DNA of 64,000 nucleotides from Chloroflexi bacterium GWB2_49_20 (GTDB lineage Bacteria; Chloroflexota; Anaerolineae; Anaerolineales; Villigracilaceae), in contig MGMF01000026.1 of NCBI GenBank assembly GCA_001796335.1, forward strand, positions 1 through 64,000. The letters run 5' to 3'. Below are positions 1 through 64,000 of the stretch, piece after piece. The notes under the pieces are model-generated. The model ran no database searches, had not been told where the DNA came from, and saw only the letters and a program-made list of their open reading frames with translations. The translations under genes were made by a program, and so were the position numbers. Every line of letters begins with the position of its first letter. The stretch's first letter is position 1.

Positions 1-130
1 AAATACTAAATAATCGAAAATTTATTCAGAAATTCTGCCTTTTGGTCCAAGTCTGCTCGTTTTATGGATTTCTTAAACACCTTCACGCAATGATATTGTC
101 AGTGAAAAAATCTACTCTCTCGGATGTAAC

Positions 131-159
131 TTGACACATTAGTATGCATGTGCTAAATT
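131..159 (+). promoter_or_regulatory. Candidate sigma70-type promoter before the roadblock gene
   Basis: A TTGACA box at 131-136 is followed after 17 bases by TAAATT at 154-159, which matches four of six -10 positions. A start of transcription near 166 would leave a leader of about 50 bases before the ATG at 216. It would also make an upstream ATG at 144 untranslatable. Confidence 0.45.
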
Positions 160-215
160 TATTACGTAAGAAGAGTAATAAATCAGACAAATCTCATTTG
201 AATAAGGAGGCGGTC

Positions 216-587
216 ATGACAAAATCACGTGCACAGCTGATGGTTGACCGCTTGCATGAATTGCAGGCTTCTTCTCCAGATATTGAGGCCTCTGCTGTTG
301 TGAGTGTGGACGGGCTGACAATAGCTTCAGCTTTACCAAGAGAAGTGGGTGAAGACCGGGTTTCTGCAATGTCAGCAGCCATGCTCTCCCTGGGTGAGAG
401 GATCGCCAGCGAATTGGGACGTGGTACTCTTGAACAGGTTTATATCAAGGGCGAAAAAGGATTTGTGGTTCTCATGTCTGTGGGCGAGGAAGCTGTGTTG
501 ACTGCCCTGGCTCGTGAGCAAGCCAAGCTCGGCTTGATCTTTCTGGATATGCGCCGGGCTACAGAAGACCTAGTAAAGTTAATTTAA
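216..587 (+). CDS. Roadblock/LC7 domain protein
   Basis: This 123-residue protein has the roadblock/LC7 pattern: an N-terminal helix, the strand AVVSVDGLTIAS, a central helix rich in Ala/Ser/Met, a strand around YIKGEKGFVVLMSV and a C-terminal helix. Roadblock proteins in bacteria are usually regulatory partners of small Ras-like GTPases (MglB type) or act in cytoskeletal and signalling switches. No GTPase gene is visible here, so the partner is unknown. I chose ATG 216 because a strong AAGGAGG lies six bases upstream. The in-frame ATG at 144 would add 24 basic residues and overlaps a candidate promoter. The next gene starts 15 bases downstream, so the two are probably co-transcribed. Confidence 0.85.
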   Translation: MTKSRAQLMVDRLHELQASSPDIEASAVVSVDGLTIASALPREVGEDRVSAMSAAMLSLGERIASELGRGTLEQVYIKGEKGFVVLMSVGEEAVLTALAREQAKLGLIFLDMRRATEDLVKLI

Positions 588-602
588 GAGTATCGGAGAT
601 CT

Positions 603-1247
603 ATGGAGCAGATACCGAAGAGCGGTTTTTATTATGCCAACAGATTTGCACTCACCTCTCTGGAAGCATACGAAGGTGTGATGGGGAAGAATGGCTTTAA
701 TGCCATCCTAAACCTTGCCGGTTTAAGCCATCTTATTGAAAATTATCCACAAGATAACCTAGAACGTGAGTTTGATTTTGCAGATTTTACAGCCATACAT
801 ATTGCCCTGGAGGAATTGTACGGTCTTCGCGGCGGCCGTGGACTGGCATTGCATGCCGGGCGCAAAACTTTTAATGATTTATTGAAGAATTTTGGTGCCC
901 TGGCTGGTGTTGGCGATATGGCTTTTACTGTATTGCCACTTCAAACCAAGCTCCGAATTGGGTTGCCATCTGCTGCCAAGATATTCTCACAGGTAACCGA
1001 CCAATATTCAACCGTTACTGAAACAGATGACGAATTCTTGTGGACGATCCATCGCTGCCCAATTTGCTGGAGCCGAAAAGATTCAGACAAACCAATCTGT
1101 TATATCTCGATTGGTATTCTTCAAGCCATGTTGACCTGGATTTCAGGTGGTTTGGAATTTCGGGTCAACGAATCTAAGTGTAAAGCAATGGGTGAAGAGG
1201 TGTGCGAATTTATAATCCAAAAAGCCCCCATCACTTTAACGATTTGA
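603..1247 (+). CDS. V4R (4-vinyl reductase/hydrocarbon-binding) domain protein
   Basis: The protein has 214 residues. Its C-terminal half fits the V4R fold: CPICWSR near residue 151, then a Cys after KPI, a helical GILQAMLTWISGG segment and the closing Cys-rich FRVNESKCKAMGEEVCEF. V4R domains bind small hydrophobic ligands and commonly carry a Cys-based metal site. They occur in bacteriochlorophyll biosynthesis (BchJ) and in sensory proteins. The N-terminal half is helical and has no clear family. The gene lies 15 bases behind a roadblock gene, so the pair may form a ligand-responsive switch; this is inference. The function is otherwise unknown. Confidence 0.75.
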   Translation: MEQIPKSGFYYANRFALTSLEAYEGVMGKNGFNAILNLAGLSHLIENYPQDNLEREFDFADFTAIHIALEELYGLRGGRGLALHAGRKTFNDLLKNFGALAGVGDMAFTVLPLQTKLRIGLPSAAKIFSQVTDQYSTVTETDDEFLWTIHRCPICWSRKDSDKPICYISIGILQAMLTWISGGLEFRVNESKCKAMGEEVCEFIIQKAPITLTI

Positions 1248-1266
1248 GATCTTGGTTTGAGGTGAT

Positions 1267-1989
1267 TTGAAGTTAATAGTGATTGTCCCGACCTATAATG
1301 AAGCGGAGAGCTTACCAAGGCTAGTCTCCGCTTTATTTTTGATTCCGTTGGATGTAAGCCTCCTGGTGGTGGATGATAACAGCCCGGATGGAACAGGAGA
1401 ACTGGCAGATAGAATCTCGGTGGATCACCCTGGAAAAGTGAGTGTGATCCACCGGCCTGGCAAGCTTGGGCTACGTTCAGCGTACCTGATGGGTTTCAAA
1501 CAAGCTCTGGAAAGTGAGGTGGATGCAGTTGTTCAAATGGATGCGGATTTTTCCCATGACCCAGCATGTTTGGAGGCAATGGCTGATCGACTGGTTACCT
1601 GCCAGGTAGTGCTTGGCTCACGCTATATCAAAGGGGGGAGAGTGGATGAACGCTGGTCCATTTGGAGAAAAGCTCTATCTGCCTGGGGGAATTTTTATGC
1701 GTCCACAATTTTAAGGATGCCCATTCGGGATGTAACCACCGGTTATCGCATGTGGCGAGCGGACGCTTTGAGGGGCTTACCTTTGGAGCGTGTCCAATCC
1801 AACGGATACGTGTTCCTGGTGGAGATGGCATACCTGGCTCACCAGATGGGTTACAAATTTGGAGAGGTCCCAATATATTTTGCAGACAGGCGTTTTGGCA
1901 GATCAAAAATGTCTTTTAGAATCCAGGTTGAAGCTGCTTTGCGGATCTGGCAGTTGTTGTGGACCTACCGGGATTTACGATCCAAATAA
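1267..1989 (+). CDS. Polyprenol-phosphate mannosyltransferase-like GT2 (DPM1 family)
   Basis: This is a 240-residue family-2 glycosyltransferase. It shows the nucleotide-sugar binding start VPTYNEAESLPRL, VVDDNSPDGTG, the metal-binding QMDADFSHDP (DXD-like) and LGSRYIKGG. The length and motif order match DPM1-type dolichol/polyprenol monophosphomannose synthases that lack membrane segments. Such enzymes charge a polyprenol phosphate at the inner face of the membrane with a sugar for glycan or protein glycosylation. The start is a TTG at 1267 preceded by GAGGTGAT. No ATG lies before the conserved N-terminus. The 3' end overlaps the convergent ksgA by 25 bases. The exact sugar is not determined. 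Confidence 0.85.
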   Translation: MKLIVIVPTYNEAESLPRLVSALFLIPLDVSLLVVDDNSPDGTGELADRISVDHPGKVSVIHRPGKLGLRSAYLMGFKQALESEVDAVVQMDADFSHDPACLEAMADRLVTCQVVLGSRYIKGGRVDERWSIWRKALSAWGNFYASTILRMPIRDVTTGYRMWRADALRGLPLERVQSNGYVFLVEMAYLAHQMGYKFGEVPIYFADRRFGRSKMSFRIQVEAALRIWQLLWTYRDLRSK

Positions 1990-2813
1990 CCATCTGTTAG
2001 TTTTCCCCATTCAGCCAGGCTCAAGGTTTCCGCCCGACGTTGAGGGTCGATCCCGGTGAATGACAAAAGGGATTCCATCTCTGAAGCAGGAATATTTAAA
2101 CCTGCTGAAAGCGAGTTTCTCAAGGTCTTGCGCTTTTGCCCGAAACCCGACCTGGCAATTTGAAAGAATGTTTCCAAATGCTCCGGCTGGACGAGCGGTG
2201 AAGGACTGATTTCAATTTGAACAAGCGCTGAATCTACGTTTGGGACAGGGAAGAACGCTTCAGCCGGAATCTGCATTTGTATGGATGGCTTACCGTAAAC
2301 CTGAACACTTACCGCCAATAGACTTAATTTACGCTCCGCACAAATCCGTTCAGCAATTTCCTTTTGAACGGTCAGGACGATCCTGCGTGGTCTGGGGGTG
2401 CTTTCCAAAAGGTGCCGCACAAGTGCAGATGTGATGTAATAAGGAATATTGGCAACCACCAGATATTCCTCCTGCGGAACCAGGTCTGCGAGTGCCAGTT
2501 TTAGAATATCTCCCTGTAGCAAGCGGATATTGGGAAAAGGGTTAAGTATGGTTTCAAGGGCTGGAAAAAGTTTTTGGTCCAGTTCAACTGCGACAACCTT
2601 ATCCGCAGCCAGTGCAAGATGGCGGGTCAGGCTGCCAAGACCGGGTCCGATTTCCAGAACGGTGTCCTGCCGACTTACACCTGCACAAATCACGATATAT
2701 TTTAGGATCGTTTCATCAACCAGGAAATTTTGCCCGAGCCCCTTACTGGGTCGTAATCCATATTGGCGCAATATAGCCCGGATATTTAGAGGCGCAGGTG
2801 TAACAGCTTTCAC
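1965..2813 (-). CDS. ksgA: 16S rRNA (adenine1518-N6/adenine1519-N6)-dimethyltransferase
   Basis: RsmA/KsgA dimethylates two adjacent adenines in the 3'-terminal helix of 16S rRNA during 30S maturation, using S-adenosylmethionine. The 282-residue protein has the usual length. It starts with the family signature LRPSKGLGQNFLVD, carries the SAM site VLEIGPGLGSLTRHL near residue 53 and the catalytic NIPYYITS motif near residue 123, and has the C-terminal helical domain. The gene is convergent with the glycosyltransferase gene and overlaps it by 25 bases. The cation-efflux-like gene lies 19 bases upstream on the same strand, so both may share a transcript. Confidence 0.96.
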   Translation of the reverse strand: MKAVTPAPLNIRAILRQYGLRPSKGLGQNFLVDETILKYIVICAGVSRQDTVLEIGPGLGSLTRHLALAADKVVAVELDQKLFPALETILNPFPNIRLLQGDILKLALADLVPQEEYLVVANIPYYITSALVRHLLESTPRPRRIVLTVQKEIAERICAERKLSLLAVSVQVYGKPSIQMQIPAEAFFPVPNVDSALVQIEISPSPLVQPEHLETFFQIARSGFGQKRKTLRNSLSAGLNIPASEMESLLSFTGIDPQRRAETLSLAEWGKLTDGYLDRKSR

Positions 2814-2832
2814 GTCTGAAATCTTCCCGCTG

Positions 2833-3492
2833 TCAGGCGCTTATTTCTGAACAATGACAGGTATCCATGCCGCTGGCTTTTTCATAAGCCTCCCTGCCTT
2901 CTTTAATTGCGAAGTAGATCAAGCCGATGCTCCCCAGGATGTCCATAAAACCAAAACCAGTAAGCATATACAGAAAGCTGGATACCAGCAAGACCAAAGA
3001 CATATAGATGCAGATCAGTGTGCAGTTGGCATCTGCCAGGATCGGTTGTGAATTTAGTGCCCGGCCCACTTTGCGTTTTGCACTCACCAGAGCCCACATG
3101 CTGGCAATTGAAACCAGGGAGATGATCACTCCCGCCAGAGTGTTTTCCGGTTTGTGACCAGAGAATATATTGATGACTGCTGTGACCAGCAATCCCACCG
3201 AAAGCAAGTAAAAACTAAACCCTGTCAGACGTAAGGCGGTTTTTTCAAACGTGCTGCGGGGGGTATCCGGGTTTTGGCGAATTCTCAGGATCATGGCCAC
3301 GATCCCGATTCCAGAAAGTACTTCTATGAAGGAATCGATACCAAATCCAAACAGGGTCAGGGTCTCATCTGAGATTCCAAATCCTAATGAAATCACTCCC
3401 TCCAGGATATTGAAAGCGATGGTGAAGTAACCCAACCAGAGTGCATATTGGAAATATCGATCGGTGTCAATTTGTTTAGTTGGATAATTCAC
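2833..3492 (-). CDS. Cation-efflux-like integral membrane protein
   Basis: This 219-residue protein has about six hydrophobic segments and resembles the transmembrane part of the cation diffusion facilitator/TMEM163-like group. Asp and Glu residues sit within membrane segments (for example FGFGIDSFIEVLSG). The cytoplasmic C-terminal domain of classical CDF transporters is absent; the protein instead ends in a short DTCHCSE tail that could bind metal. The likely role is divalent-metal transport or sensing in the cytoplasmic membrane, but the substrate cannot be read from the sequence. It sits just upstream of ksgA with no functional link apparent. Confidence 0.65.
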   Translation of the reverse strand: MNYPTKQIDTDRYFQYALWLGYFTIAFNILEGVISLGFGISDETLTLFGFGIDSFIEVLSGIGIVAMILRIRQNPDTPRSTFEKTALRLTGFSFYLLSVGLLVTAVINIFSGHKPENTLAGVIISLVSIASMWALVSAKRKVGRALNSQPILADANCTLICIYMSLVLLVSSFLYMLTGFGFMDILGSIGLIYFAIKEGREAYEKASGMDTCHCSEISA

Positions 3493-3601
3493 CGGCTACC
3501 TCTTTCTTAACTTGCTTTGAAAAATAATCAATTTGTCTGTGGCGTAATGGATGATCTCTCTTTATAAGAGTAGATTTGATAGACAAGCGCATAGGTTTTC
3601 T

Positions 3602-4723
3602 TTATGCCAGCAACAGGTTGAGCGCTGCCAACAAGAGCGTGATATTTTCCTGGGAACTTGAATAACCCATCAGACCGATCCTCCAGACTTTATCTTTTAG
3701 TTCTCCAAACCCTGCAGCAATTTCAATATTGTAATCAGTTAAGAGTTGATTTCGCACTGTGTGTGGGTTTACAGAAGATGGAACCCGGGCAGTTGTGAGT
3801 ACTGGCAGGCGGTACTGGATGGGAATGAAAGGGGCGCATCCAAGCTTTTCCAATCCATCCCAAAGAATATTAGCATTTGCTGAATGGCGCATGAACCGGG
3901 CTTCCAAAACTTCTTCAGTGATCATGTTTAAGGCGGTAAAAAGCGCATAATGCAAACTGGCAGATGCAGTGTGGTGATAGAGATGACTGTCTCCCCAGTA
4001 ACCCGCATATGCCTTCAGGTCGAGGTAGAAACTACTAACGGGTGTGGAGCGCTTTTCGATGATATTCCGGGCACGCGGGCTAACTGTAATGGGTGCCAGA
4101 CCAGATGGAGCAGAGATACTCTTTTGGCTGGCAGAGTAGGCAATATCAATATCCCATTCATCCACCTCAACAGGAATCCCTCCCAAAGATGTGACTGTGT
4201 CCAGAACAAAAAGAGTGTTGTGGCGATGGACGCTATCGGAAATTTGCTTGATGTTGAGCTGTTCCGCGCCGGTTGAGGTTTCTGCGTGAACGAGTGCGAA
4301 TAATTTATAGGATTTATTTTTAAGCGCTTCTTCAATAGCTGCAACAGTAAAAATGTCACCCAATGGGCATTCAATCCGATCTACTTTTGCCCCCACTCGA
4401 CTGGCGATTTCAGCCAAACGGAACCCAAAGTAACCGTTAATGGCTATCAGTACTGAATCGCCGGGTTCAATCAGGTTGGCCAGGGCAGCTTCCATACCAG
4501 ATGTCCCAGTTCCCGAGAGGGCGAATGTCCAGTCGTTCCTTGTTTTAAAGATCGATCGGAGAAGTATTTGTTCTTCTGCATATAGTTTCAGCAAGTAGGG
4601 GTCAAGATGGCCGATGGGGGGTGTGGCCATCACCCGAAGTACGCGTGGGTCGACATTGCTTGGTCCCGGTCCCAACAAAACACGTTGAGGAGAGTTTAAT
4701 TCGTTTGTTTGCAGAGTGGTCAT
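3602..4723 (-). CDS. Class V aminotransferase (alanine/serine-glyoxylate aminotransferase family)
   Basis: This PLP enzyme has 373 residues from the ATG at 4723. It begins LLGPGPSNVDPRVLRVMA, as alanine-glyoxylate and serine-glyoxylate aminotransferases do. Lys201 in SASQKSISAPSGL is the Schiff-base lysine, and FVLDTVTSLGG carries the PLP-nitrogen Asp. The family transfers amino groups from alanine or serine to glyoxylate, or acts as a related lyase or phosphonate transaminase. I chose ATG 4723 because GGAGGA precedes it. The open frame runs 48 codons further upstream to 4867, but that stretch is not family-like and overlaps the start of the divergent gene. No pathway partner is adjacent. Confidence 0.88.
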   Translation of the reverse strand: MTTLQTNELNSPQRVLLGPGPSNVDPRVLRVMATPPIGHLDPYLLKLYAEEQILLRSIFKTRNDWTFALSGTGTSGMEAALANLIEPGDSVLIAINGYFGFRLAEIASRVGAKVDRIECPLGDIFTVAAIEEALKNKSYKLFALVHAETSTGAEQLNIKQISDSVHRHNTLFVLDTVTSLGGIPVEVDEWDIDIAYSASQKSISAPSGLAPITVSPRARNIIEKRSTPVSSFYLDLKAYAGYWGDSHLYHHTASASLHYALFTALNMITEEVLEARFMRHSANANILWDGLEKLGCAPFIPIQYRLPVLTTARVPSSVNPHTVRNQLLTDYNIEIAAGFGELKDKVWRIGLMGYSSSQENITLLLAALNLLLA

Positions 4724-4860
4724 GAGTTCCTCCAGAGACAATAAGTTCAGGTTGATATGGCTGCATTTATTTCTGTTACAATAATTCCTGCAACAATCGA
4801 AATTAGCGATCACCAATATTTCTAAGTATGTATATTTTACCTGATTGAACAGGATGTGAA

Positions 4861-5667
4861 TTGACAATAATGAAATCTGAAATGGTGATTACCAGTGGCA
4901 GCAATCCGATCATAAAATTGGCTCGCTCATTGCGTCAGAGAAAGAATCGGGATGAAAACGGTTTGTTCCTGGTGGAGGGTATCCATAATGTTGGCGCAGC
5001 AGTTGAGGCAGGTTGGATTGTATCAACGATCCTTTACTCACACGACCAGTTAAGCAGTCATTTTGCCAAACGACTGATCGAAGAACAGAGCGCACTTGGA
5101 GTAAAATGCCAACTCCTCCTGCCTCAGTTATTCAACTCAGTGGCTGAAAAAGAGAATCCGCAAGGAATACTGGCGATTGTCAATCAACGGAAAACTCAAC
5201 TTGATGAAATAATACCAGAAAAATTCCAGTGGGGGGTTGCAGCAATCTCACCACAAGACCCAGGCAATGTAGGTACACTCCTCAGAACAATTGACTGTGT
5301 CGGGGTGGATGGATTGTTTCTTTTGGATGGAGGAGTGGACGCCTACCATCCTTCCAGTGTGCGTGCCAGTATGGGGGCTCTGTTTTGGAAACCCGTCATC
5401 AAGGCATCTTTTTCAGGCTTTGCCGGTTGGGCGCACACCAATGGTTATAAACTAATTGGTTCTTCAGCCCATGCTGAAAAAAATTACCGTACTTTGAGAA
5501 TGGTTGATCGTCCATCTATTCTGATCCTGGGAAATGAACAAAAAGGAATGACAACAGAACAAATGGATGCGTGCGATCTGATGATTTCGTTACCGATGCA
5601 TGGTCAAGCCAGTTCTTTAAACCTTTCTGTTGCTGCAGGTATTATTTTATATTCGATGTTGGGATAA
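4861..5667 (+). CDS. SpoU/TrmH-family RNA 2'-O-ribose methyltransferase
   Basis: The 268-residue protein has an N-terminal RNA-substrate-binding domain (KNRDENGLFLVEG) and a C-terminal SPOUT knot. It shows NPQGILAIV, the motif-1-like ISPQDPGNVGTLLRT, ILGNEQKGM and the SAM-binding SLPMHGQASSLNLSVA. It is expected to methylate the ribose 2'-OH of a 23S rRNA or tRNA nucleotide. The specific target is not deducible. The open frame starts with TTG at 4861, and an ATG nine bases downstream (4870) is an equally good start. It is divergent from the aminotransferase gene and ends before a strong bidirectional hairpin. Confidence 0.9.
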   Translation: MTIMKSEMVITSGSNPIIKLARSLRQRKNRDENGLFLVEGIHNVGAAVEAGWIVSTILYSHDQLSSHFAKRLIEEQSALGVKCQLLLPQLFNSVAEKENPQGILAIVNQRKTQLDEIIPEKFQWGVAAISPQDPGNVGTLLRTIDCVGVDGLFLLDGGVDAYHPSSVRASMGALFWKPVIKASFSGFAGWAHTNGYKLIGSSAHAEKNYRTLRMVDRPSILILGNEQKGMTTEQMDACDLMISLPMHGQASSLNLSVAAGIILYSMLG

Positions 5668-5707
5668 ATAACGATTAACAAAGTTCTTAGAGGTTCATTA
5701 TTAATAA

Positions 5708-5745
5708 AAAGCAGGGATAAAAGTAATTGTCTTTATCCCTGCTTT
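5708..5745. terminator. Bidirectional hairpin terminator
   Basis: A perfect 14-bp stem (5708-5721 with 5732-5745, ten-base loop) has an A-run on the left arm and a T-run on the right arm. It sits between two convergent genes and can stop transcription from both sides. Confidence 0.9.
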
Positions 5746-5768
5746 AATTTGATTAAAAGAAAAAAATA

Positions 5769-5993
5769 TTAGAATTCGTCTTCTTCTTCATCCAACCACA
5801 AATCATCTTCTTCCGGGTCTTCTTCCCACTCTTCGAGCTCTTCATCTTCCTCCCAATCCTCCTCTGCAACAACACCTTCAGCAGGCGAATATGTAGCACA
5901 ACCGGTATCTGGGTCGATTTCCACGGCAGCAGCACTGCAATAACCTTCATCTACAAACACACAGTCAGTGTAATGGCAACGGATGCGGGGCAT
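5769..5993 (-). CDS. Small four-cysteine protein with acidic tail (DUF1540-like)
   Basis: A 74-residue protein. The first 32 residues hold four cysteines in the pattern C6-x4-C11-x7-C19-x12-C32, typical of a small metal-binding knuckle and similar in layout to DUF1540. From about residue 43 the chain is almost entirely Glu, Asp and Trp, giving an extreme negative charge. No catalytic function is recognisable. It lies 13 bases downstream of the VKOR-like gene on the same strand and could share its transcript. The ATG at 5993 is preceded by AGGAGG. Confidence 0.7.
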   Translation of the reverse strand: MPRIRCHYTDCVFVDEGYCSAAAVEIDPDTGCATYSPAEGVVAEEDWEEDEELEEWEEDPEEDDLWLDEEEDEF

Positions 5994-6006
5994 GAATTCC
6001 TCCTAA

Positions 6007-6432
6007 TTATTTTGATGTTTTTACAAGCGAAATAATTGAAATGATGAATAAAAAGGTTATAACAACAGCCGATACGATACAAAATGGGCACACAGCATAA
6101 ATAACAAAAAATTCGATATATGTTAGGTAAGCAGAGAACAAAACTCCCACCAGGCTGATCCCAAATACCAGTAGATTGGAATTTTCTTTTGTAAATATAT
6201 TACTCAATTCAAAAATAAGCAGAGCCAATATGACCAGGTAAGCCAACAACCCAAGTAGTGAAACAGGGATGCCATATATCTCGGAATAACTACTGGCGTT
6301 TACTGTTGAACAATCTCCATTTCCCAGGCACATGGCGTTGTTTTTGGAGATTTTATAGATGAGCAAGTAAGTGGAATCCAGGACCCCGATGATTGTAAGG
6401 ACAATAGAGGCCCATATTAATTTTTTGTTCAT
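6007..6432 (-). CDS. Vitamin K epoxide reductase (VKOR) family protein
   Basis: This 141-residue membrane protein has four hydrophobic segments. Cys35 and Cys41 form the loop pair, and Cys115-Pro-Phe-Cys118 is the active-site CXXC facing the quinone. Bacterial VKOR homologues reoxidise a periplasmic thiol oxidase (DsbA-like) and pass electrons to quinone, so they support disulfide formation outside the membrane. No fused or adjacent thioredoxin-like partner is seen in this window. A partner encoded elsewhere is assumed. The small Cys-rich acidic protein follows closely. Confidence 0.88.
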   Translation of the reverse strand: MNKKLIWASIVLTIIGVLDSTYLLIYKISKNNAMCLGNGDCSTVNASSYSEIYGIPVSLLGLLAYLVILALLIFELSNIFTKENSNLLVFGISLVGVLFSAYLTYIEFFVIYAVCPFCIVSAVVITFLFIISIISLVKTSK

Positions 6433-6509
6433 GTTTCCTGCCTATTCGTTTTTCTATCTAAACTCAAATTTAAAAATGGTTAGAGTCTTGTTTATACATA
6501 TGGTGCAAA

Positions 6510-7739
6510 CTAAATAAACCAAGCCTCCAAATCAGTACCTGCAGGCAGCGATTTTACACCAGAGGGGACAATCAGTAAAGCATTTGCTTGAACCAGAGAT
6601 AGGAGATTTCCAGAACCCTGGTGCCCTGTCAATTTTGCCAACCAATGCCCGGATTCTTCTACAACGGTTGCGCGCAGATAGCTCTCCCTTCCATCGGAGG
6701 TTATTTCTTCTTGAAGGCGTACTATCTGACGGGGGCGATAATAGGAAGCATTCCCGCTTATTTTTTGCAAGACAGGCCGGACGAAAAGTTCAAAGCTGAT
6801 GAAAGCTGAAACCGGGTTTCCAGGCAAACCAAAGAAGGGAATATCGTGATATTTCCCAAAGGCAAGTGGTTTTCCAGGGCGGACATTTACTTTCCAAAAA
6901 TCCAGTTCACCGTGTTCTTCGACCACCTGCCTGACAAAATCAAAAGCTCCTACACTGACTCCTGCTGATGAAACAATCAAATCCGCTTTTTTATCAACTG
7001 CCAGATCCAGTACTGACTTGATGGCTGTACGATCGTCTGGGACAATACCGAGGCGTATGACTTTTGCCCCTGTTTGTTGGGCAAAGGCATTCAAGGTATA
7101 TGTGTTGGCATCCCGAATTTTACCTGGTGTCAGAGGTGCATCCACTGAGATCAACTCATCACCACTGGAAAGCAAAGCGATACAAGGAGCCCGGTGTACA
7201 GGTATGGTCGCCACTCCCAACATGGCCAACAAACCAAGATCCTGTGGACGCAGCATGCTGCCTTTGCGGATTGTTATTTGGCCGGCGGGAATATCTTCCC
7301 CTTTTTGGCGGATATTTGTTCCACTTGCGGATGGATGGAAAACAGCAACTCTTTCCGGTGGAGGATTTCCAGGGGTGTGAAAATTGCAGTCCGTATTTTC
7401 AATCATTACAACAGCATCGGCCCCGTTTGGGAGAGGTGCACCTGTCATGATGCGGGCTGCCAATCCATGCGAAATAACCACATTGGATCTACTGCCGGCG
7501 GGTATATCTGCAACAACCTTCAAAAAAACTGGATGGTTAGGAGAGGCTTTAAGGATATCTTGAGCAATTATAGCAAAACCATCCATGGCAGAGTTATTAA
7601 AAGGTGGCAAGTCATTGGTTGCAAAACAATCCAGTGCCAGGACACGTCCAGCTGATTGGTCAAGGGGTACATGAATTAATTCGGTTGGCGAAAAATAAGA
7701 AAGGATGCGTTGTTGGGCTTCAAGCACTGAAAGCATCAT
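6510..7739 (-). CDS. moeA: Molybdopterin molybdenumtransferase
   Basis: MoeA inserts molybdate into adenylylated molybdopterin to complete molybdenum cofactor. At 409 residues it has the normal length. The recognisable parts are the N-terminal DLPPFNNSAMDGFA segment, GAPLPNGADAVVMIE, the MogA-like central domain with SSGDELI, SAGVSVGAFD and LPGNPVSAFISFE, and the C-terminal beta domain (HQGSGNLLSLVQANALLIVP). Its ATG overlaps the TGA of the upstream rel gene by one base, indicating translational coupling. No other moa/mog gene is in the window. Confidence 0.95.
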   Translation of the reverse strand: MMLSVLEAQQRILSYFSPTELIHVPLDQSAGRVLALDCFATNDLPPFNNSAMDGFAIIAQDILKASPNHPVFLKVVADIPAGSRSNVVISHGLAARIMTGAPLPNGADAVVMIENTDCNFHTPGNPPPERVAVFHPSASGTNIRQKGEDIPAGQITIRKGSMLRPQDLGLLAMLGVATIPVHRAPCIALLSSGDELISVDAPLTPGKIRDANTYTLNAFAQQTGAKVIRLGIVPDDRTAIKSVLDLAVDKKADLIVSSAGVSVGAFDFVRQVVEEHGELDFWKVNVRPGKPLAFGKYHDIPFFGLPGNPVSAFISFELFVRPVLQKISGNASYYRPRQIVRLQEEITSDGRESYLRATVVEESGHWLAKLTGHQGSGNLLSLVQANALLIVPSGVKSLPAGTDLEAWFI

Positions 7740-9952
7740 CAGCCACCCTTTACACGCTGAGCTTCCAGGACATTGGGGATGTTTTCCATGCGGGAAAGAA
7801 GACGACTTAATTGGGCGATATCTTTTACTTCTATGATCAAACGAAGATCTGCCAGATTCTTGCTAACACGGACATTTACATCCAGTATATTTACAGATTC
7901 ACTTTCCAACAGGTTGGATAAATCACCCATCAATCCTTGCCGGTCATATGCCGAGACGCGGATTGAAACCGGGTAGGTGCGTACTTTTTCACCCCAGGAA
8001 ACTTTAATCAGTCTTTCGCGATCACGTATGCGTAGAATATTGGGGCAATCCATGCGGTGAACAGTGGCACCCCGACCCCGTGTGATATAACCTATAATTT
8101 CATCTCCGGGAGTTGGGTTACAACACTTGGCAAAATTGGTTAAAATATCTTTTAAACCGAGTACAGTGACAGCATCCGAAGAAGATGACTCGCTGGTGGG
8201 GGGCACAACAACCAATGAGTCATCACTCTCTTTTGCTTCCAGAAGAAAATTTATGGTTCGGACAATTGACAAATCCCCACAACCTATGGACAAATACAAT
8301 TCTTCCAGGCTGCGATTCAACTTACTGGCCAATTCTTGCAAAGTTCTTTCGTCCGGTTCCTGCATACCCAGACGGACAATCTCCCGGGTCAACATTAGTT
8401 TGCCCTGTTGCTCATTTTGCTCACGGTCTTGTTTCTTAAACCAGGCTCGAATTTTTGAACGAGCGCGCTGAGTCCTGACCAAACCCAGGCTTGAATTGAG
8501 CCAGTCACGGCTGGGACCACCTTGCTTGGCGGCCAGGATTTCCACCTGGTCACCGGTTTTTAGTTCATGATCCAGGGGTACCAGTTTTCCGTTTATTTTT
8601 GCGCCCCGGCAATGGTTTCCAACATCTGTATGAACATGATATGCGAAATCGATGGGGGTGGAACCAGCAGGAAGATCAATGATATCTCCGCGAGGAGTAA
8701 AGACATAAACCCGATCTTTGAAGACATCCGTTTTCATGCTATCTACAAATTCCTGGGCATCATCTACGTCGGTCCGCCACTCCATCATTTTGCGCAGCCA
8801 ATTGATGCGTTCGTCATACTTGGCTGGCTGCCCACCTTCTTTGTATCTCCAGTGGGCTGCAATCCCAAATTCCGCACTTTGATCCATTTCCTGGGTACGG
8901 ATTTGAACTTCAACAGGTTTGCCGTCATCGTAAATTACAACCGTATGCAGGGATTGATAAAAATTATCCTTGGGTGCGGCTATGTAGTCATCAAACTCAT
9001 TGGGGATTGGGCGCCAATGAGTGTGTATGATACCCAAGGTGGAATAACAAGCCGGGACATCTGATACGATGATACGAACTGCCCTAATATCGCGAACCAA
9101 CTCAAAGGGTTTACCCTTCTCCACCATTTTTTTATATATGGAATAAATATGTTTTGGCCGGCCTGATATCTCGACTTTTATATTATTTTCAGCCAGGATA
9201 TGGGTCAGATTTTCGACAATCTGCTGGACTTGTGATTCGCGATTTTCCCTTCGTTCAGATAATTGTTCGGCTATTTCTTTGTATTTTTCAGGTTGGGCAT
9301 ACCGAAAAGCCAGGTCTTCCAATTCCCACTTAATTTGCCAAATCCCCAAGCGATTGGCCAGAGGAGCGAAAATATCCAGGGTCTCTTGAGCAATTCGTTT
9401 GCGTTTCTTTTCCGGGAAAAAACCCAGGGTACGCATATTATGGAGACGATCGGCAAGCTTGATCAGGATGACACGGACGTCTTCACCCATGGCGAGGAAA
9501 GTCTTGCGAAGTGTTTCAATGGTCAGTTCATGTTTGCGATTCCGAATGTTGGTTTCTGTTTCAGCAATGGAAGATTGTTTTTCAGATAGAAAATCCTCTC
9601 CTGCACGAGAGACGCGCGGCAGATGAGTCAATTTTGTGACCCCGTCCACCAGATTTGCAACTGTATCCCCAAAATCCCGCCTGACATCATCCAAAGAAAT
9701 TAGCGTATCCTCCACCGTGTCATGCAACAAGCCGGCTGCAATAACATCTGATGGCATACCCATCTCTACCAGAATGGAAGCTACTGCAAGGCAATGATTA
9801 ATATATGGTTCACCTGAAGCCCGCTTTTGGCCTTCATGGGATTTTTCAGCTGTTTTGTACGCGCGTTGAACAAGTTCCCGTTCAAAGTTGCTGAAATTAT
9901 CAGGAAGAAGTTTGGATAGCTCTTGAAAATTTAGTGGTGTTGCAGATTTCAT
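7739..9952 (-). CDS. rel: RelA/SpoT-family (p)ppGpp synthetase/hydrolase
   Basis: This 737-residue bifunctional alarmone enzyme carries an HD hydrolase domain (NHCLAVASILVEMG and LLHDTVEDT, about residues 50-200), the synthetase domain (RDIRAVRIIV and NFYQSLHTVV, about 240-350), a TGS domain (VFTPRGDIIDLPAGSTPIDF, about 405-465) and a C-terminal ACT domain ending near residue 735. All HD and synthetase landmarks appear intact, so both activities are expected. Rel sets (p)ppGpp during starvation and binds ribosomes through its C-terminal half. Its stop codon overlaps the start of moeA. Confidence 0.96.
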   Translation of the reverse strand: MKSATPLNFQELSKLLPDNFSNFERELVQRAYKTAEKSHEGQKRASGEPYINHCLAVASILVEMGMPSDVIAAGLLHDTVEDTLISLDDVRRDFGDTVANLVDGVTKLTHLPRVSRAGEDFLSEKQSSIAETETNIRNRKHELTIETLRKTFLAMGEDVRVILIKLADRLHNMRTLGFFPEKKRKRIAQETLDIFAPLANRLGIWQIKWELEDLAFRYAQPEKYKEIAEQLSERRENRESQVQQIVENLTHILAENNIKVEISGRPKHIYSIYKKMVEKGKPFELVRDIRAVRIIVSDVPACYSTLGIIHTHWRPIPNEFDDYIAAPKDNFYQSLHTVVIYDDGKPVEVQIRTQEMDQSAEFGIAAHWRYKEGGQPAKYDERINWLRKMMEWRTDVDDAQEFVDSMKTDVFKDRVYVFTPRGDIIDLPAGSTPIDFAYHVHTDVGNHCRGAKINGKLVPLDHELKTGDQVEILAAKQGGPSRDWLNSSLGLVRTQRARSKIRAWFKKQDREQNEQQGKLMLTREIVRLGMQEPDERTLQELASKLNRSLEELYLSIGCGDLSIVRTINFLLEAKESDDSLVVVPPTSESSSSDAVTVLGLKDILTNFAKCCNPTPGDEIIGYITRGRGATVHRMDCPNILRIRDRERLIKVSWGEKVRTYPVSIRVSAYDRQGLMGDLSNLLESESVNILDVNVRVSKNLADLRLIIEVKDIAQLSRLLSRMENIPNVLEAQRVKGG

Positions 9953-9986
9953 AAGAACTCTTTATAAATGCATTTGATTTCTTTTA

Positions 9987-10802
9987 TTAAGGCCAGGGAA
10001 CCTGGACTGGATCGGTGTAACCATGTTTTTCCACCACGTAAAGCAAAGCGGAAGATGGAGTGTTGCAGCCAATTTCATCTGTAAATGTATAGGTGGGAAT
10101 ATTTGTTTGAACTGCCTGCCAGGTCAGAACCCCATTCTGACATAAGTTGGCTTCGATCAAGTAACCGCGATCATCATCTTCTGTCATTCGGACTGGTTCC
10201 CATGTGATTGTCACTTCATTGCCAGAGCGCTTTGCATAAACAAGTTGTACTGGTCCATAAAGCGTGGAATGCGGTAGTTTAACCGATTTAACCCATACAG
10301 TAAATACATCCCCCTGGATATCGAGCATCGAAGCTGCCACCCAGCATTGGTATTTGATGGTTTCAGGTTGAACCCACAGCCAGGTACCGGATGTATTTCT
10401 GCCCCAAATTTCCACTTTATCGCCTGCATATAAACCAGCTGCAAAAAGGTAAGCGGTGGCTGGTCCATAACGGCAATTGGCTTGTTGCAGGACAACACCA
10501 TCCGGGAAATCAAATGTTGGAGTTAGTGTAATTGAGGGTGTGTTTGTGATTGAGGGCGTGATGGTAACCGTGGATGTAATGGTGTTCGTGGGTGTCAGGG
10601 TAATTGTGGATGTTAATGTAGGGGTGCTTGTTTTGGTGGGAGTTTTGGCTGGCAAGTATGTTGGTGTGGGAGGAGGCAGGATCGTGTTGCAAGATTGGAG
10701 AACACCGGAGATTCCAAATATTAAGAATAGAGTTGCGAACCAACCATTGTACTTCCTAGAAGATGTTGTCTTGCAATTATGGAAACAATTGCCACTTATC
10801 AA
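9987..10802 (-). CDS. Thr/Pro-rich surface lipoprotein with SH3-like and Fn3-like regions
   Basis: From the TTG at 10802 (AGGAG six bases upstream) the product has 271 residues. It begins with a lipoprotein signal peptide ending LQSC (Cys38). A low-complexity Thr/Pro/Ser linker with repeats such as TPSITNTPS and ITLTPT follows. Next comes a compact domain with CRYGPATAYLF and WGRNTSGTWLWVQ, resembling a bacterial SH3 domain, and then a beta-rich C-terminus resembling fibronectin type III. It is probably anchored outside the membrane. The frame stays open to 11039, but that extension overlaps the divergent ybaK and lacks a sensible leader. The function is unknown. Confidence 0.7.
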   Translation of the reverse strand: MISGNCFHNCKTTSSRKYNGWFATLFLIFGISGVLQSCNTILPPPTPTYLPAKTPTKTSTPTLTSTITLTPTNTITSTVTITPSITNTPSITLTPTFDFPDGVVLQQANCRYGPATAYLFAAGLYAGDKVEIWGRNTSGTWLWVQPETIKYQCWVAASMLDIQGDVFTVWVKSVKLPHSTLYGPVQLVYAKRSGNEVTITWEPVRMTEDDDRGYLIEANLCQNGVLTWQAVQTNIPTYTFTDEIGCNTPSSALLYVVEKHGYTDPVQVPWP

Positions 10803-10988
10803 ACGATTCTCCTGCAGATGTAGATAGGCGGTAAATATAAACCACATGACTGGATTGGGCAATATCCATGTAAAATTATACGTGTTTCTATTGGTTTGCT
10901 TCACAAAAGGAGGCCAACATCCCATCAATAACGGGCAATTGGCAGAATCTTTAATGAGTCCTAAAAATGAAAAAGGTGAAAGGCTTCG

Positions 10989-11480
10989 ATGGTAAATAAT
11001 GTAACCCGCTTGTTGGACGCGAAAAAAATCCCATATCAAGTTTTCTCTCTGCCCAAAGAAAAACTTGGGGCACAGGAAACAGCAAGATTATTGAATGTAC
11101 CGATAGAGCTTGTATATAAAACCATTGTTGCCGTCAGACCAAAACCGGGCAAACCCATTCTGGCGGTAATCCCCGGGAATCACCAGGTGGACCTGAAAGC
11201 GCTGGCACAAATATTGAATGAAAAGAAAGTAAGTTTACCTACTGAAAGAGAAGCAGAAACTCTGACTGGATTACAGGCTGGGGGTATCTCTCCATTGGCA
11301 TTGATCAACAAAGGTTTTCAGGTGCTGATTGATTCGCAAGCGGAAAAGCTGACAGAAATCCATATTTCAGGAGGTCAGCGAGGCGTGAATATTCGACTGT
11401 CTGTATCTGGTCTGGCTGGATTGACCCGGGCACGGTTCGGCAACATCAGTCAACCTATGCAACCCGATGGACAATCATGA
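10989..11480 (+). CDS. ybaK: YbaK/EbsC-family aminoacyl-tRNA deacylase
   Basis: The 163-residue protein has the normal size for YbaK. The family hydrolyses mischarged Cys-tRNA(Pro) or related species as a trans-editing factor. It shows the N-terminal TRLLDAKKIPYQVFSLP, the core VYKTIVA with its conserved Lys, PGNHQVDLKALA, TGLQAGGISPLAL and a C-terminal ISGGQRGVNIRLS. The related prolyl-tRNA editing protein ProX is less likely given the TGLQAGGISPL segment. It is divergent from the lipoprotein gene and appears to be a single-gene unit. Confidence 0.9.
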   Translation: MVNNVTRLLDAKKIPYQVFSLPKEKLGAQETARLLNVPIELVYKTIVAVRPKPGKPILAVIPGNHQVDLKALAQILNEKKVSLPTEREAETLTGLQAGGISPLALINKGFQVLIDSQAEKLTEIHISGGQRGVNIRLSVSGLAGLTRARFGNISQPMQPDGQS

Positions 11481-11512
11481 CGCGAAGCGAAGAGGATCGA
11501 TAACATACAACA

Positions 11513-12010
11513 TCAGGAATCAAATTCACCAATTTGCGTTCCGTTGACCCAAATGGAATAAAGCCCTGTTGGGAAACTACCCAACGGAATGTTTACGTCA
11601 AACGCTTGCAGCATTTGTATACAAATTATATTGGGATCAACGACAGAAAATACTTCGATTTGGATGCGCTTCTCCGCATCGGGTTGGGCAATATCCACTC
11701 GAAGCTGGTGACAGGGCGTAGGCAGCGATCCCTGCAGGTAGACACTGATCTGCACCGGATAACTCTCCATGATATTGATTTTTGAAGAATCCAGAAATGC
11801 ATTTGCACGAGATAATTTTGCATCGCCAGCTTGAGGGGAATAAGGATTAGGAAGATTTGTTCCAAATGCTATCATCGGTTCCTCGATTTCAGATAAAGAC
11901 GTTGAATTGGGGCTTATAGTTGGTGTATTCTCCGGGAGAAGAGTGGAGTCAGGGGATGAACTACAAGCAGCTATAAGGATACAACCGAATAGAAGAGCAA
12001 AATTTCGCAT
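11513..12010 (-). CDS. Small predicted lipoprotein
   Basis: A 165-residue protein whose first 16 residues form a lipoprotein signal peptide with the lipobox IAAC. A Ser/Thr/Pro-rich stretch follows, then a beta-rich domain of about 110 residues containing the segment VQISVYLQGSLPTPCHQLRV. The two cysteines in PTPCHQ and NIICIQ could form a disulfide. No named family is recognised. It is convergent with ybaK and lies upstream, with respect to its own strand, of nothing closely spaced, so it is probably transcribed alone. Confidence 0.7.
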   Translation of the reverse strand: MRNFALLFGCILIAACSSSPDSTLLPENTPTISPNSTSLSEIEEPMIAFGTNLPNPYSPQAGDAKLSRANAFLDSSKINIMESYPVQISVYLQGSLPTPCHQLRVDIAQPDAEKRIQIEVFSVVDPNIICIQMLQAFDVNIPLGSFPTGLYSIWVNGTQIGEFDS

Positions 12011-12154
12011 GGTAATATCTCCATCTATATTTTATACATCTATTTGTAACTTTTCAAAAAAACTTCCTGAATTATTGAAAAGATACATCCATCTAATGAC
12101 GTAAGATAGATAAAAAAGTTGCATTGAGTACATCTGTGCGCTGAGTTCCAAGGA

Positions 12155-13606
12155 TCATCCTTTAATGACCACAACGGGCATCAGGCGGGCTACTTTTCGG
12201 GCAATATCCACTTTGGTCACTGTTTCCACCACCATATCAACATCTTTATATGCCTGGGGTGCTTCTTCTGCCAATTCAGACATTGAACCCGCCTGTACAT
12301 GGATGCCTCGATCTTCCAATTCCAAGCGCAGTCGATTTCCGTGGATCTCTTTTTTGGCCTGTGAGCGCGACATTACCCGTCTGGCACCGTGACAGGATGA
12401 ACCAAATGAACGCAGCATACTGGTCCGGGTTCCAACCAACACCCATGACGCTGTTCCCATGCTTCCTGGAACCAGTACAGGTTGACCGATTTCCTGATAT
12501 TCTGGCGGCAAACCAGGAGCGCCCGGTCCAAAAGCACGGGTGGCGCCTTTGCGATGGACGCAAACTTTCAGACGACGACCTTCCACTTCATGGAATTCCA
12601 ACTTTCCCATGTTATGGGCAATATCATAAACCTGGTGTAACTGCCAATCCTTAAAATGACCGGCAAATACATCCACAAATGCCTGGCGGGCAGCGTGGGC
12701 AAGTAATTGACGGTTTGCAAAAGCAAAATTTGCGGCTGCCCGCATAGCCCCCAGGTAGGCAACGCCTTCCGGTGAGTCCATTGGTGCGCAGACAAGTTCA
12801 CGGTCAGGGACCTTGATGCCATATCGTTGGATGGCTGTCTGAAATTCTTGTACATAATCGCTGCAAATTTGATGCCCCAGTCCACGAGATCCGCAATGAA
12901 TCTGAACTGCCAACATGCCCGTATGCAAACCCATGGTAGAGGCGGCTTTTTCATTGAAAATTTCATCCACAACATCCACTTCAATAAAATGGTTGCCAGC
13001 TCCCAGGGACCCGAGTTGGGATTTGCCACGTTTTCTGGCGCGGTCACTCACTTTTTCCGGTTTGGCACCTGTGAGCATGCCATTCTCCTCGGTCCTCCTC
13101 AAGTCGGTTTCGTTGGCATAGCCATTCTTGAATGCCCAATGAGAACCCTCTTTCAGGACGTGATCCAGTTCTGGTAATGCCAGGTTTACAATTCCGTCCG
13201 TACCAACCCCACTTGGGCATAGTTGGTTCAAGCGTACTGACAACATTTCCAGGTATGGTAATGCAGCCTCGGCTTCGATCGATGAAGCCAGCAATCGCAC
13301 CCCACAGTTGATATCATAGCCAATGGCTCTCGGAGAAATGACTCCATTAGGAAATTCGGTAGCAGCCACTCCCCCGATTGGAAATCCATATCCCTGGTGC
13401 ATATCGGGCATAATGGTCACTGCACCCACCAATCCCGGGAGGGTGGCAGCGTTGATGGCCTGTTCAAGGGATCTATCATCCAAGCTATTTTCAAGCATCT
13501 CATGCGTGGAAAATATTCTAACCGGGACGCGCATATCGTTACGGAAAGATTTGGGGATCTCCCATTCATAAGCGCTGATTCGTGTTAAGTCTTGGATGCG
13601 GACCAT
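12155..13606 (-). CDS. rtcB: RNA-splicing ligase RtcB
   Basis: RtcB joins RNA 2',3'-cyclic phosphate (or 3'-phosphate) ends to 5'-OH ends using GTP and Mn2+. The 483-residue protein has the complete family set: [28 protein letters not shown] with the metal-binding Cys, [19 protein letters not shown] and [13 protein letters not shown] with the histidine that becomes guanylylated. The C-terminal SYKDV-like segment APQAYKDVD is also present. The archease gene lies 18 bases upstream on the same strand. That pairing is established for RtcB, whose archease partner supports multiple turnover. Likely roles are RNA repair or tRNA healing. Confidence 0.97.
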
Positions 13607-13624
13607 AAAACCTCCGTCCGGGTT

Positions 13625-14023
13625 TCAGACATCAAAAACTATCTCCACCTGGTACCCCTGATTGGATTGCTTGATCTCCAGGTTATGGAAAGTGACTGCT
13701 TTGATCTGTCTTTGAATTGAAGTGATATTGGACCCTTCCATTTTGACAGCAAATCCACCATCACTCAGCTTAAAATAAAAGGAGTCAAATATCAACTCCT
13801 CTTGTTCTGTGCAATATAATAATTCGCTTAGAAAAGATACCAACTGGGACTCCAGGTTGGTTTGATATGTGGAAAACTCATATATTCGCCGGGGAGTTTG
13901 AGAAGATTGGGCAGACATAAGCGCATACATTCCGCGCGCAGCTTCTTTGAATAGTGTTTCTATATTTTCTCCCCAAATCAACAACGCCCAATCTGCCGTA
14001 TGTTTTATTTCATTAAAGCCCAT
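13625..14023 (-). CDS. Archease (RtcB cofactor protein)
   Basis: This is a 132-residue archease. It begins FNEIKHTADWALLIWGENIETLF, which matches the start of the family and carries its acidic metal-ligand residues, and contains VSFLSELLYCTEQEELIFDSF. Archease speeds guanylylation of RtcB and broadens its nucleotide use. It is directly upstream of rtcB, which supports the assignment and suggests one transcript running from about 14040 leftwards. The closing DV motif of archeases is visible as VEIVFDV. Confidence 0.93.
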   Translation of the reverse strand: MGFNEIKHTADWALLIWGENIETLFKEAARGMYALMSAQSSQTPRRIYEFSTYQTNLESQLVSFLSELLYCTEQEELIFDSFYFKLSDGGFAVKMEGSNITSIQRQIKAVTFHNLEIKQSNQGYQVEIVFDV

Positions 14024-14472
14024 ATAAACATTGTAACATTTTGCAAACGGTTAACACTTTGCAAAATTGACGAAATTTAGAACATGGGGATTGCACGGAT
14101 CATGCGGATTTTCGTTGATATTTTTTATTTGGTTTGGATGAAAAGGTTAACCCACAATAAATGCGGGTAGATTAGGACTGATAATTACCTAAAGGGGGTG
14201 AAGGACATTTTGTCCATTTTTGTTTTACAGTGTACTGCAATAACAAAACACATTTCAGATATTTATACAAGCAGCAGTAGAAAAATCTGTGTAAATCCGT
14301 AAAATCTGCATCATCCGCGTCCCAATTTCACTATATTCGTCAAACTGTCAGGTAGTTGGTCATTTTTTAATAATAAGAACGCCCACTACCATGGGTTTAA
14401 TATTGCCCTAGTGTGGGATGGGAGGAAAATGCTATAAGGTCTTTGGATGTTGTGTAAGTTCAGGCTTTGGAG
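14024..14472. other. 449-base intergenic spacer with a low-complexity repeat motif
   Basis: No coding frame is convincing here. The spacer contains the tract 14282-14328, made of near-repeats of the type ATCTGTGTAAATCCGT and ATCTGCATCATCCGCGT. In my experience this style of tract recurs in intergenic spacers of many environmental bacteria; I cannot test that here. It also contains the promoter of the archease gene, presumably near 14030-14080. Nothing else is recognised. Confidence 0.5.
14282..14328. repeat. Degenerate tandem tract (ATCYGYRTNATCCGY-like units)
   Basis: Three imperfect units follow one another: AAATCTGTGTAAATCCGT, AAAATCTGCATCATCCGC and GTCCCAATTT. Each contains the core ATC(T/C)G. 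The reverse strand reads ACGCGGATGATGCAGATT and onwards. It is non-coding and its function is unknown. Confidence 0.45.
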
Positions 14473-14904
14473 TTATTTATCCCTGTAGCGCGCAGGTTCA
14501 AATAAATGTGGGGCTTCAACATAAATGCCTGTACCGCTGACTGCAATTGTCCCATCAGGAAGCAGGATCTCCCCTGTGGCATATATTTTTCTTTCTTTTC
14601 GCTCAGTGAAACGAGCTTCCAGCTTCAGTGGTTGGCCAAGAGGTAAAGGGCGCTTGTATTTGATCTCAAGGTTGACAACTGCCACATTAAAACCCGACCT
14701 CCAGACGGCTGCGCCCATGGCTTCATCCAATATTGCTGCTGAGGCTCCCCCGTGTGCATGCCCGGGAGGTCCCTGTTGCGACTGATCCAACACAAAATCA
14801 GAATGAATGGTATTCGCGTCATCTGAATACCAGCTTAAGCCGATCCCATGTGGATTGGATGACCCGCATACATAACAAACCCCATGATCTTCAATTTTCT
14901 TCAT
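14473..14904 (-). CDS. PaaI-type hotdog thioesterase
   Basis: The protein has 143 residues and a single hotdog fold with the motif GHAHGGASAAILDEAMG, in which HGG and the acidic residue correspond to the PaaI/acyl-CoA thioesterase active site. The N-terminus has CYVCGSSNPHGIGL, a CxxC stretch often found in this subgroup. The expected reaction is hydrolysis of a fatty or aromatic acyl-CoA, with the physiological thioester unknown. A further closing strand pair (LLPDGTIAVSGTGIYV) completes the fold. It is upstream of the recJ-containing strand block only in orientation and shows no linkage to it. Confidence 0.88.
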   Translation of the reverse strand: MKKIEDHGVCYVCGSSNPHGIGLSWYSDDANTIHSDFVLDQSQQGPPGHAHGGASAAILDEAMGAAVWRSGFNVAVVNLEIKYKRPLPLGQPLKLEARFTERKERKIYATGEILLPDGTIAVSGTGIYVEAPHLFEPARYRDK

Positions 14905-14981
14905 CTAAAATTTTTCCTTTGGCATTTATTCTATGAAATAATAATGCAAACAGCATAATTTTGGCTATGGTTAATTACCTT

Positions 14982-17300
14982 TCAAGGAAGCAGCATTTTT
15001 TTATCTGCACTGATAAAGTGAGTCCGATAAGCCAATGTTTCTTCCAGCAAACTTCTGACTTCATCCCAAATTCTGCCTGCCTGGATGGGATCTTTAAGAG
15101 AGGTACCCTTTTGTAATTTGATCTCATCACCCGCTTCTTGAGAAATGCTGACCTGTCCCTGGAAGATCATCCAACTTAACGCACTGTGTATGGTTCTTTC
15201 CCGTTGCGAAGTGGCAGCTGCAAGAGCAGAATAGGTAGTTATGCCCTTATGATGATTAAGTGAATATTTTACCAGGCCCATTAATTGCCCGATAAATGTC
15301 TCCGGTGCCACGGTTAAAGGTGACATTTTCAATAGAATAATTTGACCTGGTTTTACTATTTCCAATGCATTCTTAAATTCCTTTAGAGAGGCAGGGGGTG
15401 TCCAAATTGCAAAACAGGCGGATGGGATAAGTTCATTTCGATCAGCAATTTTAATGGTCGGATTTACCTTGTTTAATCTGTGTGTAAGGGAAGATTTTTC
15501 TTCACCCTCCATCCAAACAAGTGTTCCTCCAGGGAAGTTCTTTATTAAAGATAGAGAATCGTCATTATCCCGGTAGTCCACAATCTCGATATCGGATGCT
15601 TTTTTTTGAACTTGTTCATCAACAGAGACACGAAAATCAATAAACTCCATTTGTATCTGGCGTAGACCCTTCCAATCGCTTGCACGGAGATTATAGGCAA
15701 GATCAAACCTGCCTTCAGGCAGCTCTTCACCTCCAGCGTTCCACCATAATACGGTTTGTTGAGAACCGGTAGAATCTTCCACGAGGAATTTAATGTGGTC
15801 TTGATGATGCCCAATTTTAGAGGAATTTATGATTATTAGATCATTGGATGCCAGGACAGGTTTAGGATTCCCAGGACCAAATGGAGCAAGCTGCTCAATA
15901 GTATCTGCCAGATCCAGGTTGAGTTCATCCAGAGCATATACTTTATCGATCTGGATGACGTGCTCAATATCCATTTCCGGTTTCAGGGATGCGATGGTTT
16001 TTCCCAATACCCTTTGGAATTCGGCGATCTTATCAGAATCCATGGATAAACCAGCCGCCATGGGATGTCCACCAAAACTTAAGAGGAGATCCTTGTGATT
16101 GGCAATGGCTGCGGTTAAATTAATCCCTTCAATGGAACGGGCAGAACCTCGAGCTGGTTCGTCTGGTGGGTTGGATAACAGGATGACCGGGCGGTGGTAG
16201 CGATCCACCAGGCGGCTGGCAACTATGCCAATGATCCCGGATGGCCAGTCGGGATGTGCCAATACAATCAGTGGTTTTAATAATATGGATGGATCCTTTT
16301 GTATTTGGCTTTCTGTTGCTGCATATACCTGGCTGGTGAGAAGTTGACGTTGAGCATTCAGACCTTCCAGGATAGTGACTATGACCCTGGCACGCGAGGA
16401 ATCGGATGTTGTAAAAAATTCCACAGCGTCATTTGCATCCGCCAGGCGACCAAGCGCGTTCAGGCGAGGCGCGATGACAAAACCTATATGCTCCTCGGTC
16501 AGATGTTCTGGATTCAATTCTGCCGTATCCATTAAAATTTTCAAGCCCAAACGATGTGTGTTGCGTAAGGCTTCCAGGCCGCGTTGGACAAGATATCTGG
16601 TATCTCCCTGCAAAACTGCCAGATCAGCCACCAATCCGAGCGCAGCCAGGTCGAGATGCTTCTCAGCGGAGTTTAAGAGACCAAAACGGGAAAAGAGTTC
16701 TTCAGCCAGTTTGTAGGCAACCCCGGCGCCGGCGAGAGTTGCAAGCGGATGATCTACAGGGAGGAATTTGGGATTCGTTATGGCAACCGCCCGGGGCAAT
16801 TCGGGTGGCAGGTCATGATGGTCTGTGATGACTACATCCACACCCCGGGTATTGGCATATTCGATGGACTCGTGAGCACTAATGCCCGTATCGCATGTAA
16901 GAACCAGTTTTGTTCCATTCTCGATTATTTTAACGAGATACGGAATATTCAACCCATGACTTTCTGGAATACGAACCGGGATATGGTAAGTCACTCTGGC
17001 GCCCAGCTCCTGTAATGTCGATACAAGAATGGTTGTGGAGGTCTGCCCGTCGACATCAAAATCACCCCAGACACAGATGGATTCCCTGTTACGTATAGCA
17101 GATTCAACCCGATCAGCCACAGCTGTCAATCCCGTCAATTCGGTTGCAGGAGTTGGGTTGTAATGAGTGGGATCAAGAAAGGCAAGGATCTGTTGTTCAC
17201 TGACCAGACCCAGGCGACTCAATCTATCTGCGACGATGGGGTCCAGATCAGGCAAGGGAGATTCGAAATGATTGGGTTTGGGTTCTAACCAGGTGGACAT
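14982..17300 (-). CDS. recJ: Single-stranded-DNA-specific exonuclease RecJ
   Basis: RecJ degrades single-stranded DNA 5' to 3' in recombination and repair. The 772-residue protein has the DHH-family motifs: VWGDFDVDGQTSTTIL, LTCDTGISAHES, VVITDHHDLP and VAYKLAEELF in the N-terminal core. The DHHA1 region follows with PRLNALGRLADANDAVEFF and SFGGHPMAAGLS, and then the OB-type domain (DLADTIEQLAPFGPGNPKPVL). It is about 195 residues longer than E. coli RecJ and close to Firmicute forms. The C-terminal extension, after about residue 575, is of unclear function. Next to it lie a RecB-type nuclease and helicase genes, so the neighbourhood looks like recombinational repair. Confidence 0.95.
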   Translation of the reverse strand: MSTWLEPKPNHFESPLPDLDPIVADRLSRLGLVSEQQILAFLDPTHYNPTPATELTGLTAVADRVESAIRNRESICVWGDFDVDGQTSTTILVSTLQELGARVTYHIPVRIPESHGLNIPYLVKIIENGTKLVLTCDTGISAHESIEYANTRGVDVVITDHHDLPPELPRAVAITNPKFLPVDHPLATLAGAGVAYKLAEELFSRFGLLNSAEKHLDLAALGLVADLAVLQGDTRYLVQRGLEALRNTHRLGLKILMDTAELNPEHLTEEHIGFVIAPRLNALGRLADANDAVEFFTTSDSSRARVIVTILEGLNAQRQLLTSQVYAATESQIQKDPSILLKPLIVLAHPDWPSGIIGIVASRLVDRYHRPVILLSNPPDEPARGSARSIEGINLTAAIANHKDLLLSFGGHPMAAGLSMDSDKIAEFQRVLGKTIASLKPEMDIEHVIQIDKVYALDELNLDLADTIEQLAPFGPGNPKPVLASNDLIIINSSKIGHHQDHIKFLVEDSTGSQQTVLWWNAGGEELPEGRFDLAYNLRASDWKGLRQIQMEFIDFRVSVDEQVQKKASDIEIVDYRDNDDSLSLIKNFPGGTLVWMEGEEKSSLTHRLNKVNPTIKIADRNELIPSACFAIWTPPASLKEFKNALEIVKPGQIILLKMSPLTVAPETFIGQLMGLVKYSLNHHKGITTYSALAAATSQRERTIHSALSWMIFQGQVSISQEAGDEIKLQKGTSLKDPIQAGRIWDEVRSLLEETLAYRTHFISADKKMLLP

Positions 17301-17351
17301 AAAGTTTTAATAGTGTTGATAAAGTTAATTGATAGTGATTTTCTATAAAGG

Positions 17352-18173
17352 TTAGAACTCAATTTCTGGAATTTGATCCAAAGTCAGTTCTGACATCTCG
17401 AATAGTGGTTCGTACTCATCTTCAATAATTGCGGCAGATATGCCACGATCACAAAAGGATCGATACAAGCAATAATTGCACTTTTTTTCATCAGCTGTTA
17501 AAGGAAACTCGTCTTGTTCGTCAATTCGGGTGATCATTAGTTCCAAATGCTGCCAGTCCCGAACAAATTGGGTGGTCGAATAAGGAAAGCGGATTGGCTG
17601 ATTGGGGAAATTTGCCAGCCAGTAAATCATTTCTACCTGCTCAGGGTTTATCGGTTCATTATTTTTTAAGCAACCACCTGACTGAATCAGGAGTGAACGA
17701 TAAACCCGGGTCTGGTATCGTACGGCCAACCATTCATCACGCGGTCGTTTTTGGAAGGTTTTCCAATCGAATATTAATACTTTGTCATGCCCAATTGCGA
17801 CCAGATCATATTTGGCTATCAGCTTGTGTTTTCCAATCTGTGAGGTCAGGTTTAATTCTGGAAAAGTAACAAAATCTTTGAGTTTGAAGTCGTAACTCAG
17901 ATAATTTTCCCACCACTGGTTTAATGTGGGTGTATTTGCCATGCGAGATAATTTATCAAGTGGTAGTCCCAGCCAATGTTGATGAACCAGGCGATGAAAA
18001 AATTGGCCTTCCAACTGCCGGCGCTCATTTTCAAGCAAAGGTTCACTTTCCACGGCCGGCCAGGCAAATTGCTCGATATACCTCAAATAAAAGCGGCGTT
18101 CGCAATCACTAAAGTCTTGAAGGGATGACTGGCTGAATGTGAAAGGAACGGGTAGAGTGGAATTCTGGTTGAT
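17352..18173 (-). CDS. Standalone RecB/Cas4-like PD-(D/E)XK nuclease with Fe-S cysteines
   Basis: The core has the nuclease pattern: GQFFHRLVHQH, YDLVAIG, LIFDWKTF (the D...DxK active site), QTRVY (QxxxY motif), and CNYCLYRSFC, three of the four Fe-S ligands seen in AddB and Cas4. The frame continues upstream through SQSSLQDFSDCERRFYLRY, the standard N-terminus with the fourth cysteine. No ATG, GTG or TTG lies before that motif and after the in-frame stop at 18186-18188. The first conventional start is TTG 18086, which would delete the motif. I place the start at ATC 18173, seven bases after an AGGA. It is 12 bases downstream of the haem-protein gene and probably translated with it. Confidence 0.75.
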   Translation of the reverse strand: MNQNSTLPVPFTFSQSSLQDFSDCERRFYLRYIEQFAWPAVESEPLLENERRQLEGQFFHRLVHQHWLGLPLDKLSRMANTPTLNQWWENYLSYDFKLKDFVTFPELNLTSQIGKHKLIAKYDLVAIGHDKVLIFDWKTFQKRPRDEWLAVRYQTRVYRSLLIQSGGCLKNNEPINPEQVEMIYWLANFPNQPIRFPYSTTQFVRDWQHLELMITRIDEQDEFPLTADEKKCNYCLYRSFCDRGISAAIIEDEYEPLFEMSELTLDQIPEIEF

Positions 18174-18185
18174 TTTGCTATCCTG

Positions 18186-18608
18186 TTACTTTATGGCATT
18201 GATCAAACCCTGAATCAATGCCTGTTTCTGGGTTGCATCCAAAATGGCGTTCTTGTGTATGATCGTATATTGGAGGGGAGGCATTTCTCCTTCATTTATT
18301 TTTTCAGAAATCTCACCAGTGGACTGCGGACGAGAAGACCAGTCTGAAAAATTCATGCGTCTGCGACCTTCGACAACATCCTGGTAAACAAGCCAGGATA
18401 TTGGTGCAACATTACTATACCAAGGCCAGATCGTTTGATTGCTGTGGCAGTCGAAACAGGCGATTTTTGCCAGGTCACGTGTGCCGGAACTATCCCAGGA
18501 GGGTTCAGATACCACTGCCGGATTGGTGTGATTTCTTCCAAATGGAACCAATTGGATCAACCCAAATAAGAGTACCAGGATTAGAACTGCATAAATTATT
18601 TTCTTCAT
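18186..18608 (-). CDS. Haem-binding domain protein (CxxCH cytochrome)
   Basis: A 140-residue protein with an N-terminal hydrophobic anchor or signal (residues 4-22) and a single haem c motif CFDCH at 51-55. The pattern Cys-Phe-Asp-Cys-His followed by TIWPWYSNVAPISW and the later EGEMPP fits the haem-binding domain family (PF14376 type). It should be membrane-attached and face outwards, carrying one c-type haem with EMPP as a possible axial-ligand region. The stop codon lies 12 bases before the inferred start of the nuclease gene. No biochemical link between the two is evident. Confidence 0.85.
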   Translation of the reverse strand: MKKIIYAVLILVLLFGLIQLVPFGRNHTNPAVVSEPSWDSSGTRDLAKIACFDCHSNQTIWPWYSNVAPISWLVYQDVVEGRRRMNFSDWSSRPQSTGEISEKINEGEMPPLQYTIIHKNAILDATQKQALIQGLINAIK

Positions 18609-18694
18609 ACGAATTCCATTTCATTAACCAACTCAAATAATGACTTGGGAAATTGTATTCCTGTTCTTGATTGTTCGCAATGCCACAATATTAA

Positions 18695-20959
18695 TCAACC
18701 CAGGTTTTCTTGCCACCACCCCTGTAAAGCGATCCATGGAATGGAAGGCTTGATTTCACCCTGGCGACCTGAATTCCACGAAAGGATGAGTTCGCATCTG
18801 GCCCGGGTAATTCCCACATAAAGCAATCGCAGGCGTTCCCTTACATAATCCAATCGGGATTCTCTGGTAGCCTGTCCTTCTTCGTACCATTCAAACTCGC
18901 CAGCCTTGGTTGCCACTTCCAGTTGAGCCAGCGCTTCGGCTTCAAGGTTTAACCCGGAACGAATAAACCATTTTTCAGAAATATAGCTATCGTATGATTG
19001 ACCGGAGGGAAAATCGTAATTATTCAAGGACATCAAATAAACCCGATCCCACTCGAGTCCTTTGGCTTTGTGCATCGTGGTGACCACGACTTTGCCCTTG
19101 TGCGCTCCCGGGTCAAATCCCGAATCGTCCGCGCTGAAACCCAGGAAGTGTCTTTCGTTGCGGGCAATGACCCCTAGTTCACCACTCAGTTCCGGCAGCC
19201 GCCAATCGGAGTGATCATCTGCAATCTGGCCAAGCAAGAGTGCAAGTTTGTAAGCCAATGCCAGATCAGATGAATCAATAAAAAGATCCTGGGCAAGTGT
19301 GAGGATCATCTGGTCGATGGGCAGCAAGGTGGTACCTTGCCATCTTCGAACCAATTCTCGATACGATTCAAGTTCTTCCAGTAAAAGTTCCTGTGATCCT
19401 GCCGGGATTTGTTGATAGGTTGCAGTATCGGGGAGACCTGCCATCCAATCGATATCCGGACGCGGATACAGGAAAGATTCCACCTGGCTACATTTTCGTA
19501 GTAAGCCAGGGACGAGCTTGTAGAATCCATGTTCATCTCCAGCATCTGATCGCCAGGCACGCCGCCAGACTTCGTAACAACGTGCCAATTTTATGGGTGA
19601 TTGCGGATCAGCCAGGTAGGCGACTACATTTCCCAGGGCGCCAGCTGTGGCACGGGTGGATGTAGTGCTGTTCAGATATTCAACGTAATCGATTTTCCTT
19701 TTCTTAAGTTCATCAACCACTTCTGTTCCACGCACATTACGCGGGGTCAGGATTGCCACTGTCAAATCCTTGTGTTCTGGCAACCATGTTTCAATTGAAT
19801 CGATGACAACCTGGATTTCTTCTGCAGGAGTAAATTTTTGATCCAGGAAAATAATGCCCTTTGGGTCATCTGGTGGATTCGGTTGGGGATCACCAGAAGG
19901 TGCGGGTGAGATATGAGGTGGTGCCAGTAAGGCATCCCTAACGGCTGGGACTGGATGTTCTTTCATCACCCAATCAACAAGATGATTTGCCAATGTGATA
20001 ATGGATGGTTGTGATCGACCTGACTCAGGCAAGCTATGATGAAAATCAGCTTCCTTCGCAATGAATAGTCGCAAGAACCTGGGGTTGGCTGTGGTGAAAG
20101 TTTCGAAAATTGCCTGGTTAGGATCTCCCACGCGCACCCAGTTTCCACCTTCACCGGTCAGGATGCGCAGAATTTGTTCCTGGAGATGACTGCTATCCTG
20201 GGCTTCATCTTCCAGAATCACTGGCCAGCGATAACGCAGGCGCTCAAGAAAATCGGCATCCATTTCAAGCAGGTTCAAAGCCAGCCGGATCAAATCATCA
20301 AAATCAACTGCACCTCGATAGGATAGTGCGCGTTGGTAGTGAGAATATATGGCACAACCCATCTCTGCCAGGGGCAGGGCGGCAGGCTGGCTATCTAACT
20401 CCTTCTGTAAATCTTCAGGCATAAGGCGAAGATCTTTGGCAGAACGAATAAAACTATAAGCCATGCCATTGACCAGATCAGGCAGATTCTTATTACGAAT
20501 CCAGTCGAGTTTTTTATCGTCCAGGTCCGGATTCAGGAAATCGTCAAAAAAATCAGGATGGGATTTTAACCAGGTTTGGGAAGCCTCATTGCGGATCAGA
20601 TTGGCTTCGCGCTCATCTATTATCTGGAAACGCTCCTCCAGACCGATCAGGGCAGGTTTCTCCCTGACAATGTCGTGGGCGAGACCATGTAATGTGCGGA
20701 CCCGATACCCTATTTGAGGCAATAAACCTTGTTCAGCAATGAAGCCACTGATCCGGCTGGAAAAATTTTCTACAGCGGAATTTACGAGAGTGACAACAAG
20801 CACTTCCTGGTCTGGTCCAATCTCTCCACGGGCAATAACATCGGCTGCCAGGCGTGAAAGCGTCCAGGTTTTCCCTGATCCAGGAACTGCTGATATGCCC
20901 ATTTTCCCACCACGGTAAGAAAGGATCTTTTCCTGGGATGGGCGTGGATTATAGGACAT
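18695..20959 (-). CDS. UvrD/Rep-family superfamily 1 DNA helicase
   Basis: This 754-residue helicase keeps the SF1A motifs: Walker A AVPGSGKTWTLS (Lys30), LEDEAQDSSHLQ (Walker B, motif II), VGDPNQAIF (motif III), TTMHKAKGLEWDRVYLM (motif V) and LLYVGITRARCELILSWN (motif VI). It should unwind DNA 3' to 5' with ATP. No nuclease domain is fused to the C-terminus. A separate RecB-type nuclease gene lies 520 bases downstream on the same strand and a second helicase-like gene lies upstream, so the three may form a split AddAB-like machine. That is inference from neighbourhood. Confidence 0.93.
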   Translation of the reverse strand: MSYNPRPSQEKILSYRGGKMGISAVPGSGKTWTLSRLAADVIARGEIGPDQEVLVVTLVNSAVENFSSRISGFIAEQGLLPQIGYRVRTLHGLAHDIVREKPALIGLEERFQIIDEREANLIRNEASQTWLKSHPDFFDDFLNPDLDDKKLDWIRNKNLPDLVNGMAYSFIRSAKDLRLMPEDLQKELDSQPAALPLAEMGCAIYSHYQRALSYRGAVDFDDLIRLALNLLEMDADFLERLRYRWPVILEDEAQDSSHLQEQILRILTGEGGNWVRVGDPNQAIFETFTTANPRFLRLFIAKEADFHHSLPESGRSQPSIITLANHLVDWVMKEHPVPAVRDALLAPPHISPAPSGDPQPNPPDDPKGIIFLDQKFTPAEEIQVVIDSIETWLPEHKDLTVAILTPRNVRGTEVVDELKKRKIDYVEYLNSTTSTRATAGALGNVVAYLADPQSPIKLARCYEVWRRAWRSDAGDEHGFYKLVPGLLRKCSQVESFLYPRPDIDWMAGLPDTATYQQIPAGSQELLLEELESYRELVRRWQGTTLLPIDQMILTLAQDLFIDSSDLALAYKLALLLGQIADDHSDWRLPELSGELGVIARNERHFLGFSADDSGFDPGAHKGKVVVTTMHKAKGLEWDRVYLMSLNNYDFPSGQSYDSYISEKWFIRSGLNLEAEALAQLEVATKAGEFEWYEEGQATRESRLDYVRERLRLLYVGITRARCELILSWNSGRQGEIKPSIPWIALQGWWQENLG

Positions 20960-21003
20960 GATGATTTAACAATATCAAAATAGGAGAAATATATGGGGTC
21001 TCC

Positions 21004-22182
21004 TCATCCTTTTGCCACATGTTCAGACCTGGTTTTTATAGCCGCTTGTGAGATTTCGATGGCTACTTGTTTCAGCACAAGATTGGTGGTATCTGTTGGA
21101 AACTTGGATGCAATCGGGGTATTCTGGTTGTTTGCCAGAGTCAAGTTACTCATCATATAAGGTACAGTCATTCGTATTTCCATTCCAAGTATCTTCTCTG
21201 CTTCTGCTTTGGACAAACCCTCCAAGCCTACTGCGCGATTCAAAATGGGATAAATCCGATTCGAGTTTATATTCTGTGTGATCAAGTAATCCAGCGAACG
21301 CTTGGTAAGCGATACTGAGCTCACGTCGTTGCTCAGTACCATGACAATTACATCAGCCTCCTGGATGATCGGAAGGCTGATACGTGAAAATGAACGTCCC
21401 AGGTCCACCAGGACGTAATCGTATGTTTTTCGTAACGTTTGAATAACTTGGTGCATATTCCCAACGTTAAAAGAACTGGCTGCCCCTGGATCGGGTGAAC
21501 CAGGCAGGAGATGGAAGAGCCAATCGTGTGGTCTAGCCAAATTTTCACGGAAATAATCGGGTGTAACCTTTTCTGGCGGCTGCAATGAAACTTCTACAAC
21601 ATTAAAATTACTCGATTCATCGATACCTGTTATCAATGCAAGCGACCCGATCGGTAGTACCATGTCGACCAAAGCTACTGTGGATTTTGTCATAAAACGC
21701 GACAGGTTCATTCCAATATTGGCGCATAAAGAGGAAGTCCCGGTGCCACCCTTGGCACTGACAAACACTGCCAGGGCGCCTTTGAGTTCTTCCGATTGTT
21801 TTACCCTGGCATCGACCAGGAGTTTGGATATGTTATTCAAAAACCCCATGAGAGCCTGGCCTGATTTGCCGAAATAATCATTTGCCCCGGCTTTCAGAAT
21901 TCTGTCCATCTCCTCGGAATCCAATTGATTTGAAAATACAACAATTGGAGTGTTTCCATAGCGGATCTCTTGCCGCGTTTTGATGATGATGGCTTCAGCA
22001 CTCAGGTCATTTAACGCGGAATCACAAGTGATAACATCTGGAGTGAAGTCGATAATCTTTTGCAAGCCATCCTGACCAGACGCTGCTTCAGATACAGTGT
22101 AATTTTGCTTTCTTAAAATATTTGCCAGAAATGTCCGGCTGGTTTCATCAGGGTCTATGACCAGGATCTTGGTTTCGTTCAT
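21004..22182 (-). CDS. Receiver-domain plus TadZ/CpaE-like deviant-Walker ATPase
   Basis: The 392-residue protein starts with a response-regulator receiver domain (KILVIDPDETSRTFL, acceptor Asp in ITCDSALND, conserved Lys in YFGKSG, residues 1-120). A MinD/ParA-like ATPase domain follows (from residue 136). The nucleotide loop reads SAKGGTGTSSL: the signature lysine is kept but the second P-loop Lys is replaced by Thr, as in TadZ/CpaE pilus-localisation proteins. YVLVDLGRSFSRI takes the place of Walker B. Tad pilus genes are not present around it, so it is an orphan here. Two helicase-type genes flank it. Confidence 0.83.
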   Translation of the reverse strand: MNETKILVIDPDETSRTFLANILRKQNYTVSEAASGQDGLQKIIDFTPDVITCDSALNDLSAEAIIIKTRQEIRYGNTPIVVFSNQLDSEEMDRILKAGANDYFGKSGQALMGFLNNISKLLVDARVKQSEELKGALAVFVSAKGGTGTSSLCANIGMNLSRFMTKSTVALVDMVLPIGSLALITGIDESSNFNVVEVSLQPPEKVTPDYFRENLARPHDWLFHLLPGSPDPGAASSFNVGNMHQVIQTLRKTYDYVLVDLGRSFSRISLPIIQEADVIVMVLSNDVSSVSLTKRSLDYLITQNINSNRIYPILNRAVGLEGLSKAEAEKILGMEIRMTVPYMMSNLTLANNQNTPIASKFPTDTTNLVLKQVAIEISQAAIKTRSEHVAKG

Positions 22183-22317
22183 GATAATGACTCCTTATCC
22201 AAAGCCATGAATGAACAATAAGTTATTAATAAATATCCAAAAATGAAGAATGATTTCTAGATAATTGTAATATGATTCTTCCATTCTGGGAAATTGACCG
22301 GATTGACCATTACTTTA

Positions 22318-24447
22318 TCATTTTTCATTTTGAAAAACATGCTGAAAAGTCCTTAGAAGTGCACCACGCTGTTCAAATCCATTCTCACCGAAATTGCTTA
22401 TACCCAGATACAACCTGCCTCTACAACGATGAAGCAGACCAGACACAAACCTGGCAAGAGTTTTCTTATTGGCAGCGACTTCGTCTGCATCAGTCCAAAT
22501 ATGATTACCTGTGACAGAAGATCTTTCCCAGTTACGGCTAAGCACGTAAGGATGAGTTAATGGCTGGTTTAAACGTTCAACCCATCCGTTCGAACCCGGG
22601 TCCAGCCAGAACTGAACTTTTGCTGGCTGGTTCATCATCAAAAAGGTATGGGCAGGGGCGATGAGTACTGCTTCCTGAAGTCCAGGCTTCCAGGATTCCA
22701 GGTATTGGGCTGCCAGGACTCCATCATCCAACAGGTGAATATATTCGCGACCCAAGTCAAGACTGGACCCGGTTTGAAATGAATAAGCCGGGTCCATTGC
22801 GAGGCGAAATTTTCGTATAGATTCGATAAGGCTGGTTGCCACTCGGGCTGCATCATAATTATTGTGAAATCCGAAACCCGGTTGAGAAAGGATTTCACCA
22901 AATAACCTGCGCATAAAATGGTCAAACGGTTGGGCACTTTCCTGGCGGTATGAATCCAGCCATTTCTTGAGTTGTGCGTAGCGATTTCCGAAAGTGAAGG
23001 TGATGCGATCCTGAATATCCGGTTTGATCAAATCAAACGGGGATAAAGACATATCCTTGTAACGATAAACAATACTGGCCAGTAATTGTGTGCGAACCAG
23101 GTCCATATCCTGAATACAGAATAGAAAGGCATAGGCAACGTCAAATATGGATGGGTGAATATTCCAGGAAGGATGGGCAAGTGCAGCCAGCGTCAGCAAA
23201 GCCTGGCTGGCAGGTTCGTCTCGAAGCGAGCGGGAAGGGCGATGTGAGCGTGTGGGAATATTTTGAGATTCAAGACGATTTACCAGGGAGAAGCGCAATG
23301 AATCCGACAGGAAAGGAGCCAGGACCACGATTTCTGATGGTGGTACCTTATGATCATGGATCAGATAAAAAATCTCATTTGAAACCCATTCAAGCATCTG
23401 AGGAAAAAATCGGGTAGAGGCGGGGAAGGAGATGGGAAATTCAAGTGCCTGATCAATTTCCGGATTGGCTTGACTGGCAGGCAATTGAGAAGCTGAGAAT
23501 ACCCGGTCAAAGGCAGTAACCAGGGAATTAATCTGCGGTGACATCACAAAGGATGTATCCAGGATCAGATCCTGGTCACATTGCTGGCGTAGTCGCATGG
23601 CAGATTCGGGGTCTGCACCCAAGAATTGCCTGTAACCTCCACCCTGGTCAAAAATAAATAAACTGGAGGTGAGATCGGGCAGCCAGTCAAGGATAAGATC
23701 GTGAGCGCGGGGAACATCTTCTTCGGGGTTGTCATAGATCAGATGTTGATAAGACTGGGTCAAATAATTATGAACAATAGGATTGGGCCAGAGTACATTC
23801 CAGAATGTCTCCATTTGCAGGGAGAAATCGAGCATATTATTGTCCAGGCAATACTTGCGGAACCGGTTTGCGCATTCCTGCACATCAGAAAAAACCCTGC
23901 GTTGAGCATTGTCACCTGCCCAGGCGGAATCCAGGCGTGCGCTTATTTCGGTATTTGGAAAGCCTACAAAAGCAGCTTTGTTCAAGTTATCCAGAATCTG
24001 GCTGTAGAGACGATTGCGGTCTATTACTACCGACTCGAAATAACCCTCATCCAAGAGAGGACGCACTAAATGAGCCATGTGATATTGGGCTGTTTCGAGA
24101 GTGAGAAATACGGGAGGTTGGTCAATATGGGTAAATCCCCCGTTCTCAGCTGCCAGCGGCCAAAAAAGATCGACTGCGCGACGCGCCAGGCCCCCTACTG
24201 TTAACAGGCTGACTTGCCCACCTGCAGGCAGACTATTTTGTTGCAAGGAGTTGTAATATGGATTTGCAAGTGTGCGTTGAGGCGTCAATACCAGGATGGA
24301 ATTGGCAAATACTCCCTGCCTGACCAAGTGCAACATACGCTCAACACCAACAGTCGTCTTACCTGATCCGGCTGGACCTGACAAAGCTATCCGACCGGGG
24401 ATGGGAGCATCGCGGATCGCCAACTGTTGGGAAGTAAGGTTAATCAT
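22318..24447 (-). CDS. Divergent SF1 helicase-like protein (AddB/UvrD-related)
   Basis: The 709-residue protein begins with a good Q-motif and Walker A (TSQQLAIRDAP, GPAGSGKTTVG, Lys30). The later motifs are degenerate. LIYDNPEEDVPR sits where the DExQ box is expected, FIFDQGGGYRQFLGADPES corresponds to motif III, and the end has CRGRLYLGISN in the position of motif VI. There is no nuclease domain and no C-terminal Fe-S cluster. The design, an intact P-loop with weakened helicase motifs, recalls AddB or inactive helicase subunits that serve as DNA-scanning partners. It is upstream of the TadZ-like gene on the same strand. Confidence in the specific role is low. Confidence 0.65.
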   Translation of the reverse strand: MINLTSQQLAIRDAPIPGRIALSGPAGSGKTTVGVERMLHLVRQGVFANSILVLTPQRTLANPYYNSLQQNSLPAGGQVSLLTVGGLARRAVDLFWPLAAENGGFTHIDQPPVFLTLETAQYHMAHLVRPLLDEGYFESVVIDRNRLYSQILDNLNKAAFVGFPNTEISARLDSAWAGDNAQRRVFSDVQECANRFRKYCLDNNMLDFSLQMETFWNVLWPNPIVHNYLTQSYQHLIYDNPEEDVPRAHDLILDWLPDLTSSLFIFDQGGGYRQFLGADPESAMRLRQQCDQDLILDTSFVMSPQINSLVTAFDRVFSASQLPASQANPEIDQALEFPISFPASTRFFPQMLEWVSNEIFYLIHDHKVPPSEIVVLAPFLSDSLRFSLVNRLESQNIPTRSHRPSRSLRDEPASQALLTLAALAHPSWNIHPSIFDVAYAFLFCIQDMDLVRTQLLASIVYRYKDMSLSPFDLIKPDIQDRITFTFGNRYAQLKKWLDSYRQESAQPFDHFMRRLFGEILSQPGFGFHNNYDAARVATSLIESIRKFRLAMDPAYSFQTGSSLDLGREYIHLLDDGVLAAQYLESWKPGLQEAVLIAPAHTFLMMNQPAKVQFWLDPGSNGWVERLNQPLTHPYVLSRNWERSSVTGNHIWTDADEVAANKKTLARFVSGLLHRCRGRLYLGISNFGENGFEQRGALLRTFQHVFQNEK

Positions 24448-24711
24448 GACTCTAGATTAGCGGAAGGTAATCGGTTTGTCAATGGTAATTATGCAATTTC
24501 CAGTTCAGATTGACATACAGGCTGAATTTAATAAACCTTAGCGTACTCCGTTGGAAAGGTTATTACCCTGAAGTATGTTCGTCTTAAAATCTGATAAAGG
24601 TCGGTTCAGATAGTGAGTAAATGCTGCATATATGTTTTGTTAATTGTTGTTAAATTGGGAGGTAGGGTGGTAATATTAAGAAAAATAACCAAAAGAATAG
24701 TGGATGCGAAA

Positions 24712-25152
24712 ATGATATTCATAAATCGATTGATACATGCATTGTTTGTACTCCACCCATTACATACCATGGTTGTACATTTCCCGATCGGTCTGACAGG
24801 AGCGGCTTTGTTCTTTATCTTTCTGGCAGTATGGAGGAAGAACTCAACCCTGGAAAAAGTGGCTTTTGCTGACCTGGCATTGGCATCAGTAAGTGTGGTT
24901 GCAGCCGGATTAACCGGCATGCGCGATAATTTGAATATTTATTCAGGTGCAGCACCCAATGTTAATGTAAAAATTACCCTGGCAATTATACTTCTTGCAA
25001 TATCAGCAGCAACATCGATCTGGCGTTGGAAGAATCCGGGAATATTTACCGATAAATCAAAGCGCTGGATCTACATAGGTGCGTTTGTTCTCAGTTTTTT
25101 ACTGGTTGCTGTAATTGGTTTTTTAGGCGGCGTCATAGTATATGGATTTTAA
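24712..25152 (+). CDS. DUF2231 four-helix membrane protein
   Basis: The product has 146 residues from ATG 24712. The conserved start LFVLHPLHTMVVHFPIGLTG identifies DUF2231, a four-helix integral membrane family that usually accompanies cytochromes and is thought to bind haem through conserved His residues (HPLH and VHFP). The frame is open back to a GTG at 24613, but those 33 extra residues are not conserved in the family. The cytochrome-like gene begins 17 bases downstream, so the two form a plausible redox pair in the membrane. Confidence 0.8.
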   Translation: MIFINRLIHALFVLHPLHTMVVHFPIGLTGAALFFIFLAVWRKNSTLEKVAFADLALASVSVVAAGLTGMRDNLNIYSGAAPNVNVKITLAIILLAISAATSIWRWKNPGIFTDKSKRWIYIGAFVLSFLLVAVIGFLGGVIVYGF

Positions 25153-25169
25153 CAAAGAGGCGCATAAAT

Positions 25170-25259
25170 TTGTTACCAACAGGTGTTAATAATAAAATTT
25201 TATCAAACCGGAATATCTTTTTATTTGGCTTATTGATCGTATTAGCATACCTTTCATGA
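25170..25259 (+). other. Out-of-frame signal-peptide segment for the cytochrome lipoprotein
   Basis: From TTG 25170, with AAAGAGG nine bases upstream, a 29-codon frame encodes a strong hydrophobic leader (IFLFGLLIVLAYLS) and stops at TGA 25257-25259. The lipobox Cys lies one frame away, at SACS, starting with ATG 25256. A single extra base in the short T-run at 25252-25254 would join the two into a normal lipoprotein leader. Confidence 0.6.
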
Positions 25260-25588
25260 GTGCATGCAGTACAAACCAGGCTACTGAACCAGTCTCTGGC
25301 AGCCCAAGCCCGGTAAATTTTTCACTGGATGTTGCACCCATTCTCAACAATCGCTGTATTAAGTGCCATGGTGGTACTCAGCCCTCAGGGAGTTTGGATC
25401 TATCCAGTTATACAGCGATCATGGCGGGTGGAAAGACCGGGACAGTCATCAACCCAGGGAATTCTGATAAAAGTTTGTTGGTCTCAATGGTCACATCAGG
25501 TAAAATGCCCAAAAGTGGAGCAAAACTTACTCCGGACCAGATAAAAATTTTGTCAGATTGGGTTGATACCGGGGCTCAGGATAATTAA
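25256..25588 (+). CDS. c-type cytochrome-like lipoprotein, leader apparently frameshifted
   Basis: The readable body is 110 residues from ATG 25256. It has SACS, which looks like a lipobox; a Ser/Pro linker; DVAPILNNRCIKCHGG with the haem motif CIKCH at 34-38; SLDLSSYTAIMAG; and GKMPKSGAKLTPDQIKILSDWVDTGAQ with the distal Met. This is the layout of the small Planctomycete-type cytochrome C domain. Without a leader it could not be exported and haem could not be attached. The preceding hydrophobic leader is in another frame, so the gene is either broken, mis-sequenced or read by frameshifting. It is downstream of a DUF2231 gene. Confidence 0.75.
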   Translation: MSACSTNQATEPVSGSPSPVNFSLDVAPILNNRCIKCHGGTQPSGSLDLSSYTAIMAGGKTGTVINPGNSDKSLLVSMVTSGKMPKSGAKLTPDQIKILSDWVDTGAQDN

Positions 25589-25612
25589 TATAAGGAAATA
25601 TACGTTTTTCGA

Positions 25613-25641
25613 TTGACATTGCAACAGCCTTCGGCTATAAT
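25613..25641 (+). promoter_or_regulatory. Consensus sigma70 promoter of the L21-L27-L31 operon
   Basis: TTGACA at 25613-25618 and TATAAT at 25636-25641 are both perfect, separated by exactly 17 bases. Transcription should begin near 25648, about 120 bases before rplU. This is the strongest promoter match I found in the window. Confidence 0.85.
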
Positions 25642-25647
25642 ACTGTG

Positions 25648-25768
25648 CGCTTCTCCCCCGGCAAAGTGATTGCTGGGGTGAGTATATGAATCCCGGCTTC
25701 CCCGCACTCTGGCGACGGATAAATCCATCCCGCGGGATGTGTGGCGAAGCGAAGACCAGGAGAGAAAA
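25648..25768 (+). promoter_or_regulatory. Structured 5' leader of rplU
   Basis: About 120 bases separate the promoter from the rplU ATG. The leader is GC-rich, unlike the flanking AT-rich spacer, and includes a perfect 14-base palindrome CATCCCGCGGGATG at 25726-25739. Leaders of rplU operons are known in several phyla as autoregulatory L21-binding RNA elements. Whether this one belongs to a described class needs a covariance-model search. Confidence 0.5.
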
Positions 25769-26374
25769 ATGAAATATGCAATTATTGAAAGCGGCGGCAA
25801 GCAGTACAAAGCCGTCGAAGGAGAACGCATTGATGTAGATCGCCTGGCGGTCGAACCCGATGTTGAACTAAAACTGGAGCAAGTGCTCATGCTGGTGGAT
25901 GGGGACAAGGTGACCGTAGGTACACCAACCGTCACTGGAATCAGCGTTTTGGCTAAAGTCGTGCAACATGTTAAAGGCCAGAAACTGACGGTTTTTAAAT
26001 ATCGTCCCAAGAAACGCATTCGAGTCAAGACTGGTCATCGCCAGACCTATACCCGTCTGCTGATCGAACAAGTCGGGGATACCAAGTCTGAAAAAGCTTC
26101 AGCGCTTGAGAAGCCAGCGAAGGTTGAAAAGATCGTGAAGGTTGAAAAAACAACCAAAGCAAAGAAACCAGCGGTTGAGAAGACGGTGAAACCTGTAATA
26201 GCAACCACTGCTAAAAAGGTTGCAACTGTAACCAAGACGGATAAAAAACCAACTGCTAAAAAGGCTACAACAGCGACCAAGACGGTCAAAAAACCGGCCG
26301 CTAAAAAGACTACAACAGCGACCAAGACGGTCAAAAAACCGGCTGTTAAGAAAACTACCAAAACAGAAAAGTAG
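25769..26374 (+). CDS. rplU: 50S ribosomal protein L21 with long Lys/Ala/Thr-rich tail
   Basis: The first 104 residues are a normal L21 (start MKYAIIESGGKQYKAVEGER, end RVKTGHRQTYTRLLIEQVGD). About 97 residues follow, composed almost only of Lys, Ala, Thr, Val and Pro in repeats such as KKPAAKKTTTATKTV, so the protein is about twice the usual size. Such tails resemble histone H1-like or AlgP-like basic tails and may contact rRNA or DNA. The start is ATG 25769 after AGGAGAG. A frame open further upstream, to 25739, is not conserved. The operon order rplU-rpmA is standard. Confidence 0.95.
   Translation: MKYAIIESGGKQYKAVEGERIDVDRLAVEPDVELKLEQVLMLVDGDKVTVGTPTVTGISVLAKVVQHVKGQKLTVFKYRPKKRIRVKTGHRQTYTRLLIEQVGDTKSEKASALEKPAKVEKIVKVEKTTKAKKPAVEKTVKPVIATTAKKVATVTKTDKKPTAKKATTATKTVKKPAAKKTTTATKTVKKPAVKKTTKTEK
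26221..26370 (+). repeat. Imperfect tandem repeats in the rplU tail
   Basis: A unit of about 60 bases encoding ACAACAGCGACCAAGACGG-type sequence occurs in repeated, nearly identical copies (about 26269-26329 and 26309-26369). The copies of GCGACCAAGACGGTCAAAAA are identical. It suggests expansion by slippage or unequal crossing-over and may vary among strains. Confidence 0.7.
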
Positions 26375-26397
26375 TAATTTAGATAAGTGAGGAAAGA

Positions 26398-26658
26398 ATG
26401 GCACATAAAAAAGGTGGCGGTTCAGCCAAAAATGGTAGAGACAGTAATGCCCAGCGTCTGGGCGTAAAGAAATATGCTGGCGAATATGTCCTTTCCGGGA
26501 ATATTATTGTTCGCCAACGTGGAACTCACATTAAACCGGGTTTGAATGTCGGTCTTGGCAAGGATGATACTATTTTTGCAACCAGCGAAGGTGTGGTTGT
26601 TTTTGATATTATCCACGGCCGTAAACGCGTCAATGTAATGCCGGCAGAAGTAAAATAG
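26398..26658 (+). CDS. rpmA: 50S ribosomal protein L27
   Basis: At 86 residues this is a normal-length L27. It begins [20 protein letters not shown] and contains the usual [22 protein letters not shown] and [10 protein letters not shown] segments. L27 reaches toward the peptidyl-transferase centre with its N-terminus. It has no N-terminal extension requiring protease cleavage as found in Firmicutes. It lies 23 bases after rplU and 18 before rpmE. Confidence 0.97.
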
Positions 26659-26676
26659 TAACGAAAGGATTTGAAC

Positions 26677-27144
26677 ATGAAAGAAGGCATTCATCCAACC
26701 TATTTTCCAGATGCCACGGTAACCTGTGCTTGCGGAAATACATGGACAACTGGTTCTACAAAGAAAGAGATTCGGATCGAAATTTGTTCACAATGCCATC
26801 CATTCTTTAGTGGCGAACTACAAAGAATTGTTGACATTGAAGGGCAGGTGGATCGGTTTTATAAGAAATTACAGGCTCGCCAGGATTATGTGGAAGAAAC
26901 TAAAACACGAAAAGAGTCGCGCATATCACCCAAGCGCCCAATTTCTGAACTCGAACTTGGAAAGCGTGCCACAGATGCCCTGGCCGCGGCCAATATCAGC
27001 ATGGTTGGTCAATTTATTGAGAAATTGGCAGAAGGTGAAGATTCTGTATTAGCGATCTCCGGGTTTGGTCGTAAATCATTGATCGATTTTAAGAAGAAAT
27101 TGCGCAGCCTGGGTTATGATATTCCTGAACCAGAAGTGGCATAA
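26677..27144 (+). CDS. rpmE: 50S ribosomal protein L31 fused to an RNA-polymerase alpha-CTD-like domain
   Basis: Residues 1-70 are a zinc-type L31 (KEGIHPTYF, Cys17, Cys19, Cys37, Cys40, then [21 protein letters not shown]). Residues 88-150 are a helix-hairpin-helix unit that closely follows the C-terminal domain of RNA polymerase alpha: [20 protein letters not shown], a middle acidic segment, [20 protein letters not shown]. Normal L31 is about 70 residues; this one is 155. The alpha-CTD contacts promoter DNA and activators, so the addition could link the ribosome to transcription or simply serve as an RNA/DNA-binding tail. The start is ATG 26677; a TTG two codons earlier is possible. Confidence 0.93.
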
Positions 27145-27186
27145 CCATTTTATATCTTGCCTAACAGGCAATTTCAGGTAAACTTA

Positions 27187-27215
27187 GCAGGCAGATGCAT
27201 CATGCGTCTGCCTGC
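27187..27215 (+). terminator. Terminator of the L21-L27-L31 operon
   Basis: A 12-bp stem (27187-27198 with 27204-27215, one A-C mismatch, five-base loop) of sequence GCAGGCAGATGC is followed by CTCTTTATAT. It lies 43 bases after rpmE and fits an intrinsic terminator. Confidence 0.75.
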
Positions 27216-27256
27216 CTCTTTATATAGGTGAGAAGTAACTTCTAATAAAAGAGATA

Positions 27257-27285
27257 TGTGAAAGCGAATATTGCTCGCTTTCACA
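27257..27285. promoter_or_regulatory. Perfect hairpin in the tdk leader
   Basis: TGTGAAAGCGA (27257-27267) pairs perfectly with TCGCTTTCACA (27275-27285) around a seven-base loop. It lies 45 bases upstream of the tdk start, after the operon terminator. It is not followed by a T-run. It may be an operator or an RNA structure. Confidence 0.5.
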
Positions 27286-27330
27286 CCCCAACTTCCCCAA
27301 CATTATTGAGAAGATGCGGTGAGGAAACCC

Positions 27331-27912
27331 ATGAAACATACCAAAGGTTCCATTGAAGTAGTCACAGGATCGATGTTCAGCGGAAAAACAGATGAACTCA
27401 TTCGGCGATTACGGCGTGCCACAATTGCAAGACAGAAAATTCAAGTTTTTAAGCCAGCCATTGATGTGCGCTATGCTGTTGAAAAAGTAACATCGCATGC
27501 TGGACCTGCGTATGATGCCACGCCAATCCAATACGCAAAAGATATCCGGGAAAAACTGGATGCCGATACTACCGTAGTTGGAATCGATGAAGCCCAATTT
27601 TTCGATGATGAAATCCTGTCTGTGACACGCGAGCTGGCTGAACGCGGCTTGCGGGTTATCATAGCCGGGCTGGATACTGATTTTCGGGGAGAACCATTTG
27701 GGAGTATGCCAGTATTGATGGCACAGGCTGAGCGGGTGGATAAAGTTCGGGCGATCTGCATGGTGTGCGGCGAAGAAGCCTGCAGGACGCAGCGACTTGT
27801 TAATAATCAACCGGCAAATTATGATGACCCCGTGGTAATTGTAGGGGCATCTGAGATGTACGAAGCCCGTTGCCGTAAGCACCACAGCGTGCCGAAAAGA
27901 CCTGAAAACTAA
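27331..27912 (+). CDS. tdk: Thymidine kinase
   Basis: This type II (Tdk) thymidine kinase phosphorylates thymidine with ATP for nucleotide salvage. The 193-residue protein has the P-loop [17 protein letters not shown], the Mg-binding VGIDEAQFF, the lid with [13 protein letters not shown], the zinc cysteines CMVCGEEA, and a second Cys pair near the C-terminus (ARCRKHH region), with the YEARCR substrate loop. I chose ATG 27331; a GTG four codons upstream is also possible. It is followed 38 bases later by hpt, another salvage gene. Confidence 0.95.
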
Positions 27913-27950
27913 AATCCAGCCTGAAGTAACGAGTGAATGGAGATATTTAA

Positions 27951-28514
27951 ATGCAAGATTATCGAGAATTCCTTGGCGAAGTATTGATAACAGAAGAGAC
28001 ACTACAAAAACGAGTTGCCGAACTGGCTGCCGAGATCAATCAGGATTATGCAGGTCAAGACCTTGTGTTACTTTGCATTCTTAGAGGCGGCATGGTCTTC
28101 CTGGTGGACCTGATGCGGCAGATCAATGTCCCTCATGAGATTGATATTATGGCTATTTCATCTTATGGCCTGGGCATGCGGGAATCACACGGGAATGTGC
28201 GATTAACCCTTGATTTAAAGATTGATATTCGGAACCGTAATGTCCTTCTCGTGGAAGATATTATTGATAGCGGCAATACCATCGCTTATGTGCTTGAATT
28301 CTTATCCACACGTTTGCCAAAATCATTAAAAGTATGCTCTTTATTAGACAAAGAAGACCGACGCGAAGTAGTTGTTCCAATTCACTACCGCGGCTTTACC
28401 ATCCCGGACAAATATGTATTTGGGTATGGCCTGGATATTGATGAATATTACCGGAACCTGCCCTTCATCGGAGTTGTGGATTTGGATAAATATCAAACTC
28501 CAATCAGGGAATGA
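27951..28514 (+). CDS. hpt: Hypoxanthine phosphoribosyltransferase
   Basis: The 187-residue enzyme salvages hypoxanthine and guanine to IMP and GMP with PRPP. The PRPP loop VLLVEDIIDSGNTIAYVL carries the EDIIDSG motif. LLCILRGGMVFLVDLMR supplies the LRGG cis-peptide loop, and KVCSLLDKEDRRE and YVFGYGLDIDEYYRNLP are the other conserved parts. Its end overlaps the start of the next gene by four bases (ATGA), suggesting coupled translation. Confidence 0.96.
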   Translation: MQDYREFLGEVLITEETLQKRVAELAAEINQDYAGQDLVLLCILRGGMVFLVDLMRQINVPHEIDIMAISSYGLGMRESHGNVRLTLDLKIDIRNRNVLLVEDIIDSGNTIAYVLEFLSTRLPKSLKVCSLLDKEDRREVVVPIHYRGFTIPDKYVFGYGLDIDEYYRNLPFIGVVDLDKYQTPIRE

Positions 28515-30979
28515 TGGAACCCGATAATCCTTCTGAAGAAGAGCTGAATCCTTACTATGGGCGCTGGGTTGCGCTTTTACGCGGTAAGGTTGTCGCACAG
28601 GGAGGTACTCCTGAGCAAGCCCTTCGGGCTGCTCAAAAATCAAGGTATAAAGAAAAACCAGAGATTGTATATATGTCGGGTTTGAATGATTTAAATTTTC
28701 CCCCTCTGTTCGATACCATTCGAAATTTATTGGCGGATGAAGAAGGTGTTTTCCTGGTGGGAGGTGTTGTTCGGGATGTTTTCCTGAAACGCTCGAGCCA
28801 CGACCTGGATTTTGCTGTAAAAAAGAATGCCATTCAATTAGCCAGAAAAGTTGCGGATAAATTGAAGGCTGAATTTTATCCGCTTGATATTGAACGGGAT
28901 ACAGGTCGCGTTCTGATCACCGGACAGAATGGCAGTCGGCAGGCAATCGATTTTGCGGCTTTTCGTGGAGATGACCTGGAAACAGACTTGCGGGGGCGTG
29001 ACTTCACTATTAATGCCATGGCTATTGATCCAAAAAATCTTAGTCTGCACGATCCTCTGGGAGGGTTGTCAGATCTACGCGAAAAATGCTTGCGAGCTTG
29101 CTCTGGATCTTCTTTTAAGGATGACCCTGTAAGAATTTTACGGGCAATACGATTGGCAGCTGCCTTTGGATTCAGAATCCTGCCGGAATCCAGACAGGCT
29201 ATGAAGGACTCGGCAGATCAATTAGCCAAAGTATCACCAGAGCGACAGCGTGATGAACTTTTCAGGATACTGGAAGGACCCAGGCCGGCGATCAGTATCA
29301 AAGCCCTGGATATGTTGGGAGCGTTGGAGCCGGTTTTGCCCGAACTGCTTTCATTGAAGGGAGTCCAGCAGGCACACCCGCATGTTCAGGATGTCTGGTC
29401 GCATACGATGAGCATTATTTCTCACCTGGAGACGATCCTGGCTGCGTTATCAGCTGATTATGAACCTGAGACAGCTTCAGATTATTACCATGGAGTACTG
29501 GTATTAAAAATTGGGCGTTATCGAAAACACCTGTCGGAACACTTATCAAACATTTCAAACAATAATCGTACATGGCGGGAAATCCTTTTTTTCTCGGCGC
29601 TTTATCATGATATAGCCAAGCCGGGAAAATCTGTAACCGGAGTTGAAGGCCACATCCGTTTCTGGGGGCACGAAGATGATGGTGCAGATATTGTGAGTAT
29701 GCGGGCTCACAAACTGGCCTTGAGTAATGATGAAATCAACCGGCTCAGTGTCATCGTGCGAAACCATATGCGCATTCATTTTCATACAAAACGGCTGACA
29801 GATGAAAAGAAACTTCCGACCCGCCGGGCCATCTATCGCTTTTTTCGAGATGTTGGTGAAGCAGGTGTGGATATATGCCTGCTTACTTTGGCTGATTTGT
29901 GGGCAACTTACGAGAATTCCCTACCAGAAGAAACCTGGGTAACCTGCCTGGATGTTGTGCGAATTTTCCTGGAATCATGGTGGGAAAAAAAGACTGAACT
30001 CATCGCTCCACCCCAGCTTATCAGTGGGGTTGACCTGATGCAAGCGCTATCTCTTGAACCCGGACCTGAAGTGGGGCGTTTGTTGGAAGCTGTGCGTGAA
30101 GCCCAGGTGGTTAATGAAGTAAACGACAGTTTGAGTGCTCTCAATTATGCCCGTGATTACCGGGATAAACTACATAAAGGAGAAGTCATGGAATACGCTT
30201 TAGTAAACAATATCAGGTTGGCATTTTTTCAACGTCCCGGCAGTGGGATGCCCATCGTCCTGATACATGGATACCCACTCGATCATACCATCTGGCAACC
30301 CATAATTCCTATTTTGGAGAAAGATGCACATCTAATATTACCAGACCTGCGCGGACACGGCAGCAGTCCAACTCCTGAAGGAACCTATTCGGTTGAGAAT
30401 ATGGCGGATGATATTTCTGGATTATTGGATTTCTTAAGAGTCAGAAAAGCCATTCTTGTTGGACATTCCCTGGGAGGGTATGTTGCCCTAGCGTTTGCAA
30501 ACAAGTACCCTCAAAAATTAAAGGGACTTGGTTTGGTTGCCAGCAAGACGAATGCGGACAACGCTTCACAGAAGGAAGCCCGCCTGAAGGCGATTGCAGA
30601 CATTCAAGTGAATGGTATCGCACCAGTTGCAGATACCATGTCTGCCAAACTTGTGGTAAACCCAAACCTCATGCCTGAATTACACAAATTGATCATGAAA
30701 ATGGACCCTGCAGGTGCAATTGGAGCGTTATATGCAATGGCTGAAAGGGATGACTCTTCAAAAGTGGTTGCGAATTTGAAGATCCCGATAATGGTAGTGG
30801 CTGGGGTTGCTGATGTTTTGATCCCTATTGAAACATCCCGCCAGATGACGAACTTATCTTCAACCAGCACTTACATGGAGCTTGAGGGAGTGGGTCATAT
30901 GCCCATGCTTGAAGCGCCTATTAAAACAGCAGAAGCCATTAATAAGCTTATTAATGAAGGGAATCGATTTAAATTGTGA
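28511..30979 (+). CDS. CCA-adding/poly(A) polymerase-like enzyme with HD domain fused to an alpha/beta hydrolase
   Basis: An 822-residue fusion. Residues 1-50 are a DUF5678-like module (YYGRWVALLRGKVVAQG). Residues 60-330 are a class II CCA-enzyme head (FLVGGVVRDVFLKRSSHDLD with the DxD site, RDFTINAMA, DDPVRILRAIRLAA). An HD domain follows (HTMSIISHLE, LYHDIAKPGK, HEDDGADI). From about residue 560 there is a complete alpha/beta hydrolase (IVLIHGYPLDHTIWQ, DLRGHGSS, VGHSLGGYVAL with nucleophile Ser, GVADVLIP, GVGHMPMLE). Directly before the hydrolase an AAAGGAG precedes an in-frame ATG at 30188, so the hydrolase could also be made separately. This is either a true fusion or two genes that lost a stop codon. 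Confidence 0.85.
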   Translation: MMEPDNPSEEELNPYYGRWVALLRGKVVAQGGTPEQALRAAQKSRYKEKPEIVYMSGLNDLNFPPLFDTIRNLLADEEGVFLVGGVVRDVFLKRSSHDLDFAVKKNAIQLARKVADKLKAEFYPLDIERDTGRVLITGQNGSRQAIDFAAFRGDDLETDLRGRDFTINAMAIDPKNLSLHDPLGGLSDLREKCLRACSGSSFKDDPVRILRAIRLAAAFGFRILPESRQAMKDSADQLAKVSPERQRDELFRILEGPRPAISIKALDMLGALEPVLPELLSLKGVQQAHPHVQDVWSHTMSIISHLETILAALSADYEPETASDYYHGVLVLKIGRYRKHLSEHLSNISNNNRTWREILFFSALYHDIAKPGKSVTGVEGHIRFWGHEDDGADIVSMRAHKLALSNDEINRLSVIVRNHMRIHFHTKRLTDEKKLPTRRAIYRFFRDVGEAGVDICLLTLADLWATYENSLPEETWVTCLDVVRIFLESWWEKKTELIAPPQLISGVDLMQALSLEPGPEVGRLLEAVREAQVVNEVNDSLSALNYARDYRDKLHKGEVMEYALVNNIRLAFFQRPGSGMPIVLIHGYPLDHTIWQPIIPILEKDAHLILPDLRGHGSSPTPEGTYSVENMADDISGLLDFLRVRKAILVGHSLGGYVALAFANKYPQKLKGLGLVASKTNADNASQKEARLKAIADIQVNGIAPVADTMSAKLVVNPNLMPELHKLIMKMDPAGAIGALYAMAERDDSSKVVANLKIPIMVVAGVADVLIPIETSRQMTNLSSTSTYMELEGVGHMPMLEAPIKTAEAINKLINEGNRFKL

Positions 30980-30985
30980 GGGTTA

Positions 30986-31300
30986 TTACTGGGTCACACG
31001 GCCGATGAGAGCAGCCACAGGGGAAACCGGTTCGTAAAAGCACCGGCAACCATGGGTATGTGAGCAGCCTGGAATTGGAAGCACTGGAGCCTCCTCTTTT
31101 GAGTAAGTTTGAAGAACAGCTTGACAGGCCGGGCAGGCGTCAGAATGACCGGATATCCGGATGGCAGTTACATGAGGATTATTCCGGAATCGTTTGAGGG
31201 CACTGGCGGTTTGCGACGAGACGGCAAGGGTGGTTTTACAATTAGGGCATTCAATAGCTGTATCATGTGAAGTTGCATTGCATTTTTCACAGGTTTGCAT
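30986..31300 (-). CDS. Small zinc-ribbon protein
   Basis: A 104-residue protein with an N-terminal CxxC...CxxC zinc ribbon (TCEKCNATSHDTAIECPNCK) and a second pair (ACPACQ), then a His/Cys-rich stretch CSHTHGCRCFYEPV. Such proteins bind zinc and often mediate interactions. No catalytic domain is recognisable. It is convergent with the hydrolase-fusion gene, seven bases from its stop, with no terminator seen between. Confidence 0.75.
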   Translation of the reverse strand: MQTCEKCNATSHDTAIECPNCKTTLAVSSQTASALKRFRNNPHVTAIRISGHSDACPACQAVLQTYSKEEAPVLPIPGCSHTHGCRCFYEPVSPVAALIGRVTQ

Positions 31301-31394
31301 GAAAAGCCTCCACTGCTGAGTGCAAATACTTGATTTAAAGAAAAACGATTGGTATTTTTTACAATACGATTCTTGTTAAGAGTAATTATAAGAC

Positions 31395-31805
31395 TTATAT
31401 GAAAACGTGGGGCACAGGTATCAATATCCCTGCATCCTGTGCGTTTACTCTGCGCGTTAAAGTCTTGAGTCGGGATACCAAGAGTCCACTGGATACCGGT
31501 TTAGTGAGAAAATCATCTGCCCCTGCATCCAAAGCACTAACAATTGTTCCGGGGTTATCCAGGGCTGAAAGGATCAGGATTGGAACGGAGCTGAATTTGC
31601 GAATAGCAGAACAAACTTGCCATCCATCCATATCATGCATCATTAAATCAAGAATGATAACGTTGGGGGATTCGTTTCGGGCTCTTTGTACACCTTCGTC
31701 TCCACAGTTGCATGAAAGGACTTCAAACCCGTTGGTTTTCAGCAAAAGAGAGAGAAGGTCAGTCATTTCTGGATCATCATCAATTACCAATACTTTATTC
31801 TGCAT
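31395..31805 (-). CDS. Standalone response-regulator receiver protein
   Basis: The 136-residue protein is a CheY-like receiver: VLVIDDDPEMTDLL with the acidic pair, VIILDLMMHDMDGWQ with the phosphorylated Asp, ILSALD for the Ser/Thr position, and FLTKPVSSG with the conserved Lys-Pro. A short tail without a DNA-binding domain ends in PVPHVF, so it is a single-domain signal protein whose partner kinase is elsewhere. It lies 94 bases upstream of the zinc-ribbon gene on the same strand. Confidence 0.9.
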   Translation of the reverse strand: MQNKVLVIDDDPEMTDLLSLLLKTNGFEVLSCNCGDEGVQRARNESPNVIILDLMMHDMDGWQVCSAIRKFSSVPILILSALDNPGTIVSALDAGADDFLTKPVSSGLLVSRLKTLTRRVNAQDAGILIPVPHVFI

Positions 31806-32273
31806 ACAGTCTCCATTAATGTATCTGTATTATCCCGCAATCATACGAGAATATACTTTGCAAATGGCTTACAAAATAGATTCTCTTTTAGCACCCCAAG
31901 AAAAATTTATTTCTGAGATCAAGTGCTAATTCTCATCCATCCTTAAAACAGTTAATACAAAATTGATTTAATGGTAAACTCTTCCTTTAGTATGCAATAT
32001 TTTGGATCAATAAAATTTGAATAAGGCGTCGCGAGCCAGCTATTTCGAGCGTGGCGATGTTCCTTGGATCTCCCATTAGTAGGGAGAAAGCACAAGCTGG
32101 TGCCCATTCCCCAAATACCTGGAATATGCCCAAAAAACAGGGAAGAGCAGGGATCTTCGGAAAGACATCCGATTCTTGCATTTTGTTCCCCATGGGCGAA
32201 AGACATTTAATTATATAGATAATCCATGGTTTTTATGAATAACCAAGCCATTATTTCATTTCGGAGGCATAAA
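31806..32273. other. 468-base intergenic spacer with a GC-rich island
   Basis: The spacer is AT-rich except for about 32025-32200, which is markedly richer in GC and holds a hairpin CTCCC (32070-32074) with GGGAG (32082-32086). Small reverse-strand frames of 68 and 84 codons cover this island, but they match no family I know. It may be a small mobile or repeated insertion, or the leader of ppdK. No promoter is clear. Confidence 0.5.
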
Positions 32274-35021
32274 ATGACAAAAAAATGGGTCTATTTGTTT
32301 GATGATGTTTCCAGCGCGGAAAAAGCAGCTGGCAGTTGGGAAGGTGTTCGAGCCTTGTTGGGGGGTAAAGGCGCCGGCTTGGCAGATATGACGCGGGCTG
32401 GCGTACCCGTTCCACCAGGATTTACTGTAACCACGGAAGCTTGTAATGCATATTCTTCAAAAGGAAAATTTCCCGAAGGGATGTGGGAACAGGAGCTTGA
32501 GGCTCTTAAGGTGGTTGAAAAAAAAACCGGTAAAAGGTTCAATGATAATAGTAACCCCTTGTTAGTCTCCTGCCGGTCAGGTGCCAAATTTTCCATGCCA
32601 GGTATGATGGATACGGTATTAAACCTGGGTTTGACAGACCAGACTGCAGAAGCCATGATCAAACTGACAGAAAACCCTCGCTTTGTATATGATTCCTACC
32701 GCCGTTTGGTGGAAATGTTTGGTTCGGTTGTGCTTGGAATTTCTGATGAGGCTTTTGAGCGCCCAATGGCTGAATATAAAGCCAATAAAGGTTATACAAC
32801 TGATACCCAGATGAACGCAGATGATTGGAAAAGCCTGGTTGAGATATTCAAACAAGTCATAGAAAAAGAAAAAGGATTCGAATTTCCGCAGGATCCTTAC
32901 AAGCAACTTGAGCTGGCAACGGAAGCGGTTTTTAAATCTTGGAATGGAAAACGGGCAGTAGATTATCGACATGCCACCAATATTCCAGATGACCTGGGGA
33001 CAGCTGTGAACATTGTGACCATGGTTTTTGGAAACATGGGTGATGATTCAGGTACAGGTGTGGCATTCACCAGGGATCCATCAACAGGAGATAAAAAGAT
33101 GATGGGGGATTACCTGTTGAATGCACAAGGCGAAGATGTTGTGGCAGGCATCCGCAATGCAGATCCAATTGAGAAAATGCAGGGAACGATGCCGGAAGTA
33201 TATGCTCAATTCATGGAGATCACTTCCCGGTTGGAGAAGCATTATAAAGAGATGCAGGATGTCGAATTTACGATTGAGCGCGGAAAATTATGGATGCTGC
33301 AAACCCGAAACGGGAAACGCACGGCCAAATCAGCAGTAAAAATTGCCACGGATATGGCGAATGAAGGCTTGATCTCCCGGGAAGATGCAGTACTGCGTGT
33401 GTCCACCGACCAGGTTGATGCACTGCTGCACCCGCAATTTGACGAGAAAGTTAAAAAAGAGTTTCCGTTGTTTACAAAAGGTGTTAATGCCTCACCCGGG
33501 GCGGCTGTAGGACAGATCTACTTTGATGCAGACACTACTGAAAAAATGGGTAAAGAAGCAAAACAGGATGTCATCATGGTGCGCCCATTCACCAAACCAG
33601 ATGATGTACATGGAATGCTGGCCTCTCAGGGTATTTTAACCAGTGAAGGTGGTGCGACTTCACATGCTGCAGTAGTTGCGCGACAATTTGGCATCCCTTG
33701 TGTTGTTGGAGCTTCATCGGTAAAGATCGACCTGGATAAACGGCAGATGGAAGTGGATGGGCAGGTTGTGAAAGAGGGTGAATGGATCTCGGTGGATGGC
33801 ACCACCGGGCAAGTGTACCTGGGTCGCATCCCGACAGGTGCACCATCCCTTGAAGAGCAAACTGACCTGTTGACTTTGTTAACCTGGGCGGATGAGATCG
33901 CTGCCAGGGATGGTATTCGGCAGGCACCCACTGGTTGGCCAACCCGAGGCTTACAAGTATGGGCAAATGCAGATTATCCACAAGATGCACGCCGGGCACG
34001 TTCTTATGGCGCCAAGGGAATTGGTTTATGCCGAACCGAGCATATGTTCTTTGAACAGGAACGTTTGCCAATTGTACAGCACATGATCCTGTCTGAAACC
34101 AGCCAGGAACGTACCATCGCTTTGAATGAACTCCTCCCTTACCAACGCAAGGATTTTGACGGCCTGTTTGAAGCCATGGACGGGTACCCGGTGATCATCC
34201 GATTGATCGATCCACCCTTGCACGAATTCATGCCAGACGAAGAAAAACTGCTGGAAGAAGTGATCACCATGCGCGTTAAAGATGAGACACAAGGATTAGC
34301 AGAAAAAGAGAACCTGTTGGAATCCATTAAAGGGATGCATGAATCCAACCCGATGATGGGATTACGTGGTGTGCGTTTGAGCATTGTCATGCCCGAAATT
34401 GTAGAGATGCAGGTGCGGGCGATCTTTGAGGCAGCCGCAGATTGCACCTTGAGAAAAATTGTGGTTAAACCAGAAGTAATGATCCCTCTCACAGGAACGG
34501 TAAAGGAACTCGAATGGATCCAGCCCCGGTTGGAGCGGATTGCCAAAACCGTGATGGAAGAAAAGAAAGTACAGTTTACTTACAAATTTGGAACCATGAT
34601 CGAGATCCCGCGTGCATGTGTGACTGCGGCTGAAGTGGCCACGCGTGCAGAATTCTTCTCCTTTGGCACAAATGACCTTACCCAGATGACCTTCGGTTAT
34701 TCACGGGATGACGCTGAGCGGAATTTCCTTGTGACCTACGTGGAGCAAGGTATCCTGCCTGTAAACCCATTCCAGACTTTGGATCGGGACGGCGTTGGGC
34801 AACTGATGAAAATGGCAATAGCTGAAGGCCGCAAGACCCGTCCGGACCTGGAGGTGGGCATATGTGGAGAGCATGGAGGCGATCCTGATTCAATCGAATG
34901 GTGTCACCTGATTGGGAACCATTACGTATCATGTTCTCCGTTCCGTGTTCCGGTAGCCCGCCTGGCGGCTGCCCAAGTTGCCTTGAAACATAGCGGTAAA
35001 CAGACCGTCGAAGACAAATAA
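32274..35021 (+). CDS. ppdK: Pyruvate, phosphate dikinase
   Basis: PPDK interconverts pyruvate, ATP and phosphate with phosphoenolpyruvate, AMP and pyrophosphate. The 915-residue protein has the N-terminal ATP-grasp part (LGGKGAGLADMTRAGVPVPPG, MPGMMDTVLNLGLT, RRLVEMFG and QTRNGKRTAKSA), the phosphohistidine domain LTSEGGATSHAAVVAR near residue 455, and the PEP/pyruvate TIM barrel with GICGEHGGDP carrying the catalytic Cys. I chose ATG 32274, preceded by CGGAGG. An upstream ATG at 32226 adds 16 unlikely residues. It supports gluconeogenic or reversible PEP metabolism in an anaerobe. Confidence 0.95.
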   Translation: MTKKWVYLFDDVSSAEKAAGSWEGVRALLGGKGAGLADMTRAGVPVPPGFTVTTEACNAYSSKGKFPEGMWEQELEALKVVEKKTGKRFNDNSNPLLVSCRSGAKFSMPGMMDTVLNLGLTDQTAEAMIKLTENPRFVYDSYRRLVEMFGSVVLGISDEAFERPMAEYKANKGYTTDTQMNADDWKSLVEIFKQVIEKEKGFEFPQDPYKQLELATEAVFKSWNGKRAVDYRHATNIPDDLGTAVNIVTMVFGNMGDDSGTGVAFTRDPSTGDKKMMGDYLLNAQGEDVVAGIRNADPIEKMQGTMPEVYAQFMEITSRLEKHYKEMQDVEFTIERGKLWMLQTRNGKRTAKSAVKIATDMANEGLISREDAVLRVSTDQVDALLHPQFDEKVKKEFPLFTKGVNASPGAAVGQIYFDADTTEKMGKEAKQDVIMVRPFTKPDDVHGMLASQGILTSEGGATSHAAVVARQFGIPCVVGASSVKIDLDKRQMEVDGQVVKEGEWISVDGTTGQVYLGRIPTGAPSLEEQTDLLTLLTWADEIAARDGIRQAPTGWPTRGLQVWANADYPQDARRARSYGAKGIGLCRTEHMFFEQERLPIVQHMILSETSQERTIALNELLPYQRKDFDGLFEAMDGYPVIIRLIDPPLHEFMPDEEKLLEEVITMRVKDETQGLAEKENLLESIKGMHESNPMMGLRGVRLSIVMPEIVEMQVRAIFEAAADCTLRKIVVKPEVMIPLTGTVKELEWIQPRLERIAKTVMEEKKVQFTYKFGTMIEIPRACVTAAEVATRAEFFSFGTNDLTQMTFGYSRDDAERNFLVTYVEQGILPVNPFQTLDRDGVGQLMKMAIAEGRKTRPDLEVGICGEHGGDPDSIEWCHLIGNHYVSCSPFRVPVARLAAAQVALKHSGKQTVEDK

Positions 35022-35038
35022 GTACCTGTTGAAATTCA

Positions 35039-35072
35039 ATCGGGCGATACATCCAGAAGGTGTACCGCCCGA
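35039..35072 (+). terminator. Terminator-like stem after ppdK
   Basis: ATCGGGCGATACATCC (35039-35054) and GGTGTACCGCCCGAT (about 35059-35073) form an imperfect stem with strong GC base pairs at its foot. The following TAAGTTTAATGG has only a weak T-run. It sits between convergent ppdK and the GDPD gene and could serve both. Confidence 0.5.
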
Positions 35073-35103
35073 TAAGTTTAATGGATGTGTTATAGCAGTT
35101 GAA

Positions 35104-36003
35104 CTAATTGGAAGGATTTCGGCCGAGTAGTTTCATTAAAAGATCCGGGCGGTCGGTGATGATCCCATCCACTCCCATATCTATCATGTGCTTCATCTCT
35201 TGAGGATCATCGATCGTCCAAACATCCACGCGCAAGTTTCTTTCATGGGCAGCCCGGACAAAATGGGGAGTCATGATCGTGATCCCGCTGCTTTTTATTG
35301 GAACCTGGAATGTTTTGAAATTGGGGCTGTACCAGTGGCCGAGATAGGCAAAATTCATGAATACGAAGATCCGGGTTTCACTTTCATCAGCCGAGGTGGT
35401 AACTTCAGGGCATATCTTTCGAAATGCCGCGGTATTTTGGTGGGAGAATGATGCCGCGATGACTTTATCCTGCATATTATATTTCCGGATCAGATCACAG
35501 AAAGCTGTGTAAATTGGCGGATCTGTTTGTTTCATGTCAATGTTAAAGCGCATATCGGGGAAGGCTTTGAATACTTCTTCGAGAGATAAATAGGTGATCC
35601 CCTGGCCTCTAAATGGGAAGGTTGGACCATCTTTAGGAGACCAGTTATAGGCAGCATCGAGTGTTCGCAGTTCTACAAAGGTTAGATCGGCTACACGTCC
35701 AACCCCATTGCTTTTTCCATCCACCCTTTCATCATGGCTGACAACCAGGACACCATCCCTGGTCTGGCGGATATCGGTTTCAATGACATCCACGCCCATA
35801 TTAACGGCGTGTTGAAATGCATACATGGTGTTACCAGGCCAGATCCCGTCTCCACCCTGATGGGCAATCACCAGGGGGATTGGCAGGCTTGATAAATAGA
35901 AAGCGGAATCCCCAGCCTTTTTGGAAATAATAGCTGTGATGCCTAAGATCAGTACCAGGGCAGCCAGGATATAGGTGAATATTTTTCTGGATGGTTTTAT
36001 CAT
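35104..36003 (-). CDS. Membrane-anchored glycerophosphodiester phosphodiesterase family protein
   Basis: A 299-residue GDPD-fold protein with an N-terminal hydrophobic anchor (residues 8-27). The barrel core reads VIAHQGGDGIWPGNTMYAF, VDVIETDIRQTRDGVLVVSH (the ExD pair and second His), and NIDMKQ. The C-terminal GVDGIITDRPD is typical. The usual HR..PENT motif appears as HQ..PGNT, so the Arg and the Glu of the motif are changed. The metal ligands in ETD are kept. The expected role is hydrolysis of glycerophosphodiesters outside the membrane, although the altered motif leaves the substrate open. Confidence 0.85.
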   Translation of the reverse strand: MIKPSRKIFTYILAALVLILGITAIISKKAGDSAFYLSSLPIPLVIAHQGGDGIWPGNTMYAFQHAVNMGVDVIETDIRQTRDGVLVVSHDERVDGKSNGVGRVADLTFVELRTLDAAYNWSPKDGPTFPFRGQGITYLSLEEVFKAFPDMRFNIDMKQTDPPIYTAFCDLIRKYNMQDKVIAASFSHQNTAAFRKICPEVTTSADESETRIFVFMNFAYLGHWYSPNFKTFQVPIKSSGITIMTPHFVRAAHERNLRVDVWTIDDPQEMKHMIDMGVDGIITDRPDLLMKLLGRNPSN

Positions 36004-36048
36004 GAATAGTTTTCTCCTTTGGCAAGAGTTAATTATTTGGAAATAATA

Positions 36049-37074
36049 TCAAGAAACGAAGGGTTGCAGAAAGGCAACAACATTTTCACCCAGCTCGTCA
36101 ATTTTGTAGCCTCCTTCCAAAACAAGCGCTGTTGGCAGGTGGAGATCCGAAATCTTCTTGCCAAAGCTGGAAAAACCATTGCGGGTAACCCTAAAATCAC
36201 CCAGTGGATCACCGGTATAAGTATCAAACCCGGCAGAAACAATCAGGAAATCTGGTGAGAACTTGTCCACAAATTCGAGTGCCCTATCCAGTATCTGCTG
36301 GTAGAGATCGTCACCTGTTTGGTGAGGGAGGGGAAAATTATGGTGGAACCCTTTACCAGGTCCGGAGCCAGTTTCGTGGGCATAACCCGCATAAGACGGA
36401 TACTCCCAGGCAGGGTCTGCATGCAGTGAAATGGTCAGAACATCCGATCGTTCGTAAAATATTGCCTGTGTCCCATTGCCTGCATGGTAGTCAATATCCA
36501 AAATAGCGACTTTTCCAAGCCTGGATAACCATTGAGCCGCAATGGGTGCATTATTGAGATAGCAAAAGCCACCGCAGATCTCTGGCCCTGAATGGTGACC
36601 GGGAGGGCGGCTTATTGCAAAGGCTGGGCATTTGCGTGCGGCTGACACCTGTGCAGCAGAAAGTGCACATTGGGCCGAGGTTATGGCTGATATGTAGGTA
36701 TATTTGTTTACCGGTACATACATATCGGTCATGAAGAAACCATCCTGGTCAGGTATATTATCAAACGTGGTTGCTTTGGGGTTAAATCCCGGTGTATATG
36801 GAATAAAAGCCATATTTTCTTCATCGGAATAAACCTTCCAATCTTCGTAGGCATGCTTAAGATAATCCAGATATCTGGTGGTATGGATCTGTAAAATGGG
36901 TTCCATCCCAAAATCGTGGGGAGGCACGATCTCTGCCCAATCGGTAGTATTCAGGCAAGAAAGTATAGAATCAACCCGTTGGGGGACTTCAAATTGGGCA
37001 TCATAATCAGCGGGTCTTAATTTGGGTAGGCCAAAGGAATGACTTTTATGAACATCTGAATAAAAAATTTTCAT
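36049..37074 (-). CDS. Class II histone-deacetylase-family amidohydrolase
   Basis: The 341-residue protein is a zinc-dependent deacetylase of the HDAC/acetylpolyamine amidohydrolase superfamily. It shows AISRPPGHHSG with the His pair, GGFCYLNNAPIA, AILDIDYHAGNGTQ with the zinc ligands Asp and His, TISLHADP, LIVSAGFDTYTGDPLG with the second Asp, and LEGGY. In bacteria these enzymes remove acyl groups from polyamines or lysines. The substrate cannot be read. It lies 45 bases upstream of the GDPD gene on the same strand and is divergent from the BTAD regulator. Confidence 0.9.
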   Translation of the reverse strand: MKIFYSDVHKSHSFGLPKLRPADYDAQFEVPQRVDSILSCLNTTDWAEIVPPHDFGMEPILQIHTTRYLDYLKHAYEDWKVYSDEENMAFIPYTPGFNPKATTFDNIPDQDGFFMTDMYVPVNKYTYISAITSAQCALSAAQVSAARKCPAFAISRPPGHHSGPEICGGFCYLNNAPIAAQWLSRLGKVAILDIDYHAGNGTQAIFYERSDVLTISLHADPAWEYPSYAGYAHETGSGPGKGFHHNFPLPHQTGDDLYQQILDRALEFVDKFSPDFLIVSAGFDTYTGDPLGDFRVTRNGFSSFGKKISDLHLPTALVLEGGYKIDELGENVVAFLQPFVS

Positions 37075-37422
37075 TAATTAAGCCTGACTTGGACAAAGTA
37101 ACAGGAGTTTTGAAATATTATAGTGGCAAAATCAGAATTGATGGCAATATGCGACAGTTAAAAAGAATATCGGTTGAAGAACCGATATTCTGTGGGCAAA
37201 ATTAAGTTGGTTTCCTGAAGTAGTGTAAACTTCTTTCTGTAATTTCGCAAAAGAGTAGGTCAGGTGTTATTCTCACGGTGACCAAAAAATTATACCAATT
37301 GTTAAATTACAAAACGATCTAATGTTTTCAATTCTACGATAGAATGCCAAAATTTGTTCCACTTTTTCCCCAATTAGTGTAACATAAGGGAAATAATTTG
37401 TCCTAATTATATTGAAAAAACC
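37075..37422. other. 348-base divergent intergenic region
   Basis: It holds the promoters of the HDAC-like gene (reverse strand) and of the large regulator (forward strand). Besides the perfect hairpin at 37164-37191 I see AT-rich sequence with no coding frame. No clear -35/-10 pair with consensus spacing was found. Confidence 0.5.
37164..37191. promoter_or_regulatory. Perfect 12-bp inverted repeat in a divergent promoter region
   Basis: AGAATATCGGTT (37164-37175) and AACCGATATTCT (37180-37191) are perfect complements around a GAAG loop. No gene ends nearby, so a terminator role is unlikely unless for an unseen transcript. A protein-binding operator or attenuator is more likely. Confidence 0.55.
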
Positions 37423-40400
37423 ATGCTAATCGCTTTACCATCCATACGGCAACCACAACGACGCTCAAAATTATTGCGCAGATTGCGTCTATTGGATCTC
37501 ATTCACCAAAATGCGAGCCGAAAATTAACCTTTATTTGCGCTCCAGCAGGTTTTGGAAAGACGACTTTATTAATTGACTATGCAGATGACACTGATGTTA
37601 ATGTTTGTTGGTATCAGATCAAATATACCGATAATAATCTCTCCCTATTTTTCCAACATTTATTAGCTTCAATACGTGAGAAGCAGCCACACTTTGGAAC
37701 TGAACTTCAAAACATGTTATTCCAGGGATCGAATATGTCTCCACGGACTCTGGCAACTGAATTGGTCAATGAGTTTTCTCAAGGGATCCAGGACTTTACT
37801 GTATTAATCCTGGATGATTACCACCTGGTATGCGAAGAACTGGAAATTGTAACGTTTATTGAATACCTGTTGGAATATCTACCTGAGCATGTGCGCATTA
37901 TCATCGGTTCGAGAAGTGTTTATGGTATTCCAACCGCGTCATTGTATGTTAATGAAGAATTAGCAATCATAGCAGAGGATGATCTGCGCTTTCGGTCGAA
38001 TGAAGTTAAAGACTTGGCGCGACAACATTTCCAAATCAGACTCACCAACGAGCAGGCGGATGAAATTGTCCAACAGGCCGATGGTTGGATAATTGCCATC
38101 CTTCTGGCATTCCGGGACGGAACCCTATCTTCTGCCATTCCAAAATTAGCAGAAGCCCGTGAGAGAGTTTATGACTTCTTCGGGAAAGAAGTATATGCCT
38201 ACCTTCCTGACGATGTAAAATTTTTTCTACAAGTCACAGCAATCTGCGATGAATTTAACTCTGAACAGGCAAATTTCGTACTGGATGTCAGCACCTCTGA
38301 GACAACTATTCATTATCTCGAAGACCAGAATTTGTTTATTTCATCTTTCCAATCTACAAAAGGGGTCTATTATCAATACCACCAATTATTTAAAGATTTC
38401 CTCGAGTCGTGTTTTTTGGATTTACCTGGAAATAAGCAGGAAGAAATCCGGCGAAAAATCGCAAAGTGGTTTGAGGAGCATAATGAGTTTCAAAACGCCA
38501 TACGACACCTTCAAAAAGCCGGAGACCGGGATTATGTGGCGAGGATCATGGACGGTCAGGCTAAGGCCATGTATATATCTGGACAGGAAGCCATCCTGGA
38601 GGAGTGGTACAAAACATTACTCCAACCAACCGATATAAGACAACTGGCTCCCGATTTACTCCTGAACCTGGTCAAGGCTAGAATAAGCCAGGGAAAAATG
38701 GAAGGATGTCTCGAACTTTTATCTTTGGCTGAACCAGTATTTAAAGAACGTAATGAATTTGAAAACCTGGCAAATCTGCTTGTGATGAGGGGATTAACTT
38801 TTAGGTTTAATGGAGAATATAAAGAAGCGGTTTATTATGCCAATCTTGCAGAGAAATATGTAACAGAACATAACCTGGACCGGCATTATGCATACCAGGC
38901 CATACGCGTTAAAGGTCTGGGGTTATTCCACCAGGGATTTCCTGAACAATCTTTGGATGTACTTAATGAGGCAATGATTGGTTTCAAGGATTTACTTGCC
39001 AAAAACCCATCAGACAGACTCAAGCATGAAGTCATAATGATCCTGGCAGATATTGGATTCATTGCTTTGGGGCAAGGCGATGTTTTTAAAGCTCAAAGCA
39101 GTTTCAGGGAGGCGTTTGAACTCAGCTTAAATATGCGCGGTAACCAGGGAGATCTGGCAACCAGCGCCAATAACTTTGCTTACCTATCTTTCTTATTAGG
39201 AGATTTTCAAAAAGCCTGGCAGTATTACGAACAAGCCTTGCAGACAGCAGAACAAGTTGGTTGGGATCGTGTGATTGTTAATATTCTTAATAGTCAGTCC
39301 GAGTTACTGCTACAGGTTGATGAACTGGAATTGGCAGAGAATGCCCTTCAAAGAGCCATTAAAATTCTTGAGAAAATGCCTTCCGGTAAGAATTCAAGTA
39401 ATACCTTTCAGATAATGGCCGAACTCGAAACATTGAAAGGTAATTTCAACCAGGCAATGTATTTCTTGAGGGAAGCAGCTGCAGCAGGTTCAACCGATTT
39501 CAACAATCCCGAATATCAGATAAGAATGGCTGAAATATACCTGGCAATGGAACAACCCGAATTGGTATCTTCAACCCTTGGCAAAATCATGCACAAACTG
39601 GATGAAAATGCGAACCCAAGCCAGGCACGTTCCAAAGCTTACTATATGATGGCCATTGTAGAATTTCAATCGGGAAAAACGGGGGAAGATACCCAGCAGT
39701 ACCTTGCGAAAGCATTGGGATGTGCTGCTCAACTTGGGTACGATCAATTCTTGGTGATTTTAACCCGCCGATACCCTGATATGGCATTGACCGTTTCCAG
39801 AGCGTGGAAAAATAAACATCTGGCTACTATTATCGAGAGAATTAATAATTATCAGACAGGTTACCACCATCTGGTCACTAAAAAAGATATTACAGAGGAT
39901 ACACCAGCTCTCACCTTTCAAGTTCGGGCATTTGGAGATGGTGAGATCCGAAGTAATACAGAAATTATTCCAAATTCTGTCTGGCAATCTGCAGGAGCGC
40001 GGGCTTTATTCTATTTCATTCTTGATCGAGGAAAAGTAAAGCGCGATGATATTGTCGTTCAATTTTGGCCTGAATTCAGCAATGCAAAGGTAAACAGTAA
40101 TTTTCATGCCACTTTGTGGCGAGTGCGAAATGCGCTGGGCTCCAAACAAATCATAGCATTTGATGGCATATATTATTCGATCAATCAGGCGACCATATTC
40201 TATGATGTTTTGGAATTTGAAGAGCTCCTTGAAAAACTTAAGACTACAAATTTGTCTGAAATCGAACAACGAGAGTTGGGTTTGCAAGTGGTTGAGCTGT
40301 ACCATGGTGACTTTTTGGGTGATATTGATATGTCCTGGTTTGATAAGCGTCGAGCGGAATTAAGAGAAAAATATCGAAATCACCTGGAAAAAATGGCAGA

Positions 40401-40629
40401 AAAAGCGATGGATCGTAATTCCTACACAGATGCCAGGAATTATTATGAAAAGGCAATTGAATTGGACCCCTATCAGGATTATTTCCATTTGGGACTTGTG
40501 AAATGCCTTTTAAGAATGAAATCACCTGCGGCAGCCAAAGCACACTACCTGAACTACCTTCGTTTGTTGCATGATGAGCTTGGGATTGAGCCAATACCGG
40601 AGTTAAAGGACATCTTTGATAGGATCTAA
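37423..40629 (+). CDS. Large MalT/STAND-type ATPase with TPR repeats and C-terminal BTAD winged-helix regulator
   Basis: A 1068-residue transcriptional regulator. The Walker A APAGFGKTT (40-48) and LILDDYHLV (Walker B, near 130) define a STAND/MalT-like NTPase. A winged-helix and helical region follows, then about ten TPR-like repeats across 400-800. Last comes an OmpR-type winged helix (VVQFWPEFSNAKVNSNFHATLWRVRNALG) and a bacterial transcriptional activator domain with TPRs (LGLVKCLLRMKSPAAAKAHY, DELGIEPIPEL). In SARP regulators the winged helix and BTAD are N-terminal; here they are at the C-terminus. Such proteins switch on genes when a ligand binds the TPR region and ATP binds. It may control the small-peptide genes just downstream. 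Confidence 0.85.
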   Translation: MLIALPSIRQPQRRSKLLRRLRLLDLIHQNASRKLTFICAPAGFGKTTLLIDYADDTDVNVCWYQIKYTDNNLSLFFQHLLASIREKQPHFGTELQNMLFQGSNMSPRTLATELVNEFSQGIQDFTVLILDDYHLVCEELEIVTFIEYLLEYLPEHVRIIIGSRSVYGIPTASLYVNEELAIIAEDDLRFRSNEVKDLARQHFQIRLTNEQADEIVQQADGWIIAILLAFRDGTLSSAIPKLAEARERVYDFFGKEVYAYLPDDVKFFLQVTAICDEFNSEQANFVLDVSTSETTIHYLEDQNLFISSFQSTKGVYYQYHQLFKDFLESCFLDLPGNKQEEIRRKIAKWFEEHNEFQNAIRHLQKAGDRDYVARIMDGQAKAMYISGQEAILEEWYKTLLQPTDIRQLAPDLLLNLVKARISQGKMEGCLELLSLAEPVFKERNEFENLANLLVMRGLTFRFNGEYKEAVYYANLAEKYVTEHNLDRHYAYQAIRVKGLGLFHQGFPEQSLDVLNEAMIGFKDLLAKNPSDRLKHEVIMILADIGFIALGQGDVFKAQSSFREAFELSLNMRGNQGDLATSANNFAYLSFLLGDFQKAWQYYEQALQTAEQVGWDRVIVNILNSQSELLLQVDELELAENALQRAIKILEKMPSGKNSSNTFQIMAELETLKGNFNQAMYFLREAAAAGSTDFNNPEYQIRMAEIYLAMEQPELVSSTLGKIMHKLDENANPSQARSKAYYMMAIVEFQSGKTGEDTQQYLAKALGCAAQLGYDQFLVILTRRYPDMALTVSRAWKNKHLATIIERINNYQTGYHHLVTKKDITEDTPALTFQVRAFGDGEIRSNTEIIPNSVWQSAGARALFYFILDRGKVKRDDIVVQFWPEFSNAKVNSNFHATLWRVRNALGSKQIIAFDGIYYSINQATIFYDVLEFEELLEKLKTTNLSEIEQRELGLQVVELYHGDFLGDIDMSWFDKRRAELREKYRNHLEKMAEKAMDRNSYTDARNYYEKAIELDPYQDYFHLGLVKCLLRMKSPAAAKAHYLNYLRLLHDELGIEPIPELKDIFDRI

Positions 40630-40656
40630 ATTAAAAAACTGAAATCAAGAATGATC

Positions 40657-40701
40657 GTCCCGGAACCTGGAAGGACCCCTCCAAGTACCGGGACTTTTTT
40701 T
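40657..40701 (+). terminator. Intrinsic terminator of the regulator gene
   Basis: GTCCCGG (40657-40663) pairs with CCGGGAC (40688-40694); the inner segment AACCTGGAAGG/CCTCCAAGTA continues the stem with gaps. It is followed by seven T residues at 40695-40701. Confidence 0.85.
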
Positions 40702-40767
40702 GTTCATACTTTCGTTCATAGTGGTTGTTTAGAATTACCCTAAACTAATAGATATCTGGAGGAAGAT

Positions 40768-40926
40768 ATGATCAAAAATATTATGAATAATGTTGTTACT
40801 TTTTCTTCAACTGTGAACCTTGGGATGGTCGTCAGAATTCTTGTTCTTTTGGCCCTGGTATTTGCAGCCCTGGCTCATCCAGGATCGGTTTTGGCTGAAC
40901 CTTCCTGGGGCGGATCTGTGGGGTAG
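40768..40926 (+). CDS. 52-residue exported micropeptide precursor (candidate signal peptide/pheromone)
   Basis: The ATG at 40768 has an ideal ribosome site (TGGAGGAAG, six bases upstream). The 52-codon frame encodes a basic and polar start, a hydrophobic core RILVLLALVFAALAHPG, and SVLA, a signal-peptidase I-type site, leaving a predicted nine-residue product EPSWGGSVG. It is too short for a folded protein. The TAG lies at the left arm of a small stem TAGGCA/TGCCTA (40924-40940). It sits between the TPR-containing regulator and an Os1348-like gene. It could be an exported peptide signal, a leader peptide or a non-functional remnant. No known family is claimed. Confidence 0.5.
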   Translation: MIKNIMNNVVTFSSTVNLGMVVRILVLLALVFAALAHPGSVLAEPSWGGSVG

Positions 40927-40949
40927 GCACTAAATGCCTATCGAATATT

Positions 40950-41162
40950 ATGACAAAATTAGAGATTAACGCGCTTGCGACTCGGGCGCTTACTGACAGG
41001 AATTTTGAAGCAGCCATACTCAATGGCCACCGCTACGAGCGTTTACAGGAATTCCAGCTTCCTGTAGGTGTAGTGAATGCAATCATGCAGATCAAGGGAG
41101 AAAATCTTCAGCAATTTATTTACCAGCTGAATGATCTGGTTAATTCTCCTGTAGCCCTGTAG
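40950..41162 (+). CDS. Os1348/NHLP-like small leader-type protein
   Basis: A 70-residue protein, INALATRALTDRNFEAAILN then ERLQEFQLPVGVVNAIMQIK, then a helix ending ENLQQFIYQLNDLV. The pattern (xLATRALTDxxF...LPxxxVxAI...L) resembles the Os1348 family, related to nitrile-hydratase-like leader peptides (NHLP) and LigA, which often precede or accompany peptide modification genes. The ATG at 40950 has no strong ribosome site, so it may be coupled to the upstream micropeptide. No modification enzyme is next to it. The resemblance is by pattern and not tested. Confidence 0.6.
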   Translation: MTKLEINALATRALTDRNFEAAILNGHRYERLQEFQLPVGVVNAIMQIKGENLQQFIYQLNDLVNSPVAL

Positions 41163-41355
41163 TCTATCCCAGTTATTAGGCGATGACCAGAAATTAGTTG
41201 GTATAGCCATTATGGGAGAGCGATGTATCATCGTTCTCCCAATACTTGATTTTCGATTTGGGAATTAGGCAGCTCGTAATCTGGCGAGTTTGCTTTATTT
41301 AAGAATTAGGTAAAAAACGTGTGAGCATAGATCTTATGAGGACGGTACTCTGAGA

Positions 41356-42558
41356 ATGGAAAATTTGCCTGTAAGTTTGGAAACTTTGAAAACAACTGGA
41401 GATAATTTGTCAATAAGCCCTGACCAGTTTAAACGCATGCAGGCACTTGCCAATATAGATAGAGCCATTATATCGACTCTGGATATTGATGTCATCACTG
41501 ACATCGTTTTCGATCAAATTACCCAACAACTTGGAGCCGAAATCTGCGTTTTATTTCTGCAGGATCCAATCACCTCCCAATTTGTATGTAAACGAACAAA
41601 GGGATTATCTGGATTAAATGGAAATATGGGTATGACTTTTAACCCCCCATTTGTTTTTGCCCAGAAAGCAATTACCTCAGGCGGTATGTTGTTCATAGAT
41701 GATTTGAGTTTGGCACGTTCAGAAAAAGAAATCGATCTTCCATTTCCTTATAAATATATCCATTTTTATTCAGCAGTTCCTTTGGTAAATTCAAGTAAAA
41801 CCATCGGAGTTTTGGAGGTATGTTCTACGAAATCCATTCTTCCTGATTGGGAATGGAAAAATTTCCTTGGTATGATTGCCAGACAGGCGACCATTGCAAT
41901 TGAGCACCTGAGTTTAATTGAGAATATCCAACACTTGAATAAAGAACTTGTATATGCCTATGAAAGTACCCTAATGGGTTGGGCAAAGGCTTTGGAGTAT
42001 AAAGATCGGGAAACCAAAGGCCATAGTGAAAGGGTTACAGAGATGGCCATCCGGTTGGGGAAAACCATGAATCTGAATGAAGATGAATTGTTACAATTAC
42101 GAAGAGGAGCGATCCTGCACGATATTGGAAAAATGTGTATCCCTGAAAAAATCCTTTTTAAGACAGAGCCACTGACGGAAGAAGAATGGGAGATCATGAA
42201 ACAACATCCCGTTTTTGCACAAGAATTTTTGGCGGATATCCAATTTATTCAGCCAGCTTTAAATATTCCATTATTTCACCATGAAAGATGGGATGGGTCG
42301 GGATATCCTTATGGATTAAAAGGTAAACAGATCCCTCTGGCTGTGCGAATATTCATGGTAGTGGATGTATGGGATGCCCTGACAAGCTTGCGACCATACC
42401 GGGAGGCCTGGAGCAATCTGGAAGCGCGTATATATTTTGAACAAAATTCCGGCATTCAGTTCGACCCGAATGTTGTAACAAAATTTCTGGAATTGCTGGC
42501 AACTCTTGATCATGATCCATTACATGCTCATGAAATGAACAGATCTAATAGTCATTAA
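41356..42558 (+). CDS. GAF and HD-GYP cyclic-di-GMP phosphodiesterase
   Basis: This 400-residue signalling protein has an N-terminal GAF sensor domain (about residues 30-190) and a C-terminal HD-GYP domain (about 210-385): HSERVTEMAIRLGK, LHDIGKMCIPEKIL, HHERWDGSGYPYGLKG and FMVVDVWDALTS. The HD, HDIGK and GYP residues that bind the metals are present, so it should hydrolyse cyclic di-GMP in the cytoplasm. The ligand of the GAF domain is unknown. It is preceded by 190 bases with no gene and followed by a terminator. Confidence 0.92.
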   Translation: MENLPVSLETLKTTGDNLSISPDQFKRMQALANIDRAIISTLDIDVITDIVFDQITQQLGAEICVLFLQDPITSQFVCKRTKGLSGLNGNMGMTFNPPFVFAQKAITSGGMLFIDDLSLARSEKEIDLPFPYKYIHFYSAVPLVNSSKTIGVLEVCSTKSILPDWEWKNFLGMIARQATIAIEHLSLIENIQHLNKELVYAYESTLMGWAKALEYKDRETKGHSERVTEMAIRLGKTMNLNEDELLQLRRGAILHDIGKMCIPEKILFKTEPLTEEEWEIMKQHPVFAQEFLADIQFIQPALNIPLFHHERWDGSGYPYGLKGKQIPLAVRIFMVVDVWDALTSLRPYREAWSNLEARIYFEQNSGIQFDPNVVTKFLELLATLDHDPLHAHEMNRSNSH

Positions 42559-42636
42559 ATAATATTCCGGTGGTGTGTGGTGAGTTGAACGATTCCTAAC
42601 CTTCATTGTTGTCACAGGGAATCCACCTGAAAAAGA

Positions 42637-42666
42637 GCTCTGATCATGATCAGGGTTCTTTTTTGT
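42637..42666 (+). terminator. Intrinsic terminator after the HD-GYP gene
   Basis: The self-complementary CTCTGATC (42638-42645) and GATCAGGG (42648-42655, one G-T or mismatch pair) form a short stem around an AT loop, with the surrounding GA/TC extending it. TTCTTTTTTG follows. It separates the HD-GYP gene from the methyltransferase region. Confidence 0.65.
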
Positions 42667-42825
42667 TGTGCGCCCGAATTTAAACAACTTGCTATAGGAG
42701 ATAATCTTATGGCTATCCTATTTATTCTCCATTCAGGTGAGTTTGAACCAGGGAAGAGCGTTGGTTTGAAAATGCGATTCTAGGAATATCTTCCTGGATT
42801 TGTACAAATCCCTTTTCACAAATTT

Positions 42826-42845
42826 ATATATTATGTATAATATAT
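42826..42845. promoter_or_regulatory. Palindromic operator candidate overlapping the gntR start
   Basis: ATATATTAT (42826-42834) and ATAATATAT (42837-42845) are perfect inverted repeats separated by GT. The element contains a TATAAT box (42836-42841) and covers the first gntR start codon (42844). GntR/FCD regulators bind short palindromes of this size, so this is a strong candidate for autoregulation. A low-complexity AT palindrome by chance cannot be excluded. Confidence 0.5.
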
Positions 42846-43575
42846 GTTAATTATGATCAGTGAAACCAATCTTGATTTTGAACAGGTTCAGAGGAAACCA
42901 TTGAAGGAAGAGATCTTTGAAATCCTTCATAAACGCATCATAGCGGGTAAATATGCACCGGGAGATTGGTTGCGGCAGGAGGAAATATCGTCACAATTGG
43001 GTGTCAGTCAGACGCCTGTTCGTGAAGCCCTGGATCTGCTAGTGTCGACTGGTCTGGCGGAACGTGAACCTTTCAGAGGCGTGCGGGTGATGCAATTATC
43101 TGCGGATGAGATAGCAGAATCATATGGGATGCGTTTATTCCTGGAGTGTTCTGCGGCAGCAACCGCGGCAACCAGGATAACAGATGAAGATGTGAAAAAA
43201 CTTATAAGAATTATCGATCAAACAAAAAATTTAATGACTCTTAATGATATGTCCACACAAAGGCATTTAAATCGCGAATTTCATTTGGCTGTTGTGGACG
43301 CCAGCGGTAATTCCTTATTGACCAAGTTATATGGCATAGTGATCAATTCATTTCCGGATTGGATGTTGTATGAATATATGTTCCGCCATCCGGAATTATT
43401 GGAAGAAAGCCTGGTTCAGGAATATCATGAACACATGGCCATAGTGGAGGCCCTGGCGGATCATGATAAAGCACGCTCAGCTAAAGTCACACTCATACAC
43501 ATCCAGAACCTGGGAAAGGAATTAGTGAGTTACCTTGGTATCCCGGCAGAGTTGTTGAAAGCAAAGAGAATATAG
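42844..43575 (+). CDS. GntR-family transcriptional regulator with FCD domain
   Basis: A 243-residue FadR-subfamily regulator. The winged helix lies at residues 15-90 (KPLKEEIFEILHKRIIAG, then SSQLGVSQTPVREALDLLVSTGL). The FCD ligand domain follows at about 95-230 with the metal-binding pattern of Asp/His (HLNREFHLAVVDASGN and EYHEHMAIVEA). Ligands are usually small carboxylates or amino-acid derivatives. It is the first gene of the methyltransferase cluster, 58 bases before the corrinoid protein gene. Two ATG codons, 42844 and 42853, could start it. The first lies inside a palindrome with a TATAAT box, so the second, or a leaderless mRNA, is plausible. Confidence 0.88.
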   Translation: MLIMISETNLDFEQVQRKPLKEEIFEILHKRIIAGKYAPGDWLRQEEISSQLGVSQTPVREALDLLVSTGLAEREPFRGVRVMQLSADEIAESYGMRLFLECSAAATAATRITDEDVKKLIRIIDQTKNLMTLNDMSTQRHLNREFHLAVVDASGNSLLTKLYGIVINSFPDWMLYEYMFRHPELLEESLVQEYHEHMAIVEALADHDKARSAKVTLIHIQNLGKELVSYLGIPAELLKAKRI

Positions 43576-43633
43576 ATCTCAATGAAATAAATGGTGTTTT
43601 AGGTTTTTATATCAATTTAGCATAGGAGAAAAA

Positions 43634-44281
43634 ATGTCAGCAGAACTTTTTAAAAAAATGGCTCAAAGCATTATTGATGGGGACTCTGATGTATCAGTGG
43701 AGCTTGCCAATCAAGCCGTTGCCGCGAACATCGATCCAATCCAGGCGATTACCGAAGGCTTCGTTGTGGGTGTCAATACGGTGGGTGAAGCATTTGCAAA
43801 TGGCGACGCCTTCCTGCCGGAGTTGGTAATGGCTGGTGAGGCCATGAAGGCCGCGGTCACCGCATTGGAGCCCGAGATGGCAAAACGTGGCACCCAACGA
43901 AAGATGCTTGGCAAGGTCGTGTTGGCAACCGTGGAAGGTGATATCCACGAAATTGGGAAATCACTGGTGGGAACCATGTTGTCAGCCTCTGGATTCCAGG
44001 TCTTTGATATGGGTGTGGATGTAGCTACAACCAAGATCATTGCCAAGGTTAAAGAAGTGGACGCTGATATCGTTGCAATGAGCGCCCTCTTAACTACAAC
44101 CATGGTAAAGCAAAAGGAAGTGATTGATGTGCTCGACAAAGAAGGTCTGCGCCGTAAAGTTAAAGTCATGGTTGGGGGAGCCCCGGTCACCCGGGATTGG
44201 GTTCAAAGAATTGAAGCAGATGGGTATTCTGAAGATGCAATTGGGGCAGTTAATGTTGCCAAGCAATTGATGGGTATTTAA
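43634..44281 (+). CDS. Methyltransferase corrinoid protein (MttC/MtbC family)
   Basis: The 215-residue protein carries the cobalamin for methyl transfer. Residues 1-85 form the helical cap (FKKMAQSIIDGDSDVSVELA, ANGDAFLPELVMAGEAMKAA). Residues 92-215 are the Rossmann B12-binding domain with DIHEIG, in which His105 is the lower cobalt ligand, the SALLTTTM segment near 150, and VMVGGAPVT near 178. Cobalt shuttles between methyl-Co(III) and Co(I). It is the only such protein in the cluster, so all four methyltransferases probably share it. Its start ATG follows AGGAGAAAAA, and the first MttB gene follows after 18 bases. Confidence 0.95.
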   Translation: MSAELFKKMAQSIIDGDSDVSVELANQAVAANIDPIQAITEGFVVGVNTVGEAFANGDAFLPELVMAGEAMKAAVTALEPEMAKRGTQRKMLGKVVLATVEGDIHEIGKSLVGTMLSASGFQVFDMGVDVATTKIIAKVKEVDADIVAMSALLTTTMVKQKEVIDVLDKEGLRRKVKVMVGGAPVTRDWVQRIEADGYSEDAIGAVNVAKQLMGI

Positions 44282-44299
44282 CTACTTAAGAGGCAACCT

Positions 44300-45748
44300 G
44301 TGTCCAAAAATATTAAATCCATAACAAACCCCAAGGTTCATCTGGATGTTCTGACCCCCGCAGAGGTACAGAAAATACATGATGCGACCCTGAATATTAT
44401 AGAAAATGTTGGTGTAAGATTTCCTTCAATCCGGTCTTTGGATATATGGGAAGCTAACGGGGCAACCGTTGACCGTGAGAGCATGATCGTTAAAGCAAAA
44501 CCCCATTTGATCGAAGCTGCCCTGAAAAAAGCACCACCCAAATATAATTTATGCGCACGAGATCCTCAGCAGGACCTTCCCCTGGATGGTAATCATGTTT
44601 TTGTAGGGACGGATGGCTGCGGTGTCGAAATTATTGACATCCATACCGGTGAGAGGCGCACGTCATGCTTACAAGATGTTGGCGAAGTTGCACGCGTTGC
44701 TGATGCCATGGAAGAAGTTGGATTCCATTGGGTGGCGTTATCTGCCCAGGATACACCCGTGGAAACACGCGGGTTGCATGAGATCAAAGCCATCTGGGAA
44801 AATTCCACCAAGCATCTTCAAACAGAGAGTATTTATAACGAGCATGAGGCACGTGTGGCAATTGAGATGGCGGCCCTGATCGCTGGTGGAAAAGAGGCAT
44901 TACGCAAGCGCCCAGTGCTTTCTCTCATGCAATGTACTGCCCCACCTCTTGGTCATGATGGGGGCAGCCTGGATGCTGCCCTGTTGGCGGCAGAGGCCGG
45001 GATCCCGACCGGTTTTATGACCATGTCCGCAGCTCTGACCACCGGGCCTGCCACCATGGCGGGTGTTTTAGCAGTAGGTAATGCTGAGGTGATCTCTGCC
45101 ACTGCTTTGCTGCAGCTGGCTTTCCCAGGGACTCCTGTATTCTATGCAGCGGCACAGACAGCATCCGATTTACGAAACGGTGCCTATACGGGAGGCGGTC
45201 CGGAAGACTTCCTGTTTGGTGCAGCCACCAATGTGTTGGCCGATTTTTATGATATTCCGTTATCCATGGGTTCCTTTGCCACCGGGGCTAAAGAACCAAA
45301 CTGGCAGGCAGGAATTGAGAACAGCCTGTCGACTTTCATGGCATGTGTGTCCATGTCTGATATGCTGCTGGGACTGGGCTTTTTACATGGCAGCCGGATT
45401 TGGTCTTATGCACAGATGATGATGGATGCCGAGATCTTTTCCATTGTTCATAAAACCATGCAGGGAATTGTGGTGGACGATGAAACCCTGGCTTTGGATA
45501 CGATCGCAGCAGTTGGCCCAGGTGGAAACTTTCTTTCACAAAAACATACTTTGAAACATATGCGCGATGTATTCTTGCCGCAATTCATGGATCGCAGACC
45601 CTACAATGTCTGGGAAGAGAAGAAGGATGATGCCCGAGATTGGGCGCTTGCCAAGGCTCGAAATATTCTGGCCACGCACCAACCAGATCCATTGGATGCA
45701 AAACTATCCGCGGAACTGGCAAAAATGATCGTCGCAGAGGAAAAGTGA
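44300..45748 (+). CDS. Non-pyrrolysine MttB-superfamily methyltransferase, paralogue 1
   Basis: A 482-residue member of the trimethylamine methyltransferase (MttB, COG5598) family. It shows TPAEVQKIHDATLNIIENVG near the start, GATVDRESMIVKAKPHLIEA, and the barrel segments MSAALTTGPATMAGVLAVGNAE and GPGGNFLSQKHTLKHMRDVF near the C-terminus. No TAG codon occurs in frame and the gene ends in TGA, so pyrrolysine is not used. Related non-Pyl enzymes demethylate glycine betaine, proline betaine, carnitine or gamma-butyrobetaine. The start is GTG 44300 after AAGAGG. It lies 18 bases after the corrinoid protein and eight bases before paralogue 2. The substrate is not deducible. Confidence 0.92.
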   Translation: MSKNIKSITNPKVHLDVLTPAEVQKIHDATLNIIENVGVRFPSIRSLDIWEANGATVDRESMIVKAKPHLIEAALKKAPPKYNLCARDPQQDLPLDGNHVFVGTDGCGVEIIDIHTGERRTSCLQDVGEVARVADAMEEVGFHWVALSAQDTPVETRGLHEIKAIWENSTKHLQTESIYNEHEARVAIEMAALIAGGKEALRKRPVLSLMQCTAPPLGHDGGSLDAALLAAEAGIPTGFMTMSAALTTGPATMAGVLAVGNAEVISATALLQLAFPGTPVFYAAAQTASDLRNGAYTGGGPEDFLFGAATNVLADFYDIPLSMGSFATGAKEPNWQAGIENSLSTFMACVSMSDMLLGLGFLHGSRIWSYAQMMMDAEIFSIVHKTMQGIVVDDETLALDTIAAVGPGGNFLSQKHTLKHMRDVFLPQFMDRRPYNVWEEKKDDARDWALAKARNILATHQPDPLDAKLSAELAKMIVAEEK

Positions 45749-45755
45749 GCCGAAT

Positions 45756-47210
45756 ATGCAACCCAAACTAGAATTGCTCTCCCAGGTTCTGATCGACCGT
45801 GTCCTCGACGAAGCCTTTCAGCTTATGCTTAAACCCGGCATCAAAGTGCAATCGGGTGAAGCTCGAACCCTGCTCGCCGAAGCTGGCGCGCTGGTGGATG
45901 CGAACAGTGATGTGGTCAGGATCCCTGAAATGGTTGTGCGCAAAGCCCTTGAAACAACTCCGCATACGTTCAACCTTTATGACCGGAATGGAAATCCCAC
46001 TGTATTTTACGGGGGGGATGCCGTACATTTTGACCCAGGTTCGTCAGGAGTCCATGTCCTGGATCCGGATACTCTGGAACACAAGCCATCTTATGCCGCT
46101 GACCTGATGAGGCTCGTTAAAGTAACCGAAATGCTGCCGCAATATGATGCTCAATCCACGGCGGTTGTTTGTAATGAAATTCCCAAGGCGGTGGGAGATC
46201 TTTACCGGCTTTATGTAGTGCTCCTATTCTCGTCCAAACCCATCATAACGGGGTCGTTCTCGATCCAAACATTACAATCCATGATCGATATGCTAGGGAT
46301 TTTTGCCGGCAGCAGCTCAGCCCTGGCAGAAAAACCCCAGGCAGTTTTTGATGTTTGCCCTTCGCCTCCATTGATCTGGAGCGAGTTTGGTTCTCAAAAC
46401 CTGATCGATTTAGCCCGGGCAGGTGTCCCGGCTCAGATGGTGTCCATGCCCCTGGCTGGTGCAGCGGCTCCCGTTACCCTGCTCGGATCGGTGACCCAGC
46501 ATGCAGCAGAATGCTTAAGTGGAATCACCATTCATCAGCTTGCCAAGGCAGGCTCACCTATTGTTTGGGGTGGAGCACCGGCGATCTTTGATATGCGCAA
46601 AGGCACGACCCCGATGGGTGCAATTGAAACTGCCATGATTGATGCATCCTATGCACAGGTAGGCAAATCTTTGGGATTGCCAACCCATACTTATTTATGT
46701 GCCAGTGACAGCAAGCTTGTTGATGCCCAGGCTGGAATGGAAAGCGGAATTTCCGCTGTTATTGGAGCCCTGGCAGGCATTAACATGATCTCAGGCGCAG
46801 GCATGCTCGATTTTCTGGCATGCCAGAGTGCTGAAAAACTGGTGGTGGACGCAGAGGGGATCGGCATGGCAAAGCGATTGCTAGCGGGTATGCAGGTTCA
46901 AACAGAAAATCTGGCAACAGCCTTGTTTGAAGGAATTAACTTTAAAGGTGATTTTTTGAAACAAAAGATCACACGTGAACTATTCGCTAAGGAACAATAT
47001 TTACCTTCAGCGGTTATCGATCGGGATTCTATCCGTGGATGGCAGGCGGGAGGCTCAAAAGATACCTTTGCCCGGGCAAAAGATCGTACGACTCAGCTTT
47101 TGAAGGAATATCAACAACCAGCCATGGCTGAAGATCAGAAAAAAGAACTGCAAACAATGGTCACAAAACTTGCCAGGGATGCTGGCATGGACCGTCTCCC
47201 GGACCTCTAA
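45756..47210 (+). CDS. Non-pyrrolysine MttB-superfamily methyltransferase, paralogue 2
   Basis: A 484-residue MttB-superfamily protein, clearly distinct from its neighbours. Its start LIDRVLDEAFQLMLKPGIKV departs from the usual HxATLxILxxVG consensus, so the N-terminal region has diverged most. It keeps the GSSGVHVLDPDT region, MPLAGAAAPVTLLGSVTQHAAE and AGINMISGAGMLDF. The C-terminal IDRDSIRGWQAGGSKDTFAR replaces the GGNFLSQKHT stretch of the others. The frame has no TAG and ends in TAA. It follows paralogue 1 by eight bases and precedes a terminator. It probably handles a different amine, or a subunit role is possible. Confidence 0.88.
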   Translation: MQPKLELLSQVLIDRVLDEAFQLMLKPGIKVQSGEARTLLAEAGALVDANSDVVRIPEMVVRKALETTPHTFNLYDRNGNPTVFYGGDAVHFDPGSSGVHVLDPDTLEHKPSYAADLMRLVKVTEMLPQYDAQSTAVVCNEIPKAVGDLYRLYVVLLFSSKPIITGSFSIQTLQSMIDMLGIFAGSSSALAEKPQAVFDVCPSPPLIWSEFGSQNLIDLARAGVPAQMVSMPLAGAAAPVTLLGSVTQHAAECLSGITIHQLAKAGSPIVWGGAPAIFDMRKGTTPMGAIETAMIDASYAQVGKSLGLPTHTYLCASDSKLVDAQAGMESGISAVIGALAGINMISGAGMLDFLACQSAEKLVVDAEGIGMAKRLLAGMQVQTENLATALFEGINFKGDFLKQKITRELFAKEQYLPSAVIDRDSIRGWQAGGSKDTFARAKDRTTQLLKEYQQPAMAEDQKKELQTMVTKLARDAGMDRLPDL

Positions 47211-47254
47211 TATGAAATGATTGACAGACTGATCTTTGATCCAATTTAGAACAC

Positions 47255-47311
47255 AAAAGGTGCTGTCCAGGAAAATTCAATTTCTTCTTATTTTTTGGGC
47301 AGCCCCTTTTT
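47255..47311 (+). terminator. Terminator between MttB paralogue 2 and the S9 peptidase
   Basis: AAAAGGTGCTGTCCA (47255-47269) pairs with TGGGCAGCCCCTTTT (47296-47310) with one mismatch and one wobble across a 26-base AT-rich loop. The 3' arm ends in a T-run (47307-47311). Confidence 0.7.
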
Positions 47312-47327
47312 ATCAGAATAAAGAATT

Positions 47328-49127
47328 ATGAAAATTCTCGAACAATTATTCCGAACGCCTTATGTGAATGCAGAGAGTGGCTTCGATATATCACCCGATG
47401 GTAAAAAAATTGCTTTTTCCTGGAATATTACTGGAAGGTGGGAGATTTATGAAGCACCCATAGATGGATCAGGCAAACCGGATTGTATAACCAATGGATC
47501 CGGAGGAAAATTTTCGCCAAGATATTCTCCTGATGGTCGTTGGTTGGCTTATGCACTGGACTTCAATGGCAGTGAAAGCTACCATATATGTTTAGTTGAC
47601 CTGGTTAATCACGAACAAAGGGACATAACCTCTAATATTCCTTATCCACTCCAGCCACACTTTGACTGGTCACCGGATGGAAATGAAATTGCCTATCTCA
47701 GCATAGAACCAGGCTGTTATGGTGTGTATGCCCTTCCCACGAAGGAAGGCGTTGCCCGGCAGTTGTGTGTTTTCGACCAACCCTTAAGAGACCTGCGCTG
47801 GTCTCCGGGAGGAGCTCTCCTTGCAGTTGAGGAGGAAACAGGAGGGTCAGATTCTTTCATCAGTCTGGTTTCTTTGGAAAGTGGAAAGCATAACAGAATA
47901 ACACTGGGTGGGAAACCAATAAATTCAAAAAATCTCTCCTGGTCTCCGGATGGTTCAGAGCTAGCCTTCAGCAGTGATCTGTCCGGGTTTCATGATATTG
48001 GAATGTTTATAATACAGACCGGGGATGTCCATTGGTTGACTAATGGAAAAGCTGAGCATATCAAACCAACGTGGTCACCAACTGTAAATCAAATTGCTTA
48101 TATCTATTCCGTGGGTAGTATTGCCAAACTGGAGCTTCTGACCCTGGGGGAAAACCCGGCAAGTTACTCGATGGAAGATGGCGTTTTTTATTTACCCAAA
48201 TATACACCGGATGGAAATAATATTGCAGTTGTATTTGAAAATCCTTGCCACCCACCTGACTTGTGGCTCTTCTCCTTGCTGGATGGGAAATTTTCCCAAC
48301 TGACTGATTCGATGCCTGAGACATTGAGAGGTTTTAAATTCGTGATGCCTGAAGAGATAACCTATCCTGGATTGGATGGGGAAAAAGTTCCCGCTTTATT
48401 GTATCGTCCACATAAGAATATTAAGGATATGGAAAAAAACAGACCAGCGGTTGTGAACATTCATGGAGGGCCGGATTGGTTATACCAAATGATCTGGAAC
48501 CCATTTATGTCTTACCTGGCAAGTAACGGATGGGCGGTTCTTGCGCCTAATTATCGTGGATCAACCGGTTATGGGCGTGATTGGCAAGTAGCCAGCCGCT
48601 ACAAGATGGGGCAGGTGGATGCGGAAGATATTATTGCCGGTGCAGAATATCTGATCCGGGAAAAATTAACCCATCCAGCTCGAATAATTGTCACGGGGCG
48701 CAGTCATGGAGGCTACCTGACAATGATGTGTATGATCCAGCGCCCTGATTTGTGGGCTGGTGGATCGGCTGTGGTTCCGTTTCTTGATTTATTCAGCTCA
48801 CATGAGGAAGCAAGGCAGGACTTGCAGCATTGGAATATTGAAAATTTTGGAGATCCGGTTAAAAATTATGATCGCTGGGTGGAGGGCTCACCTTATTTCT
48901 TTCTTGATCGCATACAAGCCCCTGTACAATTTATTTGTGGTGTCAATGATATTCGTTGTCCGGCCAGTAACGCAATCGCCGCACACCAAAAATTAAAAGA
49001 GCTTGGCTTTCAAAGTGAATTGATCGTTTTCCCGGATGAGGGACACGAGTTTTTGAAAATCGAAAATATAGTTGAGTCTTACAAAAGCCAGAAAAGATTT
49101 TTTAACCGGGTGTTGAATGAATCTTGA
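47328..49127 (+). CDS. Prolyl oligopeptidase-family (S9) serine peptidase
   Basis: The 599-residue protein has an N-terminal WD40/PD40-type beta-propeller (repeats such as ISPDGKKIAF, YSPDGRWLAY, WSPDGNEIAY and WSPDGSELAF, residues 15-330). The alpha/beta-hydrolase domain follows with VNIHGGPDW, TGRSHGGYLTMM (Ser459), GVNDIRCPA (Asp541) and DEGHEF (His573). The propeller limits access to short peptides. There is no signal peptide, so it acts in the cytoplasm after uptake. The adjacent Dpp/Opp-type importer and M20 amidohydrolase suggest that short peptides, perhaps acylaminoacyl compounds, are degraded here. It lies 33 bases before MttB paralogue 3. Confidence 0.93.
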   Translation: MKILEQLFRTPYVNAESGFDISPDGKKIAFSWNITGRWEIYEAPIDGSGKPDCITNGSGGKFSPRYSPDGRWLAYALDFNGSESYHICLVDLVNHEQRDITSNIPYPLQPHFDWSPDGNEIAYLSIEPGCYGVYALPTKEGVARQLCVFDQPLRDLRWSPGGALLAVEEETGGSDSFISLVSLESGKHNRITLGGKPINSKNLSWSPDGSELAFSSDLSGFHDIGMFIIQTGDVHWLTNGKAEHIKPTWSPTVNQIAYIYSVGSIAKLELLTLGENPASYSMEDGVFYLPKYTPDGNNIAVVFENPCHPPDLWLFSLLDGKFSQLTDSMPETLRGFKFVMPEEITYPGLDGEKVPALLYRPHKNIKDMEKNRPAVVNIHGGPDWLYQMIWNPFMSYLASNGWAVLAPNYRGSTGYGRDWQVASRYKMGQVDAEDIIAGAEYLIREKLTHPARIIVTGRSHGGYLTMMCMIQRPDLWAGGSAVVPFLDLFSSHEEARQDLQHWNIENFGDPVKNYDRWVEGSPYFFLDRIQAPVQFICGVNDIRCPASNAIAAHQKLKELGFQSELIVFPDEGHEFLKIENIVESYKSQKRFFNRVLNES

Positions 49128-49160
49128 CATCAATCCTGATGGAAAACGCATGGAGGCTTT

Positions 49161-50576
49161 ATGTTCAATTTAAATTTTTTAGCGAAAGATGAAGTGGAAG
49201 CGATCCATCAGGCAACCTTGCGAATTTTAAGTGAGGTTGGCATCGTGCTAACCTATCCTCCAGCCCTGGAAATGCTGGTGGATGCGGGAGCAAGGGTTCA
49301 GGGAAATCGCGTACTTCTTCCGGCAGAGCTGGTGGAAGCATGCCTGGCGAAATGTCCGGGTAAAATTTCAGTGCGCGGCCGGGGGGGGAAGGTGAAAACC
49401 CTGGGCGATGGAAGCCTTAATTTTCACAACCTGGGGGGTGCCCGGGACATTTTTGATTATGGGACGGCTGAACACCGTTTTGCAAAATTACAGGATGTAC
49501 GCGATGCAGCCCGCCTGTTGGATGCCCTTCCAAACTGCAATACGATCACACCTTTTTTTACACCCCAGGATGTGCCGGGGGGGTTGATGTCCCTGGCTAT
49601 GTACCGGCACGCCATTCCAAATACCACCAAACCGCTGCAGGGACCAGGTGTTCAATTTGCACCTGAAGCCCGCTATGCGTTCAAGATGGCGGAAGTGCTT
49701 GGAGATGCGCGTGAACTATTGACATTGAGTGTATCTCCGGTCAGCCCATTAACCATTCCTGACCATGAGGCGGAGGCGATCATGGAAATTGCCCGCCTTG
49801 GAATTACTTTTGGTTCACTGCCATGTCCAACCATGGGCACAACGGCTCCATTTTCCATTTCCGGTGCGATTGCACAACAAAATGCAGAAGTTCTTGCATC
49901 CGTTGTTCTGGTGCAGTCGGTAAACCCCGGTTTGCCGGTGATTTATTGCGGGCGCCTTGCCATGATGGAACCGCGCACAGGAATTTCAGTTTGGGGTGGT
50001 TTGGAGCTGGGATTGGCCTCGGCTGGCACCGTTCAGATCGGTCACCGTTATGGGTTACCGGTCAATGTTTATGGTTTTTCCACCAACGCACACACCCTGG
50101 ATGTTCAGAATGGTTTTGAACGCGCTTTGAATGCCATCATTCCGGGACTGGCTGGTGCAGATGAACTTTCAGGTATTGGAGAGATGGAAGCAGGTGTATC
50201 GGGATCGTTTGCACAGATGGTGATCGACAATGAATTTGCAGCAAATATTTTGAGGGCTCGCAAGGGATTTGGCGCTAGTGAAGATGCGCTGGCGGTTGAA
50301 GTGATCGCAAGGGTGATGGATGGTTCTCGTAATTTCCTGGGGCAAAAACATACCAGTCGGTATCTTAAAGATGGTGAAATATTATTAACAAAACTGGCCG
50401 AGCGCGGCACCTGGGAAACCTGGAATGATATGGGCCGCTTGGGTATGGCCGAACGAGCCCAGGTTGAAGCAGAAAGAATTCTGCGGGAACACCAGGTGCC
50501 TGCCTTGGAACCAGCCCAGGAAAAAGAACTGGATGTCATTATGGAAGCAGCCAAAAAAGAATTGGTAAAGGAATAA
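49161..50576 (+). CDS. Non-pyrrolysine MttB-superfamily methyltransferase, paralogue 3
   Basis: A 471-residue MttB-superfamily protein with EVEAIHQATLRILSEVGIVL at the N-terminus, LLPAELVEACLAKCPGKI, SVSPVSPLTIPDHEAEAIME, PTMGTTAPFSISGAIAQQNAE and GSRNFLGQKHTSRYLKDGE near the C-terminus. There is no in-frame TAG, and the stop is TAA. It is the third of four paralogues and lies between the S9 peptidase and the M20 amidohydrolase (seven-base gap), which points to joint use in one pathway. The start ATG has GGAGGC nine bases upstream. Substrate unknown. Confidence 0.92.
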   Translation: MFNLNFLAKDEVEAIHQATLRILSEVGIVLTYPPALEMLVDAGARVQGNRVLLPAELVEACLAKCPGKISVRGRGGKVKTLGDGSLNFHNLGGARDIFDYGTAEHRFAKLQDVRDAARLLDALPNCNTITPFFTPQDVPGGLMSLAMYRHAIPNTTKPLQGPGVQFAPEARYAFKMAEVLGDARELLTLSVSPVSPLTIPDHEAEAIMEIARLGITFGSLPCPTMGTTAPFSISGAIAQQNAEVLASVVLVQSVNPGLPVIYCGRLAMMEPRTGISVWGGLELGLASAGTVQIGHRYGLPVNVYGFSTNAHTLDVQNGFERALNAIIPGLAGADELSGIGEMEAGVSGSFAQMVIDNEFAANILRARKGFGASEDALAVEVIARVMDGSRNFLGQKHTSRYLKDGEILLTKLAERGTWETWNDMGRLGMAERAQVEAERILREHQVPALEPAQEKELDVIMEAAKKELVKE

Positions 50577-50582
50577 TAGAAA

Positions 50583-51755
50583 ATGAATGAATTAAATACC
50601 CTGGATAAAGCGAAAGCGATCCACGAAAACCTGATTTCCTGGCGCAGGGATTTCCACATGCATCCTGAGTTGGGGTTTTGTGAACATCGCACAGCTGAAA
50701 AGGTGGCTGAAATCCTCGAAAACTTGGGCTTAGAGATCAAGAAAGGCGTGGGACGCACCGGTGTGGTGGCTGATATTGGTACAGGCAGCCCGGTGATTGC
50801 AATCAGGGCAGACATGGATGCTTTGCCCTTGCAGGAAAAGAATGATGTCAGCTATGTTTCTCAAAACCCGGGCTTAATGCATGCCTGCGGACACGATGCT
50901 CACACTGCGATGTTGCTCGGCGTGGCAACATTATTGGCGAACGAAAAATTTTCAGGAACTGTGCGACTCCTATTTCAACCGTCTGAAGAACGTGCCGATG
51001 AAGAAGGGATCAGCGGGGCACCCCGTATGGTCGAAGACGGTGCCATGCAGGGCGTGGACATGGTGATTGCTTTACATGTAGCTCCGATGACTCCCACCGG
51101 GCAGATCCAGATCGAATCTGGGCCAGCATCCGGTGGGGTGGATTCCTGGTTTGGAAGAATCATTGGCAAGGGGGGCCATGGAGCTTCCCCGCAAAAGACC
51201 ATTGATCCATTTTATATCTGCAGTCATGTCATTATGGCATTAAATGGAATCGTGTCCCGCCGAGTGGCTCCATTCTCACCCGCAGTAGTCAGCATTGGTT
51301 CATTACATGGTGGACATACTGAAAACGTGATCCCTGAACATGTGGATCTCACCGGTACTTTGAGATACACAGTAGAAGATGTTCAAAAAGAGCTGCATAC
51401 TGAAATTAGGCGCGCCTTCGAACTCTCACGCAATCTGGGAGGCGATTACGAACTTAAATTTGAGATCGGGGATCCGCCCATGATCAATGCTCCCCGGGCT
51501 GTTAAACTCATCTCGGCAGTCGCAGCAGATCTGATTGGTGCTGATAATGTCTTACCCATGGATAAAAGTCTAGGTGCTGAAGACTTTGGAGTATTTTCCA
51601 AAATTGCTCCAGGAGCTATGTTCTCTCTTGGATCACTAATTTCTGGAGATGAACGGGTCGGCCATAATCCATATTTTGATATTGATGAAGATGCCTTACC
51701 GATTGGAACTGCCATTCTTGTTGAATCTGCACTTAGATATCTGAAAGCAAAATAA
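50583..51755 (+). CDS. M20-family amidohydrolase (N-acyl-amino-acid/hippurate-type)
   Basis: A 390-residue metallopeptidase of the M20D type. Its dinuclear zinc site is carried by RADMDALPL, HACGHDAHTAM (Cys102, His104 and His107) and PSEER, with a later VGHNPYFDIDEDAL. The lid domain occupies roughly 180-290. Members cleave N-acyl amino acids, hippurate or auxin amides. It has no signal peptide, so substrates must enter first. It is between MttB paralogues 3 and 4 with six-base and one-base gaps, an unusual placement that suggests it releases a quaternary amine from an amide for the methyltransferases. Confidence 0.93.
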   Translation: MNELNTLDKAKAIHENLISWRRDFHMHPELGFCEHRTAEKVAEILENLGLEIKKGVGRTGVVADIGTGSPVIAIRADMDALPLQEKNDVSYVSQNPGLMHACGHDAHTAMLLGVATLLANEKFSGTVRLLFQPSEERADEEGISGAPRMVEDGAMQGVDMVIALHVAPMTPTGQIQIESGPASGGVDSWFGRIIGKGGHGASPQKTIDPFYICSHVIMALNGIVSRRVAPFSPAVVSIGSLHGGHTENVIPEHVDLTGTLRYTVEDVQKELHTEIRRAFELSRNLGGDYELKFEIGDPPMINAPRAVKLISAVAADLIGADNVLPMDKSLGAEDFGVFSKIAPGAMFSLGSLISGDERVGHNPYFDIDEDALPIGTAILVESALRYLKAK

Positions 51756-51756
51756 C

Positions 51757-53178
51757 GTGAATAATTCATTGACGGTTCGACCGGTGATGACTGTATTTAC
51801 CGACGAGCAGATCCAGCGTGTGCATGCTTATTCTTTGCGGATCCTGGCTGAAGTGGGAATCAGGGTTGATTCACACAGAGCACTACAGTATTTTGCCAAT
51901 GCCGATGGAGCAAGTATTGATGGGGATCGCGTCAAGATCCAACCGGAGTTGGTTGAGTGGGCAATAAAGACTGCCCCACATAGTATTGAGATCTACACGC
52001 GCAAAGGGGAAAAATCCTTTTGCCTTGGCCAGGACTCAACCAGGTTTGGGGTGGGGGTCACCAACCTTTTTTACCAAGAGCCTGATTCTGACCGGGTGAC
52101 ACCCTTCACGCGGAAGCATATGGGCATTGGGGCGCGGTTGGGGGAATCTTTGGATGCCTATGATCTGGTTTCAACCATTGGCGTTTTAAGAGATGCGCCC
52201 ATCGGTGAGGAAGACTTGTTGGGCACTTTGGAGATGGCAGCCAATACCCATAAACCACTGGTTCTGCTTATCTCAGATGCAAGTCAATTTGTACCTGTAT
52301 TGGAACTTCTTGAACATCTCGTGGGTGACCTGGCAGAAAAGCCATTTGCCATTCCTTACTTCAATCCGGTGACTCCCCTGGTGATTAATCAGGATACTGG
52401 CGATAAAATGTTGGATGCCATCGAACGCGGGCTTCCGATCATTTATTCAAACTATGGTATGGCGGGGACTACCACCCCAATAACCCCTTCAGGAGCCCTG
52501 GCATTATTGAATGCCGAATTGTTGGCTGGTCTGGTGCTCAGCCAATTGGTTAAACAGGGTACTAGGATAATTCTGGGCAGCCTGCCCGCTTTTTTTCATA
52601 TGAAAGTAATGATCGATTTCTACGATCCACACACTATTTTACTAAATGCAGCCTGTAGCGAGATGATGGCATATTACAAAATTCCCCATGCGGGTACGTC
52701 TGGCTCGGGATCCGGTTGGGGAATGGATCTGCCTGCCTCCGGCATCCTGTGGATGAATCATATCAGCGCCTGCCTTGGAAAAACCGGACTGTCACCTTTT
52801 GTAGGTGGAAGCCTGGGATCAAAAGCTTTTTCTCCCACGTGTGTGGTATATGCCAACGATATCATCATGCAAGCAAGACGTTTTGCAGATGGGTTCTGTT
52901 TGGATGACCTCTCGGTGGGAATGGATGAGATCTCGGCTGCGGGTCCTGGCGGTAATTATTTGACTGCCAGATCCACACGAAAAAACTATCAGAGTGCGTA
53001 TTTTGAGAGCCAAATTTTTCCGCATTTAAGTTTGGAAAAATGGCAGGAAAAAAGTCAACCAACGGCTGAAAAATACCTGGTTGATAAAACAATGCAATTG
53101 ATTACCGATGCAAAACCCCCTGAAGACCATGATGAAATCATCCATCGTGGAGAGGTGTTTATTCGAAACATAAAATAA
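51757..53178 (+). CDS. Non-pyrrolysine MttB-superfamily methyltransferase, paralogue 4
   Basis: The 473-residue protein starts with GTG 51757, one base after the M20 gene stop, and has FTDEQIQRVHAYSLRILAEVG, DGDRVKIQPELVEWAIKTAP, SNYGMAGTTTPITPSGALAL and GPGGNYLTARSTRKNYQSAY. It differs from paralogue 1 in the last motif (YLTARSTRKNY in place of FLSQKHTLKHM). The frame has no TAG and ends in TAA. It probably takes a different methylated amine from the other paralogues or a demethylation intermediate. It is the last gene before the ABC-importer operon. Confidence 0.92.
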   Translation: MNNSLTVRPVMTVFTDEQIQRVHAYSLRILAEVGIRVDSHRALQYFANADGASIDGDRVKIQPELVEWAIKTAPHSIEIYTRKGEKSFCLGQDSTRFGVGVTNLFYQEPDSDRVTPFTRKHMGIGARLGESLDAYDLVSTIGVLRDAPIGEEDLLGTLEMAANTHKPLVLLISDASQFVPVLELLEHLVGDLAEKPFAIPYFNPVTPLVINQDTGDKMLDAIERGLPIIYSNYGMAGTTTPITPSGALALLNAELLAGLVLSQLVKQGTRIILGSLPAFFHMKVMIDFYDPHTILLNAACSEMMAYYKIPHAGTSGSGSGWGMDLPASGILWMNHISACLGKTGLSPFVGGSLGSKAFSPTCVVYANDIIMQARRFADGFCLDDLSVGMDEISAAGPGGNYLTARSTRKNYQSAYFESQIFPHLSLEKWQEKSQPTAEKYLVDKTMQLITDAKPPEDHDEIIHRGEVFIRNIK

Positions 53179-53216
53179 TGTTCTAGAGTGGTATAAAAAT
53201 ATAAAAAATGTGTCAT

Positions 53217-53243
53217 AATATGGAATAAGCTTATTCTTATATT
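53217..53243. promoter_or_regulatory. Palindrome in the importer leader
   Basis: GAATAAGCTTATTC at 53223-53236 is a perfect 14-base palindrome, extended imperfectly to AATATGGAATAAG/CTTATTCTTATATT. It lies about 90 bases upstream of the substrate-binding-protein start. It may be an operator, or the terminator of the upstream MttB transcript, since no T-run is strong. A spare ribosome-binding sequence AAGGAGG follows at about 53248-53254 with no good start codon after it. Confidence 0.4.
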
Positions 53244-53334
53244 GAGAAAGGAGGTACATTGTAAGAGAAGTCAAGTTTATCCTGCTCCAATGATTTTCAC
53301 ATTTGATAATATCAAGGGAAGAGAGGAGAATGTT

Positions 53335-55035
53335 ATGTTAAATAAAAAGACAACTTCTAAATTGCTGGGTTTGATCATTATTGCCAGCATGCTTCTGGCT
53401 GCCTGTGGTGGCGGTGGAAATGCGACGGTAGCACCCACTGGGGCACCAACTGGAGCGCCAACCCAAGCACCCACCGAAGCACCCACCAGTGTAGTTCCCG
53501 CAGAGGAAAAGATAATCACCATTGCCTGGACACAGGAACCAAACTCGCTGAACCGTTCCTATTCGAGTATGTGGTATATGTCTGTCTTGACTGACATATA
53601 CAGCTGTTGGCCCTGGAATTATGATGTCGCCAATGAGCCTTATCCAAACCTACTGACTGAAATGCCCACTGTCTCCGACGACGGTCTGGTTGTGACTATG
53701 AAACTGCGGGATGATATCACCTGGTCAGATGGAGTCCCGATCACGTCTGAAGATTTTGTCTTCACACACGAGATGATCACAAGCACTGCCAACACTGTGG
53801 ATTCAGCTTATCCGTATGATAAGTTCACCATCTCGGCACCCGATGCACAGACGGTTGTGATGACTTTTGAAGAGGTTTTCACCTCCTGGCTGTCAACGCT
53901 CTGGCAAGGGGCTCTCATGCCCAAGCACATCTTGCAGCCAGTATTTGATGCTGATGGGACCATCGACCAGGCGGAGTGGAATATGGCTCCCACGGTTGGA
54001 TGCGGTCCATTCAACTTTACAACCTGGGAATCGGGCAGCTACCTGCGTTTTGACCGAAATGAGAATTACTGGGGACCGGCACCTAAGCTGGATGCCATTG
54101 TCTTCCAATTTGTTCCGGATGACGCCGCCCAGACTGCTGCCTGCCTGGCAGGAGACGCTGATGTTTGTTTCTGGCCTCCTTACGAAGATATTCCTGCTTT
54201 CAGAGACGCAGGATTGAACGTTGTTACTGAACCATCTGGTTACAACGAAGGTTGGTTCTTTAATTTCCGTGATATGGCCTCCCCGGGTATCAAAGATCTG
54301 GTTGTACGCAAGGCCATTGCCATGGGATTGAACCGACAGGCCAACACCGATCTTCGACTGGATGTGGTAAAAGTCACAGAAACATTCTGGGATGCAATGC
54401 CATCGTATGTTGATCCTTCCATCACCCCGTGGGCATATGATCCGGAAGCTGCCAAAGCACTTCTCGAAGAAAATGGATACGTCGATTCGGATGGTGATGG
54501 AATTCGTGAAGATAAAGACGGAAATCCTTTGACCATCACACAGGGTAATACCGACAAGACGGAACGGCAAAATTACCAGGCACTTGCCCAACAACAAATG
54601 CTGGCAATTGGTATTGACCTGCAGACCTTCAGCTATAATAGTGATATTCTGTTTGGCAGCTTTTCCGATAACGGCCCTGCTGCAATTGGAGACCTCGATA
54701 TCATGCAATGGTCGGATGTCCCTTACTTCCCGGATCCAGATACATCCTACTGGCTGTGCAGTGACCTGCCAACAGCCGACAACCCATATGGATATAACTA
54801 CTTTGGGTGTGATGAGACTTTGGATGCGCTTTTTCAGCAGCAAGTTGTCACTGTCGATCCAGAAGCACGTCAACAGATTTTCTGGCAGATTTCCAAATAT
54901 ATGCACGATAATGTGTATTACCTGGGTATTTGGGAAGATGGAGATGTCTGGATCGTAAACCCACGCTTGACAGGAGTAAAATTCTCAGGCGTAACCCCCT
55001 TCTTCAATATCACAGATTGGGATGTAACTCAATAA
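53335..55035 (+). CDS. Dipeptide/oligopeptide-type ABC substrate-binding lipoprotein
   Basis: The 566-residue protein starts at ATG 53335 (GAGGAGAATGTT before it). It has a lipoprotein signal with lipobox LLAACGGG, a Thr/Pro/Ala linker of repeats APTGAPTQAPTEAPT, and the SBP_bac_5 fold from about residue 65 (WTQEPNSLNRSYSS, VVTMKLRDDITWSDG, MAPTVGCGPF, RFDRNENYWG, LDAIVFQFV). It is tethered outside the membrane and captures the substrate for the permeases. The family also binds non-peptide ligands. It leads the five-gene importer set and lies downstream of four methyltransferase genes, so the ligand may be a peptide- or amide-linked methylated amine. Confidence 0.93.
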   Translation: MLNKKTTSKLLGLIIIASMLLAACGGGGNATVAPTGAPTGAPTQAPTEAPTSVVPAEEKIITIAWTQEPNSLNRSYSSMWYMSVLTDIYSCWPWNYDVANEPYPNLLTEMPTVSDDGLVVTMKLRDDITWSDGVPITSEDFVFTHEMITSTANTVDSAYPYDKFTISAPDAQTVVMTFEEVFTSWLSTLWQGALMPKHILQPVFDADGTIDQAEWNMAPTVGCGPFNFTTWESGSYLRFDRNENYWGPAPKLDAIVFQFVPDDAAQTAACLAGDADVCFWPPYEDIPAFRDAGLNVVTEPSGYNEGWFFNFRDMASPGIKDLVVRKAIAMGLNRQANTDLRLDVVKVTETFWDAMPSYVDPSITPWAYDPEAAKALLEENGYVDSDGDGIREDKDGNPLTITQGNTDKTERQNYQALAQQQMLAIGIDLQTFSYNSDILFGSFSDNGPAAIGDLDIMQWSDVPYFPDPDTSYWLCSDLPTADNPYGYNYFGCDETLDALFQQQVVTVDPEARQQIFWQISKYMHDNVYYLGIWEDGDVWIVNPRLTGVKFSGVTPFFNITDWDVTQ

Positions 55036-55058
55036 AAAAGATTTCGCTTTAGGTATAA

Positions 55059-55095
55059 ATCCTGGCTGGGTGGATTAACTTTACCCAGCCAGGAT
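55059..55095 (+). promoter_or_regulatory. Intercistronic hairpin between binding protein and permease genes
   Basis: A perfect 13-bp stem, ATCCTGGCTGGGT (55059-55071) with ACCCAGCCAGGAT (55083-55095), has an 11-base loop and no T-run. Such hairpins after binding-protein genes typically protect the upstream mRNA and reduce expression of the permeases relative to the binding protein. Confidence 0.75.
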
Positions 55096-55116
55096 GATTA
55101 AATCAGGAGTCTCCCG

Positions 55117-56151
55117 ATGGTAAGATATATCATTCGGCGTTTGTTACAGGCTATCCCTTTGCTCTTTATAATCAGTATTATGATCTTTATTCTATTGCAG
55201 AGTAGTGGAGATCCCCTGGCAACCATGGGGGGGCGGCGAACAACCCGTCCTGAAGACCGGGCACGCCTTTCCCGCATAATGGGGTTGGACCAACCAATTT
55301 ATTTACAATATGTGTACTGGTTGATTGGCAATGACTGGGTACAGATTGATGTAGATAACGATGGGACACCTGATACATACGGGCAGAGAAAAGGTGTATT
55401 GAGAGGTGATTTTGGCAATTCTCTGGTAAATCGGGGAAAAACAGCCCTGGAACTGATCAATGAGCGCTTACCGAATACACTGGTATTGATGATCCCGGCA
55501 GAAATCATCATTTTATTCTTTTCATTAGTGGTTGGTATTTATTCGGCATTACGGCAATACTCACTGACCGATCAATTGATCACCACCGGTTCATTTATCG
55601 GTTTTTCCATGCCTATTTTCTTCGTAGCCCTGGCCTCCATGTATATTTTTGCGGTGAATTTTAGAAAATGGGGACTCCCTTATTTACCCACAGTGGGTAT
55701 GTTTGACCCCAAAGTCGGCAAAACCTTTGGGCAGGTTGCCACTCACATGATTCTGCCGATTTTTAGCATGTCTCTGGTGAGCATATCAGGCTACAGCCGG
55801 TTTGTTCGGTCCCAGATGCTGGAAGTCATCAGCCAGGATTATATCCGCACGGCTTATGCCAAAGGTCTTTCCGAACGGATGGTTTTGATCGGGCATGCCT
55901 TAAAAAATGCAGCCATCCCATTTGTTACCCTGGTTGGAATAGACATTCCTTTCCTATTGGGTGGAGCAGTAATAACAGAAACGATCTTTGGCTGGCCAGG
56001 CATGGGAAGGTTATTTATTGACCATTTAACCCGCTATGATACTCCAGTGGTGATGGGGATACTGATGTTGATCTCTTTGGCAGTAGTGATTTGCCAGTTG
56101 CTGACAGATATTGTATACGGCTGGCTTGACCCGCGCATCCGGTATAACTAA
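55117..56151 (+). CDS. Peptide-type ABC transporter permease (DppB family)
   Basis: The 344-residue integral membrane protein has the DppB/OppB layout with the N-terminal MVRYIIRRLLQAIPLLF helix, an extracytoplasmic loop of about 80 residues (DPLATMGGRRTTRP to DFGNSLVNRGK), and six predicted helices. The EAA loop is RTAYAKGLSERMVLIGHALKNAAIP, where the ATPases contact it. It pairs with the DppC-type gene that starts 14 bases downstream. Together with the binding protein and two ATPases it forms a full importer. Confidence 0.92.
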   Translation: MVRYIIRRLLQAIPLLFIISIMIFILLQSSGDPLATMGGRRTTRPEDRARLSRIMGLDQPIYLQYVYWLIGNDWVQIDVDNDGTPDTYGQRKGVLRGDFGNSLVNRGKTALELINERLPNTLVLMIPAEIIILFFSLVVGIYSALRQYSLTDQLITTGSFIGFSMPIFFVALASMYIFAVNFRKWGLPYLPTVGMFDPKVGKTFGQVATHMILPIFSMSLVSISGYSRFVRSQMLEVISQDYIRTAYAKGLSERMVLIGHALKNAAIPFVTLVGIDIPFLLGGAVITETIFGWPGMGRLFIDHLTRYDTPVVMGILMLISLAVVICQLLTDIVYGWLDPRIRYN

Positions 56152-56165
56152 TACAGGTGGATTGC

Positions 56166-57119
56166 ATGGAAACCAATGTAACAAAGACTAATATTCCTGC
56201 CATTTCTGAAGTTGAAAAACCGCCTTTGTTATTAAGCCAACTGGTCTTTTTGCGCTTCAAACGGCATAAAATGGCTGTTGCCGGGGTGTTCATCCTCATT
56301 CTGATGATCTGCTATGCGATCGGGGGGACCTTTTTCAAGACAGAAGCCTTTTCATTGGTAACGGATACTTCCATCCGTCTGAATGCTCCTTCGTCAGTGC
56401 ATCTATTTGGAACAGACGCAGTTGGAAGAGATATCCTGGCCCGGACGATATACGGTGGACAGATCTCCCTCCTGATTGGATTGATTGCCATGATCCTCGA
56501 GGTGATCGTGGGAGTTTTGATTGGTGCCATTGCAGGATACTATGGTGGAATTTTGGATAGCATTTTGATGCGCTTTACCGAAGCCATGCTTAATATTCCA
56601 CAAATACCTTTGCTGCTTGTACTGGGAAAAATGCTGTCAGATAAAATCTCCCCGATTTCCTTATTCGGACGCCAATTCAGCGGAAGCGTAATTGTCATCA
56701 TCGCGGTGATTGGTTTAACCAGTTGGATGGGTCTGGCACGCATTGTGCGGGCTAATTTCCTTTCCTTGCGGGAGCAGGAGTTTGTTACTGCAGCAAGGTG
56801 TACCGGGACAAAAAACCGGTCCATCATTTTTGAGCATATCCTGCCCAATACCATGGCGCCCATTATAGTCAGCGCGACTTTGGCTGTGGCCAATGCCATC
56901 ATCAGTGAGGCCTACGTCAGCTTCCTGGGAGTGGGAGTGATGCCTCCCACTGCAACGTGGGGAAATATGCTGAATGGTGCCTATAACTATATTGAATCTG
57001 CACCCTGGTTGTGGATATTTCCAGGCAGTTTGATCGTATTGACGGTTCTTTCCATTAACTTTATTGGTGATGGTTTGCGCGATGCACTGGATCCACGCGC
57101 TTTGACCCAGGCAGAGTAG
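56166..57119 (+). CDS. Peptide-type ABC transporter permease (DppC family)
   Basis: A 317-residue DppC/OppC-type membrane protein from ATG 56166 (a GTG at 56157 is also possible). It has the N-terminal cytoplasmic leader, a first helix (MAVAGVFILILMICYAIGG), the FGTDAVGRDILARTIYGGQISLLIG segment typical of the family, and six helices. The EAA loop reads EFVTAARCTGTKNRSIIFEHILPN. It forms a heterodimer with the preceding permease. Its TAG stop lies eight bases before the ATPase start. Confidence 0.92.
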   Translation: METNVTKTNIPAISEVEKPPLLLSQLVFLRFKRHKMAVAGVFILILMICYAIGGTFFKTEAFSLVTDTSIRLNAPSSVHLFGTDAVGRDILARTIYGGQISLLIGLIAMILEVIVGVLIGAIAGYYGGILDSILMRFTEAMLNIPQIPLLLVLGKMLSDKISPISLFGRQFSGSVIVIIAVIGLTSWMGLARIVRANFLSLREQEFVTAARCTGTKNRSIIFEHILPNTMAPIIVSATLAVANAIISEAYVSFLGVGVMPPTATWGNMLNGAYNYIESAPWLWIFPGSLIVLTVLSINFIGDGLRDALDPRALTQAE

Positions 57120-57127
57120 GAGTTAAT

Positions 57128-58114
57128 TTGGGCGCATTGCTTGAAGTAAAAAACTTGAAGGTCCAGTTCAATACTCTGGAAGGGGTTGTCCAGGCGGTTA
57201 ATGGTGTTTCATTTATTGTTGAAAAAGGAAAGACGTTGGGGATCGTTGGTGAGAGCGGCTGTGGTAAGAGTGTCACAGTACTTTCGGTCATGCGCCTGAT
57301 CGCTGAACCTCCTGGCAAGATATCCAGCGGTGAAGTCCTCTTTGAAGGTAAAGATCTTCTCAAAATAGATAAAATCCATATGCAAAATATTCGCGGTCAA
57401 GAAATCGCCATGGTATTCCAGGATCCCATGACTTCTTTAAATCCAGTTCTGACCATTGGAAAGCAGATCAGTGAAGCAATTATTGTTCACCAGCACGTGA
57501 GTAACGAGGAAGCCTTCAAGCAAACAGTAAACTTACTTGAACTGGTGGGAATTCCACAAGCAGAAGCGCGCTACAACGATTTTCCGCATCAGTTTTCCGG
57601 GGGGATGCGCCAAAGGGTCATGATCGCGATGGGGCTTTCCTGCAACCCAAGTTTGTTGATCGCAGATGAGCCAACCACCTCCCTGGATGTAACCATCCAG
57701 GCACAGATCGTAGAGTTAACCAAAAGTCTGCAAAGCAAGTTTGGCATGTCAGTCATCTGGATCACCCACGACCTGGGCGTTATCGCAGAGATTGCTGACC
57801 GGGTGATCGTGATGTATGCGGGTTACATTGTAGAAGAAGCGGATGTATTCAGCATATTTGAAAACCCTGTCCATCCATATACCCTCTCGTTGCTGAAATC
57901 ACTGCCGCGCGTGGATAGCAGACGTTACGAACGCCTGGCGATCATCCCGGGGTCCCCACCTGACTGCATACACATGCCAGCTGGATGCCCATTTATGGTT
58001 CGTTGTGGATTTGCGATAGAGAGATGTGGAGTGGAAAACCCCCTCCTTGAAATTGTTGAAGATGATCATAAAGCAGCCTGTTGGGTGGATGTGAAAAATG
58101 GGAGGGCGGAATGA
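57128..58114 (+). CDS. Peptide-type ABC transporter ATPase (DppD family)
   Basis: The 328-residue ATPase has Walker A GESGCGKS, a Q-loop [12 protein letters not shown], the signature FSGGMRQR, Walker [13 protein letters not shown] and the switch His in [11 protein letters not shown]. Its C-terminal oligopeptide-importer extension ([20 protein letters not shown]) carries four cysteines that in some homologues hold an Fe-S cluster. The start is TTG 57128, preceded by AGGAG, and no ATG precedes the conserved LLEVKNLKV. It overlaps the next ATPase gene by four bases. Confidence 0.94.
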
Positions 58115-59094
58115 CGGATAGGCAAATCCTGGTATCAGTTAAGAGGTTGAAAAAATATTTTCCGATCACACGCGGTATTTTGATCCAAAGAGAAGTTGGA
58201 TCTGTTAAAGCAGTTGATGATGTCTCCTTTGACATCTATGAAGGTGAAACATTGGGGTTGGTGGGTGAAAGCGGATGTGGAAAGACTACCTGTGGGCGTA
58301 CTTTAATGCAGCTATATCGCCCAACCGGTGGTGAGGTATGGTTTGATGGGGTTGACTTAACTAAAACCAAAGGGCAAAACTTGCGTCAGATGCGCAAAAA
58401 GATGCAAATGATCTTTCAAGATCCGTATGCATCTTTGAACCCGCGTTGGACGATTGCACGCATTGTGGGTGAGTCCTTGCGTGTTCATAAGATCATAACT
58501 GGAAAGAAAGCACAGGATGACCGGATCAAACAATTACTTGAGTTGGTGCAATTGAATCCTTCGCAATTGAACCGTTACCCGCATGAGTTCTCGGGTGGCC
58601 AACGCCAGAGAATTGGGGTAGCCCGGGCACTTGCCTCAAATCCAGATTTTATTGTATGCGATGAACCCATCTCAGCTTTAGATGTCTCCATCCAGGCGCA
58701 GGTGGTAAACCTGTTGGAAGATCTCCAAGACAAGGTTGGATTGACATACCTGTTCATCGCGCATGACTTAAGTATGGTCAGGCATATTTGCGACCGTGTG
58801 GCTGTCATGTATTTAGGAGTTATAGTTGAGAGCGGGCAGCGGGATGAATTGTATGATCACCCATTGCACCCGTATACGAAAGCATTATTATCCGCTGTGC
58901 CCATCCCGGACCCGCGTGCCACCCGGGCACGCCATCGTATTATTCTGGAAGGCGATGTTCCCAGCCCTGCCAATCCGCCCAAAGGTTGCCGTTTTCACCC
59001 ACGCTGCCCTATTGCTGGGGAAGAATGCAAAGTTATAGTACCTGAATGGCGGGAGGTGGCGTCCGAGCATTGGGTTGCCTGCCATAAAGTTTAA
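58111..59094 (+). CDS. Peptide-type ABC transporter ATPase (DppF family)
   Basis: A 327-residue ATPase with Walker [14 protein letters not shown]-loop [13 protein letters not shown], signature [15 protein letters not shown], Walker [19 protein letters not shown] and the switch His in [12 protein letters not shown]. The C-terminal oligopeptide region ([17 protein letters not shown]) completes the usual cysteine set. ATG 58111 overlaps the stop of the preceding ATPase gene (ATGA), a sign of coupled translation. It ends the importer operon; 292 bases of spacer follow. Confidence 0.94.
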
Positions 59095-59386
59095 GGTGTC
59101 GAATTTCAATCCCCCAACTTTCAACTCTTATTGAGAGGTTACAGTGCAGCATTGTATGGCATTAATAAAATAGTCTTAACTGCTCAGGTTAGTTACACTG
59201 AGGGGGCGTTCTGAGCGACCGATGTGCCTCCTATACGGTGAGGATGACAATTGCGCTTATAATATCCCGGTGTTCTTCCGGGGCAATGTTCCGATGTCCT
59301 TCTAGACATCTTCCCAAAGTTTTTTTGGGAGAAAGACAACCTGGCTGAGCGGTTACAAATAAACATATTTACTGGAGAAAAACGAT
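59095..59386. other. 292-base leader before the methyltransferase/RACo/homocysteine operon
   Basis: No gene is present. It contains a TATAAT box (59258-59263) without a good -35 partner, a hairpin GATGTC/GACATC (59293-59310), and a second hairpin TCCCAAA/TTTGGGA (59312-59330) with a T-rich loop, both shortly before the ATG at 59387. No B12-riboswitch consensus was recognised. It suggests that the last three genes form their own transcript. Confidence 0.5.
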
Positions 59387-60280
59387 ATGCACACAATTTT
59401 GAGAAGTGCCACAAAGGAAGTAAAGATCGGAATCGATCGACCATTTGTGATCATTGGTGAGAAGATCAATCCAACCGGCCATAAGAAACTTGCTGCAGCA
59501 TTGCAGGAAGGAAATTTTGATTATATCCGTTACCTGGTTGAACGGCAGATTGGATGGGGGGCGGAAGTTTTGGATGTGAACGTGGGCGTACCCGGGCTGG
59601 ATGAAGTCGCCATGATTCCCAGGGTGGTTGAACTGGTAGCTTCCATCAGCGATGCACCCCTGTGTCTTGACTCGGGCAACCCGGATGTTTTGGCTGCCGG
59701 TCTGGCGGTTGCTCCGGGAAAACCCCTGGTCAACTCGGTCAGTGGGGAGGAGAAGCGCTTGAAAAGCATCCTGCCAATTGTTAAGGACCGGGGCGCCGCG
59801 GTCATCGGTTTGACCATGGATGATAATGGAATCCCTGCAACTGCCGAAGAACGTGTGGCAGTCGCTGCAAAGATATTGGAACGGGCTGCCAGGCTGGGTA
59901 TCCCGGCTGAAGATGTGATTATCGACCCTCTGGTTCTAACAGTTGGTTCGGATAGCAAGGCTGCCCATATTACCCTGCAGACAATTGAATTGCTTCGCCG
60001 GGAATTTGGGGTTAATGTAAACCTGGGAGCCAGCAATGTTTCCTTTGGCCTGCCAGACCGTCTGACCATCAACCAGGCATTCCTATCCATGGCAATGCAG
60101 GCCGGGGCTACCTGTTCCATAACGGATGCGGTCAAAATGGGAGCCACCATCAAAGCCACGGACCTGTTGCTTTCACGGGATGCGAACTCATTACGTTATC
60201 TCAAGTATTTCCGTGCTGCTGAAAAATTGCGTGCCATGGATGTCGAGCAGGCTGTAGCAGCCGTCAAACCTGGGGTATGA
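59387..60280 (+). CDS. Methyltetrahydrofolate:corrinoid methyltransferase (MtrH/MtgA/AcsE-like)
   Basis: The 297-residue TIM barrel of the dihydropteroate-synthase fold moves a methyl group between a corrinoid and tetrahydrofolate. The family landmarks are IGEKINPTGHKKLAAALQEG, WGAEVLDVNVGVPGLDE, PLCLDSGNPDVLAAGL, LVNSVSGEEKRLKSI, LGIPAEDVIIDPLVLTVGSD and NLGASNVSFGLPDR. Homologues include MtgA of the glycine betaine system, MeTr/AcsE of acetogens and the folate module of MetH. Its proximity to the MttB genes suggests it takes the methyl from the corrinoid protein to THF. It overlaps the RACo gene by four bases. Confidence 0.93.
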   Translation: MHTILRSATKEVKIGIDRPFVIIGEKINPTGHKKLAAALQEGNFDYIRYLVERQIGWGAEVLDVNVGVPGLDEVAMIPRVVELVASISDAPLCLDSGNPDVLAAGLAVAPGKPLVNSVSGEEKRLKSILPIVKDRGAAVIGLTMDDNGIPATAEERVAVAAKILERAARLGIPAEDVIIDPLVLTVGSDSKAAHITLQTIELLRREFGVNVNLGASNVSFGLPDRLTINQAFLSMAMQAGATCSITDAVKMGATIKATDLLLSRDANSLRYLKYFRAAEKLRAMDVEQAVAAVKPGV

Positions 60281-62112
60281 ACGAGATCAATTCCGGGAAA
60301 CCGGAAAAAACTTTTGAAGTAATCCTGCAACCCATCGGACGGCGCATCACCGTTCCGCAAGGTTTTACCATTCTGGATGCAGCCCGCCTGGCTGGCGTGG
60401 AACTGGTGGCCATTTGCGGAGGTGAAGGGGTGTGTGGAACCTGCCGTGTTCGAGTGGTTGAGGGAAAACTTTCGGAACTCAATTTGAGCGAAGAAGGTGA
60501 ACTTTCTGACGACGATATAAAAAAGGGTTTTAGGCTGGCATGCCAGGCAGAAATACTTGGTGATTTGCAAATAGATATTCCACCCGAATCCTTTACCACC
60601 CCCCAACGCTTACAACTGGAGGGGCAGGAGATCCCAACCGAATTGGATCCGCCAGTGACAGGTCTGGATGTCAGCGTTTCTCCAGCCAACCTGGCTGACC
60701 TGCGCTCAGATCTGAGTCGGTTGCGCTCCGCCATCCCAGCGGCAAACCAGGCAGATTTTCATGTCAATCTAAAAGTAACAGCGAGTCTGCCGGGTTGTTT
60801 GAGATCTACCAACGGAAATGTGCGCCTGGCCCTTCGCAAACATGAACTGGTGTCAATCCTGCCCATTGGCAGTCCGCTCTTTGGCCTGGCGGTGGATATC
60901 GGTACCACGAAACTGGCAGCTTACCTGATAAATTTAGAAACGGGGGAGACGGCGGCAAAAGCCGGCGCCATGAATCCGCAGATCGCTTACGGGGAGGATG
61001 TGATCAGCCGGATCTTATATGCAAATGAGCATGTGGATGGAGCCAAAACCCTTCAATCCCGCCTGGTGGAAACACTGAACAACCTGCTTGCTGACCTTTC
61101 CAGGGAAGTGAATATCCATCCGGACCAGGTTGTGGAGGCTGTGATGGTGGGAAATACTGCCATGCATCATTTATTCGCCGGTTTGCCGGTCAGGCAGTTG
61201 GGGGAATCCCCTTATGTGGCGGCAGTAGGCGAGGCCATGGATTTCATTGGCAGGGATATTGGTTTGCAAATGGCTGAAGGTGCTTATGTTTACATGCCCC
61301 CCAATATTGCCGGGTATGTGGGCGCAGACCATGTCGCCATGCTGCTGGGGGCGGATCTATCCCAAGTCAACCAGACGACCATCGCACTGGATATTGGCAC
61401 GAACACCGAGATCAGCCTGTTCCATAACGGGAAACATTATTGCTGTTCGTGTGCCTCCGGTCCTGCCTTTGAAGGAGCGCATATCCATTCTGGGATGCGT
61501 GCCGCACCGGGCGCCATTGAAAGGGTGAAAATTGATGGGGCGGAGGTAAGGATCCAGACCATTGGAGATGCAGCCGCCGTGGGCATTTGCGGGTCTGGCA
61601 TCCTGGATGTTGTCGCTGAACTCTTGAAAAGTGGATTATTGGACAGGCGCGGGGTTCTGAAAGGGGATCATCCAGCCTTGCGAATGGAGGAGAAAAATAC
61701 TCAATTCGTGCTTGTCCCAGCCGAAAGAACGGGGATAGGCAAGGATGTGTGTGTCAGCCGCCAGGATGTGAACGAGATTCAGCTCGCCAAGGCAGCCATC
61801 CGGGCTGGCGTGGAGGTGCTGCTGGCTGAGGCCGGGATCGTGGATGATGATATCGAATCCTTTATCGTGGCTGGAGCCTTTGGAACCTACCTGGATATAG
61901 GAAGCGCCGTTCAGATAGGGATGTTCCCTGATATTCCACGCCAGCGCTATCAACAAGTTGGAAATGCTGCCGGGGGCGGGGCGCGTAAACTGCTTGTTTC
62001 GCAACATCAGCGCTTGGTGGCGGATGCGTTTGCCCGAAATGTCAAATATGTGGAGCTTGCCACGCATCCGGATTTCATGAAGATCTATGTCAAAGCACTA
62101 TCATTTGCCTGA
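60277..62112 (+). CDS. RACo-type ATP-dependent reductive activator of corrinoid proteins
   Basis: A 611-residue protein with an N-terminal 2Fe-2S ferredoxin domain (Cys47, Cys53, Cys56, Cys89; motif CGGEGVCGTC), a linker, and a DUF4445/ASKHA ATPase domain from about 205 (FGLAVDIGTTKLAAYLINLE, MVGNTAMHHLFAGLPV, IALDIGTNTEISLF, CSCASGPAFEGAHI). RACo reduces inactive Co(II) to Co(I) in corrinoid proteins after accidental oxidation, using ATP. Here it most likely reactivates the single corrinoid protein 16 kb away in this cluster. It overlaps the previous gene by four bases and lies 45 bases before the homocysteine methyltransferase gene. Confidence 0.94.
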   Translation: MNEINSGKPEKTFEVILQPIGRRITVPQGFTILDAARLAGVELVAICGGEGVCGTCRVRVVEGKLSELNLSEEGELSDDDIKKGFRLACQAEILGDLQIDIPPESFTTPQRLQLEGQEIPTELDPPVTGLDVSVSPANLADLRSDLSRLRSAIPAANQADFHVNLKVTASLPGCLRSTNGNVRLALRKHELVSILPIGSPLFGLAVDIGTTKLAAYLINLETGETAAKAGAMNPQIAYGEDVISRILYANEHVDGAKTLQSRLVETLNNLLADLSREVNIHPDQVVEAVMVGNTAMHHLFAGLPVRQLGESPYVAAVGEAMDFIGRDIGLQMAEGAYVYMPPNIAGYVGADHVAMLLGADLSQVNQTTIALDIGTNTEISLFHNGKHYCCSCASGPAFEGAHIHSGMRAAPGAIERVKIDGAEVRIQTIGDAAAVGICGSGILDVVAELLKSGLLDRRGVLKGDHPALRMEEKNTQFVLVPAERTGIGKDVCVSRQDVNEIQLAKAAIRAGVEVLLAEAGIVDDDIESFIVAGAFGTYLDIGSAVQIGMFPDIPRQRYQQVGNAAGGGARKLLVSQHQRLVADAFARNVKYVELATHPDFMKIYVKALSFA

Positions 62113-62157
62113 CAAGGCAGAGTATACTGGTGCCAATCAAAATATTAGGAGATTCCG

Positions 62158-63057
62158 ATGTCTCAATTATTTCTGGACCAATTAAATTCAGGAAAAATCC
62201 TGATTTCGGATGGCGCTACAGGCACCAATTTACAAAGCGTTGGCTTGAAAGCCGGTGTGTCACCCGAGGTATGGGTGATGGAACAACCGCAAAAAATATT
62301 GGATCTTGAAAGGGCATTCGTGCGGGCAGGCTCGGATATCATCCTGACTTGTACGTTTGGCGGAACGCGCTTGCGCCTGAAAGACGGGGATTATGCTAAC
62401 CTTGTGCCAGAAGTGAACCATAAAGCAGTTGAGTTGGCGCGCCAGGCAGCCAGCCAACGGACAGGTGTGATGGTTGCTGGCTCAATGGGTCCGGTGGGAG
62501 CATTGCTTAAACCCTACGGTCCGCTAACGTTGGAAGAGGTCACTGCTGCCTATGCCGAACAGGCATTTGCGTTGACTGAAGCCGGTGTGGATCTGCTGGT
62601 GATCGAGACACAATTTTCTTTGGAAGAAGCCCAGGCCGCTTTAGCAGCTGCCCGCCAGGCAGGTGACCTGCCGGTTGTGGTCAGCTTCAGTTATGATCGC
62701 GGCGCGCGTACCATGATGGGAGTAAAACCTTCCCAGGTGGTGAAAACTTTCCAACCGTTAGGAGTGGCAGCCATTGGCGCCAATTGTGGTACCACGCTGG
62801 ATAATATGGAATTGATTGTCAAAGAATATGTCGAACTAGCCCCCGCCTTGCCGATATGGGCCAAACCCAATGCAGGCATGCCGGAATTGACCGATGCCGG
62901 GGAAACAGTATTCAAGGTCACGCCAAAAGAGATGGGTGCGGCGGCTGTATGCAATGTCAGCGCCGGCGCAAGAATTGTGGGTGGTTGTTGCGGCAGTTCA
63001 CCCGAGCATGTGGCAGATATCGCCCGGAGCATAAAGGAAAAGTTGAGCATAAATTAG
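62158..63057 (+). CDS. Homocysteine S-methyltransferase family protein
   Basis: The 299-residue protein has the homocysteine-binding TIM barrel: DGATGTNLQSVGL, GSDIILTCTFGG, GSMGPVGALLKPYG, GANCGTTLDNM (Cys210) and GGCCGSSPEH (Cys277 and Cys278). The three cysteines form the zinc site that activates homocysteine thiolate, as in MetH and betaine-homocysteine methyltransferase. The size is that of the isolated catalytic unit. The methyl donor cannot be read. With the folate-type and corrinoid proteins in the cluster it could make methionine from a methylcorrinoid. A perfect hairpin terminator follows. Confidence 0.92.
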   Translation: MSQLFLDQLNSGKILISDGATGTNLQSVGLKAGVSPEVWVMEQPQKILDLERAFVRAGSDIILTCTFGGTRLRLKDGDYANLVPEVNHKAVELARQAASQRTGVMVAGSMGPVGALLKPYGPLTLEEVTAAYAEQAFALTEAGVDLLVIETQFSLEEAQAALAAARQAGDLPVVVSFSYDRGARTMMGVKPSQVVKTFQPLGVAAIGANCGTTLDNMELIVKEYVELAPALPIWAKPNAGMPELTDAGETVFKVTPKEMGAAAVCNVSAGARIVGGCCGSSPEHVADIARSIKEKLSIN

Positions 63058-63176
63058 TCTGATCTCAATAAACCGGGAGTCGGAGAGTGTGGGCAACTCC
63101 GCACCCTTCGAGTATGCTTCGCGACTGCCCACCTCCCCCCCATCTTCCCCTGCGTTTTGAGAAGATATATAAATTA

Positions 63177-63214
63177 AAACATAAATTCCTCCACTGGGAG
63201 GAATTTATGTTTTG
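63177..63214. terminator. Perfect bidirectional terminator between Hcy methyltransferase and ribA
   Basis: AAAACATAAATTCCTCC (63177-63193) pairs over 17 bp with GGAGGAATTTATGTTTT (63198-63214) around ACTG. The A-run and T-run let it act for both convergent genes. Confidence 0.9.
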
Positions 63215-63229
63215 TGACAAAATATTGTA

Positions 63230-63994
63230 TCAGATATGTTTTTGTGTAACTAGCTGGATCAGGTCTTCGCTCATGCCGCGCACGTGTGGGGGGTCGGCCT
63301 GTTCGGGCAGGTGCGTTTTACCGGAAAAGTCTATCAGGTGGCCGGATTTTAAGGCCTTGGTTTCGAGGTAAAACCGGTTGTAGTCGTTGGGTTCCATAAT
63401 ATGGGGAATGCGTCCATTGACAACAATGCCATGACAGGTCAGATTTTCGATCTTCTTGGGATTGTTAGTGATCAGCAGGATCGATCTCACCTTGAGCGAC
63501 ATGAGCATATGGGCGGCTACGCCGTAATCACGTTCATCGTCCCGAAAGCCAAGCGCCATGTTAGCCTGAACGGTATCGTACCCATGCTCCTGCAAGCCAT
63601 AGGCACGGATCTTATTGACCAGACCGATGCCGCGTCCTTCCTGGCGCATGTACAGAAGGATACCCTTTTCCAATTTGCCGATCATTGTAAGGGCAGATTC
63701 AAGCTGGTCACGACAATCGCAGCGCAAGGAGCCAATGACATCCCCGGTCAGGCATTCGGAGTGAACACGTACCGGCACATCTTCACTGTCAGTGACATCG
63801 CCGCGCACAATAGCCACATGTTCTTTATCATCCTTGTTATTGTAAAAGGCAAAAATATGGAAATCTCCAAAACGGGATGGTAATTCAGCGATGGCTGCAA
63901 TGTTTACACAGACATTGTCCGGACCAAAACCATCACACTCATGGGATTTGTTTTCGTCCAGAAGTTCTTGGATTTTCATATGGGTTAAAGTCAT
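63230..63994 (-). CDS. ribA: GTP cyclohydrolase II
   Basis: GTP cyclohydrolase II makes the riboflavin precursor from GTP. The 254-residue protein has VRVHSECLTGDVIGSLRCDC with the zinc cysteines, LYMRQEGRGIGLVNKI, ALGFRDDERDYG and LLITNNPKKIENL, with the GTP-binding Arg and Asp residues all visible. It has no fused dihydroxybutanone-phosphate synthase in the window. The start at 63994 has only six bases upstream within the window, so a longer N-terminus cannot be excluded. It is convergent with the homocysteine methyltransferase gene. Confidence 0.93.
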   Translation of the reverse strand: MTLTHMKIQELLDENKSHECDGFGPDNVCVNIAAIAELPSRFGDFHIFAFYNNKDDKEHVAIVRGDVTDSEDVPVRVHSECLTGDVIGSLRCDCRDQLESALTMIGKLEKGILLYMRQEGRGIGLVNKIRAYGLQEHGYDTVQANMALGFRDDERDYGVAAHMLMSLKVRSILLITNNPKKIENLTCHGIVVNGRIPHIMEPNDYNRFYLETKALKSGHLIDFSGKTHLPEQADPPHVRGMSEDLIQLVTQKHI

Positions 63995-64000
63995 AGAATC

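Follow-up and report, generated by a model that had tools for sequence, protein, structure and literature searches.

The window examined here, a stretch of 64,000 nucleotides, holds an operon of a conserved type, in which the gene of a STAND/TPR/SARP regulator is followed by a promoter of SARP type with direct repeats and then by genes for a micropeptide, in some loci a membrane protein (DUF5317), an Os1348/NHLP-like protein and an HD-GYP protein. Judged from sequence comparison, the same place, promoter and tail design recur above chance in all 97 regulator loci that carry an Os1348-like gene, the window being one of them. We consider an autoregulated peptide-signalling operon the most likely reading of the locus and give it about an even chance; the recurrent arrangement points to an undescribed bacterial peptide system, which may provide a cell-to-cell signal. 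Among the matches listed in the open-licence PMC literature, nothing was found on the operon itself. The features of the window are as follows.

37423..40629, + strand: regulator of 1068 aa, composed of a STAND ATPase (MalT-like), a TPR superhelix and a SARP part (winged helix and BTAD), from domain and structure matches and an AlphaFold2 model
40657..40701, + strand: terminator-like hairpin GTCCCGG...CCGGGAC with a run of seven T after it, 3' of the regulator gene, from sequence reading
40702..40721, + strand: GTTCATAC-TTTC-GTTCATAG, a direct repeat with a period of 12 bp to which the regulator is proposed to bind, from sequence comparison
40730..40735, + strand: TAGAAT, proposed -10 element, 8 bp past the second 8-mer and 9 bp past the heptamer GTTCATA, from sequence and the SARP 8-bp rule (PMC10936776)
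40758..40763, + strand: GGAGGA ribosome-binding site, 4 bp before the ATG, from sequence reading
40768..40926, + strand: micropeptide gene, 52 aa, with a long N-region, a hydrophobic helix, the c-region HPGSVLA and the tail EPSWGGSVG, from the ORF and relatives (L166 is alike)
40897..40923, + strand: predicted end product of nine residues (44-52), EPSWGGSVG, given a V-L-A site like those of signal peptidase I
40950..41162, + strand: Os1348/NHLP-like small protein, 70 aa, from pairwise and profile comparison
41356..42558, + strand: 400-aa GAF-HD_5 protein of HD-GYP type, whose gene usually ends the operon, from a domain match and relatives

A sequence-only reading of this DNA had picked out the regulator, the 52-codon frame and the 70-residue frame, which lie as it gave them, and had called the ribosome site of the 52-codon frame excellent. 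The TPR and STAND/BTAD character that it ascribed to the 1068-residue protein is confirmed by matches to TPR_12, TPR_MalT and BTAD (3e-15), by residues 7-400, which match 8bob, a solved fragment of MalT (E 8e-27), and by residues 865-1068, which match the AfsR SARP domain in 8hvr (E 2e-5). The AlphaFold2 model (mean pLDDT 85, pTM 0.57) places TPR-type helices at about 336-808 and a winged helix at about 831-927, followed by the BTAD part. The protein resembles the MalT/LAL regulators in its N-terminal ATPase and TPR part (8bob; the NCBIfam model PRK04841 scores 239 bits, below its cut-off of 537), but it has a SARP in place of a LuxR-type HTH and a peptide gene alongside.

The same reading had proposed a peptide-signalling circuit with a regulator of the RRNPP group. 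The circuit remains a good reading, with the micropeptide conserved beside the regulators, while the membership does not hold, because size, architecture and DNA-binding domain are all different: RRNPP receptors are usually 250-500 aa according to PMC10075063, and the window regulator, at two to four times the usual size, carries a STAND ATPase plus, at its C-terminus, a SARP DNA-binding domain. The operon also comes from another phylum and has extra conserved Os-like, DUF5317 and HD-GYP-type genes. The likeness to the RRNPP(A) systems of Bacillota (Rap-Phr, PlcR-PapR, Rgg-SHP, AimR-AimP) lies in the layout, a TPR protein beside a small precursor whose C-terminus is the would-be mature peptide, and multi-copy propeptides occur there too, as described in PMC9765709 and PMC11343458. 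Secretion in the RRNPP systems goes by Sec or PptAB; the window operon offers a site between VLA and E, and L166 one between AFA and G, both predicted by eye.

We compared 152 distinct regulator loci, of which 97 (window counted in) carry the Os1348-like gene, and in every one of the 97 a micropeptide frame precedes it. These frames were obtained by rule (79), from ORF calling (14) or by eye (2), and all were checked; the micropeptides of L201 and L214, which fall outside the GG rule, were checked separately and complete the 97. On the regulator tree the window groups with L166, L167 and L168, and its nearest relatives have regulators 37-40% identical to its own; these were the best that a second scan gave, a first scan of genome contigs with the regulator alone having found no close relative. 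Since no relative of the window above 40% regulator identity was found, the coding evidence is that of the relatives' frames. The two gene copies of L166 differ by 23 synonymous and 2 non-synonymous changes, pooled pN/pS over 20 pairs of relatives' frames is 0.22, and two further tandem pairs, weaker, have the same sign (L081, pS 0.46 and pN 0.11; L057, pS 0.20 and pN 0.06); silent differences are also seen between tail units of identical protein sequence. By these substitution patterns the relatives' micropeptide frames evolve as coding sequence. Lack of conservation, or substitution ratios typical of non-coding DNA, had been named as what would refute the idea; the relatives do not refute it, since they have a peptide of the same design beside their regulators, evolving as coding. 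Scans of five micropeptide members gave no significant Pfam or NCBIfam match.

Concerning the promoter, the window has two GTTCATA copies 12 bp apart and then TAGAAT, and by eye L166-L168 share this half-site. The window box taken alone is only suggestive, because such a box appears in 16 of 5000 shuffles of the first 160 bp 3' of the regulator and because, in the 3.37 Mb genome at no more than one mismatch, the repeat pattern has 1 match and the reversed control pattern also 1. What convinces us, still at the level of sequence, is the recurrence of the box across loci. In family f1, 50 of the 63 loci with an Os1348-like gene (window included) have a period-12 repeat with TANNNT 8 bp downstream, against a shuffle expectation of 0.12, and each other period from 8 to 16 is seen in 0 or 1 loci. 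In this count the 8-bp gap is not distinct: the register of the 8-mer can slide where repeats are longer, and gaps of 7 to 12 bp give 39 to 55 of the 63 loci. Once the register is fixed, TANNNT stands exactly 8 bp on in 46 of the 48 boxes of CCTG type that the 97 loci contain. A looser box rule gave 74 boxes, with a period of 12 in 68, as in the window, and of 11 in 6. With at most one mismatch GNANCCTGTTTTGNANCCTG is matched in 73 of 152 family genomes, against 7 hits for the reversed control pattern. Half-site and recognition helix also appear, by eye and with no formal test, to shift jointly between clades, the pairs being SNFHATLWRVR with GTTCATA, KLRFKNEIYRLRRA with GAAGCCTG and KKRFKNEIYRLRRA with GCATCCTG.

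This promoter brings the operon close to AfsR-AfsS of Streptomyces, where SARP, STAND/NOD and TPR parts are likewise combined, a small-protein gene is the target, and the 3' one of the direct repeats lies 8 bp from the -10 (PMC10936776), a spacing that is seen here by sequence alone. The order of parts is reversed in the window regulator (MalT-like NOD N-terminal, SARP C-terminal), and the period is 12, in some loci 11, against 11 or 22 in the AfsR type. As AfsR activates afsS (63 aa) through direct repeats overlapping the -35 (PMC10936776, PMC6988585), the micropeptide could be an intracellular small regulatory protein that relays the SARP signal, with no pheromone involved. We find this unlikely: a hydrophobic helix is absent from 11 of the 95 precursors scored, as this reading would have it, and by eye also from L214, a point that counts against the signalling reading too, export of these forms being uncertain, but 84 of the 95 do have the helix. 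Moreover, AfsS is described as acting at promoters (PMC6988585), whereas the tails here are tiny, short ends to precursors with a signal-peptide-like helix, and their tandem repeats suggest that units are released.

By sequence comparison, what lineages retain and multiply of the precursor is its short, Gly-rich C-terminal tail. In the window it would follow a signal peptide cleaved between VLA and EPSWGGSVG, as we infer from the sequence; L166 has a similar precursor, signal-peptide-like and ending in the nine residues GPIPGGAGS after AFA, whereas in the other close relatives of the window the hydrophobic helix is lacking and a short Gly-rich peptide stands in tandem four times. Some relatives repeat the short peptide three to five times per gene, multi-copy tails being found in 9 of 97 loci with no fewer than 5 changes along the tree; L214, from the isolate Thermanaerothrix daxensis GNS-1, has four PQASGDISR units. 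The precursors of L077 and L102 have lost the hydrophobic helix and kept the tail; the DUF5317 copy of L077 has an internal deletion, and in L102 none was detected. That the product stays uncleaved, as a small single-pass membrane protein whose outside tail serves as a sensor or as an anchor for the Os-like protein, would fit the helix of most precursors, often preceded by Lys/Arg; however, helix-less and multi-copy forms exist, and signal-peptidase-like sites adjoin the tail, by eye, in the window, L142, L143, L146 and L166, which makes this reading very unlikely.

DUF5317 is present in 62 of 95 loci (63 of 97 in the full set; the L077 copy, which lacks the NGG stretch, was scored absent in the tree test). 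A GAP motif occurs in the precursors of 61 of the 62 loci with DUF5317 against 4 of the 33 without it (Fisher 5e-19, a value that ignores kinship), and the outcome of an independent-pairs test is modest (6 to 0; median p 0.031). Among the four exceptions L142 is a chance match, and L085, L144 and L209 have no DUF5317 between the peptide and the Os gene. This link, the close spacing of micropeptide and DUF5317 in many loci and the resemblance of GAP to RAPP-type arrest sequences (as described in PMC12992588) could be accounted for by a leader or translation-arrest peptide tuning translation of the next gene, DUF5317 or Os-like. Such a peptide has very slight probability in our view, since the tail past GAP is conserved, and multiplied in lineages lacking DUF5317, neither of which arrest needs, and the window has neither GAP nor DUF5317.

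DUF5317 has two invariant Asp (150 and 168 in L211), and its likeness to the signal peptidase LspA, which has a catalytic Asp pair, is no more than a lead. Compared with 5dir_A, which we take to be an LspA entry, it gave a VIA Z of 5.8 over 93 residues (3.0 A, 19%), ranking fifth behind unrelated helical bundles at 6.8-6.0, and hhalign gave a probability of 3.6% and p 0.012 with only the second Asp covered (reversed controls 0.55 and 0.66). Peptidase_A8 was not among the families listed for it, a Foldseek search of its fold against the PDB gave no match at E <0.001, and no paper on it was found in the open-licence PMC literature, where Os1348 has one.

The 70-residue protein had been called Os1348-like, and this relation can be considered settled, because a profile of eight class-wide relatives, window excluded, matches it with E 4.9e-13 among 295 window ORFs, where the family-f1 profile alone had failed (E 3 among 994 ORFs). 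Its pairwise scores exceed all but 3 of 1000 shuffles, and a profile from the Os-like alignment (window one of 14 rows) matches 6lk7 with E 8e-7; the E-value for the window from an HMM seeded with its own protein was set aside. The window protein has no NCBIfam hit, and for NF038399 four relatives reach 27-36 bits, under the curated cut-off of 40. In contrast to the Os1348/NHLP clan, many members here have little sequence past the NHLP-like domain, and another peptide gene precedes them. As a guess, it may be that the 70-residue protein is a peptide chaperone or carrier.

This tie to the NHLP clan also serves the main rival reading, an effector peptide, RiPP- or bacteriocin-like, that is made under SARP control and has in the Os1348/NHLP-like protein a leader-like partner or carrier. 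Multi-copy cores also occur in RiPPs, and the multi-copy tails resemble that habit. SARP regulators are described as activating antibiotic clusters (PMC10936776), and loss of Os1348 as reducing antibiotic activity in Pseudomonas sp. Os17 (PMC7726476). We regard an effector as possible, though rather improbable. The modifying enzyme and exporter found beside the precursor in a RiPP cluster were not seen among the twelve window proteins typed (32226-49127), nor in relatives, where the genes typed downstream were those for DUF5317, Os-like and HD-GYP-type proteins. The last nine residues of the 97 peptides are 36% Gly, <1% Cys and about 3% aromatic, and the usual last gene, the HD gene found in 67 of the 71 Os1348-positive loci with at least 2.6 kb downstream, encodes a signalling protein.

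Under the preferred signalling reading, the regulator, once switched on, would bind the 12-bp direct repeats and recruit RNA polymerase. The window precursor would be cut by signal peptidase I after VLA, those of DUF5317-bearing relatives at the GAP motif, probably with DUF5317 help, and tandem-copy precursors by proteases between units, releasing a peptide of about nine residues (EPSWGGSVG in the window). Intracellular or re-imported, this peptide would act on the regulator's TPR/STAND part, closing a feedback loop, and the HD-GYP protein may couple the output to cyclic-di-GMP. In favour of this reading we count the AfsR precedent, where the SARP domain is held back by NOD and TPR (PMC10936776); against it counts that no importer or exporter gene was seen in the operon unit. 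Covariation of the tail with the TPR part gave no TPR-specific signal (partial r 0.06, p 0.13 in 94 loci; -0.02, p 0.60 in 46), that with the SARP part being slightly better (0.10, p 0.05; 0.12, p 0.10). A more specific proposal, which we advance tentatively and well short of even confidence, is a peptide-signalling system found class-wide in Chloroflexota, where short Gly-rich peptides released from the product of the regulator's own target gene would have the STAND/TPR/SARP regulator as their receptor and DUF5317 would be a dedicated intramembrane aspartyl peptidase recognising GAP in hydrophobic precursors.

If the tails are signals, peptide communication would extend outside the phyla known to us for such systems, with a receptor of STAND type having the architecture of MalT and AfsR. 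Each of dozens of species would have its own defined candidate ligand, and receptor-ligand tests would therefore be direct; DUF5317 and the Os1348-like proteins would gain their first functional leads. Should the peptides prove to be effectors, annotation would still profit from a micropeptide family that is conserved class-wide.

The regulator, the micropeptide gene and the 70-residue gene, re-read from the sequence, lie where the sequence-only reading had placed them:

37423-40629, + strand, regulator of 1068 residues
40768-40926, + strand, micropeptide gene, 52 residues
40950-41162, + strand, Os1348/NHLP-like gene, 70 residues
41356-42558, GAF-HD_5 gene, downstream of the 70-residue gene

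The regulator is built from a MalT-like STAND ATPase (residues 7-400 match MalT 8bob, E 8e-27), a TPR superhelix and a C-terminal SARP unit of winged helix and BTAD (residues 865-1068 match AfsR 8hvr, E 2e-5). Pfam matches are BTAD and TPR, and the STAND, TPR and SARP parts are visible in the predicted model (mean pLDDT 85, pTM 0.57). The micropeptide gene carries GGAGGA 4 bp ahead of its ATG, and its product consists of a hydrophobic stretch followed by the end HPGSVLA/EPSWGGSVG. Elsewhere in this genome only a weak micropeptide match (E 0.23, inside a 651-residue frame) and no second copy of the 70-residue gene were found; two more BTAD matches lie at C23:153200-153556 and C1:186454-186633, the second below the cut-off. 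Downstream, at 43634-49127, stands what is probably a separate cluster of methylamine or betaine type, with genes for a B12-binding protein, an S9 prolyl oligopeptidase and two MTTB-family methyltransferases.

Searches found related regulators in 121 of 152 same-family genomes (E 1e-20 or better) and in 102 of 396 from the class (E 1e-70 or better). A subset of all these matches was taken, 80 named loci (the best 80 of 530) were added from a second contig scan of genomes, and 152 distinct loci were left after dropping duplicates and truncated genes. An Os1348-like gene lies downstream in 97 of them, window counted (Os+ loci), and the micropeptide proved to be conserved beside related regulators, a small frame lying between the two genes in 97/97. 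Of these frames 79 were identified by rule; 14 from an earlier frame set and 2 read by eye were then checked, as were those of loci L201 and L214, which fall outside the GG rule. Applied to the 44 loci that lack the Os gene, the same rule gave a frame in 6, two of which, those of L137 and L190, seem to be genuine relatives. The Os+ peptides have 22-66 residues (median 47), glycine makes up 36% of their last nine residues and GG occurs within the last 14 in 83 of 97. An HD gene comes next in 67 of the 71 Os+ loci having at least 2.6 kb of downstream sequence.

At L190, where no Os gene was detected, a lipoprotein-like precursor (..CTIAC-SPEGNGGPGGF) lies 135-141 bp behind the regulator, a parallel to pheromones derived from lipoprotein signal sequences. 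Elsewhere in the phylum (loci L281-L293), Os1348-like proteins of about 72 residues end in ..KSAGRGFF or similar; in several loci a long upstream frame immediately precedes the gene and no clear micropeptide separates the two, and there the Os1348-like protein itself may carry the tail, the short C-terminal end of the precursor.

Tandem tail copies occur in 9/97 loci (L067, L074, L097, L105, L115, L138, L167, L168 and L214), with units such as SPSDGGVGGRR, PADGCTGGRR, PPTYGGC and PQASGDISRRS, and this state changed at least 5 times on the tree. Units that are identical as protein carry silent differences, 4-6 of 30 bases in L167 for instance, so selection keeps the peptide. These silently differing units are the best evidence that the short tail is the working product. 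Two micropeptide genes stand in tandem within one operon at L057, L081, L086 and L166; between those of L166, 23 changes are synonymous and 2 non-synonymous (pS 0.60, pN 0.02). Over 20 chosen pairs of related micropeptides the pooled pS was 0.41 and pN 0.09, a coding-like ratio of 0.22 (single pairs up to 0.46) that applies to the relatives, as no close relative of the window's own frame was found among the genomes scanned.

In the regulator tree the window groups with L166 (Chloroflexi bacterium SI074_bin144) and next with L167 (Anaerolineales TGS_CHL7) and L168 (Anaerolineales DTUCFX4), with FastTree local support of 100 and a warning from the program that two long branches, the window and L166, join here. 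Both L166 peptides end in FPGFAFA/GPIPGGAGS, a tail of nine residues like that of the window; L167 and L168 carry NQPLGGGIGT and HPVGGGVGTGP, each four times, and have no hydrophobic helix. By eye, GTTCATA or GCTCATA stands in a 12-bp repeat at all three, and an Os-like gene and an HD_5 gene come next.

A GAP motif precedes the tail in 61/62 loci with a DUF5317 gene versus 4/33 without, one of these four (L142) being a chance match; independent pairs on the tree gave 6 to 0 (median p 0.031). Loci L077 and L102 keep the tail after loss of the hydrophobic helix; DUF5317 lacks its NGG stretch at L077 and was not detected at L102. It is likely that DUF5317 takes part in precursor processing. That it is a peptidase is a lead: it has two invariant Asp residues, and its confident model (pLDDT 91) weakly resembles signal peptidase II, at a level that helical bundles reach by chance (Z 5.8), with hhalign giving p 0.012 (reversed controls 0.55-0.66) and probability 3.6%. 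Invariant N-x-G-x-M-P, K, D and S-x-G-D positions were also seen (L211:10458-11060 and others). The window lacks both GAP and DUF5317, and a putative signal-peptidase-I-like site stands in their stead.

Ahead of the micropeptide gene, 50 of the 63 Os+ loci from family f1, window counted, have a direct repeat of period 12 followed after 8 bp by TANNNT, against 0.12 expected from shuffling (maximum 1); other periods gave 0 or 1 loci. CCTG-type boxes in fixed register have TANNNT exactly 8 bp on in 46/48, and any other gap in at most 6. A looser rule finds the box in 74/97 loci, with period 12 in 68 and 11 in 6. According to PMC10936776, SARP promoters have repeats spaced by 11 or 22 bp, the 3' one standing 8 bp from the -10 element; the gap is the same here, but the period is mostly 12. 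The window box reads GTTCATAC-TTTC-GTTCATAG, 8 bp, TAGAAT, and its repeat (at most 1 mismatch) occurs once in the genome, as does a reversed control pattern. Half-site and recognition helix co-vary between clades, judged by eye with kinship not taken out, a pattern that fits each regulator binding its own peptide gene's promoter.

Some GAAGCCTGTTTTGAAGCCTG-type boxes lie away from known regulators (L117-L136, 20 sites fetched). One, L130, is another regulator-peptide locus; TANNNT lies 8 bp on in 8 of the remaining 19, and some precede genes for large secreted proteins (SpvB-domain, DUF11, DUF5122, Amidase_6, PLD-like) or HU-like proteins. These orphan boxes possibly represent a wider regulon.

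In AfsR the activating part is the SARP domain, which the NOD and TPR domains hold in check (PMC10936776); in the favoured reading, the peptide would be the ligand setting this restraint. Tail-regulator covariation was negative, the SARP part scoring no worse than the TPR part, and no transport gene was seen in the unit; both count against this reading. The peptide is possibly an effector, RiPP- or bacteriocin-like, as the relation of the 70-residue protein to Os1348 (PMC7726476) suggests, although none of the neighbour genes typed proved to encode a modifying enzyme. No description of this operon was found among the open-licence PMC papers listed by the searches. The operon is like RRNPP systems in its layout and like AfsR-AfsS in its regulator and promoter; by the features tested it belongs to neither.
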